Positions 1 through 64,000 of a DNA stretch of 64,000 bases are shown one piece after another. Every line of letters begins with the position of its first letter. Within the stretch, counting starts at the first letter, position 1. The position numbers and the translations under genes were made by a program. Location: contig NZ_BMFJ01000001.1 of NCBI RefSeq assembly GCF_014638275.1, positions 1,848,338-1,912,337 of the forward strand, given 5' to 3'. Source of the stretch: Primorskyibacter flagellatus (GTDB lineage: Bacteria > Pseudomonadota > Alphaproteobacteria > Rhodobacterales > Rhodobacteraceae). The notes under the pieces are model-generated. The model ran no database searches. It was not told the origin of the DNA and was given only the letters and a program-made list of their open reading frames with translations.

Positions 1-1112
1 ACCGGCACGCAGCGGCGCTGCTGTTCGGCGGCGGTCGGGAGATAGTCGAGACGTTCTCCGTCCAGGTCGTAGGCGACGCAGACCTTGAGCGTCTCGAACC
101 CGTCGAGCACGTCGAGCTTGGTCAGCGCGATGCCGTTCATGCCGGAGGTCGCGCAGGTCTGGCGCAGAAGGGCTGCGTCGAACCAGCCGCAGCGGCGCTT
201 GCGGCCTGTCACGGTGCCGAATTCGCGGCCCCGTTCGCCGAGGCGCTGGCCATCGGCATCGGTCAGTTCGGTCGGAAAGGGGCCTTCGCCGACGCGGGTG
301 GTATAGGCCTTCACGATGCCCAGCACGTAGTCGATGGAACCGGGCCCGATACCCACCCCCGTCGCTGCCTGACCGGCAATGACGTTGGAGGAGGTGACGA
401 AGGGATAGGTGCCGAAGTCGATGTCCAGCAGTGCGCCCTGCGCCCCTTCGAAGAGGATACGCTTGCCGGATTTGCGCTGCTCGTTCAGCACCTTCCAGAC
501 CGGGGCGGCATAGGGCAGGATCTGCTGTGCAATCTCGTTGAGTTGGGCGATGAGGGCGTCGCGGTCGACCTCAGCGATCCCGAGGCCCCGGCGCAGCGGG
601 TTGTGGTGCTGGAGCGCGCGGTCGACGCGGCTGGCGAGCGTGGTCGCGTCCGCGAGGTCGGCGACGCGGACGGACCGGCGGCCGACCTTGTCCTCGTAAG
701 CCGGGCCGATGCCGCGCCCCGTCGTGCCGATCTTGGTCCCGGCCGAGGCGGCTTCTTCCCGCGCGCGGTCCAGTTCTCCATGGATCGGCAGGATCAGCGG
801 CGTGTTCTCGGCGATCATCAGTGTCTCGGGCGTGATCTCCACGCCCTGATCGCGGATCGCGGCGATTTCCCTGACCAGATGCCATGGGTCCAGGACCACG
901 CCGTTGCCGATGACCGACAGCTTACCGCCGCGCACCACGCCCGAGGGCAGCGCATTCAGCTTGTAGACCTTGCCGTCAATGACCAGCGTGTGACCGGCGT
1001 TATGGCCGCCCTGGAAGCGGGCGATGACATCGGCGCGCTCGGAGAGCCAGTCGACGATCTTTCCCTTCCCCTCGTCGCCCCACTGGGCTCCGACGACAAC
1101 GACATTGGCCAT
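1..1112 (-). CDS. purA: Adenylosuccinate synthetase, 3' end cut by window edge
   Basis: Joins IMP and aspartate using GTP, the first committed step from IMP to AMP, in the cytoplasm. Reading leftward from the ATG at 1112 the protein begins [18 protein letters not shown], which carries the GTP-binding GDEGKGK loop. Further on come the IMP-pocket stretch GGHNAGHT and the later motif [13 protein letters not shown], all in the order expected for PurA. About 370 residues are visible of a family length near 430, so only the C-terminal part lies outside the window. It is divergent from the DUF6524 gene, with 164 bases between the two starts. Identification is very secure. Confidence 0.98.
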
Positions 1113-1276
1113 GTGCTTCCCTCCGGCTCTTGTCCAAACCGCGCCCTTTTAGCCAAAGCCCGGCAGGACCGAAACCGGAATCTCCTCCTCCATGTCCCGC
1201 TGCGGCGGCAGAGCGCACTGGACAGGGAGGGGGCGGAGCGGGCTAAGGTTCCCCCCGCAACCGACCGGAGCATCAC

Positions 1277-1672
1277 ATGGGTTTCCTCCTCCGCTGGCTG
1301 ATCGCCTTCGTGCTGATCGCGCTGACCTACAATCCGACCCGGTGGAACTATGCCGCGTGGGTGGCCGGGACGTACCCGGACCAACTGCCGCTGATGGTGC
1401 TGGCGGGGCTGCTGCTGTTCCTCGGTTACGTGATCTACCTGCGCGCAACGTTGCGGTCGATCGGGGCCTTCGGGATGATCATGGTCATCTCCATCTTCGC
1501 GGCGCTGATCTGGGTGCTGACCGACCTCGGCTGGATCCGGCTGAGCGATCCGGGCATCAACACCTGGCTTGCCATCGTTGCGCTGTCGCTGGTGCTGGGG
1601 ATCGGGCTGGGCTGGTCGATCGTGCGCCGGCGGCTGTCGGGCCAGGCGGATGTGGATGACGTGGAGGACTAG
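1277..1672 (+). CDS. DUF6524-like small membrane protein
   Basis: A 131-residue protein with about four hydrophobic segments (roughly residues 4-18, 38-56, 64-84 and 98-114) and a short acidic tail ending DVDDVED. It matches my memory of a membrane family of unknown function (DUF6524) that sits beside secG in Rhodobacteraceae. The ATG follows a purine-rich stretch containing GGAG. It is followed by 123 bases and then secG, which appears to have its own promoter. No catalytic motif is visible and no function is proposed. Confidence 0.85.
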   Translation: MGFLLRWLIAFVLIALTYNPTRWNYAAWVAGTYPDQLPLMVLAGLLLFLGYVIYLRATLRSIGAFGMIMVISIFAALIWVLTDLGWIRLSDPGINTWLAIVALSLVLGIGLGWSIVRRRLSGQADVDDVED

Positions 1673-1699
1673 CCCGCGCGTCGGTTCGGGGCAAAAGCC

Positions 1700-1728
1700 T
1701 TGCGGCGCGGGACCGAAAGGCCTATCTA
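1700..1728 (+). promoter_or_regulatory. Candidate sigma-70 promoter for secG
   Basis: A TTGCGG box at 1700-1705 is followed after 17 bases by TATCTA at 1723-1728, about 68 bases before the secG ATG. Spacing and composition fit a housekeeping promoter. The call is by eye only. Confidence 0.45.
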
Positions 1729-1795
1729 GCCGCGAAACACGTTCCGGGCGCGGGTCCGGAGCCCTGCTGACCTGTCGACCCGAAGGCCCGAAGTC

Positions 1796-2161
1796 ATGGA
1801 AAACGTCGTCCTCATCATCCACCTGCTGCTGGCGCTGTCGCTGATCGCCGTGGTGCTGCTCCAGCGCTCGGAAGGCGGCGGGCTTGGCATGGGCGGCGGT
1901 GGCGGGGCGATGTCCGGCCGCGCGGCGGCAACGGCGCTTGGCAAGGTGACCTGGATACTCGCGGCGGCCTTCATCGTGACCTCGATCGCGCTGACCGTGA
2001 TCGCGGCAGAAAAATCCGCCGGGGCCTCCGTGCTGGACCGCCTGGCGCCCGCCAGCGTCCCCGCTCCGTCCGAAAGCGATGCCCCCGCCCTGCCGGGTGG
2101 CGGTTCGCTGCTGCCGCCGTCGCCGACCGCGGACGGCGATCTGGCACCCAAGGCGGACTGA
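1796..2161 (+). CDS. secG: Preprotein translocase subunit SecG
   Basis: Small membrane subunit of the SecYEG channel, which helps SecA-driven export. Two transmembrane segments (about residues 3-22 and 54-73) flank a short cytoplasmic loop containing LLQRSEGGGLGMGGG, the diagnostic SecG loop. The 121-residue length includes a Pro/Ala/Ser-rich C-terminal tail, common in alphaproteobacterial SecG. It lies between DUF6524 and pyrG in the same direction, but the gaps on both sides suggest separate promoters. Confidence 0.96.
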   Translation: MENVVLIIHLLLALSLIAVVLLQRSEGGGLGMGGGGGAMSGRAAATALGKVTWILAAAFIVTSIALTVIAAEKSAGASVLDRLAPASVPAPSESDAPALPGGGSLLPPSPTADGDLAPKAD

Positions 2162-2268
2162 GGCCGGACGGCCTGACGCCACGGAATTTTTGCCCGCACG
2201 ACATGGGGTCGCAGCTACTACAGCTTGCGAACAGTATGAATTTCGGCCCCGGATGTTGCGTATCCCAG

Positions 2269-2297
2269 TTGCCAGCGGGGACCGAATCTCCTATACG
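2269..2297 (+). promoter_or_regulatory. Candidate promoter for pyrG
   Basis: TTGCCA at 2269-2274 and TATACG at 2292-2297 are separated by 17 bases, in the 237-base gap between secG and pyrG. That leaves a leader of about 100 bases before the pyrG ATG. I see no convincing attenuator or riboswitch fold in this leader. Confidence 0.45.
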
Positions 2298-2398
2298 TTA
2301 AATCCCGTGGCGATGGTCAGCTCAGACCGTCGATTCCAGCTATTCCGGGTCCCGAACAAAGCTGCTAGGGACCCCAAAACACCACGGGAGCCCAACGA

Positions 2399-4042
2399 AT
2401 GGCGCGCTACATCTTCATTACCGGCGGCGTTGTCTCGTCCCTTGGCAAGGGGCTGGCCTCGGCCGCGCTTGGCGCGTTGCTGCAGGCACGGGGCTACTCG
2501 GTCCGGCTGCGCAAGCTGGACCCCTACCTGAACGTCGACCCCGGCACGATGAGCCCGTTTGAACATGGCGAGGTCTTCGTGACCGACGACGGGGCGGAAA
2601 CGGACCTCGATCTCGGCCACTATGAACGCTTCACCGGGGTGGCAGCGCGGCAGTCGGATTCTATCTCCTCCGGCCGGGTCTATTCCAACGTGCTGGAGAA
2701 GGAGCGGCGGGGCGACTACCTGGGCAAAACGATCCAGGTGATTCCGCACGTCACCAACGAAATCAAGGACTTCATCAATATCGGCGACGACGAGGTCGAC
2801 TTCATGCTGTGCGAGATCGGCGGCACGGTCGGCGACATCGAAGGCCTGCCCTTCTTCGAGGCGATCCGTCAGTTCGCGCAGGACAAGCCGCGCGGCCAGT
2901 GCATCTTCATGCACCTGACCCTGCTGCCCTGGTTGGCCGCGTCCGGAGAGCTGAAAACCAAGCCAACGCAACACTCGGTCAAGGAACTGCGGTCGATCGG
3001 ACTGCAGCCGGACATCCTCGTCTGCCGCTCCGAACAGCCGATCCCTGAGAAGGAACGCGAGAAGCTGGCGCTGTTCTGCAACGTGCGCCCCGATGCGGTG
3101 ATCGCCGCCTATGACCTCAAGTCGATCTACGAGGCGCCGCTGGCCTATCATCGCGAGGGGCTGGACCAGGCCGTGCTGGACGCGTTCCAGATCGCCCCTG
3201 CCCCGCGCCCGGACCTGTCGGTCTGGCAGGACGTCTACGACCGCATCCACAACACCGACGGGTCGGTGAACATCGCGGTGGTGGGCAAGTACACGCAGCT
3301 TGAGGACGCCTACAAGTCGATCAAGGAGGCGCTGATCCACGGCGGCATGGCCAACCGGATCCGGGTCAACGTGGAATGGGTCGACGCAGAGGTTTTCGAC
3401 AAGGCCGACGCCGCGCCGTTCCTCGAGGGGTATCACGCCATTCTGGTGCCCGGCGGCTTTGGAGAGCGCGGGACGGAGGGCAAGATCAAGGCGGCGCAGT
3501 TCGCGCGGGAACGGAAAATCCCCTACCTGGGGATATGTCTGGGGATGCAGATGGCGGTGATCGAGGCCGCGCGCAACCTCGCCGGGCTCGACAAGGCCGG
3601 CTCGGAGGAGTTCGACCACGAGAAGGGCGAAAAGCGGTTCGAGCCCGTCGTCTACCATCTCAAGGAATGGGTGCAGGGCAATCATGCAGTGAAGCGCAAG
3701 GTCGACGACGACAAGGGCGGCACGATGCGTCTTGGCGCCTACACTGCGTCACTCGCCGAAGGGTCGAAGGTGGCCGAGGTCTATGGCGCGACCACGATCG
3801 AGGAACGACACCGGCATCGTTACGAGGTCGACGTGAAGTACCGAGACAAGCTGGAAGCCTGCGGCCTCTGGTTCTCGGGCATGTCGCCGGACGGGCGCCT
3901 GCCGGAGATCGTGGAGGTCCGCGACCATCCGTGGTTCATCGGCGTGCAGTTCCACCCGGAGCTGAAGTCAAAACCCTTCGTGCCGCACCCCTTGTTCAAG
4001 GATTTTGTGCGCGCGGCGAAAGAGGTGTCGCGACTGGTCTGA
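2399..4042 (+). CDS. pyrG: CTP synthase
   Basis: Converts UTP to CTP using ATP and glutamine-derived ammonia. The 547-residue length is normal. The N-terminal synthetase domain (about 1-270) opens [18 protein letters not shown] with the P-loop. The C-terminal class I glutamine amidotransferase domain (about 290-540) has the oxyanion/nucleophile motif GICLGMQ with the catalytic Cys and the His-Glu pair in VQFHPELKS. It stands alone with its own leader. No anomaly was seen. Confidence 0.98.
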
Positions 4043-4076
4043 CAGAGCTTGCATCCGCCCGTTATCGCTATCAGGG

Positions 4077-4094
4077 TTGACTGACGTCACGTGA
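4077..4094. promoter_or_regulatory. Overlapping palindromes upstream of the VPLPA-tail gene
   Basis: A TTGACT box (4077-4082) runs into two overlapping perfect 8-base palindromes, TGACGTCA (4082-4089) and TCACGTGA (4087-4094). The 104-base gap before the ATG at 4148 is otherwise AT-rich. This could be a -35 region with an overlapping operator. No matching -10 box is obvious, so the call is weak. Confidence 0.3.
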
Positions 4095-4147
4095 ACACGT
4101 TTTTTGGACGCCATTAATCAATTTTTAATGCGTTTAAGGGGGAATTC

Positions 4148-5536
4148 ATGAAACGTGTCTTAAGCACTATTGGACTGACCACCCTGCTGCTAAGCGGCTC
4201 AAGCGCCTTCGCACTTGGCGTAAGCCCGTCCACTGATGCCTTTGGCCTGGCACAGACCCTGTTCCTGAACCTGCCCGGACTGAATCTTACCGGCGCAAGC
4301 CTGTCCGGGACGGCGGATCAGTCGGGGACCTTCACCAACGCCAGCGGGACCTACGGCCTGCCCAACAACGGCATCGTGCTGTCGACCGGGCGCGTGCAGG
4401 ACTATGCGGACGGTCCCAACACCTCGACCGGGTTCACAAACGGGTTCGGTGACGGAGACGGCGGAGATGATGGAGGCGAGGGCCCGCCGGACGTGGCCTT
4501 CCTGACCAGCAACGCGATCCTGCCCGACTTCGGAACGCCGGCGACACCGGATCAGGAAACGCTGCTCAAACCGATTTCGGGGGCTGCATACGACCACTTT
4601 GACGTCGTGCAACTGGACATCACGTTCCAGACCTCGGCGAACATCAGTTCGGTCAGCTTCTTCGCAACCTTCGGCTCCGAAGAATTCCCGGAATTCGTGG
4701 GCAGCCAGTATGTCGATGCCTTCGGTCTGTACGTGAACGGCGTCAACGTCGCGCATGCCGGCGGCTTCGCCATAAACATCGACCATCCCGACATGTCCGG
4801 CAACTTCGCTGGAACCGAACTCGACGGTATCCTTGCGCCGAACGGCAGCCCGGTGATGCGCTTCGATGTTCCGATCAATCCGGGGGTGGAGAACACCTTC
4901 ACCATGATCCTCGGCGATACCTCCGACGACGCGCTGGACACGACTGTGTACCTGTCAAGCTTCGGCGCCGTGGGAACTCCGGGCGACACCGGCGGGCCGG
5001 CCTCGGACGGGTTGACGGAATTCTCGCCGCTTCTGCCCGTGAACCCTCCCGACCCTGTCACAGGTGCGTTCGAAATCGCGCTGGTCCCGACCGGCAGCAC
5101 GGTCTGGGTCGATCCGCCGGTTTCCGTCGGCTACGAATATTCGATCGACGCGGGTACGTTCCTGACGATTCAGGCCCCGTCGCTTGCCACCATCGCCGAT
5201 CTCAGCGGGTACGAGGTCACCTTCATTGACGCGCTGCTGAACGAATACACCTTCGCGCTGGCCGCGGGGGCGACACTGGATGTGTCGTCCTACGGAATCA
5301 GTTCATTCACGCTGTCGGGGATCGACCCGGAGCTGATGGTGAACCCGTTCGCCTCGGACGCCTTCCCGCTCGGGATCACGTTCACCAACATCGCCACGCT
5401 GTCGATCACCCCGGTCATCGAGGACTATACCCCGGCGGTTCCGCTGCCAGCCGGCATGGTGCTGTACCTCGGGGGGCTTCTGGTGTCGCTGCGTGCATTG
5501 CGGCGGCGCGGGACGCACGCCCGGCTCGCGGCATGA
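4148..5536 (+). CDS. Secreted choice-of-anchor L protein with VPLPA-type sorting tail
   Basis: A 462-residue exported protein. A signal peptide (about residues 1-22, cleavage after SSAFA) is followed by an extracellular domain resembling the choice-of-anchor L family, with the characteristic stretch SVSFFATFGSEEFPEF and a following DAFGLYVNG. A short Gly/Asp-rich loop (GDGDGGDDGGEG) could bind calcium. The C-terminus has the motif VPLPAG, a hydrophobic segment and then RRRG: a PEP-CTERM variant processed by an exosortase (an XrtD-type enzyme is described for VPLPA proteins). No exosortase is in the window. It is probably an envelope or matrix protein; the ligand is unknown. Confidence 0.85.
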   Translation: MKRVLSTIGLTTLLLSGSSAFALGVSPSTDAFGLAQTLFLNLPGLNLTGASLSGTADQSGTFTNASGTYGLPNNGIVLSTGRVQDYADGPNTSTGFTNGFGDGDGGDDGGEGPPDVAFLTSNAILPDFGTPATPDQETLLKPISGAAYDHFDVVQLDITFQTSANISSVSFFATFGSEEFPEFVGSQYVDAFGLYVNGVNVAHAGGFAINIDHPDMSGNFAGTELDGILAPNGSPVMRFDVPINPGVENTFTMILGDTSDDALDTTVYLSSFGAVGTPGDTGGPASDGLTEFSPLLPVNPPDPVTGAFEIALVPTGSTVWVDPPVSVGYEYSIDAGTFLTIQAPSLATIADLSGYEVTFIDALLNEYTFALAAGATLDVSSYGISSFTLSGIDPELMVNPFASDAFPLGITFTNIATLSITPVIEDYTPAVPLPAGMVLYLGGLLVSLRALRRRGTHARLAA

Positions 5537-6156
5537 CAGCAGGACGTGCCGACACAGGTTCAAAAAAGGGCGCCGCGACAGCGGCGCTCTTCTTTTGCTG
5601 GTTCCTGGCCGCACCTGTGACGGCGGCGGATTCGGATGGCTCCTTCGCCATCAAGGGTGCAGGCCTGCAAAGCTGCAAAGCCTATCTGAACGCCGCGAAC
5701 AACGCGCCGACGGATCTGCAGCTCTATGCCGGATGGATCGACGGCTACGTAACGGCGCTGAACCAGTTCCAGCCCGACACCTTCGACATCCTGCCCTGGC
5801 AGAACACGCAGAGCGCGCTTGGCCTCATGCAGTCGGTCTGCGCCCAGCTACCCGAAGACACGCGGTTCATGGATGCGTTTCACCAGCTGAACCTGCGGCT
5901 GAAGGACCAGCGCCTGACCAAGCTGTCCGATGCCACCGCTTTCCGGACGGACAGAGGCTTGGCCGTCATCTACAAGTCGGTCTACCAGATGATGCTCGAC
6001 AAGCTTGTGGACAAGGATTTTCTGCATGTCGCGCAGCGCGGTGACGACGCGGCGGTGTCGGATGCGCTGTCGGCCTTTCAGAATGCCAGCGGTCTGACAG
6101 TGACCGGTTTGCCGGATCAGCCGACGCTGTTTCAGATGTTCTACAAGGCCCCCTGA
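5533..6156 (+). CDS. Periplasmic protein with Rap1a-like helical domain and PG-binding-like C-terminus
   Basis: A 207-residue exported protein of unknown function. The N-terminus has KK followed by a hydrophobic stretch, with a likely cleavage after APVTA. The mature part contains SCKAYL, GWIDGYVTALN and DTFDILPWQ, resembling a Rap1a/Tai-like helical domain. The last 50 residues (DAAVSDALSAFQNASGLTVTG, shortened here to its pattern) look like a single peptidoglycan-binding-1 repeat. The ATG at 5533 overlaps the previous stop by 4 bases, but a terminator-like hairpin lies inside the signal-peptide codons. I keep this start because no other start codon supplies a signal peptide. Confidence 0.7.
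   Translation: MTAGRADTGSKKGAATAALFFCWFLAAPVTAADSDGSFAIKGAGLQSCKAYLNAANNAPTDLQLYAGWIDGYVTALNQFQPDTFDILPWQNTQSALGLMQSVCAQLPEDTRFMDAFHQLNLRLKDQRLTKLSDATAFRTDRGLAVIYKSVYQMMLDKLVDKDFLHVAQRGDDAAVSDALSAFQNASGLTVTGLPDQPTLFQMFYKAP
5566..5596 (+). terminator. Terminator-like hairpin inside the start of the following gene
   Basis: GCGCCGC (5570-5576), a GACA loop and GCGGCGC (5581-5587) form a 7-bp GC stem. It can be extended by neighbouring A and G bases on the left and TCTT on the right, and it is followed by CTTTT. The left flank is A-rich, so it could also work in reverse. It lies 30 bases after the stop of the VPLPA-tail gene and inside the codons for the signal peptide of the next protein. Confidence 0.6.
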
Positions 6157-6262
6157 TCGGCAGGTCCGTTGCAGGTGAGTCAGGTTGGCGGGCCGGGTCG
6201 TAGGTGCTCTGCGCGGGAGTATTTCCGGCAAGATGAAGCCGCGTGTTCAAGAGGGTACGGGT

Positions 6263-6670
6263 ATGAGTGCGGCAGAAAACAAGGCCCTGATGCAGCGGAT
6301 CTTTGCGCGGCTGGCAGAGGGGGACGGATCGCTGTACGTTCAGCATCTGGCAGAGGATGCGGTGATGACTGTGACCGGGTCCTATTCCTGGTCGCGACAG
6401 TTCCACGGCAGGGAGTCGATTCTGCGGGACCTTTACGGGCACGTCCGGTCCGTCACCACTGGCACGGGCCGCACCATCGCGGAGCGGTTCCTGGCCGACG
6501 ACGACTGGGTGGTCGTGGAAGCGCGGGGCGACATGACAGCCGCGGACGGCACGCCCTACCGCAACAGCTACTGTCTGATGTACCGGATCGCCGGAGGCAT
6601 GATTGTGGAGGCCAAGGAATATCAGGATTCCGCGCTTTGCGAGCGGGTTCTGGGCCCCTTCCCCGGTTAG
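6263..6670 (+). CDS. SnoaL/NTF2-like protein
   Basis: A 135-residue protein beginning MSAAENKALMQRIF, with the alpha+beta-barrel pattern of the SnoaL/NTF2 superfamily: an N-terminal helix (LMQRIFARLAEGD), then YVQHLAEDAVMTVTGS, a FHGRESI turn and alternating strands ending in YRIAGGMIVEAKEYQDS. Members are small ligand-binding or isomerase-type proteins, and the substrate cannot be read from sequence. The ATG at 6263 is preferred over an upstream in-frame ATG at 6185, because the extension looks non-coding and contains a dispersed repeat. Its stop overlaps that of the convergent gene by two bases. Confidence 0.85.
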   Translation: MSAAENKALMQRIFARLAEGDGSLYVQHLAEDAVMTVTGSYSWSRQFHGRESILRDLYGHVRSVTTGTGRTIAERFLADDDWVVVEARGDMTAADGTPYRNSYCLMYRIAGGMIVEAKEYQDSALCERVLGPFPG

Positions 6671-6984
6671 GGGTTTTCATCCGGTCCGTCGGGTTCTTTG
6701 AGCTCGGCGTTTTCCTTTTCCAGCGCCTCGATCCGTTCGGCCTGTTCCTTCTGGACCGCCACCAGCCCGGCCACGGTTTCGCGCAGGGCGGCCAGATCTG
6801 CGGCCTGGGCGTTGCGTTCGGCGCGCAGGCTGCGGAGTTCCGAAGCGAGGAGCGAGATCTCGCGCGAGGCGGAGCGGGACATCATGATCGCGTCGCGGGC
6901 GCACTGGGCCGGGTCAAAGCAGCTTTGCGCGGCGACAGGGGCCGGGGCGACGAGGATCAGCAGGGCGGCGAGGGTCTGGCGCAT
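6667..6984 (-). CDS. Small exported coiled-coil protein
   Basis: A 105-residue protein. It has a signal peptide (MRQTLAALLILVAPAPVAAQ), a short Cys-containing segment (SCFDPAQCARD) and then a long heptad-like stretch from about residue 35 to 95, rich in Leu, Ala and Glu (LASELRSLRAERNAQ and onward), ending in an acidic tail. This suggests a periplasmic coiled coil, perhaps oligomeric. The start at 6984 is chosen because it gives a clean signal peptide. No family is recognised. It is convergent with the SnoaL-like gene. Confidence 0.75.
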   Translation of the reverse strand: MRQTLAALLILVAPAPVAAQSCFDPAQCARDAIMMSRSASREISLLASELRSLRAERNAQAADLAALRETVAGLVAVQKEQAERIEALEKENAELKEPDGPDENP

Positions 6985-7139
6985 GTGCGGGCTCCGGTTT
7001 GCGTTGTACGACATAGGGCGCGGGCGGCGGGTGTCAGCCTCGCCCGGCCCTTACAAAACCGTTACAGTGGCGTGGTTAAACCGCCCCGAGCGCCGGCTCA
7101 AAAGATCCGCCCGACCCCCTTCTTTCGCAGGAGTTTCCC

Positions 7140-8057
7140 ATGTCGCCCGACGATTTCAAGGATGCAGAAGACTGGTTGATGGCCGAGCTCGAGGATTCGC
7201 TGGACGAAGAGCACGAGCTTGAGATGGAAGACGCGGTCCTGTCGATGAAGATCCGCGAGATCTATCGCAAGGCCCACGGCGCCTCGATCCCGCGGGCGGA
7301 TTATTTCCGGACCCTGCTACGGCTGCAGTCCGAACTGATCAAGCTGCAGGACTGGGTGGTGCACAGCAAGGAAAAGGTCGTCGTGATCTTCGAGGGACGC
7401 GACTCTGCCGGCAAGGGCGGTGTCATCAAGCGGATCACGCAGCGGCTCAACCCCCGGGTCGTGCGGACGGTCGCCCTGCCCGCGCCGTCGGACCGGGAAA
7501 AGACGCAGTGGTATTTCCAGCGCTACGTGCCACATCTGCCGGCGGGAGGGGAGATCGTCCTCTTCGACCGGTCCTGGTACAACCGCGCCGGAGTGGAACG
7601 GGTGATGGGCTTTGCCGACGAGGATCAGGTGGAACAGTTCTTCCAGGACGTTCCGGAGTTCGAACGGATGCTGGTGCGTTCAGGCATCCGGGTGGTGAAA
7701 TACTGGTTCTCCATCACCGACGAGGAACAACAGATGCGCTTCCTGATCCGGATTCACGATCCGCTGAAGCAGTGGAAGCTGTCGCCGATGGACCTGCAGA
7801 GCCGGATCAAGTGGGAAAACTACACCGCCGCCAAGGAAGACATGTTCGCCCGGACCAATATTCCGGAGGCGCCGTGGTATATCGTGCCGGGCAATGACAA
7901 GAAGCGCGCGCGGCTCAACTGCATCGACCATCTGCTCACGCTGTTTCCGTATACCGACGTGCCGAGCGAGGAGATCGCCCTGCCCGACCGGGTCTACAAC
8001 AGCAATTACGAGCGGCATGTGCTGCCGCCCGAATTGTACGTGCCGTCGAAGTACTGA
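7140..8057 (+). CDS. ppk2: Polyphosphate kinase 2
   Basis: Transfers phosphate between polyphosphate and nucleoside di- or triphosphates; PPK2 enzymes usually favour nucleotide synthesis from polyphosphate. The 305-residue length and a single PPK2 domain fit class I. The P-loop is FEGRDSAGKGGVIK (about residues 83-96), followed by the Walker-B/lid region LFDRSWYNRAGVE and the conserved KWSFS-like stretch KYWFSITDEEQ. The tail ends with YVPSKY. An AGGAG ribosome-binding site lies 8 bases before the ATG. It is a monocistronic gene facing a convergent neighbour. Confidence 0.96.
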   Translation: MSPDDFKDAEDWLMAELEDSLDEEHELEMEDAVLSMKIREIYRKAHGASIPRADYFRTLLRLQSELIKLQDWVVHSKEKVVVIFEGRDSAGKGGVIKRITQRLNPRVVRTVALPAPSDREKTQWYFQRYVPHLPAGGEIVLFDRSWYNRAGVERVMGFADEDQVEQFFQDVPEFERMLVRSGIRVVKYWFSITDEEQQMRFLIRIHDPLKQWKLSPMDLQSRIKWENYTAAKEDMFARTNIPEAPWYIVPGNDKKRARLNCIDHLLTLFPYTDVPSEEIALPDRVYNSNYERHVLPPELYVPSKY

Positions 8058-8063
8058 CCCGCT

Positions 8064-8603
8064 TCAGGAGCGGTTGGAGACGTAGAGCGGCGTGAAGAGG
8101 CCCTGGATGAAACCGGGGCGAGCGCCGATGCGGCCGCCTGTCGGGCGATCCTTCTTGGCCGCGGTCATCGGGGCAAGGATGGCCGCGTCAAAGACCCAGC
8201 GACCGCGGCGGCCGATTCCGGCGTCGTCGCGCTGCTTCTTCAGCCAGTCCGTCACAACCGTGGGATCGTCCATCCGGCGCGTGGCGATCGGCAGGTAGAA
8301 GCCGCAGTTGATCCGCTGGCAGAGGACGTCGATGACGGCGCACCGGGCGCGGATGTCTTCGGGGAAGCTGTCCCGAGGCAGCAGGTTCCAGCGTCCGGGC
8401 TGGAAGGCGAAGAACAGGGTCAGGGCGGTGCCGAGGTCGAGTTCCTGGCGGGCTGCGATCCAGCGCACGACGGAAATGTCGATATTCGCGGGATCAATGC
8501 GCCGGACAAAGCTGCACAGCATTTCCGGCTTCAGTTTCTTCAGTAACGTGATCTGGCGCTCCGGCGCCATCGCGATCCAGTCTTTGTGTACTATGGCAAG
8601 CAT
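8064..8603 (-). CDS. DUF4274-like protein of unknown function
   Basis: A 179-residue soluble protein starting MLAIVHKDWIAM. The region CSFVRRIDPANIDISVVRW followed by LDLGTALTLFF recalls DUF4274, whose members carry a D-L-G-T-A-L segment. The match is by eye and only moderately convincing. The second half is basic and ends TPLYVSNRS. The start at 8603 is preferred to one at 8711, since the longer N-terminus is highly basic and unlike the rest. It is convergent with ppk2 (6-base gap) and divergent from the TerB-like gene. Confidence 0.7.
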   Translation of the reverse strand: MLAIVHKDWIAMAPERQITLLKKLKPEMLCSFVRRIDPANIDISVVRWIAARQELDLGTALTLFFAFQPGRWNLLPRDSFPEDIRARCAVIDVLCQRINCGFYLPIATRRMDDPTVVTDWLKKQRDDAGIGRRGRWVFDAAILAPMTAAKKDRPTGGRIGARPGFIQGLFTPLYVSNRS

Positions 8604-8695
8604 GAGCCCCGCCTTTCCCCTTTGGGTTCTTGTTCTTGTCTGCTCACGACGCTTCCGGCCGCAATATTGAAGATACATCGAATTGAGGCGAAACT

Positions 8696-8727
8696 TTGAC
8701 AGCGCAACCAATAGGCGAGCCGCCTAT
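8696..8727 (+). promoter_or_regulatory. TTGACA box with adjacent palindromic operator
   Basis: A perfect TTGACA (8696-8701) is followed by the inverted repeat ATAGGCG-AGC-CGCCTAT at 8711-8727, with two perfect 7-base arms. The palindrome occupies the spacer/-10 region, so a bound dimer would block a promoter reading toward the TerB-like gene. A matching -10 is not clear. Confidence 0.35.
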
Positions 8728-8855
8728 CCAAAAGAATGCCCATTATTTCTGCAATCCTAACTTTGCGAATTTTATTGCCCGTTGTCGTGCAATCGGCACC
8801 GCGGCAGCGCGATGTCGTGATTGGCGCGACGATCAAAGGTGACTATATCGAGCAA

Positions 8856-9290
8856 ATGTTTTCCGAATTCCTAACGCGGCTGGTCCGCCCCGCTCCCGAA
8901 CCGCTGGCGGATGCCGATGCGCGGCTGGCCCTGACCGCGCTTCTGGTCCGTATCGCGCGCAGCGACGGTTCCTACGACCGGGCAGAGCGTGACACGATCA
9001 TGCGCATCTGTTCCGGTCGTTACGCGATGAATACCGGCGAGGCCTCGGCGCTGGTGGCGGAGGCTGAGCAACTGGAGGGCGAGGCGCCGGACACTGTCCG
9101 TTTTACCCGCGCGATCAAGGATGCGGTGGCCTACGAGGACCGGCTCGGCGTGATCGAGGCGATGTGGACCGTGGTGATGGCCGACGGTACGCGCGATCCG
9201 GAAGAGGACGCGCTGCTGCGGCTCGCGGCCTCTCTGCTTGGCGTGACGGATCAGGACAGCAACGCCGCGCGGCTGAGAGTCAGCCGGTGA
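8856..9290 (+). CDS. TerB-like (tellurite resistance B) family protein
   Basis: A 144-residue all-helical protein. The TerB pattern is visible: LTALLVRIARSDGSYDRAE followed by a second half repeat MWTVVMADGTRDPEEDALL, each with an acidic D-G-x-x-x-x-E segment that binds metal in TerB relatives. Despite the name these proteins often act outside tellurite resistance, and no other ter gene is nearby. The start at 8856 (MFSEFLTRL) is chosen over 8736 because the extra 40 residues do not resemble the family. It is coupled to the next gene by a GTGA overlap. Confidence 0.85.
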   Translation: MFSEFLTRLVRPAPEPLADADARLALTALLVRIARSDGSYDRAERDTIMRICSGRYAMNTGEASALVAEAEQLEGEAPDTVRFTRAIKDAVAYEDRLGVIEAMWTVVMADGTRDPEEDALLRLAASLLGVTDQDSNAARLRVSR

Positions 9291-10036
9291 TTGCCAGCCT
9301 GCCGATGTACGACCGGCCCGAGACGGCTGCGGCCAACGACAGGCTCTGGGCCGGGGTACGCGAGCGGCTGCGCGATGCCGGGGTTGACGCGCCTGATGCG
9401 CTCACCCGCGAAGGAGAGCTCTGGGATCACTGGGAAGCGCCCGACCTCCTCCTCTCGCAGACCTGCGGCCTGCCCTACCGGTCGCGGCTGAAGGGCACCG
9501 TCACCATTGTCGGCAGTCCGGACTACGGGCTGGAGAGCTGTCCGCCGGGCTACTATGCCTCCTACGTGGTGGTGCGCGGCGATGACATGGACATCGCGCC
9601 CGAGGACTGGCCGGGAAAGCGGCTGGTCTACAATGAAGGGCGGTCGCAGTCGGGATGGGCGGCGGCGCTGAACCATGCGGCGCGGCTCGGCACATCCTTC
9701 GGGCCCTCCTTCGCCTCGGGCGGGCACCGGCTGTCGGCGCTGGCGCTGGCGGAGGGGCGGGCCGACATCTCCGTGATCGACGCGCAGACCTGGCGGATGA
9801 TCCGGAGGTGGGACGACTGGGCCGCCGGGCTGAAGGTCATCGGGCTGACGGATCCGACCCCGGCCACGCCCTTCATCACCTCTGCCCGAAATACGCCGGA
9901 GACCGCCGCGGCCGTGGCCCTTGCCCTGCGCGAGGCGGTGGCGGGGATGAGCGCGGAGGATCGCGACATCCTCAGCCTCAGAGGGATCGCCACTGTGGAC
10001 GAGGCCGCTTACCTGTCCGTGCCCACGCCGGACTGA
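9287..10036 (+). CDS. PhnD/SsuA-like substrate-binding-fold protein without signal peptide
   Basis: A 249-residue protein with the periplasmic-binding-protein-II fold of the PhnD type: LPMYDRPETAAAND at the start, QTCGLPYR, a hinge VVVRGDDMDIAPEDWPGKR, and SGGHRLSALALAEGRADIS. Its start is a GTG at 9287 that overlaps the TerB stop (GTGA). No signal peptide or lipobox is visible, and no permease or ATPase of the phosphonate type is adjacent. It is therefore probably a cytoplasmic binding protein rather than a transporter component. The ligand is unknown. Confidence 0.8.
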   Translation: MIASLPMYDRPETAAANDRLWAGVRERLRDAGVDAPDALTREGELWDHWEAPDLLLSQTCGLPYRSRLKGTVTIVGSPDYGLESCPPGYYASYVVVRGDDMDIAPEDWPGKRLVYNEGRSQSGWAAALNHAARLGTSFGPSFASGGHRLSALALAEGRADISVIDAQTWRMIRRWDDWAAGLKVIGLTDPTPATPFITSARNTPETAAAVALALREAVAGMSAEDRDILSLRGIATVDEAAYLSVPTPD

Positions 10037-10057
10037 GGCGACTTCAGCGCGGGACAT

Positions 10058-10076
10058 ATGCCCATTTTCCGGGCAT
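10058..10076. promoter_or_regulatory. Short inverted repeat before the transporter operon
   Basis: ATGCCC (10058-10063) and GGGCAT (10071-10076) are separated by seven bases, 22 bases after the stop of the PhnD-like gene and upstream of the candidate operon promoter. This could be an operator or a weak transcription stop. Confidence 0.3.
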
Positions 10077-10103
10077 TTCGTTGCGTCACCCCTGCCGAAC
10101 CCG

Positions 10104-10133
10104 TTGCATTCGCCCAAAATCTGCGCCCTACTC
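10104..10133 (+). promoter_or_regulatory. Candidate promoter of the ABC transporter/amine catabolism operon
   Basis: TTGCAT at 10104-10109 and CTACTC at 10128-10133, spaced by 18 bases, lie about 30 bases before the proposed TTG start of the ATPase gene. The promoter sits inside the reading frame that begins at an ATG at 10058, which argues against that longer start. Confidence 0.4.
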
Positions 10134-10162
10134 CGGACATTCACCACCGGAGAAGCCTGGGT

Positions 10163-10936
10163 TTGCAGCAACCGCCCGTCATCGAGATCCGCGACCTGCA
10201 CAAGAGCTATGGCAGCCTCGAGGTGCTCAAGGGCGTGAGCCTGACCGCGCGCCGGGGCGAGGTGGTGTCGATGATCGGGTCTTCCGGATCGGGGAAATCC
10301 ACGCTCCTGCGCTGCGCCAACCTGCTGGAGGACAGCCAGCAGGGCGACATCCTTTTCAAGGGCGAGGCGGTGCACTGGCGCGGAACAGGGATGCACCGGC
10401 GTCCGGGAGATGCGAAACAGGTGCTGCGGATCCGCACGAACCTGTCGATGGTGTTCCAGCAGTTCAACCTCTGGTCCCACATGACGATACTTCAGAACGT
10501 GATGGAAGCCCCGCTCACCGTGCTCGGCCGCGACCGCGCCGAAGTCGAGGAGAAGGCGCGGGCCTACCTTGCCAAGGTGGGGATCGGCGACAAGGCCGAC
10601 GCCTGGCCCGCGCAGCTATCGGGCGGCCAGCAGCAGCGGGCGGCCATTGCGCGCGGGCTCTGCATGGAGCCCGAGGCGCTTCTGTTCGACGAACCGACCT
10701 CCGCGCTCGACCCGGAGCTGGAGCAGGAGGTCGTCAAGGTCATCAAGGACCTTGCAAACGAGGGGCGGACGATGATCCTCGTCACCCATGACATGCGGCT
10801 GGCGGCGGACGTTTCCGACACCGTCGTCTTCCTTCACCAGGGACTGGTGGAGGAAATGGGGCCGCCTGCAGACGTGTTCGGCGCTCCGAAATCAGAGCGG
10901 CTGAAGCAATTCCTCAGCGCGACGCAGACCGCGTGA
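10163..10936 (+). CDS. ABC transporter ATP-binding protein, polar amino acid type
   Basis: Energises the importer encoded by the following genes. The domain order is complete: Walker A MIGSSGSGKSTLLR, Q-loop MVFQQFNLWSHM, signature LSGGQQQR, Walker B ALLFDEPTSALDPE and switch THDM. It resembles the HisP/GlnQ group, including the extra loop between Walker A and the Q-loop (GTGMHRRPGDAKQ). The TTG at 10163 is chosen because homologous sequence starts right after it, a GGAG lies upstream, and the candidate promoter overlaps the extension from 10058. It heads an operon running to about 19175. Confidence 0.93.
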   Translation: MQQPPVIEIRDLHKSYGSLEVLKGVSLTARRGEVVSMIGSSGSGKSTLLRCANLLEDSQQGDILFKGEAVHWRGTGMHRRPGDAKQVLRIRTNLSMVFQQFNLWSHMTILQNVMEAPLTVLGRDRAEVEEKARAYLAKVGIGDKADAWPAQLSGGQQQRAAIARGLCMEPEALLFDEPTSALDPELEQEVVKVIKDLANEGRTMILVTHDMRLAADVSDTVVFLHQGLVEEMGPPADVFGAPKSERLKQFLSATQTA

Positions 10937-10983
10937 GGCACCGGAACCGGGACACCCGGCCAAGTTCAACAAGGGAGACTCCT

Positions 10984-11718
10984 ATGAAAAAACTGATCCT
11001 GACCACCGCGGCGCTTGCGCTTTCCGCCGGGATGGGCGTGGCGGAAAGCCACATGAAGACCGTGCGCCTCGGGACCGAGGGCGCCTACGCCCCGTTCAAC
11101 TTCATCAACGACAAGGGTGAAGTCGACGGATTCGAGCGGGAGCTGGGCGACGAGTTGTGCAAGCGCGCCGAACTGACCTGCGAATGGGTGACGAACGACT
11201 GGGATTCGATCATCCCGAACCTCGTCTCCGGCAACTACGACGTCATCATCGCCGGCATGTCGATCACCGACGAACGCGACAAGGTCATCGACTTCACCCA
11301 GAACTACACCCCGCCGTCGAACTCTGCCTTCATGGCGCTGTCGGAGGATGTTGATCTGGAAGGCGGCGTGATCGCGGCGCAGACGGCAACCATTCAGGCG
11401 GCCCATATCGCGGAAACCGGCGCGACGCTGGTCGAGTTCGCAACCCCCGACGAAACCATCGCCGCAGTCAAGAACGGCGAGGCCGACGCGGTGTTTGCCG
11501 ATCTCGACTACCTCAAACCCTTCGTCGAGGAATCCGGCGGCGAATATGTCTTCGTCGGCGACAACATCCCGCTTGGCGGCGGCGTCGGCATGGGCCTGCG
11601 CGAATCCGACACCGAGCTGAAGGAAAAGTTTGATGCGGCCATCCAGTCCATGAAGGACGACGGCACGCTGAACCCGCTGATCATCAAGTGGTTTGGCGAC
11701 GACGCCCAGACCTACTGA
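10984..11718 (+). CDS. Periplasmic amino-acid-type substrate-binding protein
   Basis: A 244-residue binding protein for the adjacent ABC importer. A signal peptide (MKKLILTTAALALSAGMGVAES) is followed by the family-3 solute-binding pattern: GTEGAYAPFNF, then IIPNLVSGNYDVIIAGMSIT, TDERDKVIDFTQNY and DAVFADLDYLKPF. The last resembles the lysine/arginine/ornithine and histidine binders. Two cysteines in LCKRAELTCE may form a disulfide, as in that subgroup. The ligand is likely a cationic or polar amino compound; the downstream enzymes suggest an amine. Confidence 0.93.
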   Translation: MKKLILTTAALALSAGMGVAESHMKTVRLGTEGAYAPFNFINDKGEVDGFERELGDELCKRAELTCEWVTNDWDSIIPNLVSGNYDVIIAGMSITDERDKVIDFTQNYTPPSNSAFMALSEDVDLEGGVIAAQTATIQAAHIAETGATLVEFATPDETIAAVKNGEADAVFADLDYLKPFVEESGGEYVFVGDNIPLGGGVGMGLRESDTELKEKFDAAIQSMKDDGTLNPLIIKWFGDDAQTY

Positions 11719-11719
11719 C

Positions 11720-12577
11720 ATGACGGCCGGACCGGGCGGTGCGTCCGCCCGGTTCCCATTGCCTATGTGGTCGCTCGACGAAACAGTGGACAGCTCCGTC
11801 GGACCGCTCGCCGCAGGTCATGCGGGCGACGGGCCGGATCTCGTGCTCGCGCATGGCTGGCCCTGGTCGTCCTACAGCTGGCACCGGGTGATCCCCGCAC
11901 TCGCCACCCGATTCCGCGTGCACTGGTACGACATGCCGGGCTTCGGCCGCTCTACCCTCACGCCATCGCAGCCGCCTTCACTCGGTCTTCAGGGCCGGGT
12001 CTGTGCCGAGATGCTGGAACACTGGGGGCTCAGTGCGCCATTGGTGATCGCCCATGACTTTGGCGGGGCGACGACGCTCAGGGCGCATCTGCTGCATGGT
12101 GCCGACTATGCCGGATTGGTGCTGATGAACGTGGTCGCCATGCGCCCCTGGGGGTCGGAGTTCTTCGACCACGTGGCGCGACACCCAGATGCCTTTTCGG
12201 CACTGCCGCCACATATCCACGCGGCCGTGGTGCACGCCTATATCGGCGGCGCGCTGGCCCATCCCCTGACCGACGAGGACCGGGTCGGGCTTGCGGCGCC
12301 ATGGCTGTCGGGCGACGGGCCGCAGGCGTTCTGGCGTCAGTTCGCCCTTGCCGACGAAGCCTTCACCGCCGAGATCGAACCGCTCTATTCCCGCATCCGC
12401 TGCCCCGTGACCGTGCTCTGGGGGGAGGACGATCCGTGGATTCCGCTGGAGCGCGGGCAGGCGCTGGCCCGTGCCGCCGGAACGACGCTTCACCCCCTGC
12501 CCGGTCTCGGCCACCTGCCGCAGCTGGAAGACCCGGCCGCCGTTACCGCCGCCCTGCAACCCGCGCTTGCCGCCTGA
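11720..12577 (+). CDS. Alpha/beta hydrolase with an Asp nucleophile
   Basis: A 285-residue hydrolase placed between binding protein and permeases of one transporter. The oxyanion region is LAHGWPWSSYSWHRV. The nucleophile elbow is AHDFGG, with Asp where esterases have Ser, as in haloalkane/fluoroacetate dehalogenases and epoxide hydrolases. The acid is probably in WGEDDPW and the base is the His in LPGLGHLPQLEDP. It starts 1 base after the binding protein stop and ends 13 bases before the permease, so it is cotranscribed. The substrate cannot be assigned; an ester or halogenated group is possible. Confidence 0.88.
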   Translation: MTAGPGGASARFPLPMWSLDETVDSSVGPLAAGHAGDGPDLVLAHGWPWSSYSWHRVIPALATRFRVHWYDMPGFGRSTLTPSQPPSLGLQGRVCAEMLEHWGLSAPLVIAHDFGGATTLRAHLLHGADYAGLVLMNVVAMRPWGSEFFDHVARHPDAFSALPPHIHAAVVHAYIGGALAHPLTDEDRVGLAAPWLSGDGPQAFWRQFALADEAFTAEIEPLYSRIRCPVTVLWGEDDPWIPLERGQALARAAGTTLHPLPGLGHLPQLEDPAAVTAALQPALAA

Positions 12578-12590
12578 CCGCCGAGGACCG

Positions 12591-13466
12591 ATGTTCGACT
12601 TCTGCGCCGATCCCAAGAGCCTCGAAGGTTTCCGGTGGCTGGTCTGCTACCTGACCACCGGCAAACACCTGCTGTTTTACCAGAGCTTCTTCTTCGTCAT
12701 CGCGCTGATGCTGGTGACGGCACCGGTCGCGCTTGGCGTCGGGTTTCTTGGCGCGCTGGCGTCGCGATCGCGGATCCTGCCGGTGAAGTGGATCGGACTC
12801 GGCTATACCTCCATCGTGCGCGGGGTGCCGGACATCGCCTTCTTCCTGTTCATGCCGCTGGCGCTGGATCAGGGGCTGGAATGGCTGCGTCACAAGACAC
12901 GCTGCCCGGACTGGGACCAGCCGGTCCGGCAGGGCAACGATTTCGTCGTCTGCGCACAAGCCAAGCTGCCGCTGTCGAGCGCGCCGCAATGGGTGCACGA
13001 ATACTACGGCGTCGCGCTTGGCATCGGGGCCTTCGCCTTCGTCTTCGGTGCCTTCGCGGCCTATGTGCTGGCGGGCGCGATGAACGCCGTGCCGCGCGCG
13101 CAAATGGAAACCGCAGAGGCCTATGGCATGACCCGCCGGCAGGCCACCCGGCGCATCCTGATCCCGCAGATGTGGGTCTATGCCCTGCCCGGCCTGTCGA
13201 ACCTGTGGATGATCCTCATCAAGGCGACGCCGCTGCTGTTCCTGCTCGGCATTACCGATGTGGTCTACTGGGCGCGCGAACTGGGCGGGCGCAAGACCTC
13301 GGCCTTCGACTACCCGCACCCGGACTGGCGGCTGTGGTACTTCCTAGCCCTGCTGGTGTTCTACCTGACGCTGACCAAGGTCTCGCAGCTTGGCTTCGAC
13401 CGGCTGGCGCGGCGGCTGTCGCGCGGACAGGCGACGCTTGGCGGGATGCAGGAGGCCAAGGGATGA
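12591..13466 (+). CDS. ABC transporter permease 1 (HisQ/HisM family)
   Basis: A 291-residue inner-membrane permease with about five hydrophobic segments. The EAA loop that contacts the ATPase reads ETAEAYGMTRRQATRRILIPQ (given only as its pattern E-A-Y-G-x9-I-x-x-P). It is longer than the usual 220-240 residues because of an insert around residues 95-140 that contains the Cys pair in RCPDW and VVCAQ, likely periplasmic. It overlaps permease 2 by ATGA. Confidence 0.93.
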   Translation: MFDFCADPKSLEGFRWLVCYLTTGKHLLFYQSFFFVIALMLVTAPVALGVGFLGALASRSRILPVKWIGLGYTSIVRGVPDIAFFLFMPLALDQGLEWLRHKTRCPDWDQPVRQGNDFVVCAQAKLPLSSAPQWVHEYYGVALGIGAFAFVFGAFAAYVLAGAMNAVPRAQMETAEAYGMTRRQATRRILIPQMWVYALPGLSNLWMILIKATPLLFLLGITDVVYWARELGGRKTSAFDYPHPDWRLWYFLALLVFYLTLTKVSQLGFDRLARRLSRGQATLGGMQEAKG

Positions 13467-14302
13467 GCTGCCTCCAGACCATCGCGGATTACGGCCTGCG
13501 CTCCCTCGGGATCGGAGAGAGGCTGCTGCCCAAGACCGACTTCACGCTCTGCCAGCAGTTCACGCTGATCGGGTCGGGGCTGATCTGGAACGTGTATTTC
13601 GCCATCCTCGCCCTGTCGCTCGGCTTCTTCCTGTCGATCTCCGTGGCGCTCGCGCGCAACTCCACTGCCCTGGCGGTGCGCAAACCGGCGGAGTGGTTTA
13701 CTTTCGTGTTCCGCGGCTCGCCGCTCTTTATCCAGTTCTTCCTGTTCTACGAGGCCTTCACGCTCCTGCCCAAGAACGGGATCGAGCTGAACCTGGGCTT
13801 CGTGGAGATCACCGCCGGCACGCGCTGGCTGACCCGGGCCTGGGCGGGGGCGCTGATCGTACTGTTTCTCAACACCTCGGCCTATGCGGGGGAAATCTTC
13901 TACGGCGCGCTGCGGTCCGTCCCGAAGGGCGATCTGGAGGCCGCGGATGCCTATGGCTTTTCGGGCTGGAAGAAGTTCCGCAAGATCACCTTCCCGACGA
14001 TGCTGCGGCTCGGCTGGCCGGCCTATACCAATGAATCTATCTTCCTGTTCCACGCCACCACGCTGGTCTACTTCTCCTCCTTCCCGGCGTGGCAGCAATC
14101 GGGCGATGCGCTCTATTACGCGAGCTATTTCGCGGACAAGACCTTCAACCCCTTCATCCCCTACCCGATCCTCGCCTTCTATTTCATCCTGCTGAGCCTC
14201 GCGATCATACTGGTTTACGGACGCATCTACCGGTATCTCAACCGGCACCTGCCGCAGGACAAAAGACCCAGATTCCGGGTCCGGCCGCAATTGGTGAGAT
14301 AA
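13463..14302 (+). CDS. ABC transporter permease 2 (HisQ/HisM family)
   Basis: A 279-residue partner permease. The ABC-contact motif is EAADAYGFSGWKKFRKITFP. Hydrophobic segments lie at about residues 40-65, 80-97, 128-145, 196-212 and 240-262. Like its partner it has a longer N-terminus and first loop than typical family members. The start codon overlaps the previous stop (ATGA), and the stop is immediately followed by the next ATG, which indicates tight coupling. Confidence 0.93.
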   Translation: MSCLQTIADYGLRSLGIGERLLPKTDFTLCQQFTLIGSGLIWNVYFAILALSLGFFLSISVALARNSTALAVRKPAEWFTFVFRGSPLFIQFFLFYEAFTLLPKNGIELNLGFVEITAGTRWLTRAWAGALIVLFLNTSAYAGEIFYGALRSVPKGDLEAADAYGFSGWKKFRKITFPTMLRLGWPAYTNESIFLFHATTLVYFSSFPAWQQSGDALYYASYFADKTFNPFIPYPILAFYFILLSLAIILVYGRIYRYLNRHLPQDKRPRFRVRPQLVR

Positions 14303-15619
14303 ATGAGCCTTGGAAATATCCGGACCTTCCGCGTCGCGGCGGTCGATCTGAACGGGCAGATGAGGGGCAAGCGCCTGCCGCGATCCGCCTTCGACAAGCT
14401 GCGCGAAGGATCTGTCCGGATGCCGCTGTCGGTAATGAACGTCGATATCTGGGGTGCGGATATCGAGAATTCTCCACTGGTCTTCGACAGCGGCGACGCG
14501 GACGGGGTGCTTCTGCCGACAGACCGGGGGCCGGTGCCGCTGCCCTGGCTCGACACGCCCTCTGCACTTGTGCCGATGGAAATGTATTACGATACCGGCG
14601 CCCCCTTCCCCGGTGACCCGCGCCATGCGCTGCGCGAAGTGCTGGACCGTTATGCGTCGCGCGGGTGGACGGTGCATGCGGGGATCGAGATGGAGTTCTA
14701 CCTCGTCGATGATTCCGGCGATGACCTCCAGCCGCCCGAGAACCCGCATTCCGGCCGCCCGATCCAGGCCAACGCGATCCTGTCGCTGCGCCAGATCGAC
14801 GCCTTCGACAATTTCCTGTCCGATGTCTACGCAGCCTGCGACGACATGGATATCCCGGCGCAATCGACGATCTCCGAGGCTGGGCTCGGCCAGTTCGAGA
14901 TCGACCTCGAACACCGCGAGGCGATGCGCGCCGCCGACGATGCCTGGCTTTTCAAGGCGCTCATCAAGGGCATGGCGCGCAAGCACGGCATGGCGGGGAC
15001 CTTCATGTCCAAGCCGCTGGCGGACGAGGCCGGGACGGGCATGCATGTCCACTTCTCCGTCACCGACCGCGAGGGAAAGAACGTCTTCGACAACGGCGGG
15101 CCGGAGGGCACGGCGCAGATGCACCACGCAGTCGCCGGCTGCCTTGAGGCGCTGCCCGCCTCCACCCTGATCTTCGCGCCGCACGGACCCAGCTACAACC
15201 GCTTCGTCCCCGGTGCCCATGCCCCCACGGGGGCTTGCTGGGCGTATGAAAACCGCACCGCTGCCCTGCGCATACCCGGTGGACATCCGGCCGCGCGACG
15301 GATCGAACACCGGGTCGCAGGCGGCGACATCAATCCCTACCTTGCGCTCGCCGCCATCCTCGGCGCGGCCTACGCGGGGATCGAGGAACGGATGATCGCC
15401 CCGCCCCCGATCACCGGCAATGCCTATGACATGGATCTGCCGCAGATGCGCAAGGACTGGGCCTCTGCCATCGACCTGTTCGAAAGCGATCCGCTGATCG
15501 GGCGCATCTTCCCCGAGATGCTGGTGCGCAACCTGATCCTGACCAAGCGTCAGGAACTGGCTCGGCTGGCCGAGATCCCGGCCGATCAACACTGGTTCAC
15601 CTATCTCGAAACCGTCTGA
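14303..15619 (+). CDS. Glutamine-synthetase family ligase (PuuA-like), copy 1
   Basis: An ATP-dependent ligase of the GlnA/PuuA type that would attach glutamate to an amine; 438 residues. Seen: the N-terminal VDLNGQMRGKR, the metal-binding GIEMEFYLVD, the second metal region AGLGQFEIDLEHR, the ATP/metal segment GTGMHVHFSV, and the substrate region ENRTAALRIPGG followed by RIEHRVAGGDINPY. The lineage with AGLGQFEI rather than the GlnA consensus supports a gamma-glutamyl-amine synthetase. It is adjacent to permease 2. The exact amine (putrescine, ethanolamine or other) cannot be read. Confidence 0.9.
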   Translation: MSLGNIRTFRVAAVDLNGQMRGKRLPRSAFDKLREGSVRMPLSVMNVDIWGADIENSPLVFDSGDADGVLLPTDRGPVPLPWLDTPSALVPMEMYYDTGAPFPGDPRHALREVLDRYASRGWTVHAGIEMEFYLVDDSGDDLQPPENPHSGRPIQANAILSLRQIDAFDNFLSDVYAACDDMDIPAQSTISEAGLGQFEIDLEHREAMRAADDAWLFKALIKGMARKHGMAGTFMSKPLADEAGTGMHVHFSVTDREGKNVFDNGGPEGTAQMHHAVAGCLEALPASTLIFAPHGPSYNRFVPGAHAPTGACWAYENRTAALRIPGGHPAARRIEHRVAGGDINPYLALAAILGAAYAGIEERMIAPPPITGNAYDMDLPQMRKDWASAIDLFESDPLIGRIFPEMLVRNLILTKRQELARLAEIPADQHWFTYLETV

Positions 15620-15633
15620 GCCCGGCCTCTCTC

Positions 15634-15669
15634 CTCTTTGGTCTGGCAAATTCCCCTGCCGGAGGCGTC
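15634..15669 (+). repeat. Post-stop dispersed element, plus orientation
   Basis: CTCTTTGGTCTGGCAAATTC followed by CCCTGCCGGAGGC starts 15 bases after the stop at 15619. It is one copy of a recurrent short intergenic element (others near 6213, 17809, 29831, 29869, 33249 and 42810). Confidence 0.6.
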
Positions 15670-15752
15670 CGCCAAGGGCGGACACCCGCGCCCCCTTGCC
15701 GCCCCCGCGCGGCTCCTCTACCCTCGGCTCATCCGAAACAACCCGGTGTTCC

Positions 15753-16430
15753 ATGCTGATCGGCATCCTTCAATGCGGCCACTTTCCCGATGAACTTCAG
15801 GCGGAAAGCGGCGACTACGGCGCGCTTTACCAATCCTTCCTTGACGGCCAGGGCTTCGACTTCGCGGTCTACCCGGTGGTCGACGGCGTGTTTCCCGAAG
15901 GTCCGGAGGCCTGCGATGGCTGGCTGATCTCCGGCTCCAAGTTCGGCGCCTACGAGGACTTGCCCTGGATCCCGCCGCTGGAGGACCTGATCCGCGCGAT
16001 CCGCGATTCCGGTCGCCCATTGGTCGGCATTTGCTTTGGCCATCAGATCATCGCCCAGGCCCTCGGCGGCAAGGTCGAGAAGTGGCCCGGCGGCTGGAAC
16101 GTTGGCCCGCAGACCTACCATTTCGCCGAAGGCGACGCGGAGCTGACCGCCTGGCATCAGGACCAGGTGACGCAGGTGCCGCCGGGGGCCAGGGTTCTCG
16201 CTTCCTCCGACCACTGCGCCAATGCCGCGCTGGCCTATGGCGACCGGATCTATTCGATCCAGCCGCATCCCGAATTCAACGCGCGCGAGATCGCCGGGCT
16301 GATCCGCACCCGCGGCGGCGCCCTGCCCGACAATCTTAAGGCGGAGGCTACTGCGAAAATGCACACCCCCCTGGCCAACCGGGCCGAAGCGGACAAGATC
16401 GCCGCCCATTTCCGCAAGGTGCATGCATGA
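15753..16430 (+). CDS. Class I glutamine amidotransferase-like hydrolase
   Basis: A 225-residue GMP-synthase-type glutaminase domain standing alone. The nucleophile elbow is VGICFGHQIIAQALGG with the catalytic Cys, and the His-Glu pair lies in IQPHPEFNAREI. It sits between two glutamine-synthetase-like ligases and overlaps the second by ATGA. In polyamine gene sets a GATase removes the glutamyl group at the end of the gamma-glutamylation route. That role is proposed here, although E. coli PuuD is a related but distinct peptidase-C26 type. The start at 15753 gives a standard N-terminus (MLIGILQCGHF). Confidence 0.92.
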   Translation: MLIGILQCGHFPDELQAESGDYGALYQSFLDGQGFDFAVYPVVDGVFPEGPEACDGWLISGSKFGAYEDLPWIPPLEDLIRAIRDSGRPLVGICFGHQIIAQALGGKVEKWPGGWNVGPQTYHFAEGDAELTAWHQDQVTQVPPGARVLASSDHCANAALAYGDRIYSIQPHPEFNAREIAGLIRTRGGALPDNLKAEATAKMHTPLANRAEADKIAAHFRKVHA

Positions 16431-17788
16431 GCGACGACTGGACCACGCAGATCCCCCAGGCCGCGCAGGATTACCTCACCGACCGCCGCCTGGACGAGGT
16501 CGAATGCATCATCGCCGACCTGCCCGGCATCGCACGCGGCAAGGCCGTGCCCGCATCGAAATTTGCGCGGCAGAGCTATTTCCACCTGCCGAACTCAATC
16601 TTCTTCCAGACCATCACCGGCGACTGGGGCGAAGCTGCGGGCGACGAGGGCTTCATCGAACCCGACATGATCCTGCGCCCGGACTATTCGACGGCGACCG
16701 CCGCCCCCTGGACCGGCGACTGGACGTTGCAGGTGATCCACGACGCCTATGACCGCAAGGGCAACCCGATCCCCTTCAGCCCCCGCAATGTGCTCAAGCG
16801 GGTCTGCAAGCTCTATGAGGAACAGGGCTGGAAACCTGTCGTCGCGCCCGAGATGGAATTCTACCTCGTCGCCCGCAACCTCGACCCGGCCAAGCCGATC
16901 GAGCCGATGATGGGCCGGTCGGGCCGCCCCGCCGCCGCCCGCCAGGCCTATTCGATGACCGCCGTCGACGAATTCGGCCCGGTGATCGACGACATCTACG
17001 ACTTCGCCGAGGCCCAGGGCTTCGAAATCGACGGCATCACCCAGGAAGGCGGCGCCGGCCAGCTGGAAATCAACCTGCGCCACGGCAACCCGGTGAAGCT
17101 GGCGGACGAGGTGTTCTACTTCAAGCGGCTGATCCGCGAGGCCGCGCTGCGCCACAACTGTTTTGCCACCTTCATGGCCAAGCCGATCGGCGACGAACCC
17201 GGGTCGGCCATGCACATCCACCACTCGATCATCGACATGGAGACCGGCAAGAACATCTTCACCGGCCCCCAGGGTGGGGAGACGGATGCCTTCTACAACT
17301 TCATCGGCGGCCTGCAGCATCACCTGCCGCAGGTGATCCCTCTGCTCGCGCCCTATGTGAACAGCTATCGCCGCTACGTGAAGGACCACGCCGCGCCGAT
17401 CAACCTGGAATGGGGCCGCGACAACCGGACGACGGGCATCCGCGTGCCGATCTCCGACCCTGCCTCGCGCCGGGTGGAAAACCGCGTCGCGGGCATGGAC
17501 TGCAACCCGTACCTCGGCATCGCCGCCTCCCTCGCCGCGGGTTATCTCGGCCTGATGCGGGAGGAACGGGCGGAGAAGCAGTTCCGCGGCGACGCCTACG
17601 AGGGCGAGGGCGATTTCCCGAGGACACTGGGCGAAGCGCTGGACGAAATGGACGATGCCACCGGCATCAACGAAATCCTCGGGCAGGAGTTCTGCCGGGT
17701 CTATTCCATCGTGAAGCGCACGGAATACGAAGAATTCCTCGGCGTCATCAGCCCGTGGGAGCGGGAACACCTGCTCCTCAACGTCTGA
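16427..17788 (+). CDS. Glutamine-synthetase family ligase (PuuA-like), copy 2
   Basis: A second ligase of the same family, 453 residues, clearly diverged from copy 1. Motifs: ECIIADLPGIARGKA, the metal site APEMEFYLVAR, EGGAGQLEINLRHG, AMHIHHSI and RDNRTTGIRVPISD followed by RRVENRVAGMDCNPY. Copy 2 has a longer N-terminal part (DYLTDRRLDEVE) resembling the standard PuuA set. Two such ligases in one operon may act on different amines or form hetero-oligomers; the sequence alone does not say which. Confidence 0.92.
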   Translation: MSDDWTTQIPQAAQDYLTDRRLDEVECIIADLPGIARGKAVPASKFARQSYFHLPNSIFFQTITGDWGEAAGDEGFIEPDMILRPDYSTATAAPWTGDWTLQVIHDAYDRKGNPIPFSPRNVLKRVCKLYEEQGWKPVVAPEMEFYLVARNLDPAKPIEPMMGRSGRPAAARQAYSMTAVDEFGPVIDDIYDFAEAQGFEIDGITQEGGAGQLEINLRHGNPVKLADEVFYFKRLIREAALRHNCFATFMAKPIGDEPGSAMHIHHSIIDMETGKNIFTGPQGGETDAFYNFIGGLQHHLPQVIPLLAPYVNSYRRYVKDHAAPINLEWGRDNRTTGIRVPISDPASRRVENRVAGMDCNPYLGIAASLAAGYLGLMREERAEKQFRGDAYEGEGDFPRTLGEALDEMDDATGINEILGQEFCRVYSIVKRTEYEEFLGVISPWEREHLLLNV

Positions 17789-17808
17789 TGCCGCGCCGCC
17801 GCCCCGGC

Positions 17809-17842
17809 TTCACCTTGCCCCAAATATCCCTGCCAGAGGCAT
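17809..17842 (+). repeat. Post-stop dispersed element, plus orientation
   Basis: TTCACCTTGCCCCAAATATC, then CCTGCCAGAGGC, begins about 20 bases after the stop at 17788. It has the same layout as the copies at 42810 and 15634. Confidence 0.65.
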
Positions 17843-17870
17843 CGCCCGAAAGGGCGATCCCCCGCACCGC

Positions 17871-19175
17871 ATGAACCTTCTGCACGCCAATGACCAACCC
17901 GGCGCGTACCCGCAAAGCTGGTACGCCGCGACCGCCCCCCTGCCCGACCCGTTCCCGGTACTGAAAGGCGCGCAGCGGGCCGATCTCTGCGTTATCGGCG
18001 GCGGCTACACCGGGCTCTCCACCGCGCTGCATGCGGCGGAGGCCGGGCTATCGGTCATCCTGCTGGAGGCGCAGCGCGTCGGGTTCGGGGCCTCGGGACG
18101 CAATGGCGGGCAACTCGGTTCCGGCCAGCGGCAGGACCAGATGACGCTGGAAAAGATGGTGGGGCCGGAAAACGCGCGGCTCTACTGGCGGCTTGGGGAA
18201 GAGGCCAAGCAGCATACCAAGGACCTGATCGCCCGCCTGAAGATCGACGCTGACCTGAAGCCCGGCATCGCCTGGACGGGGTCAAACAGGGCGGAGGTGC
18301 AGGAGCTGCACGACTACGCCGCCCATCTGAACGCGCGATATGACTACCCGCATGTGGAAATCCCCGACGACGACAGCTTCCGACGTATCATCCCCTCCCC
18401 CGCCTATGCGGGCGGGGTGATCGACCGGGACGGGGCGCATCTGCATCCGCTGAAGTACGCCCTGGGTCTGGCCAGGGCGGCACAGGCGGCGGGGGTGCGG
18501 ATTTTCGAACGTTCCGAGGTGCACCGCATCGACCCCGGCGCCGCGACCTCCATACGGACCGGGGCGGGACAGGTGACGGCGGCGCATGTGGTTCTGGCCT
18601 GCAACGGCTATCTCGGCGGGCTCGACAGGACGGTCGCTGCGCGGGTCATGCCGATCAACAACTTCGTGGTGGCGACCGAACCGCTCGGGGACGACGCGGC
18701 GAAGGTGCTGGGCGAGGATATCGCCGTGGCCGATTCCAAGTTCGTGGTGAACTATTACCGGCTATCGGCGGACCGGCGGCTGATCTTCGGTGGCGGGGAA
18801 AGCTACGGCTATCGCTTCCCGAAGGACATCGCCGCCAAGGTGCGCAGGCCGATGACCGAGGTCTATCCGCATCTGCGCGACGTCCGCATTGACTACGCAT
18901 GGGGCGGGACGCTGGCGATCACCATGAAACGGCTGCCCTTTTTCCGGCGGCTGGCACCGAACATCCTGACCGCCTCGGGTTATTCCGGCCACGGGGTCGG
19001 GACGGCGACCCATGCGGGCTGGCTCATGGCGCAGGCGGTGCAGGGACAGGCGGCGGGATTTGACGCGATGGCGGGCATGCCCTCCGTCCCCTTCCCCGGC
19101 GGCCCTGCGCTCCGCTCCCCCCTGCTGGTCGCGGCGATGAGCTGGTACGCGCTGCGCGACCGGCTCGGGGTTTAG
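17871..19175 (+). CDS. FAD-dependent amine oxidoreductase (PuuB/DAO type)
   Basis: Oxidises the amine end of a gamma-glutamyl amine, the step after ligation in Puu-type pathways. 434 residues. The FAD-binding Rossmann motif CVIGGGYTGLSTALHAAEAG lies near residues 41-60, followed by GFGASGRNGGQLGSGQ, typical of the glycine/D-amino-acid oxidase family. The C-terminal substrate/FAD region reads ASGYSGHGVGTATHAG. It is the last gene of the run, 82 bases after copy 2 of the ligase. Confidence 0.92.
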   Translation: MNLLHANDQPGAYPQSWYAATAPLPDPFPVLKGAQRADLCVIGGGYTGLSTALHAAEAGLSVILLEAQRVGFGASGRNGGQLGSGQRQDQMTLEKMVGPENARLYWRLGEEAKQHTKDLIARLKIDADLKPGIAWTGSNRAEVQELHDYAAHLNARYDYPHVEIPDDDSFRRIIPSPAYAGGVIDRDGAHLHPLKYALGLARAAQAAGVRIFERSEVHRIDPGAATSIRTGAGQVTAAHVVLACNGYLGGLDRTVAARVMPINNFVVATEPLGDDAAKVLGEDIAVADSKFVVNYYRLSADRRLIFGGGESYGYRFPKDIAAKVRRPMTEVYPHLRDVRIDYAWGGTLAITMKRLPFFRRLAPNILTASGYSGHGVGTATHAGWLMAQAVQGQAAGFDAMAGMPSVPFPGGPALRSPLLVAAMSWYALRDRLGV

Positions 19176-19194
19176 ACAGGCGTATCTCCCGCAT

Positions 19195-19239
19195 CTGTCA
19201 TCCAGAATTCATTTGGCTGTCATCGCGGCATCGTTTAGG
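19195..19239 (+). promoter_or_regulatory. Possible Pho box and -10 element
   Basis: CTGTCAT occurs at 19195-19201 and again at 19217-19223, exactly 22 bases apart. A partial unit AATTCAT at 19206 completes an 11-base phasing. A TTTAGG box at 19234-19239 begins 10 bases after the last unit. PhoB sites are direct CTGTCAT-type repeats at 11-base spacing set about 10 bases before the -10, so the geometry fits. Confidence 0.45.
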
Positions 19240-19273
19240 TTTTCCAAAAATGCAGTTCAGGAATCCCGAAAAG

Positions 19274-20488
19274 ATGACTCTCCCGCCGAATGTCTACGAC
19301 GCCGAACCGATCCCCGAAACCGCCCGCGTTGAGATCGAACGGCTCCTGAGTTCCGGCGACCTGTTCCGCTACACTGCCAGCGAAGACGCTCCGGTCACCC
19401 TGCTGGAAACCGAGTTTGCCGAGATGATGGGCGTGCGTTACGCGCTCGCCGTATCCTCCTGCTCCGCCGCGCTGTTCCTGTCGCTCAGGGCGCTGGATCT
19501 GCCGCGGGGTGCGCGGGTGCTCATACCGGCGTTCACATTCGCCGCCGTACCGTCCTCCATCGTGCATGCGGACTGCGTGCCGGTGCTGTGCGAATGCGGC
19601 GACAACTACCGGATCGATCTTGAGGATTTCCACGCCAAGCTGCCGGGCGTCGACGCGGTTCTGATCAGCCACATGCGCGGGCACACCTCGGACATGGACG
19701 CGATAATGGCGGCCTGCGAAATGGCGGGCGTTCCGGTGATCGAGGACGCGGCGCATTCGCTCGGCACCCTCTGGAACGGGCGCAAGATCGGGACCATCGG
19801 CAGGATCGGCTGCTTCTCCTTCCAGTCCTACAAGCTGGTGAACTCCGGCGAAGGCGGGATCCTGATCACCGACGACGCCGACCTGGTGGCGCGGGCCATC
19901 ATCATGTCCGGCGCATACGAGCACATGTGGAAGAAGCACAAGGCCCGGCGCGGCGAGAATTCCAACGATCTGGTCGAGGCGCTGGAGCGCTGGCAGAACA
20001 GGCTGCCGCTCTACAACCTGCGCCTGTCGAACATGTCCGCCGCGATTGCGCGAGCGCAGCTGCCCGAGGTGGCACGGCGGGTGCGGGACGGACGGCGCAA
20101 CCACGACCTCGTCGCGTCGCTGATCGAAGGCTCGCCCTGGATGACCGTCCCCGCGAAGCTGGAGGCGGAGAAGCGCGCGCCGGATTCACTGCAGTTCAAC
20201 CTCGTCGGTCTGTCGGATGACGAAACCCGTGCGTTCCAGGACGCGGCGGCGGCGCGCGGCGTGAAGGTCCAGGTGTTCGGCATGTCGACCGACAACGCGC
20301 GGGCCTTCTGGAACTGGCAGTTCCTGGGCGATCTGCCGGATCTGCCGAAGACGAAGGCGATGCTCATGCGGGCGTGTGATACCCGGCTGCCCGCCCGTCT
20401 GACCCCCGATCAGTGCGAAACGGTGGCGGCGGCTCTGATCGCCGCAGCCGAGGACGTCATGGGCGAGGTAATGGTCTACGGGACGTGA
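19274..20488 (+). CDS. DegT/DnrJ/EryC1/StrS-type PLP aminotransferase
   Basis: A PLP enzyme of the sugar-aminotransferase family, 404 residues from the ATG at 19274 (an ATG at 19250 lacks a ribosome-binding site). Motifs: AVSSCSAALFLSLRAL (cofactor phosphate region), PAFTFAAVPSSI, VIEDAAHSLG with the PLP-nitrogen Asp, and CFSFQSYKLVNSGEGGI with the Schiff-base Lys. Family members usually make amino-sugars for surface glycans. Here it stands alone with no sugar dehydratase nearby, so another keto substrate is possible. A Pho-box-like site lies upstream. Confidence 0.92.
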   Translation: MTLPPNVYDAEPIPETARVEIERLLSSGDLFRYTASEDAPVTLLETEFAEMMGVRYALAVSSCSAALFLSLRALDLPRGARVLIPAFTFAAVPSSIVHADCVPVLCECGDNYRIDLEDFHAKLPGVDAVLISHMRGHTSDMDAIMAACEMAGVPVIEDAAHSLGTLWNGRKIGTIGRIGCFSFQSYKLVNSGEGGILITDDADLVARAIIMSGAYEHMWKKHKARRGENSNDLVEALERWQNRLPLYNLRLSNMSAAIARAQLPEVARRVRDGRRNHDLVASLIEGSPWMTVPAKLEAEKRAPDSLQFNLVGLSDDETRAFQDAAAARGVKVQVFGMSTDNARAFWNWQFLGDLPDLPKTKAMLMRACDTRLPARLTPDQCETVAAALIAAAEDVMGEVMVYGT

Positions 20489-20667
20489 GGCTTTGTGGGT
20501 TGGGAACCGACCCTGCGGGATAAGGAGCGGTGCGACCGGTTGCTGGAACGATGGGTTTGCCACCCCTCCGACGGGAACTGCTTAGGGCGGGTTTGTAACC
20601 CGCCAGGTTCGGCCTGAAAGATGTCATCCACTCTGCTGTCGTTTTCGGTCCGGACCCGAAGCTCTCC

Positions 20668-20701
20668 CCGGCCAGAGATCCTCGGCTCAAGTCCGACGAT
20701 G
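20668..20701. repeat. Dispersed palindromic element (one arm pair)
   Basis: The segment GCCAGAGATCCTCGGCTCAA and the following GTCCGACGATGAGG correspond, reversed, to the family core GTCATCCTCGG..TTGA..CCGAGGATC. It lies in the 284-base gap between the aminotransferase and fpr genes. That gap otherwise holds no gene I can support. Confidence 0.5.
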
Positions 20702-20772
20702 AGGCCAAGATATTACCCGGTGCAGGCGCGGGGCGGGCTTCAGCCAGCCGTCGCCGCTGCACCGCTCTCACA

Positions 20773-21633
20773 TCAATCCACGAACGCCTTCTCGACCACG
20801 TATTCCTTCGGTTCGGAATTCGCACCCTCGCGCAGACCGAAGCCTTCCAGCAGTTCCTTGATCTCAAGGTTGAAGGCCAGGTTGCCGCAGACCATGGCAC
20901 GGTCCGTATCCGGGTTGATCGGCTCGATCCCGAGGTCCGAGAACACTTCGCCCGAGCGCAGCAGGTCGGTGATCCGCCCCATCTTCGCGCTCTCTTCCCG
21001 CGTTGTCGTCGGGTAGTAGCGCAGCTTGGCGAGGTTTTCCTCCCCGATCAGTTCCACCAGCATCTCGTCGGTGCGGATGCTTTCGATCAGGTCGGCGCCG
21101 TAGGTCAGTTCCCCGACCTCGCGGCAGGTGTGGGTGATGATGACCTCGTCATAATCCTCGAAGGTCTGCGGATCGCGCAGGAGGGAGGCGAAGGGCGCGA
21201 AACCCGTGCCGGTGGCGAAGAACCACAGCCGCTTGCCCGGCAGGATCGCGTCATGCACCAGCGTGCCGACGGGCTTGGGCCGCAGGATGATCTCGTCCCC
21301 GACCTGGATGTTCTGCAGGCGGGAGGTCAGCGGGCCGTCCTGCACCTTGATCGAGTAGAACTCAAGCTCCTCGTCCCAGGAAGGCGAGGCGATGGAATAG
21401 GCGCGCAGCAGCGGGCGGCCATTGTCGCCCATGAGGCCGATCATCACGAACTCCCCCGACCGGAAGCGGAGCGAGGCCGGCCGCGTGCAGCGGAAGGAAA
21501 ACAGCCGGTCGGTCCAGTGCTTCACGAAGGTCACGGTCTGCGCGTCCGGCAACGCAGGGGCCTTGGGGGCCTGCGCAACGGGTTGCGGGTCGGATTGTTG
21601 GTTATGCTGTTCGGGCACGAGGGTCTCGGTCAT
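20773..21633 (-). CDS. fpr: Ferredoxin-NADP+ reductase
   Basis: Moves electrons between NADPH and ferredoxin or flavodoxin. 286 residues. FAD-binding RAYSIASPSWDEELEFYSIKV (pattern R-x-Y-S), the substrate region FFATGTGFAPFASLLRD and NADP-binding THTCREVGELTY are all present. The C-terminus ends YVVEKAFVD, the usual Fpr ending. A Pro/Gln/Ala-rich N-terminal stretch of about 25 residues is unusual and probably disordered. It lies 60 bases downstream of the sulfur operon on the same strand and could supply reduced ferredoxin to sulfite reductase. Confidence 0.96.
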   Translation of the reverse strand: MTETLVPEQHNQQSDPQPVAQAPKAPALPDAQTVTFVKHWTDRLFSFRCTRPASLRFRSGEFVMIGLMGDNGRPLLRAYSIASPSWDEELEFYSIKVQDGPLTSRLQNIQVGDEIILRPKPVGTLVHDAILPGKRLWFFATGTGFAPFASLLRDPQTFEDYDEVIITHTCREVGELTYGADLIESIRTDEMLVELIGEENLAKLRYYPTTTREESAKMGRITDLLRSGEVFSDLGIEPINPDTDRAMVCGNLAFNLEIKELLEGFGLREGANSEPKEYVVEKAFVD

Positions 21634-21693
21634 ATGTCACAAGGGCGTCTGTCGCCCCTCCTCTAGCGTTCCGGTCGGGTTTGTGAAAGCCTT

Positions 21694-22068
21694 TCAGCCC
21701 GCGCGCAGGCGCGACTGATAGTCGTGGGCGCGCCAGTCGGCACGGAATTTCCACTGGTCTGCGGGCTGGCGGGCGGCAAGGTCATCGGAAATCTCGACCT
21801 CGTCGAACCCGGATCGCCGCGCCATCGCATATTGGTCTGCGATGACATGGCCCTTTGCCCGCAGTTTGCCGCCAAAACCGCGGCGGCGCAGGACGCGGGC
21901 GATGGTAAAGCCGCGCCCGTCGGAGAAGCTGGGGAACTCCACCCGGATCAGTTCCGCCCCGGCGAAATCGACGGTCTCCGGGTCGATGTCCGAGGGCAGG
22001 TCCAGCGATGCAAGCCCCTCTGCCCAGTCAGTCGTGGCAAATCCTTCATCGGTGACGATCACGCTCAT
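21694..22068 (-). CDS. DUF934 protein of the sulfur assimilation operon
   Basis: A 124-residue protein of the DUF934 family, found with cysH and cysI in many proteobacteria. The region FPSFSDGRGFTIARVLRRRG is the recognisable core, preceded by a hydrophobic-poor N-terminus MSVIVTDEGFATTDW. The function is unproven; an oxidoreductase-accessory role is often assumed from context. Its start overlaps the cysH stop by four bases (ATGA). Confidence 0.92.
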   Translation of the reverse strand: MSVIVTDEGFATTDWAEGLASLDLPSDIDPETVDFAGAELIRVEFPSFSDGRGFTIARVLRRRGFGGKLRAKGHVIADQYAMARRSGFDEVEISDDLAARQPADQWKFRADWRAHDYQSRLRAG

Positions 22069-22823
22069 GCTGCCGGTCCTCTCACCATTTTTCCGTTCAC
22101 GAAATGAATGCCGCATTCTTCCTTGTCCTGGCCGCGCCAGCGTCCGGCGCGCGGGTCCTCACCCGGCTTGACCGGAGAGGTGCAGGGCGCGCAGCCGATG
22201 GAGGGATAGCCCTTCGCCACCAGCGGATGACGCGGGAGGCGGTTGTCCTCCATGTAGGTGCGGATGTCCTCGGGCGCCCAGTGGGCCAGCGGGTTGACCT
22301 TGATGCGATGCGGGCCGTCGGCCTCGAAGAACTCGAGCGCGGCGCGGGTCGATCCCTGGAAGCGTTTGCGCCCGGTGATCCATCCGTCGAACTGCGACAG
22401 GGCCTTCTGCAACGGCCGCGTCTTGCGCAGGTCGCAGCAGCTGTCGGTGTCGCGCAGGTGCAGCGTGTCGTCGGGGTCTTCCTTCGCCAGCTCCAGAGGA
22501 TTGGCGCGGATGACGCGCAGGTCCTTCAGGTGCAGGCGTTCGGCCAGTTCCCTCTGATAATCCAGCGTTTCCTGGAAAAGCATCTGCGTGTCGATGAACA
22601 GAACCGGCGTTCCGGGGTCGACCATGGACACAAGGTGTAGCAGAACGACCGATTCAGCGCCGAAGGAGGAGACGAGTGCGATACGTCCCGCCTCCGGGTC
22701 GCGCAGGGCACCCTCCAGCACCGCCGTCGCGCCGTGGTGGCGGTAGCGATCGTTCAGCGCCCGCACCCGGTCGGCCTGTTCGGGCAGGACCGGGGCGGCG
22801 AAATCCATTGCGGCTTCAGGCAT
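22065..22823 (-). CDS. cysH: Assimilatory (phospho)adenylyl-sulfate reductase
   Basis: Reduces adenylyl sulfate (APS or PAPS) to sulfite using thioredoxin. 252 residues. Nucleotide-binding region SSFGAESVVLLHL, then CCDLRKTRPLQKAL with a Cys pair, the signature GRKRFQGSTRA, and near the C-terminus CAPCTSPVKPGEDPRAGRW followed by KEECGIH. The CC and CxxC pairs are those that bind a [4Fe-4S] cluster in APS-type reductases, so APS is the more likely substrate. It overlaps cysI by 8 bases. Confidence 0.96.
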   Translation of the reverse strand: MPEAAMDFAAPVLPEQADRVRALNDRYRHHGATAVLEGALRDPEAGRIALVSSFGAESVVLLHLVSMVDPGTPVLFIDTQMLFQETLDYQRELAERLHLKDLRVIRANPLELAKEDPDDTLHLRDTDSCCDLRKTRPLQKALSQFDGWITGRKRFQGSTRAALEFFEADGPHRIKVNPLAHWAPEDIRTYMEDNRLPRHPLVAKGYPSIGCAPCTSPVKPGEDPRAGRWRGQDKEECGIHFVNGKMVRGPAA

Positions 22824-24504
22824 GGGCCTCGGCCTTCTCTTTTTTCGCCGCCTTGTCCTCGGGGTAGAGGGCGGCCTTGAAGGGATCGGCACCGACGCGA
22901 CGGTAGGCCATGAGGAAGGTTTCGTCCTCGTCCTCGCGCAGATCGAGGTAGGCGCGCACGATGCGTTCGATGGCGTCGGTGATTTCGTCGTAAGCGAAGC
23001 CGGGGCCGGTGCGTTCGCCAAGCGATGCCTCTTCCGTGCCATCGCCGCCGAGGGTGATCTGGTAATTTTCGACCCCCGCCCTGTCGAGCCCGAGAATACC
23101 GATATGGCCGACATGGTGGTGCCCGCAGGCGTTGATGCAGCCCGAGATCTTGAGCTTCAGCGGGCCGATGTCGTGTTCCAGCTTCAGGTCCTCGAACCGC
23201 TGCGCGATCTCCTGCGCAACGGGGATCGACCGGGCCGTCGCCAGCGCGCAGTAGTCCATGCCCGGGCAGGCGATGATGTCCGAGATCAGGCCGACATTTG
23301 CGGTTGCCAGGTCAGCGGCTTTCAGCGCGGCATGGATCGCTGGCAGGTCGGAGCGGTGGACATGCGGCAGGATGACGTTCTGCTCATGGCTGATGCGCAG
23401 TTCGTCATGGCCGTACTTTTCGGCCAGATCGGCCAGCAGCCGCATCTGGTCAGAGGTCGCGTCGCCCGGCGTGTCCCCGTGCTTCTTGAGCGAAACGGTG
23501 ACGATCGCATAGCCCTCCGCCCGGTGCAGGGCGAGGTTGGTGTCGGCCCAGGCGCGGAACACGGGGTCGGCCTTTCGCGCCTCGTCATAGGCGGTGACAG
23601 GGGCGTTGCGGAAGGCGGGCGGGGCGAACTGCGCCTCGATCCCGGCCAGCATCTGCTGATCGACACCGGTGAACAGCGGGCGGATCTCGGCAAATCGCGC
23701 CTCGACCTTCTCGCGCATGGTGTCGATCCCGTTTTCGTGCACGGTGATCTTGATGCGGGCCTTGTACTTGTTGTCGCGGCGGCCAAGCGTGTTGTAGACG
23801 CTGACGATGGCCTCCATGTAGGGCAGCAGGTCCTCTTTGGGCAGGAAATCCCGGATGACCTTGCCAATCATCGGGGTCCGGCCAAGACCGCCGCCGACAA
23901 GTACCTCGTAGCCGGGTTCCCCGGCGGCATTGCGGATCATGCGCACGCCGATGTCATGGGCGCGGGTCACGGCGCGGTCGTTCGGCGACCCGGTGACCGC
24001 GAACTTGAACTTGCGCGGCAGGAACTGGAATTCGGGGTGATCGGTGGACCACTGGCGCAGCAGTTCTGCCACGGGGCGCGGATCGGCGATCTCGTCCGCC
24101 GCGGCCCCGGCGAAGTGGTCGGCTGTCACGTTGCGGATGGTGTTGCCGGAGGTCTGGATGGCGTGAAGCTCCACCTCCGCCAGCGCGTCGAGAATGTCGG
24201 GCACGTCCGGCAGCTTGGGCCAGTTGTACTGGATGTTCTGACGGGTGGTGAAATGGCCGTAGCCCTTGTCCCACTTGTCCGCGATCATCGCCAGCTGCCG
24301 CATCTGGGCCGACCGCAGGGTGCCGTAGGGAATGGCGACGCGCAGCATGTAGGCGTGCAGTTGCAGGTAAAGGCCGTTCATCAGGCGCAGCGGGCGGAAT
24401 TCGTCCTCGGTCAGCGATCCGTCGATGCGGCGGGCGACCTGGGCGCGGAACTGGGCGTTGCGCTCGGCCAGGAAGGCGGTGTCAAAGTCGTTGTAGCGGT
24501 ACAT
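22816..24504 (-). CDS. cysI: Sulfite (nitrite/sulfite) reductase, siroheme-type
   Basis: Six-electron reduction of sulfite to sulfide. The 562-residue length fits a ferredoxin-dependent or CysI-type enzyme with duplicated NirA-like halves. Substrate/siroheme residues lie in GHFTTRQNIQYNW and TSGNTIRNVTADH. The [4Fe-4S]/siroheme cysteines are in ACPGMDYCA and SGCINACGHHH. No separate CysJ flavoprotein is present, so the ferredoxin reductase gene at 20773 is a plausible partner. It lies in an operon with DUF2849 upstream and cysH downstream. Confidence 0.95.
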   Translation of the reverse strand: MYRYNDFDTAFLAERNAQFRAQVARRIDGSLTEDEFRPLRLMNGLYLQLHAYMLRVAIPYGTLRSAQMRQLAMIADKWDKGYGHFTTRQNIQYNWPKLPDVPDILDALAEVELHAIQTSGNTIRNVTADHFAGAAADEIADPRPVAELLRQWSTDHPEFQFLPRKFKFAVTGSPNDRAVTRAHDIGVRMIRNAAGEPGYEVLVGGGLGRTPMIGKVIRDFLPKEDLLPYMEAIVSVYNTLGRRDNKYKARIKITVHENGIDTMREKVEARFAEIRPLFTGVDQQMLAGIEAQFAPPAFRNAPVTAYDEARKADPVFRAWADTNLALHRAEGYAIVTVSLKKHGDTPGDATSDQMRLLADLAEKYGHDELRISHEQNVILPHVHRSDLPAIHAALKAADLATANVGLISDIIACPGMDYCALATARSIPVAQEIAQRFEDLKLEHDIGPLKLKISGCINACGHHHVGHIGILGLDRAGVENYQITLGGDGTEEASLGERTGPGFAYDEITDAIERIVRAYLDLREDEDETFLMAYRRVGADPFKAALYPEDKAAKKEKAEAHA

Positions 24505-24546
24505 GTGCGGGCTCCTTGGCGGCTGGCTTGGGGCGGTTGTCCCGGA

Positions 24547-24858
24547 TCAGGTCCGGGACAGGTCTTCGACCTGCTTGCCGTGGAAATAGTTGGAGGGGCC
24601 GGTGCGCCGGAAATCCTCGCGGAAGTGGGTGGGTTCCGGGCCGTTGTCGCCGGCGACCATGTCGACCAGGTAGGCGCCGACGATCTCGGACTGGCGGCGG
24701 GAGGCGTCGAGCAGCCGGACCTCGGCGATGGCCTCATCGGTGATGAGTTCGGCCTCGGAAAGGTTGCGGGTCCAGCGATCGTCCTCGGTCAGATAGACGA
24801 CGTCGCCCTCAAGCAGGGCGTTGGCGGTGACGACTTTGGGAGTGAAGGTGCGGGGCAT
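24547..24858 (-). CDS. DUF2849 protein
   Basis: A 103-residue protein starting MPRTFTPKVVTANALLEGDVV, matching DUF2849, a small family between cysG and cysI in alphaproteobacteria. Its N-terminal part (VVTANALLEGDVVYL) is the conserved region. There are no catalytic motifs. It overlaps the preceding stop by one base. Context points to sulfite reductase assembly or siroheme delivery, which is inference. Confidence 0.9.
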   Translation of the reverse strand: MPRTFTPKVVTANALLEGDVVYLTEDDRWTRNLSEAELITDEAIAEVRLLDASRRQSEIVGAYLVDMVAGDNGPEPTHFREDFRRTGPSNYFHGKQVEDLSRT

Positions 24859-25853
24859 CAGGCCTGCTCCTGTCTTGGCATGGCGGGGTCGGCGGGAAGG
24901 CCGGGGATCAGGGTCACATCGGGGCCGGCGGCACGGATGGCCGCGGCAAGGGCATCGCTACAGGGCCGACATGACAGATAGAGGACATGGCGCCCCCCGG
25001 CGGCCCGCTGCGCAAGAAGCTGCGGAAGCGGCGGCACGGTCGCGGTGTCGTGCAGTGTCAGGATGTCGGCCTCGCGCCGGGCGAGCTCAAGGACGGCGGG
25101 CGCAATGGCGGCGTCATGCACCACCACATCAACCTGATCGAGCGCGCGGCGGGTCTTCATCACGAGCAGGTCGGGATCGTCTGACCCGGTCCAGGCGAGC
25201 GTGACGCGCGCCCGCGTCCCCTGCCCCGCGAGATGCCGGTCGAGCAGAGCGGAGAGCGCCGTTTCGGGATTGGTCTGCTCCGCATGGGCTTTCGGGCCGG
25301 CGCGGTCAAACCAATCCGCCCAGAAGGCGCGGCGGGCCTCGCCATGCGGGAGCGCCTCGGCGCGGGTGCGGAACGCGGCAGCGGCCCTGGCCAGCGGCCC
25401 GGTCGAGGCGGGCAACTGTTCCTCGAGCGCCGCCTTGATCCTGCGGGCCAGCACGGGCGCGGCGCCTTCGGTACCGATGGCGACGGTAACGGGCGCGCGA
25501 TCCACCATGGCGGGCGTGATGAAGGCAGAGGCCGCGAGGTTGTCGACCACGTTGACCAGAACGCCGGCGGCGCGGGCGAAGGCCTCTGTCCGGGCGTCCA
25601 TCGCGTCGTCCTCGTCCGCCGCATAAACCAGCGTCGCGCCGGTCAGGTCGCCGGGGCGCAGGGCGCGGCGGATCAGCACCAGACGCCGCTGGCGGGCCCA
25701 GGTCTCGATCTCGGGCGCGGGGGCGTCGGCGTAGACCTCGATCCGGGCCGGGGTCTTCATCAGCAGCCGCAACTTGGCCAGCGCCGCAGCCCCGCCGCCC
25801 GACAGCAGGACACGGGTGCCCGCCATGGAGAGGAAGATCGGAAAGTGCTGCAT
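24858..25853 (-). CDS. cysG: Siroheme synthase-like protein with shortened methyltransferase domain
   Basis: Residues about 1-210 form the CysG N-terminal precorrin-2 dehydrogenase/sirohydrochlorin ferrochelatase domain: VLLSGGGAAALAKLRLL (NAD fold), NVVDNLAASAFITPAMVDR, and VAIGTEGAAPVLARRIKA. Residues 225-331 begin like the uroporphyrinogen methyltransferase domain (TGSDDPDLLVMKTRRAL) but stop about 150 residues early. The normally conserved glycine-rich motif is degraded to VLYLSCRPCSD. Full CysG is about 460 residues. Methylation is therefore probably done by another enzyme elsewhere. It is first in the operon and divergent from the Lrp-type gene. Confidence 0.88.
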   Translation of the reverse strand: MQHFPIFLSMAGTRVLLSGGGAAALAKLRLLMKTPARIEVYADAPAPEIETWARQRRLVLIRRALRPGDLTGATLVYAADEDDAMDARTEAFARAAGVLVNVVDNLAASAFITPAMVDRAPVTVAIGTEGAAPVLARRIKAALEEQLPASTGPLARAAAAFRTRAEALPHGEARRAFWADWFDRAGPKAHAEQTNPETALSALLDRHLAGQGTRARVTLAWTGSDDPDLLVMKTRRALDQVDVVVHDAAIAPAVLELARREADILTLHDTATVPPLPQLLAQRAAGGRHVLYLSCRPCSDALAAAIRAAGPDVTLIPGLPADPAMPRQEQA

Positions 25854-25876
25854 CTGGCGGGCCTTCTTGCGCAGGA

Positions 25877-25906
25877 TTGACTTCCCTAGAAGATAGAAAA
25901 TAATTC
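25877..25906 (+). promoter_or_regulatory. Candidate promoter for the Lrp-type regulator
   Basis: TTGACT at 25877-25882 and TAATTC at 25901-25906 are separated by 18 bases in the 146-base divergent gap. The AT-rich stretch AGATAGAAAATAATT around the -10 could also hold a regulator site shared with the cysG side. Confidence 0.4.
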
Positions 25907-25999
25907 CCCCTTGGCACCAGTATGCTGCCCGAATAAGGACAGCGTTCCGGACAGGCGGATCAATCGGGTCGGAATCCCGTGAAGCAAAGGGAAATCGGA

Positions 26000-26461
26000 A
26001 TGGCGGACCGGATGGACGAACTCGACCGGAAAATCCTTTTGCAGCTGCAGAAGGACACCACCCCGTCGATCGAGGAAATCGCCCGCTCCGTCGGGTCTTC
26101 GAAGACGCCGGTCTGGAACCGGATCCGGAAGATGCGCGAGAAGGGAATCATTACGAGGGAGGTGGCGATCCTCGACGCCGACGCGCTTGGGTTCGAGGCC
26201 TGTTTCTTCGTTCTGATCCGCACGTCCGAGCATGACGCCGGGTGGCAGAAAGCCTTCCTGAAGGCGCTGCGCGAACGGGCAGAAGTGCAGGAGGCGCATC
26301 GGCTGGCGGGCGACATCGACTACATCCTGAAAGTCCGGGTTCCGAATGCGCGCGCCTATGACGTGTTCTACCAGGCTCTGATCTCGGAGGTGAAAATCCA
26401 CAACGTGACGGCGCTGCTGTCGATGGAGGAGATCAAGTCGACCACGGCTCTGCCGTTGTAG
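26000..26461 (+). CDS. Lrp/AsnC family transcriptional regulator
   Basis: 153 residues: an N-terminal winged helix-turn-helix (DELDRKILLQLQKDTTPSIE, then VGSSKTPVWNRIRKMREKGI) and a C-terminal RAM ligand-binding domain (VQEAHRLAGDIDYILKVRV). The ATG at 26000 is preferred over 25979. It is transcribed away from the cysG-DUF2849-cysI-cysH-DUF934 operon, so it probably controls sulfate assimilation in response to an amino acid such as cysteine. That is an inference from position only. Confidence 0.93.
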   Translation: MADRMDELDRKILLQLQKDTTPSIEEIARSVGSSKTPVWNRIRKMREKGIITREVAILDADALGFEACFFVLIRTSEHDAGWQKAFLKALRERAEVQEAHRLAGDIDYILKVRVPNARAYDVFYQALISEVKIHNVTALLSMEEIKSTTALPL

Positions 26462-26526
26462 CCCCCCCGACCGCAGCCAGAAAAGCTGACCCTGTGGCGC
26501 GGGGCGGGCGTTGGCGCAATGCGGGG

Positions 26527-26817
26527 CTATTTCACCGGCACCGGCTCCAGCCGGAGGGGACCGCCCGGTTCCTCGCTTCGCGCAGGAGGGCGGTCGGCGG
26601 CGATGGCGCGTGGGTCGCCGGGGCGATGGTCGGGCGTTTCACCGGCCGAAAAGACGGCCGCGCCAAGGGCCCTGCGGATCCGCTCCGCGTCCTCGGGTAC
26701 GCCGGGCGCGGTCTCTGCCGGGCGGGTCGCGTGTCGCATCGGGGCGGGCAGCAGCGTCGCGGCCAGCACGCCGGCGGCCAGCGTCAGCACCATGAGAACC
26801 ATCCAGTTGCGATCCAT
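26527..26817 (-). CDS. Small single-pass membrane protein
   Basis: A 96-residue protein starting MDRNWMVLMVLTLAAGVLAATLL, one transmembrane segment, then a Pro/Ala/Arg-rich soluble tail (RPAETAPGVPEDAERIRRAL and onward). It resembles no family I recognise. The start at 26817 has a GGA-rich site upstream and puts the hydrophobic segment at the N-terminus. A longer frame from 26937 adds only basic low-information sequence. Confidence 0.55.
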   Translation of the reverse strand: MDRNWMVLMVLTLAAGVLAATLLPAPMRHATRPAETAPGVPEDAERIRRALGAAVFSAGETPDHRPGDPRAIAADRPPARSEEPGGPLRLEPVPVK

Positions 26818-26967
26818 CCCGGTCCTCCTGCCGCCGAGGGTCGCGCCCGATTCCGGACACTGCGGGAGGCTAGCGGATTTTCCGGCGGCAGACGAGCTTT
26901 CCCCGATTTGCCGCTTGAAAGAAGGCCTTCCCGGCACTAATTTGCACGCTCACGAAACATTGGCCAT

Positions 26968-26985
26968 AAGAGGACCAGAAACATA
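26968..26985 (+). promoter_or_regulatory. Ribosome-binding site and AUA start of infC
   Basis: AAGAGGA (26968-26974) lies 8 bases before ATA (26983-26985), the only codon that begins the conserved N-terminus of IF-3. The preceding in-frame stop is at 26938. No ATG, GTG or TTG occurs in frame between that stop and the ATG at 27118. Confidence 0.8.
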
Positions 26986-27528
26986 GCTCGCAGACCCCAC
27001 AACGCGCCGCCGACCCGCGACACCGGCCCCCGCGTCAACGACCGAATCCGCGCCCCCGAAATCCGGCTGATCGGCGCGGAAGGCGAAAACCTCGGCGTCG
27101 TCACGCCCGAACGGGCCATGGAACTGGCCGACCAGGCCGAGCTCGACCTTGTCGAGATTTCCCCGAACGCGACGCCGCCCGTCTGCAAGATCATGGACTT
27201 CGGCAAGTTCAAGTATGAACAGCAGAAGCGCGAATCCGAAGCCCGCAAGAACCAGAAGGTCATCGAGGTGAAGGAGGTGAAGTTCCGCCCCAACACCGAC
27301 ACACATGACTATCAGGTCAAGATGCGCTCGGTCGAGAAATTCCTCGGCAATGGCGACAAGGTGAAGGTCACCCTGCGCTTCCGGGGCCGCGAGATGGCCC
27401 ACCTGAACCTCGGTCGCGAACTGCTTGAACGGGTGGCGGAAGACATCAAGGAAATAGGCAAGGTCGAGAACATGCCGAAGATGGAAGGCCGTCAGATGAT
27501 CATGATGATCGGGCCGATGTCGAAGTAA
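26983..27528 (+). CDS. infC: Translation initiation factor IF-3 with AUA start codon
   Basis: Binds the 30S subunit, prevents early 50S joining and checks the start codon. 181 residues if read from the ATA. The N-domain contains [15 protein letters not shown] and [20 protein letters not shown]; the C-domain contains [18 protein letters not shown] and [11 protein letters not shown], all diagnostic. Starting at the ATG (27118) would delete 45 residues including the conserved N-terminal strand. A non-AUG start is the classic basis of IF-3 autoregulation (AUU in E. coli). A strong terminator follows the gene. Confidence 0.96.
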
Positions 27529-27560
27529 ACGGCACGGGCTTGTTCAGCCCCGTCTGACAC

Positions 27561-27590
27561 GAGCCGGCCCCTGGGCCGGCTCTTTGCTTT
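27561..27590 (+). terminator. Rho-independent terminator after infC
   Basis: GAGCCGGCCC (27561-27570), a CT loop and GGGCCGGCTC (27573-27582) form a perfect 10-bp stem followed by TTTGCTTT. It lies 33 bases after the infC stop. The convergent gene ends at 27618, so it may serve only infC. Confidence 0.85.
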
Positions 27591-27617
27591 TGCGGGGATC
27601 GGTCCACCTGGAGGGGA

Positions 27618-28622
27618 TCACGTCCGCTGGCGCGTCCTCGGCTGCGGGCGGGTCGGAATCTCCTTGAGCAGCCCGCCGACTCCCATTCCCGCAATGTCGT
27701 CGGCGGTCACCGCCACCCCGCAGACCACGCGCGACAGAACCCAGTCGGCCCCGTTCAGAGCGGGGGAGCGGGCGCATCCCGGCAGGCCGATCACCGGCCT
27801 TTCGCCAAGTGCACCGATGAACAGCAGGTTGCCCGGGTCCACCGGCATGCCGAAACGGTCCACCCTGCCCCCGGCGTCCCGCAGGGCCTCCGGCGCGACA
27901 TCGTGCGGGTCTGAGGTGGCGGAACCGGTCAGGATCAGCGTCAGGTCCGCCTGTGACGGAGTGGCAAGCGCCTGCCGGATCGCGTCCTGCCGGTGCGCCA
28001 CGGTCAGGACCTCCTCCAGCGTCAGGCCAAGCGCGTTCAGGCGGGTGCGGATGGCATCCACGCCCTTCTCCCCGGCCCCGCCGGGTATCTCGGTGACGAT
28101 CAGCTGGGCCGTTTGCAACACCGGTGGCAGCAGGCGGATCGCGGACGCTCCGCTCAGAAGCGCCTCTGCCTGTTCCACGGCCTCGCCGGGAAGGGCGTAG
28201 GCGATGATCTTGACGGTCGCGACCATCCCGCCAGGCGTCATCTGCTGGAAGGGCGGAACAGTGGCGAGGGTGAGCATGGGATCGATGCGGTTCAACGTAT
28301 CCAGCCGGGCGCGGTCCAACATCACAACCCCCGGACCGCGCGCGATCAGGTTGACGCGGCCGGTGAAGGGGGCCGTGACCTCCAGCCCCGCGTCCGACCC
28401 CGGAACCAGCGCGGCGGCAATACGCGCGGCGGCCTCGTCCTCGCCGATGTCGCCGGGCTCCGGGCGGGCGACGATGACCTCGGACAGACCGATGGCGCTG
28501 AGCGATGCGACATGCGCCGCGTCCAGCCGCTGCCCCTTGCGCAGGCGGCCCTTCTGCAGGGCGACCGAATGGGCCAGCACAGCGCCCTCCGCTTCCGCCA
28601 GCGGGACGGGGCCGAATTTCAC
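27618..28622 (-). CDS. MoeA-like molybdopterin-binding protein
   Basis: 334 residues. The central/C-terminal part has the MoaB/MogA-type molybdopterin-binding pattern: TEIPGGAGEKGVDAIRTRL, LTLILTGSATSDPHDVAPEAL and RPVIGLPGCARSPALNGADW. The N-terminus (PLAEAEGAVLAHS) resembles MoeA domain I. In many alphaproteobacteria this region is fused to a MobA/MocA-like nucleotidyltransferase; that half is absent here. The start is GTG (28620-28622), 1 base after the XdhC stop. It probably prepares or delivers molybdenum cofactor. Confidence 0.87.
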   Translation of the reverse strand: MKFGPVPLAEAEGAVLAHSVALQKGRLRKGQRLDAAHVASLSAIGLSEVIVARPEPGDIGEDEAAARIAAALVPGSDAGLEVTAPFTGRVNLIARGPGVVMLDRARLDTLNRIDPMLTLATVPPFQQMTPGGMVATVKIIAYALPGEAVEQAEALLSGASAIRLLPPVLQTAQLIVTEIPGGAGEKGVDAIRTRLNALGLTLEEVLTVAHRQDAIRQALATPSQADLTLILTGSATSDPHDVAPEALRDAGGRVDRFGMPVDPGNLLFIGALGERPVIGLPGCARSPALNGADWVLSRVVCGVAVTADDIAGMGVGGLLKEIPTRPQPRTRQRT

Positions 28623-28623
28623 C

Positions 28624-29589
28624 TCAGGCTCCCTTGCGCAGGACGCGGGTGATCTCCGCCATCACGGCAACGGCGATCTCGGACGGGGTGGCGGCGCCGA
28701 TGTCGAGCCCGACCGGGGCGTGGATGCGGGCGATTTCGTCCTCCGTGAACCCCTTCTGCGACAGCCGCTGGACCCGTTTGGCGTGGGTCCGGGTGGAGCC
28801 GAGCGCGCCGATGTAGAAGACGCCTGACCGAAGGCCGATCTCGAGCGCCGGGTCGTCGATCTTGGGGTCGTGAGTCAGCAGGACCAGCGCCGTGCGACTG
28901 TCGAGCTTGTCGCTTAACACCTCATCCGGATAGGCGTCCATCACCGTGTCGCCCGGAAAACGCGCCTGTGTCGCGAAGGCCGGGCGCGGGTCCACGATCA
29001 GCGGGTCGTAGCCCGCCAGCCGGGCGATCGGCGACAGGGCCTGCGCGATATGGACCGCGCCGACGATGGCCATGCGCAAGGGCGGGTTGTGGATGGCTAC
29101 GAATGTTGCGCCATCCTCGTCAAAGCCGGAGCGGTCCATGCGGAAACGTTCGGGATAAGCCTCTGCCCCGACGACGCGCCGTTCCCAGGTCTTCGTGTCC
29201 ACGACATAGGCGACGGGGCGACGGGCGGCGCGCGCGGCGACGAGATCGGCGAGAACCGACTCGGGCAGACCATGTTCCGCTCCAATCGGCTGAAGCTTGA
29301 TGCTGATGGTGCCGCCACAGGCCAGCCCGACAGCAAAGGCGTCGTCGTCGGACACGCCATAGGTCAGCAGGCGGCTCTCTCCGGTTTCCAGCGCCTCGAA
29401 AGCCTCGGTCACCACGGCGCCTTCGACACAACCTCCGGAGACGGAGCCGGCCAGGTCACCATCCCCCGACACAGCGAGAACCGCGCCGACGCGGCGGGGG
29501 GCGGAGCCCCAGGTCTCCACCACCGTCGCAAGGGCCGCGCCCTTGCCGGCGCGATGCCATTCCAGCGCCTTTTCGAGTGTGCCGTCCAT
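28624..29589 (-). CDS. XdhC/CoxF-type molybdoenzyme maturation factor
   Basis: 321 residues. The N-terminal XdhC-CoxI domain (LATVVETWGSAPRRVGAVLAV, VSGGCVEGAV) binds molybdenum cofactor. The C-terminal Rossmann-like domain has MAIVGAVHIAQALSPIARLAG and ALVLLTHDPKIDDPALE, then FYIGALGSTRTHAKR. XdhC factors insert sulfurated cofactor into xanthine dehydrogenase and CO dehydrogenase-type enzymes. The start at 29589 (MDGTLEKALEW) is preferred over 29631. No target enzyme is encoded in the window. Confidence 0.93.
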   Translation of the reverse strand: MDGTLEKALEWHRAGKGAALATVVETWGSAPRRVGAVLAVSGDGDLAGSVSGGCVEGAVVTEAFEALETGESRLLTYGVSDDDAFAVGLACGGTISIKLQPIGAEHGLPESVLADLVAARAARRPVAYVVDTKTWERRVVGAEAYPERFRMDRSGFDEDGATFVAIHNPPLRMAIVGAVHIAQALSPIARLAGYDPLIVDPRPAFATQARFPGDTVMDAYPDEVLSDKLDSRTALVLLTHDPKIDDPALEIGLRSGVFYIGALGSTRTHAKRVQRLSQKGFTEDEIARIHAPVGLDIGAATPSEIAVAVMAEITRVLRKGA

Positions 29590-29830
29590 GCCGGGGTCTC
29601 CTTCCTGCGCAGACCCGCGGAAGGGCCGCATGGCCCATATGTCGGGTTTCCGTCCGGCGGGTTCAAGGAAATCTTGACCAGTTTGCCCGAGGATGGAGTC
29701 GCGGCCCCGGCTTCACCCTTTCCGGAGCATCTTTCCCCAGAGGGGTCGCGCCTAGGCCGGACAGGACCCCCTGCCCGGCCATTTCGCCGCCCTGCGTGAC
29801 GCGGGGCGGAGGGGGCGGAAGCCTCCGGCG

Positions 29831-29894
29831 GGGATATTTTCAAAACCAAAGAAGGGCGGACGACTCCACCCTTCTTTGGTTTTGAAAATATCCC
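29831..29894. repeat. Perfect 26-bp inverted repeat made of two opposed post-stop elements
   Basis: The arm at 29831-29856 is exactly complementary to 29869-29894, with a 12-base loop. The right arm reads CCCTTCTTTGGTTTTGAAAA then TATCCC. Each arm is a copy of the post-stop element in opposite orientation. It lies in the 375-base gap between the OmpA-like gene and the XdhC gene, both on the minus strand; nothing else in this gap looks genic. A stable hairpin would form in either transcript. Confidence 0.85.
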
Positions 29895-29964
29895 GGGGGA
29901 GCCCGCAGGGCGGGGGCAGAGCCCCGATCCGGCGCGAGCCGGACCGGAGCGCTGCGGGTCGGGG

Positions 29965-31857
29965 TCAGCTGTCGGTCAGCAGATCGGTAATGCGGCGCAC
30001 GGCGGCGCGGCGGTTCTCGCGTTCCGCGCTGGCGGTCCGGACTTTCAGATCGGCCTCGCCGTAGCCCTGCACCACCATGTTTTCCGGCGGCACGTCGAAG
30101 TATTCGCTCAGCGCCAGAGCCACGCTTTCCGCGCGCCGGTCCGACAGGGCGAGGTTGTAGCTGGCGGAGCCGACGGCATCGGTGTGGCCCTCGATCAGAA
30201 AGACCTCGCGCGGGTTTGCCTCGATCCGTTCGCGCATCAGGGTGCCGAGCGTGGCAAGGTCCTGCGCTTCCTCGGGGCGGATGACGGCGGAACCGGTTTC
30301 GAAGTTGATGCTGTCGACGTCGATTTCAGGCACCAGCTGGCGCACCGCATTGATGTTGCGAACCTGGCTGAGCGAGAAGCGGCGGTCGACCTGTTCGGGC
30401 AGGCGCGCTTCGAGCGCGGCGCGCAGTTCGTCTTCCTGCGCCTGCTGGAAGTTGATCGAATTGCGCGACTGCGTGACCTGCGGCAGGGTATTCACGTCGA
30501 CCTGCTGCGCAACCTGCGTGTCGTCGAACAGGATCACGGCGGAGCCATCCGGCAGGATGCGCGTACGACGCAGCACGGTGCCGTCGGCGGCACGGATCGT
30601 TTCGATCTGCACGCCGTTCTCGCGGGTTGCCACGGTGCGGGTGGAGCCGTCGCTGAAGGCATAGGTCTTCACGTCGGTGCCCGGCTGGAACATCAGCGTG
30701 TCGTCGTTTTTCAGCACCTTGTAGCTGCCGTCCTGCTGCTGCACGACCACCCGGTCACCGGAGTTGGAGACAACCTGGCTGCCGTTCTTCAGCATGGAGC
30801 CGACAGCCAACGCACCAAGGCCGATCAGGGCCGCGCGGCCGAATTCGTCGAGCCCGGATTTCTGCTGCGTCTGTGCAGTCGTGGCTGACTCCGCACCGGC
30901 TGTCGTCGCGAATTCCTCCGAGGACGACCGCGCGGTGTCTTCGGTCACGGTTTGCTCGACGACCTCCGCGGCTTCGGCGTCGGCCTCGCTGGCGGTGGCG
31001 GCCATGCTGGTGGTCTGCGCCTCGGCCGATGCGGCTTCGGTCGCGGCCTGGCGGGCGGCCTTTTCCTCGGCGCTTTCAGAGCTCAGGGCGTCCAGTTTCT
31101 TCTGCAGCTCCTGCACCTGGGCTTCGAGCTGGTTCTGGTCGCCCGTCCCGGCCGCGGGGGCGGTTTCGGCAGTTGCGGTGTCCGGCGTCTGGTTACCCGA
31201 CACCTCCGCCTCGGTCCGCGCGGAGGCCTCGGCTTCGGTCGTGGGCTGCGTCTCGGGCGCGGCTTCGGTCGTGGCCGCACTTTGCGTATCCGTCGAGGCC
31301 TCTGCCTGCGGGGCGGGCGCTTCGGCCTGCGCGTCACCCTGGGCCGTGGTTCCGGCGGTGGCCTCCGGTGCCGGTTTCGGCACGGCAGCTTCGCCCTGTT
31401 CGCCGCCCTGCGCGGGGGCCTCGGCAGTGGCTTCGGTGTTGGCTTCGGTGTTGGCCTGCGCGTTGGCTTCGGCTTCGTCCGCGCCGGTCAGTTTCTCGAT
31501 ACCGCCGGTCACTGCGCCGACGGCGCGGCCGAGCATGGACTTGTCTTCTGCCGTGGCTTCGGGTGCGGCAGCTTCGGGCGCAACCTGGGCTTCGGCCTGC
31601 GCTTCGGGCGCAGCTTCCTGCTGCACAGGGGCTTCGGCCTCAGCTTCCGCGGTCGCGGTGGTCGCAGCCTCTGCCTGGGCCTTCTGGTCCGCCAGCTGCT
31701 TGCGCAGGGTGTCGAGTTCGGCCTCGGTCATGCCGGAAGTGTCGACGTTCAGTTCTGCCTCAAGCTCGGCTGCAGTCTGGGCGAGGGCCATGTGGGGCAC
31801 GGCGAGGCTGAGGCTCAGCACGATGGCTGTGGTCGATTTCAGGAAATTGGGTGTCAT
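29965..31857 (-). CDS. OmpA-family protein with long Ala/Glu/Thr-rich region
   Basis: 630 residues. A signal peptide (about 1-26, ending HMALAQ) leads into a low-complexity region (about 27-330) rich in Ala, Glu, Thr and Gln with short repeats such as ANTEANTEATAEA. A short hydrophobic stretch follows (AALIGLGALAVGSML), then a middle domain with DGSYKVLKNDDT, and a C-terminal OmpA domain (about 510-630) with EVFLIEGHTDAVGSASYNLALS and ENRRAAVRRI that binds peptidoglycan. The start at 31857 gives the best signal peptide. The architecture suggests a periplasm-spanning anchor. Confidence 0.9.
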   Translation of the reverse strand: MTPNFLKSTTAIVLSLSLAVPHMALAQTAAELEAELNVDTSGMTEAELDTLRKQLADQKAQAEAATTATAEAEAEAPVQQEAAPEAQAEAQVAPEAAAPEATAEDKSMLGRAVGAVTGGIEKLTGADEAEANAQANTEANTEATAEAPAQGGEQGEAAVPKPAPEATAGTTAQGDAQAEAPAPQAEASTDTQSAATTEAAPETQPTTEAEASARTEAEVSGNQTPDTATAETAPAAGTGDQNQLEAQVQELQKKLDALSSESAEEKAARQAATEAASAEAQTTSMAATASEADAEAAEVVEQTVTEDTARSSSEEFATTAGAESATTAQTQQKSGLDEFGRAALIGLGALAVGSMLKNGSQVVSNSGDRVVVQQQDGSYKVLKNDDTLMFQPGTDVKTYAFSDGSTRTVATRENGVQIETIRAADGTVLRRTRILPDGSAVILFDDTQVAQQVDVNTLPQVTQSRNSINFQQAQEDELRAALEARLPEQVDRRFSLSQVRNINAVRQLVPEIDVDSINFETGSAVIRPEEAQDLATLGTLMRERIEANPREVFLIEGHTDAVGSASYNLALSDRRAESVALALSEYFDVPPENMVVQGYGEADLKVRTASAERENRRAAVRRITDLLTDS

Positions 31858-31953
31858 AGTCTTGGTCCTTTCCATGCCGCGAACACGCGGGATTGAAAGG
31901 GCAACGCCGGGTCGGGCCGGGAAGTTCAATGTTATCGGATAGCGGCCGCGATT

Positions 31954-33210
31954 TCATGACCTTAGGGCGGCGATCAGGCGGTCCCTCTCGCCCCTGTCGT
32001 CGGGGCGGGAGAGGGCGGCGGCAAGGTCTTCGATCGCGGCGACGGAATGCCCGGCGCGGAAGCTGTCGACATGGGGCAGCATGGCAGCGATGCCGCGGGC
32101 CCGGGGCGCGAAGCCGTCCCACCTGAGCAGCGGGTTCAGCCAGATCAGGTGGCGGGCGGAGAGTTGGAGGCGCTGCATTTCGTGTGCGAGCGCGCCCGGA
32201 TCGCCGCGGTCGAGCCCGTCGGTAATCAGCAGCACCACCGCCCCCTGCCCCATGACCCGACGGGACCAGTCGCGGTTGAAGCTGTGCAGGCAGTCGCCGA
32301 TGCGGGTGCCGCCTTCCCAGTCCTGCGCCTCCGCCCCGGCAGCGGCGAGGGCCTGATCGACATCGCGGGTGCGCAGGTGGCGGGTGATGTTGGTCAGGCG
32401 GGTACCGAAGGTGAAGGCATGGACCTTGGCCCATCCCGCGCCCTTTTCGTTAGCGACGGCGTGCAGGAAATGCAGCACCATGCGGGAATATTGCGACATT
32501 GAGCCGGAGATGTCGCAGAGCGTGACCAGCGCGGGCCAGCGGTCGCGCGGCTTCGACCGGACGAGCGTGCGGAGGTCGCCGCCCTGGCGCATGGCTGCGC
32601 GCAGGGTGCGGGCGGCGTCGATACGCGCGCCGCGGGGGGAGGCCAGGCGGCGACGGGTCTTCAGCGGCTGCACCGGCAGGGTCAGCTTGGCCAGCATGCG
32701 TCTGGCGCGGGCGATCTCTTCGGTCGACATCTGTTCGAAGTCGAGCGAGCGGAGGCGCTCCTCCTCGGACATGGTGAGGGAGGCGTCGATTTCGATCCGG
32801 GTCTCTTCCTCGGGCGCCTCACGCTCCGGCGCGGGCTGGTCGGCACCGTCGAGCAGAGCCTCGGCGGCGCGCTTCTCTCCGGCTTCGGCGATGCGCTCTT
32901 CCTGCACGCCGCGGATGGCGGGCAGCATCATGGACATCATCTGCTCCATGTAACGCGGGTCGCGCCAGTAGAGCCGGAAGAGTTGAGAAAAGACCTGGCG
33001 GTGTTCCGGGCGGGAGACGAAGCAGGCGTGCAGGGTCCAGTAGAAGTCGCGTTTTTCCGTAAACCCCGCGGCCTCGACCGCGCGGATGGCGTCGAGCGTG
33101 CGGCCGGGGCCTATGGGCAGGCCGGCCTTGCGCAGGGCGCGGGCGAAATGGGTGATGTTGTCGGCGAGCTTCGGATTGTCCGGCAGGTCGAGGTCGGGAT
33201 ATTCAGGCAT
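31954..33210 (-). CDS. VWA-domain protein, CoxE type
   Basis: 418 residues. The N-terminal helical part (NITHFARALRKAGLPIGPGR) is typical of CoxE. An acidic linker (EREAPEEETRIEID) follows, and the C-terminal VWA domain has the metal site TLCDISGSMSQYS and ITDGLDRGDPG. CoxE proteins pair with MoxR-type AAA ATPases (CoxD) to mature or load metal centres of enzymes such as CO dehydrogenase. The MoxR gene is upstream, but a VOC gene has come between them. The start at 33210 is preferred over 33267. Confidence 0.93.
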   Translation of the reverse strand: MPEYPDLDLPDNPKLADNITHFARALRKAGLPIGPGRTLDAIRAVEAAGFTEKRDFYWTLHACFVSRPEHRQVFSQLFRLYWRDPRYMEQMMSMMLPAIRGVQEERIAEAGEKRAAEALLDGADQPAPEREAPEEETRIEIDASLTMSEEERLRSLDFEQMSTEEIARARRMLAKLTLPVQPLKTRRRLASPRGARIDAARTLRAAMRQGGDLRTLVRSKPRDRWPALVTLCDISGSMSQYSRMVLHFLHAVANEKGAGWAKVHAFTFGTRLTNITRHLRTRDVDQALAAAGAEAQDWEGGTRIGDCLHSFNRDWSRRVMGQGAVVLLITDGLDRGDPGALAHEMQRLQLSARHLIWLNPLLRWDGFAPRARGIAAMLPHVDSFRAGHSVAAIEDLAAALSRPDDRGERDRLIAALRS

Positions 33211-33248
33211 CGGCGCGCCGCGGGGGATTTTGCATCCCCCGCACCCCC

Positions 33249-33275
33249 AGCAGAGTATTTGCCGCAAGATGAAGG
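33249..33275 (-). repeat. Post-stop dispersed element, minus orientation
   Basis: Read on the minus strand: CTTCATCTTGCGGCAAATAC then TCTGCTG, beginning 1 base after the stop of the VOC gene at 33277. It has the same position and sense as the copy directly after the pyrC stop. Confidence 0.65.
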
Positions 33276-33276
33276 G

Positions 33277-33645
33277 TCATGGGTAGCGCGAGATCTCGAT
33301 CAGGTTTCCGTCGGGGTCGTTGAAGTAGACCGAGGTGAAGGGACCGCGCGCGCCAGTCTTCTCAACCGGACCTTCGGTAATTGCGACGCCGGCGGCGGAT
33401 AGGCGGGCGACGGTGTCTTCGGGGGCGAGATCGGTCAACAGGCAGAGGTCGCCGCAGCCGATGGCGGCGTGGTTTCGCGTTTCCTGTCCCAGGGACTGGA
33501 GGTTGATCTTCTGATCCCCGCATTGGAGCGCGATGCGGCCCTTTCCGAAGCGGACGATGTCGAGACCGAGCACGCGGTTGTAGAAGACGGCGGCGGTTTC
33601 GGGGTCGCGCACGGTCAGAACGAGGTGGTCGATGCCGAGGATCAT
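33277..33645 (-). CDS. VOC-family (glyoxalase/bleomycin resistance fold) protein
   Basis: 122 residues forming one VOC domain: GIDHLVLTVRDPETAAVFYN with the first metal His, CGDQKINLQ in the middle and FTSVYFNDPDGNLIEISRYP with the final metal Glu. It resembles virulence-protein/VOC members that act on small ligands; substrate unknown. Its start overlaps the MoxR stop by four bases, so it is translated with the MoxR/CoxE genes. This position between CoxD- and CoxE-type genes is unusual. Confidence 0.92.
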   Translation of the reverse strand: MILGIDHLVLTVRDPETAAVFYNRVLGLDIVRFGKGRIALQCGDQKINLQSLGQETRNHAAIGCGDLCLLTDLAPEDTVARLSAAGVAITEGPVEKTGARGPFTSVYFNDPDGNLIEISRYP

Positions 33646-34550
33646 GCGGGAGCCAGGGTGGCGCGGGCCTCGTCCAACAGGCGCTTGGCTTCCGACCCTT
33701 CGAGTTTCGCAATATCGTCCTGGTATTTCAGCACCGCACCTAGCGTATCGGCGATGGTCTGAGGCGAAAGCGAAATGACGTCGAGCGCCAGCAGGCATTT
33801 CGCCCAGTCGATCGTTTCGGCCACGCCGGGCTTCTTGAACAGGTCCTCTGTACGCAGGCGCTGGACGAAGGCGACGACTTCGCGGGAGAGCGCGGCGGAG
33901 GCTTCGGGGGCGCGGGCGGTCAGGATCTCCATCTCGCGGGCGAAGTCGGGGTAGTCGACCCAGTGGTAGAGGCACCGGCGTTTCAGGGCATCGTGCACCT
34001 CGCGCGTGCGGTTGGAGGTGACGATGACGATCGGCGGTTCGGGGGCGTGGATAGTGCCGATTTCGGGGATGGTGACCTGGAAGTCGGACAGCGCCTCCAG
34101 CAGGAACGCCTCGAAGGGTTCGTCGGTACGGTCGAGTTCGTCGATCAAGAGGACCGGAGGGCCTTCGGGATGGGGCCGCATGGCCTGCAGGAGCGGGCGT
34201 TCGGTCAGGTAGCGGTCAGAGAACAGATCGGTCTGCAGCGCATCGCGGTCGGCACTGCCGGCGGCCTCGGCGGTGCGGATGGCAATCATCTGCGCCGGGA
34301 AATTCCATTCGTAGACGGCGGACGCGGCATCCAGCCCCTCGTAGCATTGCAGGCGGATCAGGCGCCGGTTCAGCCCGGCGGCGATGGCCTTGGCGATTTC
34401 GGTCTTGCCGGTGCCGGGCTCGCCTTCCAGGAACAGCGGCTTTCCGAGGCGCAGCGCCAGGAACACAACCGTCGAAAGGGCGCGTCCGGCGACATAATTC
34501 TGCCGCGAGAGCATGGTCTGGACGGCCTCGATGGAACTGGGCTGGGTCAT
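33642..34550 (-). CDS. MoxR-family AAA+ ATPase (CoxD type)
   Basis: 302 residues. Walker A is FLEGEPGTGKTEIAKAIA; Walker B is PVLLIDELDRTDEPFEAFLLEAL; sensor-1 region is IVIVTSNRTREVHDALKRRC, and later GVAETIDWAKCLLAL. These features mark the MoxR group, chaperone-like ATPases that work with VWA proteins. It is the first gene of a leftward run (VOC, CoxE-type, OmpA-like, XdhC, MoeA-like). The start at 34550 is chosen because homology begins there and a GGAG lies upstream. Confidence 0.95.
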   Translation of the reverse strand: MTQPSSIEAVQTMLSRQNYVAGRALSTVVFLALRLGKPLFLEGEPGTGKTEIAKAIAAGLNRRLIRLQCYEGLDAASAVYEWNFPAQMIAIRTAEAAGSADRDALQTDLFSDRYLTERPLLQAMRPHPEGPPVLLIDELDRTDEPFEAFLLEALSDFQVTIPEIGTIHAPEPPIVIVTSNRTREVHDALKRRCLYHWVDYPDFAREMEILTARAPEASAALSREVVAFVQRLRTEDLFKKPGVAETIDWAKCLLALDVISLSPQTIADTLGAVLKYQDDIAKLEGSEAKRLLDEARATLAPA

Positions 34551-34783
34551 GTGGTCCTCCGCTCCTGCAGGATCTGCACGGGCGGGCGGCGTGGTCAAGG
34601 GCGCGAGATGTTGCGCCCCGGCGCGGCGCGGGGCCGAATGATTGACGAGGGGTGAGGCAAGTGCGAAAGTCCTTGCAACGAAACAAGGATGTTCCGGGCC
34701 ATCGGCCGACCGGGGCGCAGGCGCGGCCGGGCAGGTCGGGTACAGATGCGAATGACCAGACCACGACGGGCGGGGATGCCGCC

Positions 34784-35845
34784 ATGCGCATAACCGCCGT
34801 GACATGTGTGAAGAACGAAGGCCCCTTCCTGATCGAATGGGTCGCGTTCAACCGTGTCATCGGGGTGACAGATTTCCTGTTCTATTCCAACGACTGTTCG
34901 GACGGCACCGACCGGCTGCTGGATGCGCTGGCGGCTGCGGGGGTGGTGCAGCACCTGCCGAACCCGGCGCAGGGGCGCAACTACCAGATGGAGGCGCTGA
35001 AGGACGCGCGCAATCATCCGGTGGTGAGCGAGGCCGACTGGGTCTGGATCGCCGACGTGGACGAATTCCTGAACATCCATGTGGATGACAACACCCTGCC
35101 CGCGCTGATCGCGGCCTGCGGCAACCCGCAGACGATTTCGGTGCATTTCCAGTTCTTCGCCAATGCCGGCGTGACGGCGTTCGAGGACCGGCCCGTGATT
35201 GCGCAATTCTCTCGCAGCCACAACCCGGACATCTGGTGCGGTGAGCTGGCAATCGAGGTCAAGAGCCTCGTGCGCAAGGACTTTCCGCTGCAATACTATG
35301 GCGCGCACCGGCCGTTCTTCCGGGCCAAGCTGGCGCCGAAGAAGCGACCTGCGTGGACGGACGGATCGGGGCGACCTGTGCCGCACAAGTTCCTCGTCGC
35401 CGCCAACGACCGGCGTATCCGCAAGTTTCCGGCGCAGGGTGCGCGGCAGTTCGCGACGCTGAACCATTATGCGCTGCGCTCGCTCGACAGCTATCTCGTC
35501 AAGAACGACCGGGGGGACGTGAACCGCGAACACCGGGCCTTTGACGACACCTACTGGCGGGAGCGGAACGACATGTCCTGCGAGGACCTGTCGATCCAGC
35601 GCTACCTGCCCTCGCTCGCCGCGGAAACCGCGCGGCTGATGGCCCTGCCGGGAGTTGCCGAGCTTCACGAGGAAGCCTGCGCGCGACACCGGGCGCGACG
35701 GGACCAGCTGCTGGAACAGGCGGAGTATCAGGCGATGAGGGCACAGCTGATGAAGGCGGGCACGATGTCCCCGGCGGAGGAGGCGCTGCTGGCGGTGCTT
35801 GGCCTGCCGCCCCTGCCCTCTCCGTTTGCGGAGGCGGCGGAATGA
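34784..35845 (+). CDS. Glycosyltransferase family 2-like protein, first of three
   Basis: 353 residues. The N-terminus TAVTCVKNEGPFLIEWVAFN leads into DCSDGTDRLLDAL, and WVWIADVDEFLNIH at about residues 88-101 carries the metal-binding D-x-D of a GT-A fold. It belongs to the group often labelled Glyco_tranf_2_4. The start at 34784 (MRITAV) is preferred over 34652. It overlaps the next gene (ATGA) and heads a set of surface-glycan-type enzymes. Acceptor and sugar are unknown. Confidence 0.9.
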   Translation: MRITAVTCVKNEGPFLIEWVAFNRVIGVTDFLFYSNDCSDGTDRLLDALAAAGVVQHLPNPAQGRNYQMEALKDARNHPVVSEADWVWIADVDEFLNIHVDDNTLPALIAACGNPQTISVHFQFFANAGVTAFEDRPVIAQFSRSHNPDIWCGELAIEVKSLVRKDFPLQYYGAHRPFFRAKLAPKKRPAWTDGSGRPVPHKFLVAANDRRIRKFPAQGARQFATLNHYALRSLDSYLVKNDRGDVNREHRAFDDTYWRERNDMSCEDLSIQRYLPSLAAETARLMALPGVAELHEEACARHRARRDQLLEQAEYQAMRAQLMKAGTMSPAEEALLAVLGLPPLPSPFAEAAE

Positions 35846-36501
35846 CTCCGCGCCTGCGCGTCGTGAACCTGGGCCTGCCGAAGTCGGGCACCACCACGCT
35901 TGGCCGGGCGCTTGGCCGCGCGGGGCTCAAGACAGTGGACAACCGGGTGCATCACGACATGACCGAGAAGGAAGAGATCAACGGCCTCTTTGTCGGGCAT
36001 CTGATGTACACGGATTACTACACCTCAGGCGATCCGCTGGCCCAGCTTGAGGAGTTCGACGCGTTTGGCGAAATCTCGGTGCTGCAGGACGGCAATTCCT
36101 GCTGGCCGCAGATGGATTTCGGGCTGATCGAGGCGATCCGGACGCACCATCCGGGCGTGAAGTTCGTTGCCAGCTGGCGGGACGCGGCGAAGCTGGCGGA
36201 GTCGATGAAGAACTGGAAGAACATGGTCGCGCGGCTCAAGCGGAACGTGGTGCCGGGGCTGCCGACCGGGTTCGGCCGGCCCGAGGGTCAGCGCATCCGC
36301 TGGATCGAGGCGCATTACGCCTTTCTCGACCGCATCTTTGCCGGGGACCCGACCTATTTGCGGCTGGACATGGCCGCGCCGGACGCGCCGGCCCAGCTTG
36401 GCAGGCACATCGGGCGCGACATCCCGTGGTGGGGTCAGGCGAACCGGAACCGCAAGGCGGGTGTCGCGGGTGACGATGCGGAGCCGACGGACGCCGCATG
36501 A
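35842..36501 (+). CDS. Sulfotransferase-like protein
   Basis: 219 residues. The PAPS-binding loop reads VVNLGLPKSGTTTLGRALGR, the standard 5'-phosphosulfate motif with its Lys. A second motif, VKFVASWRDAAKLAESMKNW, fits the 3'-phosphate-binding R..S segment. It is shorter than typical sulfotransferases (about 250-300). It overlaps genes on both sides (ATGA at each end), so it is made together with the glycosyltransferases, and likely sulfates their product. That assignment is inference. Confidence 0.85.
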   Translation: MTPRLRVVNLGLPKSGTTTLGRALGRAGLKTVDNRVHHDMTEKEEINGLFVGHLMYTDYYTSGDPLAQLEEFDAFGEISVLQDGNSCWPQMDFGLIEAIRTHHPGVKFVASWRDAAKLAESMKNWKNMVARLKRNVVPGLPTGFGRPEGQRIRWIEAHYAFLDRIFAGDPTYLRLDMAAPDAPAQLGRHIGRDIPWWGQANRNRKAGVAGDDAEPTDAA

Positions 36502-38846
36502 AGATCCACCTGCATATCGGGCTGGAAGGCTGCGGCACGATCCGCCTGCAAGAGGTGCTGGCCGAAAAGCGGTCGCAGCTTGAGGGCAAGGGCGTGCTGT
36601 TCCCGCGCTCGCCCGGTGCGCGCAACCATACGCGACTGTTCATGGCGGCAAGCGCGCCGGAACAGGTGGATCCGCTGCGGCACAGCCGGGGGTTTGCCGA
36701 TCCGGCGGCCCAGGCGGCGCTGCGCGATCAGCTGGCGGACGGGCTGGCGAAGGAGGTCGCGAAGGCGAAGCCCGATGTACTGATCCTTTCGGCGGCGCAG
36801 TTGGCCTCGGGGCTTGCCACGCGGGCGGAGCTTGAGGGGCTGCGCGATCTGCTGGCCCCGCTTGGCGGCGAGGTCACAGTGACCGCGCATGTGGACGAAC
36901 CGGCGCGGGTACTGGCGCGGGCCTATGCCGAACAGGTGATGGAGGGGCGCGCGCGCGGGCTGGACCTTGAACTGAAGGCGACGCGGGCGAAGGACTGGTG
37001 GCGGGCCTGCCTGTCGGCCACACCGGACCCTGCTCCGGAAAAGGGGTTGTTCCTCAGGACGCAGGCCCCGGCCTTCTGGCTCGACTATCCCGCGCTGGTG
37101 GCGCATTGGGACGCTGTTTTCGGTGCCGGATCGACGCGGCTGCGCAGCTATGATCCGCAGGCTTGGGCGCGCGAGGACTTTACGGGTGAGCTGCAGGCCG
37201 CCTTCGACATCCGCGACCAGATCGGCAAGGCGCAGCCGTGGGAGCCGCCCGAGGAGCCCTCGGCCGAGTGGCTGGCGCGGGCGCGGCAGATGAACGCGCT
37301 TCTGGTGCGGCTGCTGGCGCGCGGAGAGCTGGCGATGCCGCGTCAACTCTGGAAGAAGTTCCTGGACGAGCTGAAGGTGGACGGCCCGCCGGTCGATCCG
37401 GCCTCGCTTTTCGCGGTGTCGGCGCATTTCGCGGCGCGAAACCGGGCGCTTTGCGATGCGCATCCGGCGCTCAGCCCCGAACTGATGCATCCGGCCGCAC
37501 CGGCAGAACCGTGGCGCGAACCGCCGCCCCGCATGGGCTTCCGCGCCTCGCAATACCTTCTCGCCTGGCTCTGGCGGATCGAGCGCGCGACGGCGGAGCA
37601 GGCAAAGGCACAACAGGCGCCGGAGTCCGAAGTCGCCCCTGCCCAGGAAGTCGCGGACGGGATCACGCCGGAGGCGCGCAGGGTCATGTCTCCGCAGGCG
37701 GTAGAGAAGTTCCGGTCGCTGCAGGGGTCGTCGTTCAAGCCGCACAACCGGATCGGGCGGGTGAACGAGGAAGAGCTGGCCGAAGCCTTCGCCGCAGTCC
37801 CGCCACGCGAACTGCCCAAGGGCAGCAGCGGCCGCGTCATCGTGGGCTGCATGAAGAACGAGGCGCCCTACATCGTCGAATGGATCGCCTATCACCGCGC
37901 CGTCGGTTTCGACACCTTCCTGATCTACACCAACAACTGCACCGACGGGACGGACGACATCCTCAAGCGGCTCGACGCCATGGGGATCGTGCATCACCGG
38001 GACAATGACGGCTGGACGGGGAACTCTCCGCAGCAGTTCGCCCTGGACGCGGCGCTCGAGGAACCGGTGCTGCAACAGGCGGAATGGATCGCGCATATCG
38101 ACGTGGACGAATTCGTCAACATCCGCTGCGGCAACGGCACACTGGACGATTTCTTTGCGCTGGTCCCGCAGGCGACCAACGTGGCGATGACCTGGCGGCT
38201 GTTCGGCCATGGCGGGGTCACGGCGCTGGCCGACCGGCCCGTGATCGAACAGTTCACGCAATGCGCACCGAAATACTGCCCCAAGCCGCATACGGTCTGG
38301 GGTTTCAAGACCATGTTCCGCAACATCGGGGCCTATTCCAAGCTGTCCTGCCACCGACCCAACAAGCTGGAAGAGGACCGCGCGGGCGATGTCGTCTGGG
38401 TCAACGGCAACGGCATGGTGACGACGAAGGAAATGATCAAGAACGGCTGGCGTAGTTCCAAACGCTCCATCGGATATGATCTGATCCAGTTGAACCACTA
38501 CGCCCTGCGCTCTGCCGACAGTTACCTGGTGAAACGTCAGCGCGGCCGGGCGCTGCATGTCGATCGCTCCATCGGGCTGAACTACTGGATCCGGATGGAC
38601 TGGTGCGACCACACCGACGTCACAATCCACCGCAACCTGCCCCGCCTGCGGGCAGAGATGGCGCGGCTGATGGCCGATCCGGAGCTCAAGCGCCTGCATG
38701 ATGCGGGTTTCGCCTGGCACAGGGCCAAGGCGGAGGAGCTGCACAACACCCCGGAATTCCAGGAGCTTTACGATCAGGCCCTGTCGATCCGGCTGAATGA
38801 AACCGAACGCGTCGCCTATGCGCTGGCGCAGGACCTGGAGAGCTGA
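36498..38846 (+). CDS. Fusion: degenerate sulfotransferase-like domain plus glycosyltransferase 2 domain
   Basis: 782 residues with two parts. Residues about 1-330 begin IHLHIGLEGCGTIRLQEVL, which lines up with the sulfotransferase loop hIGLPKxGTxxLQ, but Pro-Lys is replaced by Glu-Gly, so PAPS binding is doubtful. An Ala/Glu/Gln-rich linker (about 370-400) follows. Residues about 445-700 are a GT-A domain: GCMKNEAPYIVEWIAYHRAV, NNCTDGTDDILKRL and HIDVDEFVNIRCGN. It sits between a sulfotransferase with an intact loop and an FkbM methyltransferase. The architecture is unusual to me. Confidence 0.85.
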   Translation: MKIHLHIGLEGCGTIRLQEVLAEKRSQLEGKGVLFPRSPGARNHTRLFMAASAPEQVDPLRHSRGFADPAAQAALRDQLADGLAKEVAKAKPDVLILSAAQLASGLATRAELEGLRDLLAPLGGEVTVTAHVDEPARVLARAYAEQVMEGRARGLDLELKATRAKDWWRACLSATPDPAPEKGLFLRTQAPAFWLDYPALVAHWDAVFGAGSTRLRSYDPQAWAREDFTGELQAAFDIRDQIGKAQPWEPPEEPSAEWLARARQMNALLVRLLARGELAMPRQLWKKFLDELKVDGPPVDPASLFAVSAHFAARNRALCDAHPALSPELMHPAAPAEPWREPPPRMGFRASQYLLAWLWRIERATAEQAKAQQAPESEVAPAQEVADGITPEARRVMSPQAVEKFRSLQGSSFKPHNRIGRVNEEELAEAFAAVPPRELPKGSSGRVIVGCMKNEAPYIVEWIAYHRAVGFDTFLIYTNNCTDGTDDILKRLDAMGIVHHRDNDGWTGNSPQQFALDAALEEPVLQQAEWIAHIDVDEFVNIRCGNGTLDDFFALVPQATNVAMTWRLFGHGGVTALADRPVIEQFTQCAPKYCPKPHTVWGFKTMFRNIGAYSKLSCHRPNKLEEDRAGDVVWVNGNGMVTTKEMIKNGWRSSKRSIGYDLIQLNHYALRSADSYLVKRQRGRALHVDRSIGLNYWIRMDWCDHTDVTIHRNLPRLRAEMARLMADPELKRLHDAGFAWHRAKAEELHNTPEFQELYDQALSIRLNETERVAYALAQDLES

Positions 38847-38848
38847 GC

Positions 38849-39604
38849 GTGAAATCCGCCTTCCCCGATCATTCCGAACAGTTCCCCGGATCCTCCGACC
38901 CGGACCTGCGCGCGCGGCTTGCCAAGGCCGGGCGGCCCAGCCACATCACCAGTTTCGGCGTGACCTTCCCGACCGACCTTCCGCCGATGATCCCGCGCAT
39001 CCGCCGCGTGCTGGCCGCGAACGAATACGAGGAGAAGGAGACCAAGGCCGCACTGCGTGTCGTGCGGCGCGGCGACAAGGTGGTCGAGCTTGGGGCGGGC
39101 ATGGGCTACATGTCCTCCATCGTCGCGGTGAACTGCGCGCCGTCAGAGGTGCATGCGTTCGAGGCCAACCCCGGCCTGATCCCCTGCATCCGCCGCGTGC
39201 ATTCGGAAAACGGCATCGGCAATGCCACGGTGCACCATGCGCTGCTTGGCGATGCGGCGGGGGAAGCGACCTTCTACGTGCGCAAGATCTTTGTCGCCTC
39301 CTCCCTCCTGCCCGAGCCCGCGGACGACGTGACCCACACCGCCACCGTGCCCGTCCTGCCCGCGCGCGAGACTATCGCGAAGATCGACCCCGACATCCTG
39401 ATCTGCGACATCGAGGGGGCGGAGCTGGACGTTCTGCCCATGCTCGACCTGTCGCGGCTCCGCGGGGCGATCGTCGAACTGCATCCGCAGTACATCGGGC
39501 TCAAGGGCGTTCAGGTGGTCTTCGACGCGATGAACGCGGCGGGGCTGGTCTACAATCCGAAGCGGTCGATCTCAAAGGTCGTCACCTTCTCCCGGCCCGA
39601 GTGA
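38849..39604 (+). CDS. FkbM-family methyltransferase
   Basis: 251 residues from a GTG at 38849, two bases after the previous stop. SAM-binding motif I reads KVVELGAGMGYMSSIVAVN, followed by an acidic VHAFEANPGLIPCIRRV. The DPDILICDIEGAELDVLPML stretch is the typical FkbM post-motif. FkbM enzymes O-methylate sugars or other hydroxyls, often in glycan loci. Its stop is immediately followed by the ATG of the third glycosyltransferase. Confidence 0.92.
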   Translation: MKSAFPDHSEQFPGSSDPDLRARLAKAGRPSHITSFGVTFPTDLPPMIPRIRRVLAANEYEEKETKAALRVVRRGDKVVELGAGMGYMSSIVAVNCAPSEVHAFEANPGLIPCIRRVHSENGIGNATVHHALLGDAAGEATFYVRKIFVASSLLPEPADDVTHTATVPVLPARETIAKIDPDILICDIEGAELDVLPMLDLSRLRGAIVELHPQYIGLKGVQVVFDAMNAAGLVYNPKRSISKVVTFSRPE

Positions 39605-40663
39605 ATGCGCTGCCTTGCCGTTCTGACGGTGCGCAACGAGGGCGCCTTCCTGCTGGAATGGCTGGCTCATCACCGCGCCTGCGGATTCACCGATTTCCTC
39701 GTCTTCTCAAACGACTGTCAGGACGGCACCGACCGGATGCTCGACAGACTGGAGGAGATGGGTGAGCTGACCCATGTCCGCAATGACGGCCCCTATGATC
39801 AGGGCGGAATCCAGTTCACTGCCTACAAGACCGCCGACCAGATGGACATCGTGCAACAGGCCGACTGGATCGCCACGCTCGACGTCGACGAGTTCGTCAA
39901 CATTCATGCCGGGGACCATACCGTCCCTGCGCTGCTGGCCGCGCTGCCGGAGGCCGACGCGATCACCCTGACGTGGCGGCTGTTCGGCTGCGGCGGCGTC
40001 GCGCAATATGTCGACGCGCCGGTGACGCAGGTCTTCACCAGGGCCGCGCCGGCGGTGATGTACTGGCCCTGGCGCTCGGCCATGTTCAAGACGCTCTACC
40101 GAAACGACGGAACCTACGGAAAGCTTGGCGTGCACCGCCCCCGCTCTCCCGATCCGGCCCGCGTCGGACAGGCGCGCTGGTTCGATGGCGAGGGGCGGGA
40201 ACTGGACGACAAGTTCCGCACGCAGCGCATCTTCTCGAACTACGGGCGGTCCAATTATGCGCTCGTGCAGCTGAACCACTACCCGCTTGGCGCGATGGAG
40301 AGTTACGTGCTCAAGGCCGACCGGGGGCGCGCGGTGCATTCGGACCACATGCTGGGCGTCGACTACTGGGTGGAGAGGAACTTCGTGCAGGAAGAGGACC
40401 GGTCCATCGCCGCCCTCGCCCCGCAGATGAGCGAACGGCTGGCCGCCTACAAGGCCGATACACAGCTTGGCGCACTGCATGACGCCTCCGTGGCATGGCG
40501 CAAGACGCGCTTCGACGCGCTGATGCTGCAGGAACCTTTCCGCGCGCTGTTCGGCCGGCTGCTGATGACGCCCCCGACCCGCGCCGTGCCACTGAACGAG
40601 GCGCGGTTCCTCGTGCGCTACGCCACCCGCGCCCGCGAGGCAGGGGAGCAGGGCGAAGGCTGA
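39605..40663 (+). CDS. Glycosyltransferase family 2-like protein, third domain copy
   Basis: 352 residues, the same family as the gene at 34784 and the C-terminal part of the fusion. LTVRNEGAFLLEWLAHHRAC opens the protein; NDCQDGTDRMLDRL and TLDVDEFVNIHAGD follow, with D-x-D at about residue 92. The three copies share layout but differ enough to be old duplications or separately acquired. It is the last gene in the overlapping run. Confidence 0.9.
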   Translation: MRCLAVLTVRNEGAFLLEWLAHHRACGFTDFLVFSNDCQDGTDRMLDRLEEMGELTHVRNDGPYDQGGIQFTAYKTADQMDIVQQADWIATLDVDEFVNIHAGDHTVPALLAALPEADAITLTWRLFGCGGVAQYVDAPVTQVFTRAAPAVMYWPWRSAMFKTLYRNDGTYGKLGVHRPRSPDPARVGQARWFDGEGRELDDKFRTQRIFSNYGRSNYALVQLNHYPLGAMESYVLKADRGRAVHSDHMLGVDYWVERNFVQEEDRSIAALAPQMSERLAAYKADTQLGALHDASVAWRKTRFDALMLQEPFRALFGRLLMTPPTRAVPLNEARFLVRYATRAREAGEQGEG

Positions 40664-40805
40664 GGCACGCCCCGCGACGGACGTGAAGAACGGACACGGG
40701 AAATTGCCCGCTGACGCGGCGGATTGCGGGGATCTTCCGGGCAAAGGTGTTAAGATCCGGCGAAGACTCACCCCGACTCGCGGACCACATGTACAGGGAC
40801 ACCCC

Positions 40806-41726
40806 ATGGACGGCACTTTTCCCCGCAACGACCTCTCCGGACTGGCCAAGCCGGAATGGACCCGGCGCGTGATGGAGCAGGCCGATCTCGAGGGCGCGTC
40901 GGACCGGCTTGGCCGGTCGCATTTCGCCGCCTTCATCAAGTCCGGCCCGGTGTTGCTGGTCAGCTTCGAAACCGTGCAGGGGATGCGCGGGCTGACGGAC
41001 TCCGCGCAGCCGCTTGGATGGCACCTGTCGCGCAAGCTGGGCTGGTCGCACCTTCTGCTGGCCTCGGACGGCGACACCTGGTTCCGGGCGGAGGAGGTCT
41101 ATGCCTATTTCGACCAGCTGATCGACGAGGGCTTCTTCGAGGAATTCGAAACCGTCCTGTTCTATGGCGCGGGACCCTGCGGCTACGCGGCGGCGGCCTT
41201 CTCCGTCGCTGCGCCGGGCAGCACCGTCGTGGCGATCCAGCCGCAGGCCACGCTCGACCCGGATGTCACCGAGTGGGACGACCGCTTCACCCATATGCGG
41301 CGCACCGACTTCACCAGCCGCTTCGGTTTCGCACCCGACATGATCGACGCGGCGGCGCAGGTTTTCGTGGTTTACGATCCGCTGGAGTCGCATGACGCGA
41401 TGCATGCGGCGCTGTTCACCCGGCCGAACGTCACCAAGCTGAGGATGCGCAACATGGGCGAGGCGTTGCAAAGCCACCTGCTGTTCATGAAGCGCCTGTT
41501 CCCGATGCTGCACGCCGCAGCCGAGGGGCGACTGACCCCGCAGTATTTCGCGACGCTGTTCCGCGCCCGGCGCAACCACCTGCCCTATCTTCGCCGCCTG
41601 CTGACCCGGCTGGAAAACTCGGACCGGCCGGGCCTGACCGCAATGCTCTGCCGCAACGTGACCGCGCGCTACCCGGCACCGCGCTTTGCCCGCAGGCTCA
41701 AGGCGCTGGAAAACCCGGAAGAGTAA
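40806..41726 (+). CDS. Hydrolase-fold-like protein lacking an evident nucleophile
   Basis: 306 residues. The centre has TVLFYGAGPCGYAAAAFSVA (about residues 118-137) followed by VVAIQPQATLDPDV. It resembles alpha/beta-hydrolase-like proteins of glycan loci in which the elbow is YGSSMGGYAA. Here the Ser position is Gly, although a Cys is two residues on. The C-terminal part is helical and basic. Similar proteins are sometimes labelled PAPS reductase, but I see no such motif. It lies 142 bases after the third glycosyltransferase; the start at 40806 has better context than 40683. Function unknown. Confidence 0.75.
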   Translation: MDGTFPRNDLSGLAKPEWTRRVMEQADLEGASDRLGRSHFAAFIKSGPVLLVSFETVQGMRGLTDSAQPLGWHLSRKLGWSHLLLASDGDTWFRAEEVYAYFDQLIDEGFFEEFETVLFYGAGPCGYAAAAFSVAAPGSTVVAIQPQATLDPDVTEWDDRFTHMRRTDFTSRFGFAPDMIDAAAQVFVVYDPLESHDAMHAALFTRPNVTKLRMRNMGEALQSHLLFMKRLFPMLHAAAEGRLTPQYFATLFRARRNHLPYLRRLLTRLENSDRPGLTAMLCRNVTARYPAPRFARRLKALENPEE

Positions 41727-41771
41727 GCCTGCCCCTTCCCTAAGGGCGCGCAACGGGGTAATCGCGGGGAC

Positions 41772-42809
41772 ATGACCCAGAGCCTCACGATCCGCCGCCC
41801 CGACGACTGGCACCTGCACCTGCGCGACGGTGCCATGATGCAGGCCGTGCTTCCCGAAACCGCCCGGCATTTTGCCCGCGCCATCGTGATGCCCAACCTC
41901 GTGCCGCCGGTGGTGACCGCCGCGCAGGCCGCCGCCTACCGCGACCGGATCCTCTCTGCCCTGCCCGAGGACATGGCCTTCCGGCCGCTGATGACGCTCT
42001 ACATGACCGAGGACACGGATCCTGCGGATGTTGCTCGCGCCCACGCCGACGGAATCGCCACGGCGGTGAAGCTCTACCCGGCGGGGGCAACGACAAACTC
42101 CGCTTCCGGCGTGCGCGACTTCGACAAGGTCCGCGCCGTGCTGGAGAAGATGGCGGAGATCGGCATGCCGCTCTGCATGCACGGAGAGGTCACCACCCAC
42201 GACGTCGACATCTTCGACCGGGAGGCGGTGTTCATCGAGACGGTTCTCGACCCGCTCCGCCGCGCCACGCCGGGGCTGCGCGTCGTGATGGAGCATATCA
42301 CCACCGCGCAGGCCGCCGACTACGTCCGCGCGAACGACACCGGCCTCGGCGCCACGATCACCACGCATCACCTGATCATCAACCGCAACCACATCCTCGT
42401 CGGCGGGATCAAACCGCACTACTACTGCCTACCCGTCGCCAAGCGGGAGGAGCACCGCAAGGCACTTGTCACCGCCGCCACCTCGGGCGACGCACGTTTC
42501 TTCCTGGGCACCGACTCGGCTCCGCATCCGGATCACCTCAAGGAACATGCCTGCGGCTGTGCGGGCTGTTTCACCGCCACCAACACCATGCCCCTGCTTG
42601 CCCATGTGTTCGAGGCGGAGGGCGCGCTGGACCGGCTCGAAGCCTTCGCCTCCCTCAACGGCCCCGGTTTCTACGGCCTGCCGGTGAATGACACGACCCT
42701 GACGCTCACCAAATCCGATACACCAACAGCCTTCCCCGAGAAGATCGGCAGCGAGGCCGGACCTGTCACCGTTTTCGACCCCGGCTTCCCGGTCTACTGG
42801 TCCGTCTGA
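41772..42809 (+). CDS. pyrC: Dihydroorotase
   Basis: Interconverts carbamoyl-aspartate and dihydroorotate, step three of pyrimidine synthesis. 345 residues, the class II (E. coli-like) length. Zinc ligands are in [13 protein letters not shown]; the carboxylated Lys is in [22 protein letters not shown] and the catalytic [10 protein letters not shown] follow in the expected order. It is close to pyrE (66 bases), separated by a post-stop repeat. Confidence 0.97.
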
Positions 42810-42846
42810 CTTCATCTTGCCCGAAATATCCCCGCCGGAGGCATCG
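42810..42846 (+). repeat. Post-stop dispersed element, plus orientation
   Basis: TTCATCTTGCCCGAAATATC and then CCCGCCGGAGGC start directly after the pyrC stop. This is the best-preserved single copy of the family in the window. Confidence 0.7.
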
Positions 42847-42875
42847 ACACCGGCCAACCTGCGAAAGGCCAGATC

Positions 42876-43556
42876 ATGATCCCCTCCAGCTATCCGCCCG
42901 CCGACGAAATTGCCCGCCTGAGCGCGGCGATGCTGCTGGACATCGGGGCCGTTCACTTCAACTCCCGCGAGCCCTACATCTACGCCTCCGGTCTGCCGGG
43001 GCCGACCTATATCGACTGCCGCAAGCTGATCTCCTATCCGCGCATCCGCTCCACCCTGATGGATTTCCTCACCGCGACGGTCATGCGCAACGCGGGGCTG
43101 GAGGCCTTCGACAACATCGCGGGTGGCGAAACGGCAGGCATTCCCTTTGCCGCGCTGGTGGCCGAACGCATGGCCCTGCCAATGACCTATGTGCGCAAGA
43201 AGCCCAAGGGCTACGGGCGCAACGCGCGGATCGAGGGGCAGATGACCGAGGGCCAGCGCGTGCTGCTGGTCGAGGATCTGACGACCGACGGGGGCTCCAA
43301 GATCTCTTTCGTCGATGCGATCCGCGAGACAGGGGCAAGCTGCGCGCATACGGCGGTCATCTTCTACTATGGCATCTTCCCGGAAACCGAGAAGACGCTC
43401 GGCGACCATGGTGTCAGCCTTCACCACCTCTGTACCTGGTGGGACGTTCTGGAGGAAGCGCGACGGCGGCAGGCCTTCGACGCGGAAACGCTTGGGGAGG
43501 TCGAATCCTTCCTGCGTGCGCCCCGTGCCTGGCAGGAGGCGCGCAAGGACGCCTGA
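42876..43556 (+). CDS. pyrE: Orotate phosphoribosyltransferase
   Basis: Joins orotate to PRPP, giving OMP. 226 residues. [20 protein letters not shown] is the N-terminal substrate region; [17 protein letters not shown] and the PRPP loop [14 protein letters not shown] carry the active-site residues. Together with pyrC and pyrG, three pyrimidine genes lie in the window. It is followed by 429 bases without a gene. Confidence 0.97.
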
Positions 43557-43985
43557 CGATTCGCCCGAAGGTTGGTGCCGCCCGAACGGCCGCTCCGGAA
43601 GCGCGCGGGAATTGTTTAACGGCACCTATCCGAATGGAGAGTTTGAGGGATTTTCGGCAGCAGACCGCTTTGCCTCGCGCCGCCAGTCCAATTGGCGCGG
43701 AAAGCGGCATCCCGCCGCCAGATCGGGGAAAACGCAGGACATACGCCACCAGATGTGGTAGGGTGGAGGTATACCAGCCTTATCCACAGGTTATACAATT
43801 TGCGTCGGAACACACCCGCCGGTATCTCAACTTCTTACCAGGCGGTTAACGGTTCGGCGGACAGACTTGGGGCTGATCGGACAGGGGCCGCCCGGAATGG
43901 GGACAGGCAAGGGAACGGGAGTCCGGGTGCGTCGTGAGACGCGCCCCTCTCTCCCGACCAGACAATTCGGGGGCACGCGCAGTCA
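43557..43985. other. Long non-coding gap before dnaB, containing a DnaA box
   Basis: No gene is supported in this 429-base gap. It holds TTATCCACA at 43780-43788, a perfect match to the DnaA-box consensus TTATNCACA, followed two bases later by the near match TTATACAAT (43791-43799). Such boxes in the promoter region of the replicative helicase gene could couple its expression to DnaA. No cluster of boxes or AT-rich unwinding region indicates an origin here. Confidence 0.5.
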
Positions 43986-45482
43986 ATGAACGATCTGACC
44001 TATTTCAACGCCAGCGGAAAGCCGGCGCCGGATGTGGCACAGGCGGACACCATGCCGCATTCGATCGAGGCGGAGCAGCAGCTTCTGGGTGCGCTGCTGA
44101 CCAACAACGATGTCTATGACCGCATCGCCAGCCTGATCGGGGCCGAACATTTCTACGAACCCGTGCATGGCCGGATCTTCGAGGTGGCCGCGGCGCGCAT
44201 CTCGAAAAACGCACTGGCGACGCCGGTGACGCTGAAGGCGTTTCTGGAAGATGACGAGGGGCTGAAGGAACTGGGCGGGCCGGGCTATCTGGCGCGGCTC
44301 GCCGGGGCCGCCATCGCCGCCTACGCGGTGCGCGACTATGCCCAGATGATTCACGACCTGGCGATCCGGCGCGAACTGATCCTTCTGGGCCAGGACATCG
44401 CCGCCGAAGCGGCGCGGATGGATGTGAAGAACGAACCGAAGGAACAGATCGTCCAGGCGGAGCAAAAGCTATACAAGCTTTCTGAAACCGGGACGTCGGA
44501 ATCCGGCTTCCAGTCCTTCCTGTCGGCGGTGACAGAGGCGGTGAATGTCGCCAATGCCGCCTACCAACGCGAGGGCGGGCTGGCCGGTGTGTCCACCGGG
44601 CTGATCGACATGGACAAGAAACTGGGCGGCCTGCACAAGTCCGACCTTCTGATCCTTGCCGGGCGGCCTTCCATGGGCAAGACCTCACTTGCGACCAACA
44701 TCGCCTTCAACGTCGCCAAGGCGTACCGGCGCGGGCGGATGCCCGACGGGACCGAGGGCGCGATCGAAGGCGGCGTGGTCGGGTTCTTCTCTCTCGAAAT
44801 GAGCGCGGAGCAGCTGGCGGCGCGGGTTCTGGCCGAAGCGTCCGAGATTTCGTCCCACAAGATCCGCCAGGGCGACATGACGGAGACGGAGTTCCGCCGC
44901 TTTGTCGAGGCCGCGAAGACGCTGGAGGCCTGCCCGCTGTTCATCGACGACACGCCCTCGATCCCGATTGCGCAACTCGCGGCGCGGGCTCGGCGGCTGA
45001 AGCGGGTGCACGGGCTCGACCTGCTGATCGTCGACTACCTGCAGCTAGTGCGCGGCACGGCGGAGAACCGGGTGAACGAGATCGCGGAGATCTCCATGGG
45101 GCTCAAGGCCATCGCCAAGGAACTGAACATTCCGGTCATCGCCCTGTCGCAGCTGTCGCGTCAGGTGGAAAGCCGCGACGACAAGCGGCCGCAGCTGTCG
45201 GACCTGCGGGAATCGGGTTCCATCGAGCAGGACGCGGACTGCGTCATGTTCGTGTTCCGCGAAGAATATTACGTGGAACGGGAAAAGCCCTCGGACGACC
45301 GGCTGGACGAGATGGCCACCTGGCAGGACCGCATGGCGGCGCTGCACGGCAAGGCCGAAGTCATCATCGGCAAGCAGCGTCACGGCCCGATCGGCACGGT
45401 CGAACTGAGCTTCGAGAGCGAATTTACCCGCTTCGGCAACCTCGTGAAGCCCTGGCAGCAGGGCGGCGGCGAGGGGTATTGA
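43986..45482 (+). CDS. dnaB: Replicative DNA helicase DnaB
   Basis: Hexameric helicase that unwinds DNA at the fork. 498 residues. The N-terminal primase-interacting domain contains TMPHSIEAEQQLLGALL. The RecA-like domain has Walker A LAGRPSMGKTSLATNIA, VGFFSLEMSAEQLAAR and Walker B LLIVDYLQLVRG. The C-terminal LSQLSRQVESRDDKRPQLSD follows, then GSIEQDADCVMFVFR. No intein. It overlaps the GNAT gene by TTGA. Confidence 0.97.
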   Translation: MNDLTYFNASGKPAPDVAQADTMPHSIEAEQQLLGALLTNNDVYDRIASLIGAEHFYEPVHGRIFEVAAARISKNALATPVTLKAFLEDDEGLKELGGPGYLARLAGAAIAAYAVRDYAQMIHDLAIRRELILLGQDIAAEAARMDVKNEPKEQIVQAEQKLYKLSETGTSESGFQSFLSAVTEAVNVANAAYQREGGLAGVSTGLIDMDKKLGGLHKSDLLILAGRPSMGKTSLATNIAFNVAKAYRRGRMPDGTEGAIEGGVVGFFSLEMSAEQLAARVLAEASEISSHKIRQGDMTETEFRRFVEAAKTLEACPLFIDDTPSIPIAQLAARARRLKRVHGLDLLIVDYLQLVRGTAENRVNEIAEISMGLKAIAKELNIPVIALSQLSRQVESRDDKRPQLSDLRESGSIEQDADCVMFVFREEYYVEREKPSDDRLDEMATWQDRMAALHGKAEVIIGKQRHGPIGTVELSFESEFTRFGNLVKPWQQGGGEGY

Positions 45483-45898
45483 ACGCGCGGATCGAACGGA
45501 TCCGGCCCGAAACGCGTCGTCTGCTGGATCATGTCGCGGCGGAGGTGTTCGACGGGCCGATCCTTCCAGCACGCCTGGATGCGTTGCTCGCGACGGGCAC
45601 ACATGTCCTTCTGGCGGCGATGGAGGGGCCGGTCTGCGTGGGTCAGTGCCTCGGTATGGTGACTCACAATCCGGACGCGGCGCCAGGCCTGTATATCGAC
45701 AACCTCGGCGTGGCACCGTCGCACCGGCGGCAGGGGATCGGGCGGGCCCTGATCGAAGCGATGCTGGAGCAGGCGCGATCCGAGGGGTGTGACTGGGTCT
45801 GGCTCGCCGCCGATCCGGACAGCGACACCGCACTGCCGTTCTACCGGGCACTCGGGTTCACGTTCCAGAGCACTGAGTTCTGCGAGGTTGCTATTTAA
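45479..45898 (+). CDS. GNAT-family acetyltransferase
   Basis: 139 residues from a TTG at 45479 that overlaps the dnaB stop. The acetyl-CoA-binding motif A is NLGVAPSHRRQGIGRALIEA, followed by GCDWVWLAADPDSDTALPFY, the usual motif B area. The substrate is unknown. The overlap suggests translational coupling with dnaB, though this is probably only genome compaction. Confidence 0.87.
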   Translation: MNARIERIRPETRRLLDHVAAEVFDGPILPARLDALLATGTHVLLAAMEGPVCVGQCLGMVTHNPDAAPGLYIDNLGVAPSHRRQGIGRALIEAMLEQARSEGCDWVWLAADPDSDTALPFYRALGFTFQSTEFCEVAI

Positions 45899-45901
45899 GT
45901 G

Positions 45902-45971
45902 GGTGGTGGGCTGAAATCCCACCCTATGTAGATGGCTGCCCCGCCGTGCGGCGGGTTTCAAACCCACCACC
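45902..45971. repeat. Imperfect inverted repeat after the GNAT gene
   Basis: GGTGGTGGGCTGAAATCCC near 45904 is the imperfect complement of GGGTTTCAAACCCACCACC ending at 45971. A shorter nested hairpin GGTGGG-CTGAAAT-CCCACC sits in the left arm. It could stop transcription from dnaB/GNAT before the DUF1194 gene. Confidence 0.55.
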
Positions 45972-46059
45972 GATGCGCCCGCCCTGCCTGCCCGTTCCCG
46001 CGCCACATGCCGTTCACAGTCGCGTGCGGTGGCAATCGCGACTCGACAGGTCGCCTGAC

Positions 46060-46920
46060 ATGGCGCGACACTGGCACATGCTCCGCATCGCCAGCCTCCT
46101 CGGCCTTCTGGCCCTCGCGTCGCCCGCCCTCGCGGAGATGGAGCCCTACGATCCGAATTCCGTCGAGGTGGATGTCGAGCTGCTGCTGCTCGTCGACGTC
46201 TCTCGTTCGATGACGCCGAACGAACTGGAGATCCAGCGCCGCGGCTATGCCGAAGCGCTGGTGTCGTCCGAGGTTCTCAAGGCCATCAATTCCGGGATGC
46301 TGGGCCATGTTGCGGTGGCTTATGTGGAATGGGCGGGGGTCTATTCGCAGCGCGTGGTGCAGGACTGGGCGATCATCCGGACGCAGGAGGACGCGGATGC
46401 TTTTGCCGCCGCGATCTCGGCCCATCTGTCGCCGGGGATGCGGCGGACCTCCATCTCTTCGGCGCTGCGGTCGGGGGCGGCGTATTTCCGTGACAACGGG
46501 TTCACGGGGCTGCGTCGGGTCATCGATATCTCGGGCGACGGGCCGAACAACGACGGCGGGCCGGTGCTGGCCGCGCGGGATGACGTGATCGCCGAGGGGA
46601 TCACGATCAACGGCCTGCCGCTGATGACCCGCGAAGGCATGGGCGGAATGTGGACCATCGAGGCGCTGGACCAGTATTACACCGACTGCGTGGTCGGGGG
46701 GCCGGGACATTTCGTGGTGCCTGTGCTCGACTGGTCGGAGTTCGCGGCGGCGGTTCGGAAAAAGCTGGTGCTGGAGATCGCCGGACCGGTGCCGGAACCC
46801 GAGCCGGGCCCGATGATCGATCTGGTGCCCGAGGCTCGGGTCGTGCCGGCGCAGGGGACTTCGGACTGTCTGGTCGGTGAGAAGATCTGGGAGCGGTACC
46901 GGGACAATTGGGAACCGTAG
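46060..46920 (+). CDS. DUF1194 protein with VWA-like fold, exported
   Basis: 286 residues. An N-terminal hydrophobic signal (MLRIASLLGLLALASPALAE) is followed by a VWA-like domain with the metal site LLLLVDVSRSMTPNELEIQR and later VIDISGDGPNNDGGP. This is the DUF1194 layout found in alphaproteobacteria. The Pro/Glu-rich segment VPEPEPGPM and a C-terminal Cys-containing region follow. A start at 46078 is equally possible and gives the same mature protein. Function unknown; periplasmic adhesion or metal binding is inferred. Confidence 0.87.
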   Translation: MARHWHMLRIASLLGLLALASPALAEMEPYDPNSVEVDVELLLLVDVSRSMTPNELEIQRRGYAEALVSSEVLKAINSGMLGHVAVAYVEWAGVYSQRVVQDWAIIRTQEDADAFAAAISAHLSPGMRRTSISSALRSGAAYFRDNGFTGLRRVIDISGDGPNNDGGPVLAARDDVIAEGITINGLPLMTREGMGGMWTIEALDQYYTDCVVGGPGHFVVPVLDWSEFAAAVRKKLVLEIAGPVPEPEPGPMIDLVPEARVVPAQGTSDCLVGEKIWERYRDNWEP

Positions 46921-47321
46921 ACCTCATCACAAGAGCGAGCAATGCGAGCGCCGTCCCCCGGGGGGCGCCTCGACCTCAGAACGGACGATCATTGGTGTCG
47001 TGGTAGCGGCGACCTCAGCGGTCTGTGCAGATTCCGACGAAGCGCCGCCCGTCGCACCTGAGGTGCGCCGAACTTTCGAACGGAGCCTCGACTCCGGCAT
47101 GATGCGTGCGGGACCCGCCTGCCTCTCGCGCATCGTCCTCAAAGGTCCGTCTCTCCGCCAATAACCCCCGCGGATGGTTCTGGGATGGCTTTGGGTAGCC
47201 AGATGCGCCGTGCATGGGCGGCAGGTATCAGGCCGGTGCCGATGATCAGCGAACCTCCCCTCCCTAGCCTACCGTCCCAATTCCGCTTGCACGCCCCCTG
47301 CCCTCCGGTCAAAAGACACCC
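46921..47321. other. 401-base gap with no supported gene
   Basis: Open frames here are short, antisense to each other and without family resemblance or ribosome-binding sites. A GC-rich inverted segment around 46950 (GCGCCGTCCCCCGGGGGGCG) could form a hairpin. The alr promoter should lie near the right end but no convincing box pair was found. Confidence 0.5.
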
Positions 47322-48365
47322 ATGAGTACCGCACGTATGACCGTTGACCTCGATGCGCTTGTTTCCAACTGGCGCTCGCTCGATTCCGCTTCCTCCGACA
47401 CGACCGAAACCGGCGCCGTCGTGAAGGCCAACGGCTACGGGCTGGGTGTGCAGCCGGTGGTGCGGGCGCTTGCGAAGGCGGGAGTGAAACGCTTCTTCGT
47501 CGCCGCGGCGGAAGAAGGCGCGGCAGTGCGCGAGACGCTCGGGCCGAATGTGGAAATCAACGTCTTCTCCGGCCACATGCGGGGCGACACGGACATGATC
47601 GGGGATCTGAACCTGATCCCGATGATCAATTCCACCGATCAGCTTCTGCGGCATGTGGAGGCGCTGCCGGGCCACGGGTTCGGCATCCAGCTGGACACCG
47701 GCATGAACCGGCTTGGGCTTGAGCCGGAGGAATGGCTGTCGATCCGCGATTTCGCGCTGGACCTCGACCCGACGCTGATCATGTCGCACCTGGCCTGCGC
47801 CGACGAACCCGACCATCCGATGAACCTGCACCAGCTGGCCCTGTTCACCGACCTGACCGAAGGGGTCGGCGTGCCGCGTTCGCTGGCGGCTACGGGGGGC
47901 ATCCTTCTGGGGCCGGAATTCCATTTCGATGTGACCCGCCCCGGCGTCGGCCTCTACGGCGGGCTGCCCTTCGCCGAAGCCTCGCCGGTCGTGCGGCTGG
48001 ACCTGCCGGTGATCCAGGTGCGCGAGATCGCTGCGGGCGAAACGGTCGGATACGGCAACACCTGGACGGCGGACGAGCCTGCGGTGATCGCCACTGTCGC
48101 TGCTGGTTACGCTGACGGGATCCACCGGATCATGGGGCCAAAGACCGTGCTGTTTTCCGGCGACACCCCCTGCCCGGTGCGCGGCCGCATCTCCATGGAC
48201 ATGATCGGGGTCGAGATCACGCATCTGGACGAGGTGCCGCAGGGTCTGACGATCCTTGGCCCGCAGCAGGGTGTGGACGTGCTGGCCGATAATGCCGGGA
48301 CCATCGGGTACGAGATCCTGACCTCTCTCGGCGGGCGGACGGCGCGCCGGTACAAGGGGGGCTGA
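47322..48365 (+). CDS. alr: Alanine racemase
   Basis: PLP enzyme that makes D-alanine for peptidoglycan. 347 residues. The cofactor Lys is in [12 protein letters not shown] (about residue 35). [10 protein letters not shown] and the C-terminal catalytic Tyr segment [11 protein letters not shown] are present, with [14 protein letters not shown]. The length is slightly under the family average of about 360. It lies 4 bases before the mlaE-like gene, suggesting cotranscription with the lipid transport genes. Confidence 0.97.
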
Positions 48366-48369
48366 GCCC

Positions 48370-49146
48370 TTGCTGCGTGTCCTGGGCGGCATCGGGGCGC
48401 AGGTGCTTGCCATTCTGGCCGCCGTCGGACGGGTGGCCATCTATGCCGGAGACACACTGCGGCATCTGGTGACGCCGCCGTTCTATGGCCGGGAGTTCCT
48501 GAACGCGCTGTTGCAGATCGGCTGGCTTTCCCTGCCGGTCGTCGGGCTGACGGCGGTGTTTACCGGGGGCGCGCTGGCCTTGCAGATCTACGCGGGCGGA
48601 TCGCGCTTCGACGCGGCGGCGGTCGTGCCGCAGATCGTCGCCATCGGCATGGTGCGCGAACTCGGCCCCGTGCTGGTCGGGCTGATGATCGCCGCGCGGG
48701 TGACATCCTCCATCGCCGCCGAAATCGCGACGATGAAGGTGACGGAGCAGATCGACGCGCTGGTGACGCTCTCCACCCATCCGATGAAGTACCTCACGGT
48801 GCCGCGGGTGTTGGCGGGGCTGGTGACGGTGCCGCTGCTGGTCGGGGTCGGCGACGTGATCGGCATCTTCGGCGGCTATCAGGTGGCGGTCCGGTCGCTT
48901 GGCTTCAACGCGGCGACCTACCTCCAGAACACGGTGGATTTCCTTGAACCGCTGGACGTGATCTCTTCGCTGGTGAAGGGCGCGGCCTTTGGCGTAATCG
49001 CGACGCTCATGGGCTGCTATTCCGGCATGAACTCGGGACGCGGGGCGCAGGGGGTCGGGGCGGCGACGAAATCCTCGGTCGAGGCGGCGTCGGTGCTGAT
49101 CCTCGCCGCCAACTTCCTGCTGACGGGGGTGTTCTTCTCGGCATGA
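48370..49146 (+). CDS. mlaE: MlaE-family lipid ABC transporter permease
   Basis: 258 residues from a TTG at 48370. The MlaE pattern is clear: GLTAVFTGGALALQIYAGGS, the conserved ELGPVLVGLMIAARVTSSIA, AEIATMKVTEQIDAL and LGFNAATYLQNT. With MlaF it forms the inner-membrane part of an MCE-type phospholipid trafficking system. No MCE (MlaD) gene lies nearby in the window. It overlaps MlaF by ATGA. Confidence 0.94.
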   Translation: MLRVLGGIGAQVLAILAAVGRVAIYAGDTLRHLVTPPFYGREFLNALLQIGWLSLPVVGLTAVFTGGALALQIYAGGSRFDAAAVVPQIVAIGMVRELGPVLVGLMIAARVTSSIAAEIATMKVTEQIDALVTLSTHPMKYLTVPRVLAGLVTVPLLVGVGDVIGIFGGYQVAVRSLGFNAATYLQNTVDFLEPLDVISSLVKGAAFGVIATLMGCYSGMNSGRGAQGVGAATKSSVEAASVLILAANFLLTGVFFSA

Positions 49147-49889
49147 TCCGCTTCGACGATGTCCACAAGGCCTTCGGGTCCAACCACGTTCTGCGGGGCG
49201 TGACGCTGGACGTGCCGAAGGGCGAGTCGATGGTCATCATCGGCGGGTCGGGTACGGGCAAGTCGGTGGCGCTGAAATGCGTGCTGGGGCTTGTGGTGCC
49301 GGATTCCGGCGTGATCCTGGTGGACGGGAAACCGGCGGGCGCGGGCGACCGGGAGGCGTTCCTCGCGCGGTTCGGCATGCTGTTCCAGGGGGGCGCGCTG
49401 TTTGACTCCCTGCCCGTCTGGCAGAACGTGGCCTTCCGGCTGATGCGCGGGGCGCTGAAGCGTCCGGCGGCAGAAGCGAAGGAGATCGCCATCGAGAAAC
49501 TCCGCCGCGTCGGGCTGAGCCCCGATGTCGCCGACCGGCTTCCGGCGGAGTTGTCCGGGGGCATGCAGAAACGCGTCGGGCTGGCCCGGGCGATTGCGGC
49601 GGAGCCCGAGATCATCTTCTTCGACGAACCGACGACGGGGCTCGACCCCATCATGGCGGGGGTCATCAACGATCTGATCCGCGAGATCGTGGTCGAGATG
49701 GGGGCGACGGCGATGACCATCACCCATGACATGAGCTCCGTCCGGGCGATTGCCGACCGGGTGGCGATGCTGCACGGCGGGGTGATCCGCTGGACCGGGC
49801 CGGTGGCGGAGATGGACGGGTCGGGCGATCCCTATGTGGATCAGTTCATCCATGGGCGGGCCGAGGGGCCGATTGCGGCGGTGCGGTAG
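49143..49889 (+). CDS. mlaF: MlaF-family ABC ATPase
   Basis: 248 residues. Walker A IIGGSGTGKSVALKCVL, Q-loop MLFQGGALFDSLPVWQNV, signature LSGGMQKRVGLARAI, Walker B EIIFFDEPTTGLDPI and the switch THDMSSV are all intact. It powers the MlaE permease for outer-membrane lipid asymmetry. Followed by 291 bases of repeats, so transcription may end here. Confidence 0.95.
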   Translation: MIRFDDVHKAFGSNHVLRGVTLDVPKGESMVIIGGSGTGKSVALKCVLGLVVPDSGVILVDGKPAGAGDREAFLARFGMLFQGGALFDSLPVWQNVAFRLMRGALKRPAAEAKEIAIEKLRRVGLSPDVADRLPAELSGGMQKRVGLARAIAAEPEIIFFDEPTTGLDPIMAGVINDLIREIVVEMGATAMTITHDMSSVRAIADRVAMLHGGVIRWTGPVAEMDGSGDPYVDQFIHGRAEGPIAAVR

Positions 49890-49903
49890 GGACGCTGGTG
49901 GTG

Positions 49904-49990
49904 GGAGGTCCTCCGGTCGAGCCGGAGGATGACCGGCACGCCCGTCGACCGCGCGCGCGTCATCCTCGGGCTTGACCCGAGGATCTCCCG
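49904..49990. repeat. Dispersed palindromic element, double copy
   Basis: GGAGGTCCTCCGGTCGAGCC followed by GGAGGATGAC (49904-49932), and GTCATCCTCGGGCTTGACCC with GAGGATCTCCCG (49959-49990). Each unit is itself a palindrome and the two are in opposite orientation. The same family recurs at 20668, 55791, 58881 and 62004. Confidence 0.75.
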
Positions 49991-50005
49991 GTCGTCGCGC
50001 CGCGC

Positions 50006-50112
50006 CCCCTCACCCTGACCCTCTCCCCCGGGGGGAGAGGGAAACGGTGCCGGGACCGGGCGGGGTCCGCGTCATCGTGGCCCCCTCCCCGGCCTCCCCC
50101 TTCAGGGGAGGG
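50006..50112. repeat. GC-rich hairpin repeats before the PqiA-like gene
   Basis: CCCTCACCCTGACCCTCTCC leads into a CCCTCTCCCCC/GGGGGGAGAGGG stem (50019-50041), a layout seen in many proteobacterial intergenic repeats. A second short stem CCTCCCC-CTTCA-GGGGAGG lies at about 50094-50112. Either may act as a transcription stop after mlaF. Confidence 0.6.
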
Positions 50113-50180
50113 AATCGCGGCAGTGCTGGCGGAGTGGGTCTGCACTCCCCATCTGTCGATGAACCAGACCGGACACAGAC

Positions 50181-50630
50181 ATGCGCCTGCCCCTGATCCT
50201 CAACCTCTCGCTGCTGATCCTCTTTCCGGTTGCGTGGGCCGCGCCGCTGGTGCGGGCGGGGCTGCTGCCGCTGTTCGGGCTGAAGGAGATCTCCGTCCTC
50301 TCCGGCTTCGCCTCCCTCTGGGACAGCGACAAGGCGCTGGCCCTGATCGTCGCGCTTTTCGCGCTGGTCGCTCCGATGGCGAAGACCCTCGCGCTAGCCC
50401 TCGTTCAACTGGGACGCGCGCCGACGGGATGGCTCGCCCTGCTCGGCTGGCTTGGCCGGCTGGCGATGGCGGACGTGTTCCTCATCGCGCTCTACGTGAC
50501 ACTGGCCAAGGGGATGGGCGTCGGACGGGTGGAAACGGCCTGGGGCCTGTACCTGTTCACCGGCTGCGTCCTCGCCTCGCTCGGCCTGTCGCTGTGGGAG
50601 AAGCGGCGATTGACCGGCGGGGCGGGCTGA
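50181..50630 (+). CDS. PqiA-like membrane protein, single short domain
   Basis: 149 residues with about four hydrophobic segments, PqiA-like order (NLSLLILFPVAWAAPLV, then LLALIVALFALVAPMAKTL-like and WLGRLAMADVFLIAL). Canonical PqiA has two domains with N-terminal zinc-ribbon cysteines. Here there is one domain and no CxxC. PqiA works with MCE proteins in lipid transport, which suits the mlaE-mlaF neighbourhood. It lies 14 bases before radA. Confidence 0.82.
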   Translation: MRLPLILNLSLLILFPVAWAAPLVRAGLLPLFGLKEISVLSGFASLWDSDKALALIVALFALVAPMAKTLALALVQLGRAPTGWLALLGWLGRLAMADVFLIALYVTLAKGMGVGRVETAWGLYLFTGCVLASLGLSLWEKRRLTGGAG

Positions 50631-50644
50631 GGCACAGATGTAGT

Positions 50645-52009
50645 ATGGCCAAACCCCAGATCTCCTATACCTGCCAGTCCTGTGGTGCCCATTTCACCAA
50701 ATGGTCCGGTCAGTGCGACTCCTGCGGGGAGTGGAACACGATTGTGGAGGAGGCCCCGCTGTCCCCCGGTCCCGGCAAGGCGCTGAAGGGCGCAAGGGGG
50801 CGCAAGCTGGCGCTGACCGACCTGTCGACGAAGGAAGCGCCGCCGCCGCGCAGCGCCTCGGGGATGGAGGAACTGGACCGGGTGCTCGGCGGCGGGCTGG
50901 TCCCGGCCTCGGCCATTCTGGTTGGCGGCGATCCCGGGATCGGAAAGTCGACGCTGCTGTTGCAGGCGGCGGCGCGGTTTGCCTCCAACGGGCTGAAAAC
51001 CTTCTATATATCTGGCGAGGAAGCCTCCGCCCAGGTACGGCTTCGCGCGGCGCGCCTTGGCCTGACGGATGCGCCGGTCCAGCTGGCGACGGAGACCTCG
51101 CTTCGCGACATCATGACGACGCTGGACGAGGAGCGGCCCGATCTGGTGGTGATCGATTCGATCCAGACCATGTGGTCGGACAATGTGGAGGCCGCGCCCG
51201 GCTCCGTCTCTCAGGTGCGCGCGACGGCGCAGGAGCTGACGACCTTCGCCAAGCGGCGCGGCGCGGCGGTGATCCTGGTGGGGCACGTTACCAAGGAAGG
51301 TCAGATCGCCGGCCCGCGCGTGGTCGAGCACATGGTCGACACGGTGCTTTATTTCGAGGGCGAGCGGGGCCACCAGTTCCGCATCCTGCGTTCGGTCAAG
51401 AACCGCTTTGGTCCGGCGGATGAAATCGGGGTGTTCGAGATGACCGGCGGCGGGCTGGCCGAGGTCACGAACCCTTCGGCGCTCTTCCTGTCCGAACGCG
51501 GCAAGCCCGCGCCGGGATCGGTGGTCTTCGCGGGAATCGAGGGCACGCGGCCGGTGCTGGTCGAATTTCAGGCGCTGGTCGCCCCGACCCCGCACAGCCA
51601 GCCGCGCCGGACAGTCGTGGGCTGGGACGGCGGACGGCTGGCGATGATCCTCGCGGTGCTGGAATCGCGCTGCGGCATCCCCTTCACCGGGCTGGACGTC
51701 TATCTGAACGTGGCCGGGGGTCTGAAGGTCGGGGAACCGGCGGCGGACCTTGCCGTTGCGGCCGCGATCCTGTCTGCGCGGGAAGACGTGGCGCTTCCCG
51801 CCGACTGCGTGGTTTTTGGAGAGATTTCGCTCTCCGGTGCCCTGCGCCCCGTCGGTCAGACGGAAAACAGGTTGAAAGAAGCCGCAAAACTTGGTTTCTC
51901 CTCCGCCATAGCTCCGGCGGGCGGCAAGATCTCCGGTCGAGAGGGGATGAGCCTGCGCGAAATGGCCGACTTGACGGCCGTGGTGGGCGAGGTATTCGGC
52001 GCGGGATAG
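50645..52009 (+). CDS. radA: DNA repair protein RadA
   Basis: A 454-residue RecA-like helicase in recombination branch migration. The N-terminal zinc finger is CQSCGAHFTKWSGQCDSCGE. Walker A VGGDPGIGKSTLLLQAA, the RadA signature SVKNRFGPADEIGVFEM and the C-terminal Lon-like domain with YLNVAGGLKVGEPAADLAV are all in place. It is 20 bases before cvpA. Confidence 0.97.
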   Translation: MAKPQISYTCQSCGAHFTKWSGQCDSCGEWNTIVEEAPLSPGPGKALKGARGRKLALTDLSTKEAPPPRSASGMEELDRVLGGGLVPASAILVGGDPGIGKSTLLLQAAARFASNGLKTFYISGEEASAQVRLRAARLGLTDAPVQLATETSLRDIMTTLDEERPDLVVIDSIQTMWSDNVEAAPGSVSQVRATAQELTTFAKRRGAAVILVGHVTKEGQIAGPRVVEHMVDTVLYFEGERGHQFRILRSVKNRFGPADEIGVFEMTGGGLAEVTNPSALFLSERGKPAPGSVVFAGIEGTRPVLVEFQALVAPTPHSQPRRTVVGWDGGRLAMILAVLESRCGIPFTGLDVYLNVAGGLKVGEPAADLAVAAAILSAREDVALPADCVVFGEISLSGALRPVGQTENRLKEAAKLGFSSAIAPAGGKISGREGMSLREMADLTAVVGEVFGAG

Positions 52010-52029
52010 CGCTTCGGAAGGACGGGCAG

Positions 52030-52584
52030 ATGGAAGGTTTCACGGTCATCGACGCGGTTGTCGCGGTTGTCGTCGTGCTGTCGGCACTGCTGGCCTATTC
52101 GCGCGGCCTCGTGCGCGAGGCGCTGGCCATCGGCGGCTGGATCGCCGCCGGCATCCTCGCCTTCCTCTTCGCGCCGCAGGTGCAGCCGCTCGTGAAGGAG
52201 GTGCCGTTCATCGGCCCGTTCATCTCGGACAACTGCGAACTGGCGATGATTACCGCCTTCGCCGCTGTCTTTGCCGTGGTGCTGCTGGTGGCGTCGCTGT
52301 TCACGCCGCTGTTCTCCTCGGTCATCCAGCGCTCGGCCATCGGGGGGCTCGACCAGGCGCTCGGCTTCCTGTTCGGGGTCGCACGGGGGCTCTTGCTCGT
52401 TGCGATCGCCTTCTTCGTCTACAACACGATCTTCGCGGCACAGCAGACGGCGGTTGTCGACAACTCCCGCTCCGCGCAGGTGTTCGGTCAGCTGACCGGC
52501 AAGATCGAACAGGAAAATCCGGAACAGGCGCTTGGCTGGGTCACCCAGCAATACGAGCAGCTGATCGGCACCTGTTCGCAATAA
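52030..52584 (+). CDS. cvpA: CvpA-family membrane protein
   Basis: 184 residues with four hydrophobic segments. The N-terminus IDAVVAVVVVLSALLAYSRG and the conserved region FLFGVARGLLLVAIAFFVY are typical of CvpA (colicin V production protein). It is adjacent to purF as in E. coli, which supports the name. Its biochemical role is unclear; it is a membrane protein linked to envelope stress. Confidence 0.93.
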   Translation: MEGFTVIDAVVAVVVVLSALLAYSRGLVREALAIGGWIAAGILAFLFAPQVQPLVKEVPFIGPFISDNCELAMITAFAAVFAVVLLVASLFTPLFSSVIQRSAIGGLDQALGFLFGVARGLLLVAIAFFVYNTIFAAQQTAVVDNSRSAQVFGQLTGKIEQENPEQALGWVTQQYEQLIGTCSQ

Positions 52585-52677
52585 TCGGGCAGTCCGATCA
52601 CGTTTGCTCCGCCCGGCTCAGGGCTTTGTGATCCTTTCGTGACACCGCCCGGTTAACGCCTTATGAGGGTCCGCAGG

Positions 52678-54207
52678 ATGCCTACGGATTCGGAGCACGC
52701 CTTGTCCTGCCAGACCCCCTCCTCCCGCCCCGCCGCTGCCGCGGTGCAAAAGGATTTGCCCCAGCTTCCCTGGGATGACGACAAGCTGAAAGAGGAATGC
52801 GGGATATTCGGCGTCTTCGGCGTCACGGATGCCGCCAGCTTTGTCGCGCTTGGCCTGCACGCGCTGCAGCACCGCGGGCAGGAGGCCGGCGGGATCGTCT
52901 GCCATGACCCCGAACACGGGTTCAACTCCACCCGCCGCTTCGGACTGGTGCGCGACAACTTCACCTCGCAGTCGGTGATCGACGGGCTGCCTGGGCCTAT
53001 CTCCATCGGGCATGTGCGTTATTCCACCGCAGGATCGAAGGGCGCGACGCAGATCCGCGACGTGCAGCCCTTCTTCGGCGAATTCGCCATGGGCGGGGCG
53101 GCGATTGCGCACAACGGCAATATCACCAATGCCGATGCGCTGCGCCGCGAACTGATCGAACGCGGGTCGATCTTCCAGTCCAACTCCGACAGCGAATGCA
53201 TCATCCACCTGATGGCGCGGTCCCTGCAGAAGGGAATCCCGGAACGGATGGAGGACGCGCTGCGCCGGGTCGAGGGCGCATTTTCCGTCGTTGCGATGAC
53301 CGACACGCAGCTGATCGGCGTACGCGATCCGCTCGGCGTGCGCCCGCTTGTGCTGGGCAAGGTGGCCGATGGCTGGGCGCTGAGTTCGGAGACCTGCGCG
53401 CTCGATATCATCGGCGCGGAATTCGTGCGCGAGATCGAGCCGGGCGAGATGGTCGTCATCACCGAAAAGGGGCTGGAGTCGCGCTTCCCCTTCCGCCGCA
53501 AGTCGCCGCGCTTCTGCATCTTCGAACATGTCTATTTCTCCCGTCCCGACTCGCTGATCGGTGGCCGCTCGGTCTACGAAACCCGCCGCCAGATCGGTGT
53601 GGAACTGGCCCGCGAAGCGCCGATGGACGCCGACCTCGTCTGCCCGGTGCCCGACAGCGGGACCCCGGCGGCGATCGGCTATTCGCAGGAATCGGGCATT
53701 CCCTATGCCATGGGGATCATCCGCAACCAGTACATGGGCCGGACCTTCATCGAACCGACCGAACAGATCCGCAACATGGGCGTGCGGCTGAAGCTGAACG
53801 TCAACCGGGCCCTGATCCAGGGCAAGCGGGTGATCCTGGTGGACGACTCCGTGGTGCGGGGCACGACCTCTCGCAAGATCAAGGAGATGATCCTCGACGC
53901 CGGCGCGGCCGAGGTGCATTTCCGCATCGCCTCCCCGCCGACGGCCTGGCCCTGTTTCTACGGGGTGGATACGCCGAACCGGGAAAAGCTGCTGGCCGCG
54001 ACCATGTCCGAGGACGAGATGCGCGACCATCTGGGCGTCGACAGTCTCAAGTTCATCTCGCTGGACGGGCTCTACCGCGCGGTCGGCGCGGTGGAGGGAC
54101 GCAACGACAAGTGCCCGCAGTATTGCGACGCGTGCTTCTCGGGCGAATATCCGGTGGCGCCCTCGGACATGATCGAAAAGGGTTTCGAACTGAAAGCGGC
54201 GGAATAG
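52678..54207 (+). CDS. purF: Amidophosphoribosyltransferase
   Basis: First step of purine synthesis: PRPP and glutamine to phosphoribosylamine. 509 residues from 52678, with GAGGG 9 bases upstream; a start at 52663 has no such site. The catalytic Cys is in EECGIFGVFG after a propeptide of about 35 residues. ALQHRGQEAGGIV and HVRYSTAGS belong to the Ntn glutaminase. LVDDSVVRGTTSRKI is the PRPP loop. The C-terminal CPQYCDACFSGEYP may bind iron-sulfur, as in Fe-S PurF. Confidence 0.97.
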   Translation: MPTDSEHALSCQTPSSRPAAAAVQKDLPQLPWDDDKLKEECGIFGVFGVTDAASFVALGLHALQHRGQEAGGIVCHDPEHGFNSTRRFGLVRDNFTSQSVIDGLPGPISIGHVRYSTAGSKGATQIRDVQPFFGEFAMGGAAIAHNGNITNADALRRELIERGSIFQSNSDSECIIHLMARSLQKGIPERMEDALRRVEGAFSVVAMTDTQLIGVRDPLGVRPLVLGKVADGWALSSETCALDIIGAEFVREIEPGEMVVITEKGLESRFPFRRKSPRFCIFEHVYFSRPDSLIGGRSVYETRRQIGVELAREAPMDADLVCPVPDSGTPAAIGYSQESGIPYAMGIIRNQYMGRTFIEPTEQIRNMGVRLKLNVNRALIQGKRVILVDDSVVRGTTSRKIKEMILDAGAAEVHFRIASPPTAWPCFYGVDTPNREKLLAATMSEDEMRDHLGVDSLKFISLDGLYRAVGAVEGRNDKCPQYCDACFSGEYPVAPSDMIEKGFELKAAE

Positions 54208-54397
54208 CGTCCGCAAGAGCCCCGCGCTTCACAGCTTCGGGATCGGCTCGCAGTTGCCATCGTGTTCGGCCGTCCTGAGCACGACCCGGCCGATGCCGTT
54301 GCGTCAGCCGGCGCCCTGCTTTCCATTGGCTGCGTCGTGCCTCATTGCCCCTCTTCCGCGCCCCTCGGGGCGTCAGGCAGAAGGACATGGGGCCGGA

Positions 54398-54652
54398 ATG
54401 GCAGGAACACCGGGAAAGGTCGCCGAACTGGCGACAGAAGAAAACGCGCTCGACCTCGGCGGGGTCGCGTTGCTTGGCACGATGGTGGACGGGGCGCGGC
54501 GGAGCGCTTTGCTGAGGCTCGCCGGCGGGTCGGTGCAGAAGGTCGCGCCGGGGGACCGGATCGGGCTGGTGAAGGTGCAGGCGATCGGCGAAGGCGTGGT
54601 CGTCATCAGCGGGTTCGGCGGGACGGAAACGCTGCGGATGCCCGAGGGCTGA
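54398..54652 (+). CDS. Short PilP/GspC-like beta domain protein
   Basis: 84 residues. The stretch LLGTMVDGARRSALLRLAGG, followed by VQKVAPGDRIGLVKVQAIG and LRMP, resembles the small beta domain of PilP/GspC inner-membrane secretion proteins. It has no signal or membrane anchor from this start; an upstream frame from 54254 adds a low-information hydrophobic stretch. No secretion or pilus genes are nearby. Could be an isolated domain or a remnant. Confidence 0.6.
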   Translation: MAGTPGKVAELATEENALDLGGVALLGTMVDGARRSALLRLAGGSVQKVAPGDRIGLVKVQAIGEGVVVISGFGGTETLRMPEG

Positions 54653-54710
54653 GGCCCGCGCGCACGGCTCCATCTTGACGGGTTGCGGCAAAGGCGGCAC
54701 ACCCGCCGCC

Positions 54711-55352
54711 ATGACTGACCAGATTGCCATCATCACCGGCGCGTCGCGGGGCCTCGGGGCCGCGCTCGCCAGGGCGCTCGCGCCGACTCACCACATCGTT
54801 GCCGTCGCCCGCACGGTCGGCGCGCTCGAGGAACTGGACGACGCGATCCGCGCGGCCGGAGGGGCGGCGACGCTGGCCCCGATGGACGTCACCAAGGCGG
54901 ATGCCATGGCGCAGCTGTGCCGGTCGGTGCATGACAGATGGGGCGGCGCCGCGCTCTGGCTGCACACGGCGGTTCATGCCGCACCGCTGTCGCCGGTGGC
55001 GCATATCGACAGCCGGGACTGGGCAAAGTCAGTCGAGGTCAACGTCACCGCCATGGGTCACCTGATCCCCTATTTCGCCGCGCTTCTGGGCAACGACGGT
55101 CAGGCGGTGTTCTTCGACGACCCGGCCGCGCAGTCCAAGTTCCACGGCGCCTACGGGGCCACAAAGACCGCGCAGATCACCTTGGCACGCACCTTTGCCA
55201 CCGAGAACACCAAGACCGGGCCGAAGGTGCATGTGCTGACGCCCGCACCGATGCCGACGGCCACCCGCGCGCGGTTCCACCCTGGAGAGGACCGCTCCGC
55301 CCTTGCCCACCCCGACGCCGAGGCCGCACGGCTTCTGGCTCTCATCATGTGA
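54711..55352 (+). CDS. Short-chain dehydrogenase/reductase, atypical active site
   Basis: 213 residues. The NAD(P) motif AIITGASRGLGAALARALA and the catalytic Tyr/Lys in AYGATKTAQITLA are visible. The usual NNAG motif reads HTAVHAAP, and the Ser normally about 13 residues before Tyr seems replaced in FFDDPAAQSKF. It resembles YciK-type members with reduced activity. It is 58 bases after the previous gene and 4 bases before DUF1801. Confidence 0.87.
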   Translation: MTDQIAIITGASRGLGAALARALAPTHHIVAVARTVGALEELDDAIRAAGGAATLAPMDVTKADAMAQLCRSVHDRWGGAALWLHTAVHAAPLSPVAHIDSRDWAKSVEVNVTAMGHLIPYFAALLGNDGQAVFFDDPAAQSKFHGAYGATKTAQITLARTFATENTKTGPKVHVLTPAPMPTATRARFHPGEDRSALAHPDAEAARLLALIM

Positions 55353-55356
55353 CATC

Positions 55357-55728
55357 ATGGCAGACGACCCCGCAGGCTACATCGCCGAACAGTCCGAAAC
55401 ACAGGCCAGGGCGCTGAAGGCGCTGCGGAAGTTCCTTGCCGCACGGATCGCCCATGCCGGGATCGCGGTGGAGGAGGTGATGTCCTACGGCATGCCGGGA
55501 TACCGCATCCTTTCGGGGCGCGGACAGGGGAAGATGCTGCTTGGCTATGCCGGGTGGAAGGGGCATCTGGCGATCTATCCGCATTCGGGATCGGTTCTGG
55601 GCAAGATGGCCAAGGAGACGCGCGGGATGAGCCAGACCAAGAGCGCGCTGCACATCGGTGTCGGGACCCTGCCGGACGAGAAGGTCGTGGACCGGATGAT
55701 CCACCTGCGGCTGGACGAACTGCACTGA
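55357..55728 (+). CDS. DUF1801/YdhG-like protein
   Basis: 123 residues. The core VEEVMSYGMPGYRI, LGYAGWKGHLAIYPHSG and the C-terminal LPDEKVVDRMIHLRLDEL fit the DUF1801 (YdhG, frataxin-like fold) family. Members are sometimes described as iron chaperones; evidence for that here is lacking. Four bases from the SDR gene, so cotranscribed. Confidence 0.87.
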   Translation: MADDPAGYIAEQSETQARALKALRKFLAARIAHAGIAVEEVMSYGMPGYRILSGRGQGKMLLGYAGWKGHLAIYPHSGSVLGKMAKETRGMSQTKSALHIGVGTLPDEKVVDRMIHLRLDELH

Positions 55729-55790
55729 CCTGAGCGCTGTACGGGGCCTGCGCCATGCGGCTTCCTTTGGTCTCAGCTATCCCTGCACTC

Positions 55791-55860
55791 CGTCATCCTC
55801 GGACTTGATCCGAGGGTCTCCCCGGCAAGAAATCCTCTGATCAAGTCCGAAGATGACGGC
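55791..55860. repeat. Dispersed palindromic element, inverted pair
   Basis: CGTCATCCTCGGACTTGATC and CGAGGGTCTCCCCGGC are followed by the inverted partner AATCCTCTGATCAAGTCCGA then AGATGACGG. Together they make one large palindrome. Confidence 0.75.
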
Positions 55861-55904
55861 GTGCGGGATTGGGGGTCGTTCTGCCCAGTTCTCATGGATA
55901 CCGC

Positions 55905-55975
55905 AGTGTGCCGGGCTGGAAGCCCGGCCTGCGCGTCCGGCAACCGTGGCCCGTAGGCCGGACTTCCGGCCCGGC
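55905..55975. repeat. GC-rich hairpins upstream of surE
   Basis: GCCGGGCTGGAAGCCCGGC and, about 25 bases later, GGCCGGACTTCCGGCC are two self-complementary segments within the 393-base gap between DUF1801 and surE. The rest of the gap has no supported gene. Confidence 0.55.
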
Positions 55976-56121
55976 TCGCTCCCCGTACCAATTTCGTCGC
56001 CACTTCACCGCACGCAACCTCGCCCCTCGGTGCCTTCCGCAACGCTCTCCGCCTTTCCCCCGCCTTGCCCGTCCGGTCCCCCGGCGCTATGCAGGGAAAA
56101 ACGGGCAGGACGGGGCGGATC

Positions 56122-56904
56122 ATGCGTATTCTCATCACCAACGACGACGGCATCAACGCGCCCGGCCTGAAGGTGATGGAGGCCATCGCCGCCGACATCG
56201 CCGGCCCGGGCGGAGAGGTCTGGATCGTCGCCCCCGCCTTCGAACAGTCGGGCGTGGGGCACATGATTTCCTACACCCATCCCTTCATGATCTCCGAAAT
56301 GGGCGAGCGCCGGTTTGCGGCCGAAGGATCCCCCGCCGACTGCGTCATGGCGGGGCTGCACGAGGTGCTGGCCGGGAAACAGGTCGACCTGGTGCTTTCA
56401 GGGGTGAACCGGGGCAACAACTCTGCCGAGAACGCGCTTTATTCCGGCACGCTTGGCGGCGCGATGGAAGGGGCGTTGCAGGGCATTCCGGCGTTCGCGC
56501 TGTCGCAATACCTCGGCCCCGACAACTTCCGCATTCCGGAGGCATTCGACTGCGCCGCGACCCACGGTGCATCTGTCATCCGCAAGGTGCTGGACACGGG
56601 GCTGGCGGACGACGCGCCCTACCGGCTGTTCTACAACATCAATTTTCCGCCCTGCCCCGCCGATGCGGTGAAGGGCATGAAGGTCGCGCCGCAGGGCATC
56701 CGGCCTGACACGACCTTTTCGGTGGAGCCGCATGAATCCCCCTCCGGCCGCCGCTTCCTGTGGAGCCGGGGCACCGACCAGCGGAAGCCTTCCGCGCCGG
56801 GCACGGATGCGGCGGCGAACCTCGACAACTACGTCTCCGTCACGCCGATGCGGGCGGACCTGACGGCGCATGACATGCTGGAGGCCCTCAAGGTCATCGA
56901 ATGA
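56122..56904 (+). CDS. surE: 5'/3'-nucleotidase SurE
   Basis: Stationary-phase survival phosphatase. 260 residues. The metal-binding start [19 protein letters not shown], then [12 protein letters not shown], and [20 protein letters not shown] are diagnostic. Start chosen at 56122 because the family begins exactly there. It overlaps pcm by ATGA; surE-pcm-nlpD order is conserved with E. coli, where rpoS follows; there is no rpoS here. Confidence 0.97.
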
Positions 56905-57554
56905 GCGACGACGCCGACCTCGCCGAACGCAAGATGCAGTTTCTGTTCGCCCTGCGCTCGCGCGGGGTGACGGACCGGCGCACGCTGGCGGCGATGGAGG
57001 CCGTGGACCGGGGCGATTTCGTGCGCGGCCTGTTCGCTGAACGCGCGTATGAGGACATGCCGCTGCCGATTGCCTGCGGGCAGACGATCTCCCAGCCCTC
57101 CATCGTCGGGCTGATGACGCAGGCACTTGACGTGGACCCGCGCCACCGGGTGCTGGAGGTCGGGACCGGATCGGGTTACCAGGCGGCGGTGCTGGCGCAT
57201 ATGGCGCGGCGCGTCTACACCATCGACCGGCACCAGCGGCTGGTAAAGGACGCGCAGGCGCTGTTCGAACGCATGGGGCTGGGCAACATCACCACCTTCG
57301 TCGCCGACGGCAGCCACGGGCTGGCCGATCAGGCGCCGTTTGATCGTATCATCGTGACCGCCGCGGCAGAGGATGCGCCGGGGCCGCTCTTGGCTCAGTT
57401 GAAGATTGGCGGTATCATGGTATTGCCCGTCGGACAGTCGGATACGGTGCAGAGCCTGATCCGGGTCAGGCGGGAAGAGACGGGCTACGACTACGAGGAA
57501 CTTCGCCCGGTGCGTTTCGTGCCGCTGGTGGAGGGGATCGGAAAGGACGACTGA
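56901..57554 (+). CDS. pcm: Protein-L-isoaspartate O-methyltransferase
   Basis: Repairs isoaspartyl damage in proteins using SAM. 217 residues. [11 protein letters not shown]-type segment reads [21 protein letters not shown] motif I is [18 protein letters not shown]; motif [13 protein letters not shown]. Normal length. It is translationally coupled to surE. Confidence 0.97.
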
Positions 57555-57619
57555 GGCGCCGCGGGCGCCGGACGGGTAGACGAGACCCCGGTCAACGGGG
57601 TGCAGCGAGGGATCGACAG

Positions 57620-58864
57620 ATGCAGGACATGGCAGCGAAACGCGGTGCCGGGACGGGCAGCGGCCGGGCGTCTCTGGTGCGGGGGCTTCTTGCGGGCACG
57701 GCGGTGCTGGCACTGGCGGCATGCGAAAACGGCATGGACCTAGACCTGCGCGGCGGGCTTGGCGGGTTCTCCACGACCGAGGCGGCGCGCACCGCAACGC
57801 TGGACCGGCCGCAGCCGGACGACCGCGGCGTGATCTCCTATCCGAATTACCAGGTGGCCGTCGCGCGGCGGGGCGACACTGTCAGCAGCGTCGCCAGCCG
57901 TGTCGGGGTCGCCGCACCCGACCTGGCGTCCTACAACGGACTGCGCGTAGACGACGGGCTGCGCCAGGGCGAGGTTCTGGCGCTGCCGCAGCGGGTGGCC
58001 GAACCCTCCCCCGCCACGGGCGCGTCCGGGGTCGGGCCGATCGTGGCACCGGGGGCGGTCGACATCGGCTCCATGGCCGGAGCCGCGATCGACCGCGCCG
58101 GCGACCAGCGGGTCGAGGTGACCACCCTGCCCCCCGCCGCCAACCAGCTGCGCGGGCCGGAGCCGGTGCGCCACCAGGTCGTGCGCGGAGAGACCGCCTA
58201 TACCGTCGCGCGTCTCTACGGTGTGTCGGTCAAGTCGCTGGCGGACTGGAACGGTCTGGACAGCAACTACACCATCCGCGAGGGCCAGTTCCTGCTGATC
58301 CCGGTGGCCGAACAGGCGGCCGCCGTTGCCCCCGCAACCACCACCAATCCGCCGGGCGTGGGCACGCCGACCCCGGTGCCGCCCAGCTCCGGCTCTCCGC
58401 TTCCGGCAGAGAAGACGGAGCCGGTGAAACCGGCCGCCGCCGCAACCGCCAAGGCGGAGGAGAAACCGACCGTAGCGCCCGACCTCGGCAAGCAGCAGAC
58501 CGCCGCCCCGAAGACCACCGCGATGGATTACCCCGTTAAGGGCCGCATCATCCGCGAGTACGCCAAGGGCCGGAACGACGGGATCGACATCGCCGCCGAT
58601 CCCGGCACGGCCGTGCGCGCGGCGCAGGGCGGCACCGTGGCCGCGCTGACGTCGAATTCGGACAACGTGAAGGTGATCGTGGTGCGGCACGAGAACAAGC
58701 TGCTGACGGTCTATTCCAACGTCGACCGGATTGCCGTCAAGGAAGGCCAGTCGGTCACCCGCGGTCAGAAGCTGGCGGAGATCCGGTCGGGTGAATCGCC
58801 CTACGTGCATTTCGAAGTTCGCAAGGGGCTCGAGGCGACTGATCCCATGGGATACCTGAACTGA
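57620..58864 (+). CDS. nlpD: NlpD-like lipoprotein with LysM domains and a degenerate M23 domain
   Basis: 414 residues. A lipobox ALAAC puts the lipidated Cys at about residue 35. Two LysM repeats (about 72-125, with GDTVSSVASRVGV, and 188-235, with GETAYTVARLYGV) bind peptidoglycan. The C-terminal LytM/M23 domain (about 300-414) reads GRNDGIDIAADPG where active enzymes have His, and only one His remains in YVHFEVR. It is likely a non-catalytic amidase activator, as NlpD is in E. coli. GAGGG lies 8 bases before the ATG at 57620. Confidence 0.94.
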   Translation: MQDMAAKRGAGTGSGRASLVRGLLAGTAVLALAACENGMDLDLRGGLGGFSTTEAARTATLDRPQPDDRGVISYPNYQVAVARRGDTVSSVASRVGVAAPDLASYNGLRVDDGLRQGEVLALPQRVAEPSPATGASGVGPIVAPGAVDIGSMAGAAIDRAGDQRVEVTTLPPAANQLRGPEPVRHQVVRGETAYTVARLYGVSVKSLADWNGLDSNYTIREGQFLLIPVAEQAAAVAPATTTNPPGVGTPTPVPPSSGSPLPAEKTEPVKPAAAATAKAEEKPTVAPDLGKQQTAAPKTTAMDYPVKGRIIREYAKGRNDGIDIAADPGTAVRAAQGGTVAALTSNSDNVKVIVVRHENKLLTVYSNVDRIAVKEGQSVTRGQKLAEIRSGESPYVHFEVRKGLEATDPMGYLN

Positions 58865-58880
58865 GGATATCCGTATGCGG

Positions 58881-58998
58881 ACGTCATCCCCGGACTTGAT
58901 CCGGAGGTTTCGGTGGCATGGCATCCTCCGGTGAGGCCGAAGGATGACTATGGTACGGGGTGACGGGAGATCCTCCGGTCAAGCCGGAGGATGACGGC
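58881..58998. repeat. Dispersed palindromic element, triple arrangement
   Basis: GACGTCATCCCCGGACTTGA, then GCATCCTCCGGTGAGGCCGA with AGGATGAC, then GATCCTCCGGTCAAGCCGGA with GGATGACGG: three related units in 118 bases between nlpD and the convergent DUF815 gene. It may act as a two-way transcription stop. Confidence 0.75.
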
Positions 58999-59020
58999 TG
59001 CGTGGGATGAAGCGTAAGTG

Positions 59021-59167
59021 TCAGGCGGCTCCGGGTGAGAGCAGCCAGAGCGCGGTGCCACCATTCACGATCAACCCAGCCCCAACCGTACCCCGCAGGA
59101 AATGTGCCAAGCCAACGGCCGGCAGCACTGCCAAAAGCATCCCGCGAAAGGTCGATACTCCCGGCAA
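59021..59167 (-). CDS. Possible small membrane protein
   Basis: A 48-residue frame from a TTG at 59167, reading PGVSTFRGMLLAVLPAVGLA then FLRGTVGAGLIVNGGTALWL. It has two hydrophobic segments and lies 8 bases after the DUF815 stop on the same strand. No family is recognised; the frame is open further upstream inside DUF815, so the start is uncertain. Confidence 0.3.
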   Translation of the reverse strand: MPGVSTFRGMLLAVLPAVGLAHFLRGTVGAGLIVNGGTALWLLSPGAA

Positions 59168-59175
59168 AGAGACTG

Positions 59176-60018
59176 TCAGCCGATCCGGACCCCGTGCCGC
59201 CCCGCCAGATCGGTAAAGAACTGCCAGGCGACACGGCCCGAGCGGGAGCCACGCGTGGCCTGCCACTCGATCGCCTCGGCCCGGAGCGTTTCGGGATCGA
59301 CGGCCAGGCCATGGGCGGCGCAGTATCCGTCGATCATGGCGAGGTAGTCGTCCTGGTCGCAGGGGTGGAACCCGAGCCAGAGCCCGAAGCGGTCGGAGAG
59401 GGAGACCTTCTCCTCGACCGCCTCGCCGGGATTGATCGCGGTGGAGCGTTCGTTGTCGATCATGTCGCGCGGCATCAGGTGGCGGCGGTTCGACGTGGCG
59501 TAGAAAAGCACGTTGTCCGGGCGTCCGGAGATGCCGCCGTCGAGCACGGCCTTCAGGGATTTGTAGTGCTGGTCGTCGTGGCTGAAGGACAGGTCGTCAC
59601 AGAACAGAAGGAAGCGGTGGTCGGTGGTGCCGAGCAGCTGGAGCAGGCGCTGAACGGTCGGCAGGTCCTCCCGCTGAAGCTCGACGATCTTGAGCGGCAG
59701 GCCGCGGGTCAGGATGTCGGCGTGGATCGCCTTGACGAGGCTCGACTTGCCCATCCCCCGCGCGCCCCAGAGCAGGGCGTTGTTGGCCGGGTACCCCTCG
59801 GCGAAGCGCAACGTGTTGGCGAGCAGGGTCTCGCGCGACCGGTCGATGCCGACCAGCAGATCCAGCGCCACGCGGGAGACCTTCGCAACGGGTTCCAGCC
59901 GCTCCGGGCCGGTGTGCCATATGAAAGCATCCGCAGCATCGAAGTCGGGCGCGGAGAGAGGAGCCGGGGCCATGCGTTCCAGGGCCTCGGCGATGCGGGT
60001 CAGGGTCTCTTCTGTCAT
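59176..60018 (-). CDS. DUF815 AAA-type ATPase
   Basis: 280 residues. Walker A is ALLWGARGMGKSSLVKAIH and Walker B is FLLFCDDLSF; VLFYATSNRRHLMPRDM is the sensor-1 region. This matches DUF815, a predicted AAA+ ATPase family of unknown function. The start lies 4 bases downstream of the tatC stop, so it is the last gene of the tat operon. A link to Tat export is suggested only by position. Confidence 0.94.
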   Translation of the reverse strand: MTEETLTRIAEALERMAPAPLSAPDFDAADAFIWHTGPERLEPVAKVSRVALDLLVGIDRSRETLLANTLRFAEGYPANNALLWGARGMGKSSLVKAIHADILTRGLPLKIVELQREDLPTVQRLLQLLGTTDHRFLLFCDDLSFSHDDQHYKSLKAVLDGGISGRPDNVLFYATSNRRHLMPRDMIDNERSTAINPGEAVEEKVSLSDRFGLWLGFHPCDQDDYLAMIDGYCAAHGLAVDPETLRAEAIEWQATRGSRSGRVAWQFFTDLAGRHGVRIG

Positions 60019-60022
60019 CCTG

Positions 60023-60922
60023 TCAGTCTTTGGTGGTGTCTGTGGGCAGGTCGGCCGCGTCGGCCAGATCGGCGTCCGCTTCGTCCTCGTCGTCGTAGTA
60101 GCCTTCGGCGCGGAGCTTTTCCTCGCGCTTGGTTTCGACCCGGCGGACGAGGAAAATGGAGATCTCGTAAAGCCCGTAAACCACGGTGAACAGGATCACC
60201 TGCGTAATGACATCCGGCGGGGTCACGACGGCGGCCAGCACGAGGATGCCGACGACGGCATACTTGCGCACCGTACGCAGCCCGTCGGACGACACCAGCC
60301 CGGCCTTGCCCATGAGGGTCAGAAGGACCGGCAGCTGGAAGCAGAGCCCGAAGGCGACGATGAACTTGATGGTCAGCGACAGGTATTCCTGCGCGGAGCC
60401 CTGAAAGGCGATGCCGGCGATGCCGTTGTCGGCGTCACCGTCGCCCAGCACCGACCCCGGCTGCTGGAAGCCAAGGAAGAAGTCGAAGGCCATGGGCGTG
60501 ACGACGTAATAAGCAAAGGACGCGCCGATGAAAAACATCACCGGGGAGGAGACCAGGAAAGGCAGGAATGCCCCCTTCTCGCTGCGGTAGAGCCCCGGCG
60601 CCACGAAACGCCACATCTGGAACGCGATGTAGGGGAAGGACAGGCAGAGCCCGCCAAGCAGCGATATCGAGATCGCGACGAAGAAGCCTTCCTGCAGCTT
60701 GATAAGGATCAGGCCGCAGTCCCCGGTCTGGCCACGCGCCGCCATGGCATCGCAGAGCGGCTGCGTCAGGAAATTGAAGATCGGGTTCCACACGGTGAAG
60801 CAGATCACCATGCCGATGATGAAGGCGACGGCGGAATGGATCAGCCGGGTGCGCAGTTCGGCCAGATGCTCGATCAGCGGGGCGGAGCTGTCGTCGATCT
60901 CGTCCTGGGGCGCGGCGGTCAT
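60023..60922 (-). CDS. tatC: Twin-arginine translocase subunit TatC
   Basis: 299 residues, six membrane segments. The N-terminal [16 protein letters not shown] is the signal-recognition site. [18 protein letters not shown] and the conserved Pro/Glu-rich loops are standard, with [12 protein letters not shown]-type sequence [13 protein letters not shown] near the end. The tail is acidic and about 35 residues longer than in E. coli. It overlaps tatB by four bases. Confidence 0.97.
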
Positions 60923-61602
60923 GCCTTGCCCCCGGTGGATTTGGGCTGTGAGGGTTTGGGCCGGGCCGCCGGACGCGGCTTGGCCGGGACCTTGGCCTTG
61001 GCATCCGTCTTGCCATCAGTCTTGGCGGCCGGTTTCGCGGTGGTCTTGGGTGCAGCGGTTTTGGCAGCGGCCGTCTTGGACTTGGCAGCCGGTTTCTTAG
61101 CGGCGGGCGTCTTTGCTGCGGCGGTCTTGGCTTCGGCCTTCTGTGCCGGGGTCGCCGCTTCGGCCTTGACCGGTGTGGCAGGATCAGCAGGGGCCTTGGC
61201 GGCGGCCTCTTCAGCCGCTTTCGCCGCTGCTTCCGCATCCAGTCGGTTCTGGGCGCGGTCGGCGGTGGCGGCGTGGATCTTCTTGGCGGCCTCGGCGCGT
61301 TCGGCGGCCAGCTTGCCGGTGTGGCTGTCCGGGTCCCACTTGGCGAAGTCGGTCGCATCCTTGACCTTGTCCAGCCCGTATTTCGCCGGGTTGGACAGGC
61401 CACGCAGGGTTTCGGACGCTTCTTTCACGCCGGCCTGGTCGGCGGCGTCCTCCATTGCGCGGGAAAACTCCCGCGCCATGCCGCGCGCCTTGCCCATGAA
61501 CCGGCCCATGTTGCGGAAAAGGACCGGCAGGTCCTTTGGGCCGACCACGATCAGGGCGACGACGCCGATGAGCAGCAGCTCGGTCCAGCCCATTCCGAAC
61601 AT
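60919..61602 (-). CDS. tatB: Twin-arginine translocase subunit TatB
   Basis: 227 residues. One N-terminal membrane segment and amphipathic helix, [20 protein letters not shown], then [20 protein letters not shown], are diagnostic. The long C-terminal region from about residue 105 is Ala/Lys/Pro-rich with repeated [13 protein letters not shown]-type units, typical of alphaproteobacterial TatB and probably disordered. It is second in the tatABC run. Confidence 0.96.
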
Positions 61603-61609
61603 GTTGGGG

Positions 61610-61822
61610 TCAGGCCTTGTCTTTTTCTTCCGGCGTCACGTCGCGCGCGCCTTCGGCATGGGCGTCGTCCAGTTCCTTCTGGCCGTCGGTGACGCCCCGT
61701 TTGAACGCGGTGATGCCCTTGCCGACCTCGCCCATGAGCGAGGAGATCTTGCCGCGTCCGAACAGGACCAGCACGACCACGGCGATCAGCAGGAGGCCAG
61801 GAAGGCCGATATTGTTGAGCAT
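61610..61822 (-). CDS. tatA: Twin-arginine translocase subunit TatA
   Basis: 70 residues. The single membrane segment [19 protein letters not shown] with the FGRGK hinge and amphipathic [14 protein letters not shown], followed by an acidic tail, is the TatA signature. It is first in the operon; tatB starts 7 bases later. Confidence 0.97.
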
Positions 61823-62003
61823 AGTCTTCTCTCCCCTGGCGCCGGGCTTGTTCGTCCCGCCCGGCTCGAAAGTCCAGACGTATCTAATGGGTCGGGGCCG
61901 GAAGGGGAAGGTGCAATCCTTGGATTGTGAGAGAAATTGCCTGTGCGGGAGGAGTCAGCGGCGAAGCGTCGCGGGCGCGGAGACGCCCTCGGTTCGGCGG
62001 GGT

Positions 62004-62064
62004 GTCATCCTCGGACCAGATCCGAGGATCTCCCCGGCCAGAGCTCCTCGGATCTGGTCCGTGG
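62004..62064. repeat. Dispersed palindromic element, inverted pair
   Basis: GTCATCCTCGGACCAGATCC with GAGGATCTCC is followed by the inverted AGAGCTCCTCGGATCTGGTC. It lies in the 283-base gap between the ABC ATPase gene end (62106) and tatA start, upstream of tatA. Confidence 0.75.
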
Positions 62065-62105
62065 GTGGCGGACAGCCGGGTGACGACTTGGGATCAGCCT
62101 ATCCT

Positions 62106-63191
62106 CTACCCCGCCGCCGGAAAGACAAAGCATCTGTCGCGCCGGATCGTCAGCCAGAGCGGCTTGCCCGGTTTCGGCAGGAAAACATTCGGCACCGTCG
62201 CCTTGATAAGCGATCCGTCGTGGTCCATCCGGAACTCCACAAGGCTTTCGTTGCCCATGAAGCGCGCACGCACCACGACGCCGCGCGCCGGAGTGCCGTC
62301 CTGCACCGTGGCGAGGGGGCCCGAGCCGTTGCGGTCGAAGTCGATCTTCAGATGCTGCGGGCGTATCACGATGTCCACCGCCTGCCCGTCCGCGACACCG
62401 GGAGCGAGGAACTGGCCGAAGGGCGTTTCAGTCAGCGCCCCCTGAACGGTTCCGCGTATCACGTTGACATCGCTGAAGAAGGCGACGGCTTCGCGGTCCA
62501 CCGGGGCATTGTAGATGTTGTAGGGCGCGCCCTGCTGCACGATCTTGCCGTCCCGCATCAGGGCGATGTCGTCGGCCATGCGCATGGCCTCGTCGGGTTC
62601 ATGGGTCACCAGCAGGACGGCGGTGCCTGAATCCTTGAGCACCGCCAGAGTGGTGTCGCGAATTTCGTCCCGCAGGCGGTTGTCGAGGCCGGAGAAGGGT
62701 TCGTCCATCAGCATGATGCGCGGACCCGGTGCCAGGGCCCGGGCCAGGGCGACGCGCTGCTGTTCCCCGCCCGACAACTCATGCGGCCAGGCGTCGATGA
62801 AGCGGCGCAGGTTGACACGGTCGAGCATGGTTTCCACCCGCGCCCTCCGCTCCGCCGCCGGGCCGGTCAGTCCGAAGGCGACGTTGTCGGCGACCGACAG
62901 GTGCGGAAACAAAGCGAAGTCCTGGAACATCAGACCGATACGGCGGTGTTCGGCGGGGACATGGGTGTGGCTGTCACAGATCACGGCACCGTCGACGAGG
63001 ATCTCTCCGGCGTCCTGGTTTTCGACCCCGGCAATCATGCGCAGCGTCGTGGATTTGCCACAGCCGGAGGGGCCGAGAAGGCAGGTCACCTGCCCCGGCA
63101 GGATCGACAGCGACACGTGATCCACCACCGCGCGGCCCTCGAACCGGCGCGTCAGGTTGCGGATTTCCAGCCTTGGGGTCTGCCCGGTCAC
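62106..63191 (-). CDS. ABC transporter ATPase, FbpC/PotA type
   Basis: 361 residues from a GTG at 63191. Walker A LLGPSGCGKSTTLRMI, Q-loop MFQDFALFPHLSV, signature LSGGEQQRVALARAL, Walker B IMLMDEPFSGLDNRL and the switch VTHEPDEAMRMAD are present. A C-terminal TOBE domain (about 245-361) with GTVQGALTE and MGNESLVEF follows, as in ferric iron (FbpC) transporters. Partner genes are not in the window; they may lie left of the tat genes' partners or elsewhere, so it looks orphan here. Confidence 0.92.
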   Translation of the reverse strand: MTGQTPRLEIRNLTRRFEGRAVVDHVSLSILPGQVTCLLGPSGCGKSTTLRMIAGVENQDAGEILVDGAVICDSHTHVPAEHRRIGLMFQDFALFPHLSVADNVAFGLTGPAAERRARVETMLDRVNLRRFIDAWPHELSGGEQQRVALARALAPGPRIMLMDEPFSGLDNRLRDEIRDTTLAVLKDSGTAVLLVTHEPDEAMRMADDIALMRDGKIVQQGAPYNIYNAPVDREAVAFFSDVNVIRGTVQGALTETPFGQFLAPGVADGQAVDIVIRPQHLKIDFDRNGSGPLATVQDGTPARGVVVRARFMGNESLVEFRMDHDGSLIKATVPNVFLPKPGKPLWLTIRRDRCFVFPAAG

Positions 63192-63282
63192 GCTCTGCCT
63201 TCCTCCCCGAGGGAAACGCTCGGGTTTCGACAGGAGTTATCCCCGGGACGCGCCGGACGCAACCGCGCCGGCGATCAGCAGG

Positions 63283-64000
63283 TCAGGCGATCAGGTCAAA
63301 GGCCGCCTCGGCCCGGATTTCTCCGTTGACCTGAACCAATAGGCGATGCGGGCCGGGATGCAGGCGGAAGGTCGTCGCGTCGCCCTTCAGCGGGTGTCGC
63401 TTGGACAGGCGGAGCGGCTTGCCCGGCGGGATTTCGGCCTGCTTCAGCTTGAACACCTTGCGCCCGGGGCGGCCCGACGGGCGGTGGAATTCGATGATGT
63501 AGTCGACCAGAACGGGCTGCGCGCCCTCGGCGCGAAGGTCGAGGTCGAAGGTCAGCGCGTCACCAACCGCGACCTTCGCGGCGGCCAGCGTGACATCGAC
63601 CGCCACCCCTTTGCCGGAGCCGTACCCGAGCAGGGCCAGCGCCTGCGGATCGCCCGCCTTGACGAGGCCGCGGAGGGCATGGCGCGTCATCCAGTCCAGT
63701 TCCGCCGGGTCCTGTGCCCCGCCCTGCCACGCCCGAAGGCGGTCAAGCACCGTCGCGGCGTCCTTCTTGGCGATGTCGTTGAGGTGGTTGGCGACGGAGC
63801 GGGTGACAAACCGCGTCGGATCGGCGTGCAGGCGGTCCAGCAGCGGCATCGCACGCCCCGGATCGGTGGCGATGCCGACACCCCAGGGCAGCTTGGGCCG
63901 CGTGCCTTCGCTGACCAGACGGCGGACGTGATAGCTGGGGTGCCCGGCCCAGTCCGACAGGCGGTCATAGGTCTCGTCCGGCCAGCGGTTCAGGAAATGG
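63283..64000 (-). CDS. AlkC-like DNA alkylation repair protein, 5' end cut by window edge
   Basis: The visible C-terminal 238 residues hold HEAT-like helices (SYHVRRLVSEGTRPKLPWG, VTRSVANHLNDIAKKDAATV, HALRGLVKAGDPQAL), ending in a beta-rich Ig-like domain (about 100 residues, FRLHPGPHRLLVQVNGEIR near the end). HEAT repeats followed by an Ig-like domain match the AlkC/AlkD glycosylase group, AlkC in particular. It would remove alkylated bases. The start lies beyond 64000. Confidence 0.88.
   Translation of the reverse strand, partial: HFLNRWPDETYDRLSDWAGHPSYHVRRLVSEGTRPKLPWGVGIATDPGRAMPLLDRLHADPTRFVTRSVANHLNDIAKKDAATVLDRLRAWQGGAQDPAELDWMTRHALRGLVKAGDPQALALLGYGSGKGVAVDVTLAAAKVAVGDALTFDLDLRAEGAQPVLVDYIIEFHRPSGRPGRKVFKLKQAEIPPGKPLRLSKRHPLKGDATTFRLHPGPHRLLVQVNGEIRAEAAFDLIA

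Follow-up and report, generated by a model that had tools for sequence, protein, structure and literature searches.

Organization of the locus

The genes described here lie within a 64,000-nucleotide stretch of the Primorskyibacter flagellatus genome, which is referred to as the window. The host genome comprises 4.6 Mb on 10 contigs, and the organism is close to Pseudooceanicola. Five genes, designated A to E, follow one another between positions 34784 and 40663, and a sixth gene, F, is located downstream (Table 1). The block is bordered upstream by the divergently oriented genes moxR and coxE, and E is followed by F, pyrC, pyrE and dnaB. The intergenic gaps amount to -4 nt between A and B, -4 nt between B and C, +2 nt between C and D and 0 nt between D and E, in agreement with the initial annotation, which had described five tightly coupled genes; the gene overlaps suggest that translation within A-E is coupled. 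A scan for promoter-like sites, which covered the sigma-70 type only, found none at the locus, and the terminator scan was uninformative.

Table 1. Features of the locus and related glycosyltransferase genes outside the block
Feature	Position or locus	Strand	Evidence or sample
A: GT2 glycosyltransferase (PF13704, GT92-like), 353 aa; first gene of the block	34784..35845	+	Pfam 7.3e-19, 68.5 bits; DVDEF motif
B: PAPS sulfotransferase, 219 aa; optional block member	35842..36501	+	Sulfotransfer_4 24.1 bits (cut-off 22.8); PAPS motifs
C, N-terminal part (aa 1-434): pseudo-sulfotransferase domain	36498..37799	+	predicted fold; PAPS-site residues missing
C, C-terminal part: GT2 glycosyltransferase domain	37800..38846	+	PF13704 6.1e-23 at aa 453-552
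D: FkbM-family SAM methyltransferase; optional member	38849..39604	+	TIGR01444 69.1 bits (cut-off 37.7)
E: GT2 glycosyltransferase, 352 aa	39605..40663	+	Pfam (PF13704) 1.5e-23
F: catalytically degenerate alpha/beta-hydrolase-fold protein; separate unit ahead of pyrC	40806..41726	+	AlphaFold2; active-site residues
C-like GT2 outside the block	L057, L059, L060, L061, L066, L069, L074, L077		wider 40 loci

Glycosyltransferase domains of the Glyco_tranf_2_4 (GT2_4) family are found in A, in E and at the end of C, a fusion protein of 782 aa, with scores of 68.5, 83.6 and 81.6 bits, respectively, against a Pfam cut-off of 27.5 bits. The three domains share 36-39% mutual identity and the motif D-x-D-E-F (DVDEF), which bears out the earlier view that they belong to one family. 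In addition to the FkbM model, D matches PF05050 (36 bits, cut-off 22.7). None of the proteins A to F contains a strongly hydrophobic segment, as the highest 19-residue mean in a hydropathy scan was 1.39 compared to 2.08 in an MlaE control. An MlaE permease is encoded at position 48370, about 6.6 kb downstream of the run. Among 20 open reading frames in and around the run, A to F included, Pfam detected no flippase, polymerase or polysaccharide exporter, as had been noted from the sequence of the run before, and no initiating transferase.

Conservation and co-inheritance of the block

Homologous loci in named relatives were taken from the best 80 F matches among 480 confirmed loci, and the sample therefore favours close relatives; the closest named match of F within this set is Pseudooceanicola batsensis (80%). 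Twelve of the 80 loci lack one border in the stretch and were left out. In the remaining 68, which contain both moxR and pyrC, a gene was scored as present when the protein encoded in the window gave a tblastn match at E 1e-6. In the relatives, the block recurs between moxR/coxE and pyrC-pyrE-dnaB. A and the two parts of C occur together in 50 loci, are all missing from 18 and are never split. The complete arrangement A-B-C-D-E-F occurs in 26 loci, while 19 lack D, four lack B and D, and one lacks B; 13 loci contain only E and F, and five only F. E is found in 63 of the 68 loci, 13 of which are devoid of A-B-C. Mapped onto a quick tree built from the PyrC, PyrE and F sequences, this distribution corresponds to at least eight changes of state for A-C, at least five for E, at least four for B and at least 13 for D.

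The tight spacing of the genes recurs in the named relatives, for which start codons were picked by a simple rule. A gap of at most 30 nt separates A and B in all 49 resolved relatives (of 50), B and C in 50 of 50, C and D in 26 of 33 and D and E in 33 of 34; in relatives without D, C and E are equally close in 16 of 24 cases. B is missing from six of the 56 named loci that possess A and C, and in each of these six A and C are directly joined (-4 to +28 nt).

A wider set of 40 loci was selected manually along the F ranking of the family sample and represents 39 genomes, as one of them (G010) occurs twice. A, the N-terminal domain of C and the GT domain of C are found together in 15 of these loci; L047 is a further case, in which the block is cut off by the end of the stretch. 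Fifteen of these 16 loci belong to the closer 20 by F ranking and one (L076) to the farther 20. A C-like GT2 with 34-50% identity is present without A or the N-terminal domain of C in eight of the 40 loci (Table 1), so that GT2 domains of this family are not confined to the block; five of the eight (L057, L060, L061, L066 and L069) additionally carry a mirrored F paralog. Another 14 loci were picked by hand from the matches to C, one of which (L175) comes from a genome, G153, that is already represented among the 40 wider loci. Both parts of C are present in all 14, and A is missing only in L168, at the start of a contig. L164 has no B, and three loci (L169, L172 and L173) contain A-B-C but not E. 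In L163, A-B-C-E lies away from moxR and pyrC, neither of which occurs within 20 kb, and is devoid of D and F; in L165 and L166, the block is present but E is followed by pyrC without an intervening F.

Within an automatically drawn sample of 198 genomes of the family, 69 match C, and 54 remain once the fusion domain is counted at E 2.6e-48 or better, leaving 15 weaker matches uncounted. F is matched in 151 of the 198 genomes, and 50 of the 54 genomes carrying the C fusion domain have an F-family match. A gene on a 262-kb plasmid of Phaeobacter inhibens matches the GT domain of C with 48%; it was considered as a relative of C and discarded, as it encodes a lone GT whose N-terminal part is matched by neither C nor Pfam.

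Taken together, the named, wider and C-picked loci define a core unit of A and C, which is usually accompanied by B and E; the presence of D and F varies. The block recurs in many marine Roseobacter-type bacteria, and the recurring, co-inherited block that had been named at the outset as support for a system is found for A-C and mostly for E.

One intact and one degenerate sulfotransferase domain

Two PAPS-type domains had been assigned to the run at the outset; this assignment is correct for B, but the N-terminal domain of C is degenerate. Judged by its sequence, B is a PAPS sulfotransferase with intact motifs. Sulfotransfer_4 is matched by 14 of 15 B sequences at E 0.01 or better, and all 15, including that of the window, keep the P-loop Lys and Thr as well as the Arg and Ser of the 3'-phosphate site, which we take to be the residues that bind PAPS. 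An APS kinase gene in the host genome would provide for PAPS supply. The proposal that the run encodes a route to a sulfated and methylated glycan is compatible with this gene content, with the restriction that both modifications are optional: B is present in 45 and D in 27 of the 50 block loci.

Amino acids 1 to 434 of C are not matched by any Pfam sulfotransferase family in 54 sequences, window included; Pfam sees just the GT half of the protein, so that annotation likely misses the dead domain. The AlphaFold2 model of the domain (pLDDT 91.0) resembles the bacterial sulfotransferase 3rnl most closely (Z 15.2, rmsd 4.1, 240 aligned residues), and the next structural matches are heparan-sulfate sulfotransferases. 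A sequence search of solved structures returned nothing useful for C, F, B or E. Weak matches in the family sample gave five stretches that were taken as possible relatives of the C domain, and two of these matched again. The two relatives (L185 and L188) are free-standing, keep an EKTGTT loop together with the Arg and the Ser and served as the alignment reference for C; since they are matched weakly or not at all by Pfam, their own designation as sulfotransferases rests on motif and similarity.

In this alignment, the P-loop Lys, the Arg of the 3'-phosphate site and the Ser are each found in 0 of the 54 C sequences (window included), and the position of the Arg is occupied by Asp in 41 of them. 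As all three PAPS-site residues are missing, the domain was named a pseudo-sulfotransferase; residues and model together suggest that it can probably no longer hold PAPS. The fusion is encoded by one open frame in all 56 named loci that have A and the N-terminal domain of C, and it is broken across two frames in one of the 54 sample genomes (G009). One could argue that the domain has kept its sulfotransferase activity and merely uses a PAPS site of a different kind, as the fold is retained with high predicted confidence and is closest to carbohydrate sulfotransferases, and as His44 and several Arg and Trp residues are invariant across the 54 sequences. However, the Lys, Arg and Ser are gone from every C sequence, the Arg being mostly replaced by Asp, and the two free-standing relatives retain EKTGTT, Arg and Ser, which makes residual sulfotransferase activity of C very improbable.

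F is a separate, degenerate hydrolase-fold protein

An alignment with the nearest relative indicates that F probably starts at the ATG at position 40806, 142 nt past E, and not at the GTG at position 40683. The initial annotation had listed a hydrolase-fold protein after the run, and the predicted structure agrees with this; the gene is not coupled to the run, since E and F are separated by at most 30 nt in none of 73 named relatives (median 134 nt). F is thus a unit separate from A-E. The AlphaFold2 model of F (pLDDT 90.3) reaches a best Z score of 13.1 over 212 residues with an rmsd of 3.9, and esterases, a chain of the Gap123 complex and a capsule O-acetyltransferase are tied at Z scores of around 13. 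The likeness in fold to the Gap123 chain (6oyc_B, Z 13.0) and to the meningococcal capsule O-acetyltransferase (6yuo, Z 12.7) does not single out these two proteins, as plain esterases score equally; moreover, F differs from both of them in its active site, where the nucleophile is replaced by Gly and the catalytic His is missing. All 59 F sequences have Gly at the nucleophile position, and the position that corresponds to the catalytic His of the paralogs is never His. In a wider set of 21 F rows, four keep Ser and His, namely three mirrored copies and L074; at the nucleophile position of the remaining 17, Gly is found 16 times and His once. Residues and predicted structure point to F being probably a non-catalytic accessory protein.

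F-like domains are also found in fusion proteins. They are joined to GT2_4 domains in Loktanella (KBK07_RS16000) and, twice, in Paracoccus liaowanqingii, where one of the GT2 domains scores below the Pfam cut-off, to a rhamnosyltransferase in P. alcaliphilus and to a sulfotransferase in Paracoccus albus (PAF20_RS18680). The P. albus F-like protein has a serine elbow by pattern, and a Thioclava paralog of F (L183) also possesses a serine elbow. In these Rhodobacterales fusions, the partners are combined in one protein, whereas they are encoded by separate genes in the window; the fusions tie the F family to glycan building and sulfation.

Proposed function

We propose that A-B-C-(D)-E is a cytosolic operon whose products extend and decorate a short oligosaccharide on an acceptor that is made elsewhere, with the dead domain of C guiding or scaffolding the process and F as a separate accessory; we give this reading a probability of about one half. 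A, C and, where present, E would add up to three sugars sequentially, B would be able to add sulfate from PAPS and D a methyl group. The former sulfotransferase domain of C most likely serves to bind or position the acceptor on which the attached GT domain acts, or it may scaffold a complex. F would contribute as a separate, probably non-catalytic alpha/beta-hydrolase-fold accessory. The likeliest acceptor would be a lipid-linked glycan of the inner leaflet, such as the LPS core or a glycolipid, which would be exported by other machinery; as the run lacks membrane segments, an initiating transferase, a flippase and a polymerase, these acceptors are favoured by elimination. A product that is linked to lipid or protein, rather than a capsule, seems plausible.

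The main alternative is that the block encodes the repeat-unit assembly enzymes of a sulfated capsule or exopolysaccharide, with the polymerase and the exporter encoded elsewhere in the genome. Capsule genes of R. capsulatus are spread across several loci (PMC10218006), and the host genome contains a second GT/sulfotransferase cluster (L158, at C2), so that the products of both could contribute to a single exported polysaccharide. Sets of GTs and sulfotransferases are likewise known from the xss cluster, which is responsible for synechan (PMC8205485); however, it also contains Wzx, Wzy and PCP, whereas no Wzx, Wzy, exporter or initiating transferase was seen in the 20 open reading frames at the locus. 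Furthermore, A-C comes and goes between fixed borders and no such genes were recognised there, the inserted genes of the relatives being unannotated. A split capsule or exopolysaccharide pathway appears possible but less likely than the proposed operon. The identity of the locus with the capsule receptor of the R. capsulatus GTA was followed as well, and no link was found.

Cytosolic protein glycosylation, as in the case of flagellin, would need soluble GTs and a methyltransferase but no flippase. The block has this composition and might thus glycosylate flagellin, or a different exported protein, before export. However, a flagellin match is missing from eight of the 54 genomes with the C fusion domain, compared to 28 of the 144 others (Fisher p 0.54). 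Six of the eight are direct non-matches and two (G153 and G197) were inferred from their absence among the matches listed; some of the eight genomes are drafts, and protein acceptors other than flagellin fall outside this comparison. The eight genomes argue against a strict dependence on flagellin, and protein glycosylation in general is considered unlikely.

Within the proposed cytosolic operon, C could be described more specifically as a guided glycosyltransferase, in which the dead domain would serve as a glycan-reading module that restricts the GT domain to one acceptor, probably an anionic or sulfated one. Together with the dead hydrolase beside the operon, two former enzymes would then provide the specificity with which a Roseobacter envelope glycan is made; this idea is offered as a tentative one. 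That C might read the sulfate added by B was considered as well. This is weakened by the six of 56 loci in which the N-terminal domain of C persists without B; C is kept where B is missing and thus does not simply read B's sulfate. C offers an opportunity to test whether an enzyme domain has been converted into a module that confers specificity, and the fusion of a GT to a dead sulfotransferase could be a new way to guide sugar addition.

Comparison with known systems

No paper on this locus or on a bacterial fusion of a GT with a dead sulfotransferase was recognised among the papers listed from open-licence PMC text. PMC3230580 tabulates one sulfotransferase among strain-specific proteins, without linking it there to the locus. 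According to the 2021 synechan paper, a sulfated polysaccharide had not been reported in non-cyanobacterial bacteria despite many sulfotransferases known from sequence (PMC8205485). A compact and recurring sulfotransferase/GT operon in marine Rhodobacterales offers a defined target for the question of bacterial sulfated glycans.

The N-terminal domain of C is similar in fold to carbohydrate sulfotransferases, namely 3rnl, NDST-1 (8ccy, 1nst) and 3-OST (3bd9, 1t8t), with Z scores of 14.0-15.2; in contrast to these enzymes, it is fused to a GT2 domain, and none of its 54 sequences contains the Lys, Arg or Ser of the PAPS site. At the level of the gene cluster, the nearest described system found is the xss cluster of Synechocystis 6803, which directs the synthesis of the sulfated exopolysaccharide synechan and encodes Wzx, Wzy, PCP and eight GTs (PMC8205485). 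Both systems combine GTs and PAPS sulfotransferases in one cluster; however, the block encodes three GTs, an FkbM protein and the fusion of a GT to a dead sulfotransferase, and genes for export were not seen in it. The same source describes sulfotransferases that act on lipo-oligosaccharides in rhizobia and mycobacteria (PMC8205485), and the proposed addition of sulfate to a short lipid-linked oligosaccharide would work in a similar way, a likeness that concerns the proposed function.

Paralogs of F and related loci

Paralogs of F, the catalytically degenerate α/β-hydrolase-fold protein encoded before pyrC, flank GT2 genes in a mirrored arrangement in five loci of related genomes (L057, L060, L061, L066 and L069), and moxR or pyrC adjoins them. 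Three of these five loci were examined further, and the catalytic serine and histidine residues are kept in the paralogs of all three (L057, L060 and L061). On a Thioclava plasmid, genes for a sulfatase and for a formylglycine-generating enzyme lie next to F paralogs. One of these paralogs is annotated as phosphoadenosine phosphosulfate reductase, which is probably a misannotation, and Pfam assigns it to no family. The F homolog in a Bacillus velezensis plasmid record could stem from transfer or from contamination.

A Phaeobacter GT2_4 protein, of which about 390 N-terminal residues match no Pfam family, is possibly another fusion of the same type as C, the pseudo-sulfotransferase/GT2 protein. 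Besides the A-E gene run, the P. flagellatus genome carries a second glycan cluster with glycosyltransferases and Sulfotransfer_2, a candidate source of a separate sulfated polysaccharide.

Coordinates of the related loci
Feature	Record	Position	Remarks
F-family paralogs	L183, Thioclava sp. GXIMD4215 plasmid p2	3511-10869	serine elbow
F homolog	NZ_CP061939.1, B. velezensis 16-kb plasmid	13323-14087	31% identity; sea-water record
GT2_4 protein	L177, Phaeobacter inhibens DSM 17395 pPGA1_262	7867-10140	757 aa; stands alone
Second glycan cluster	L158, GCF_014638275.1, C2:633000-652900	about 5014-13885 within L158	GT2, nucleotidyl transferase, epimerase, GT4, GT2_4, DUF5927/Branch protein, Sulfotransfer_2
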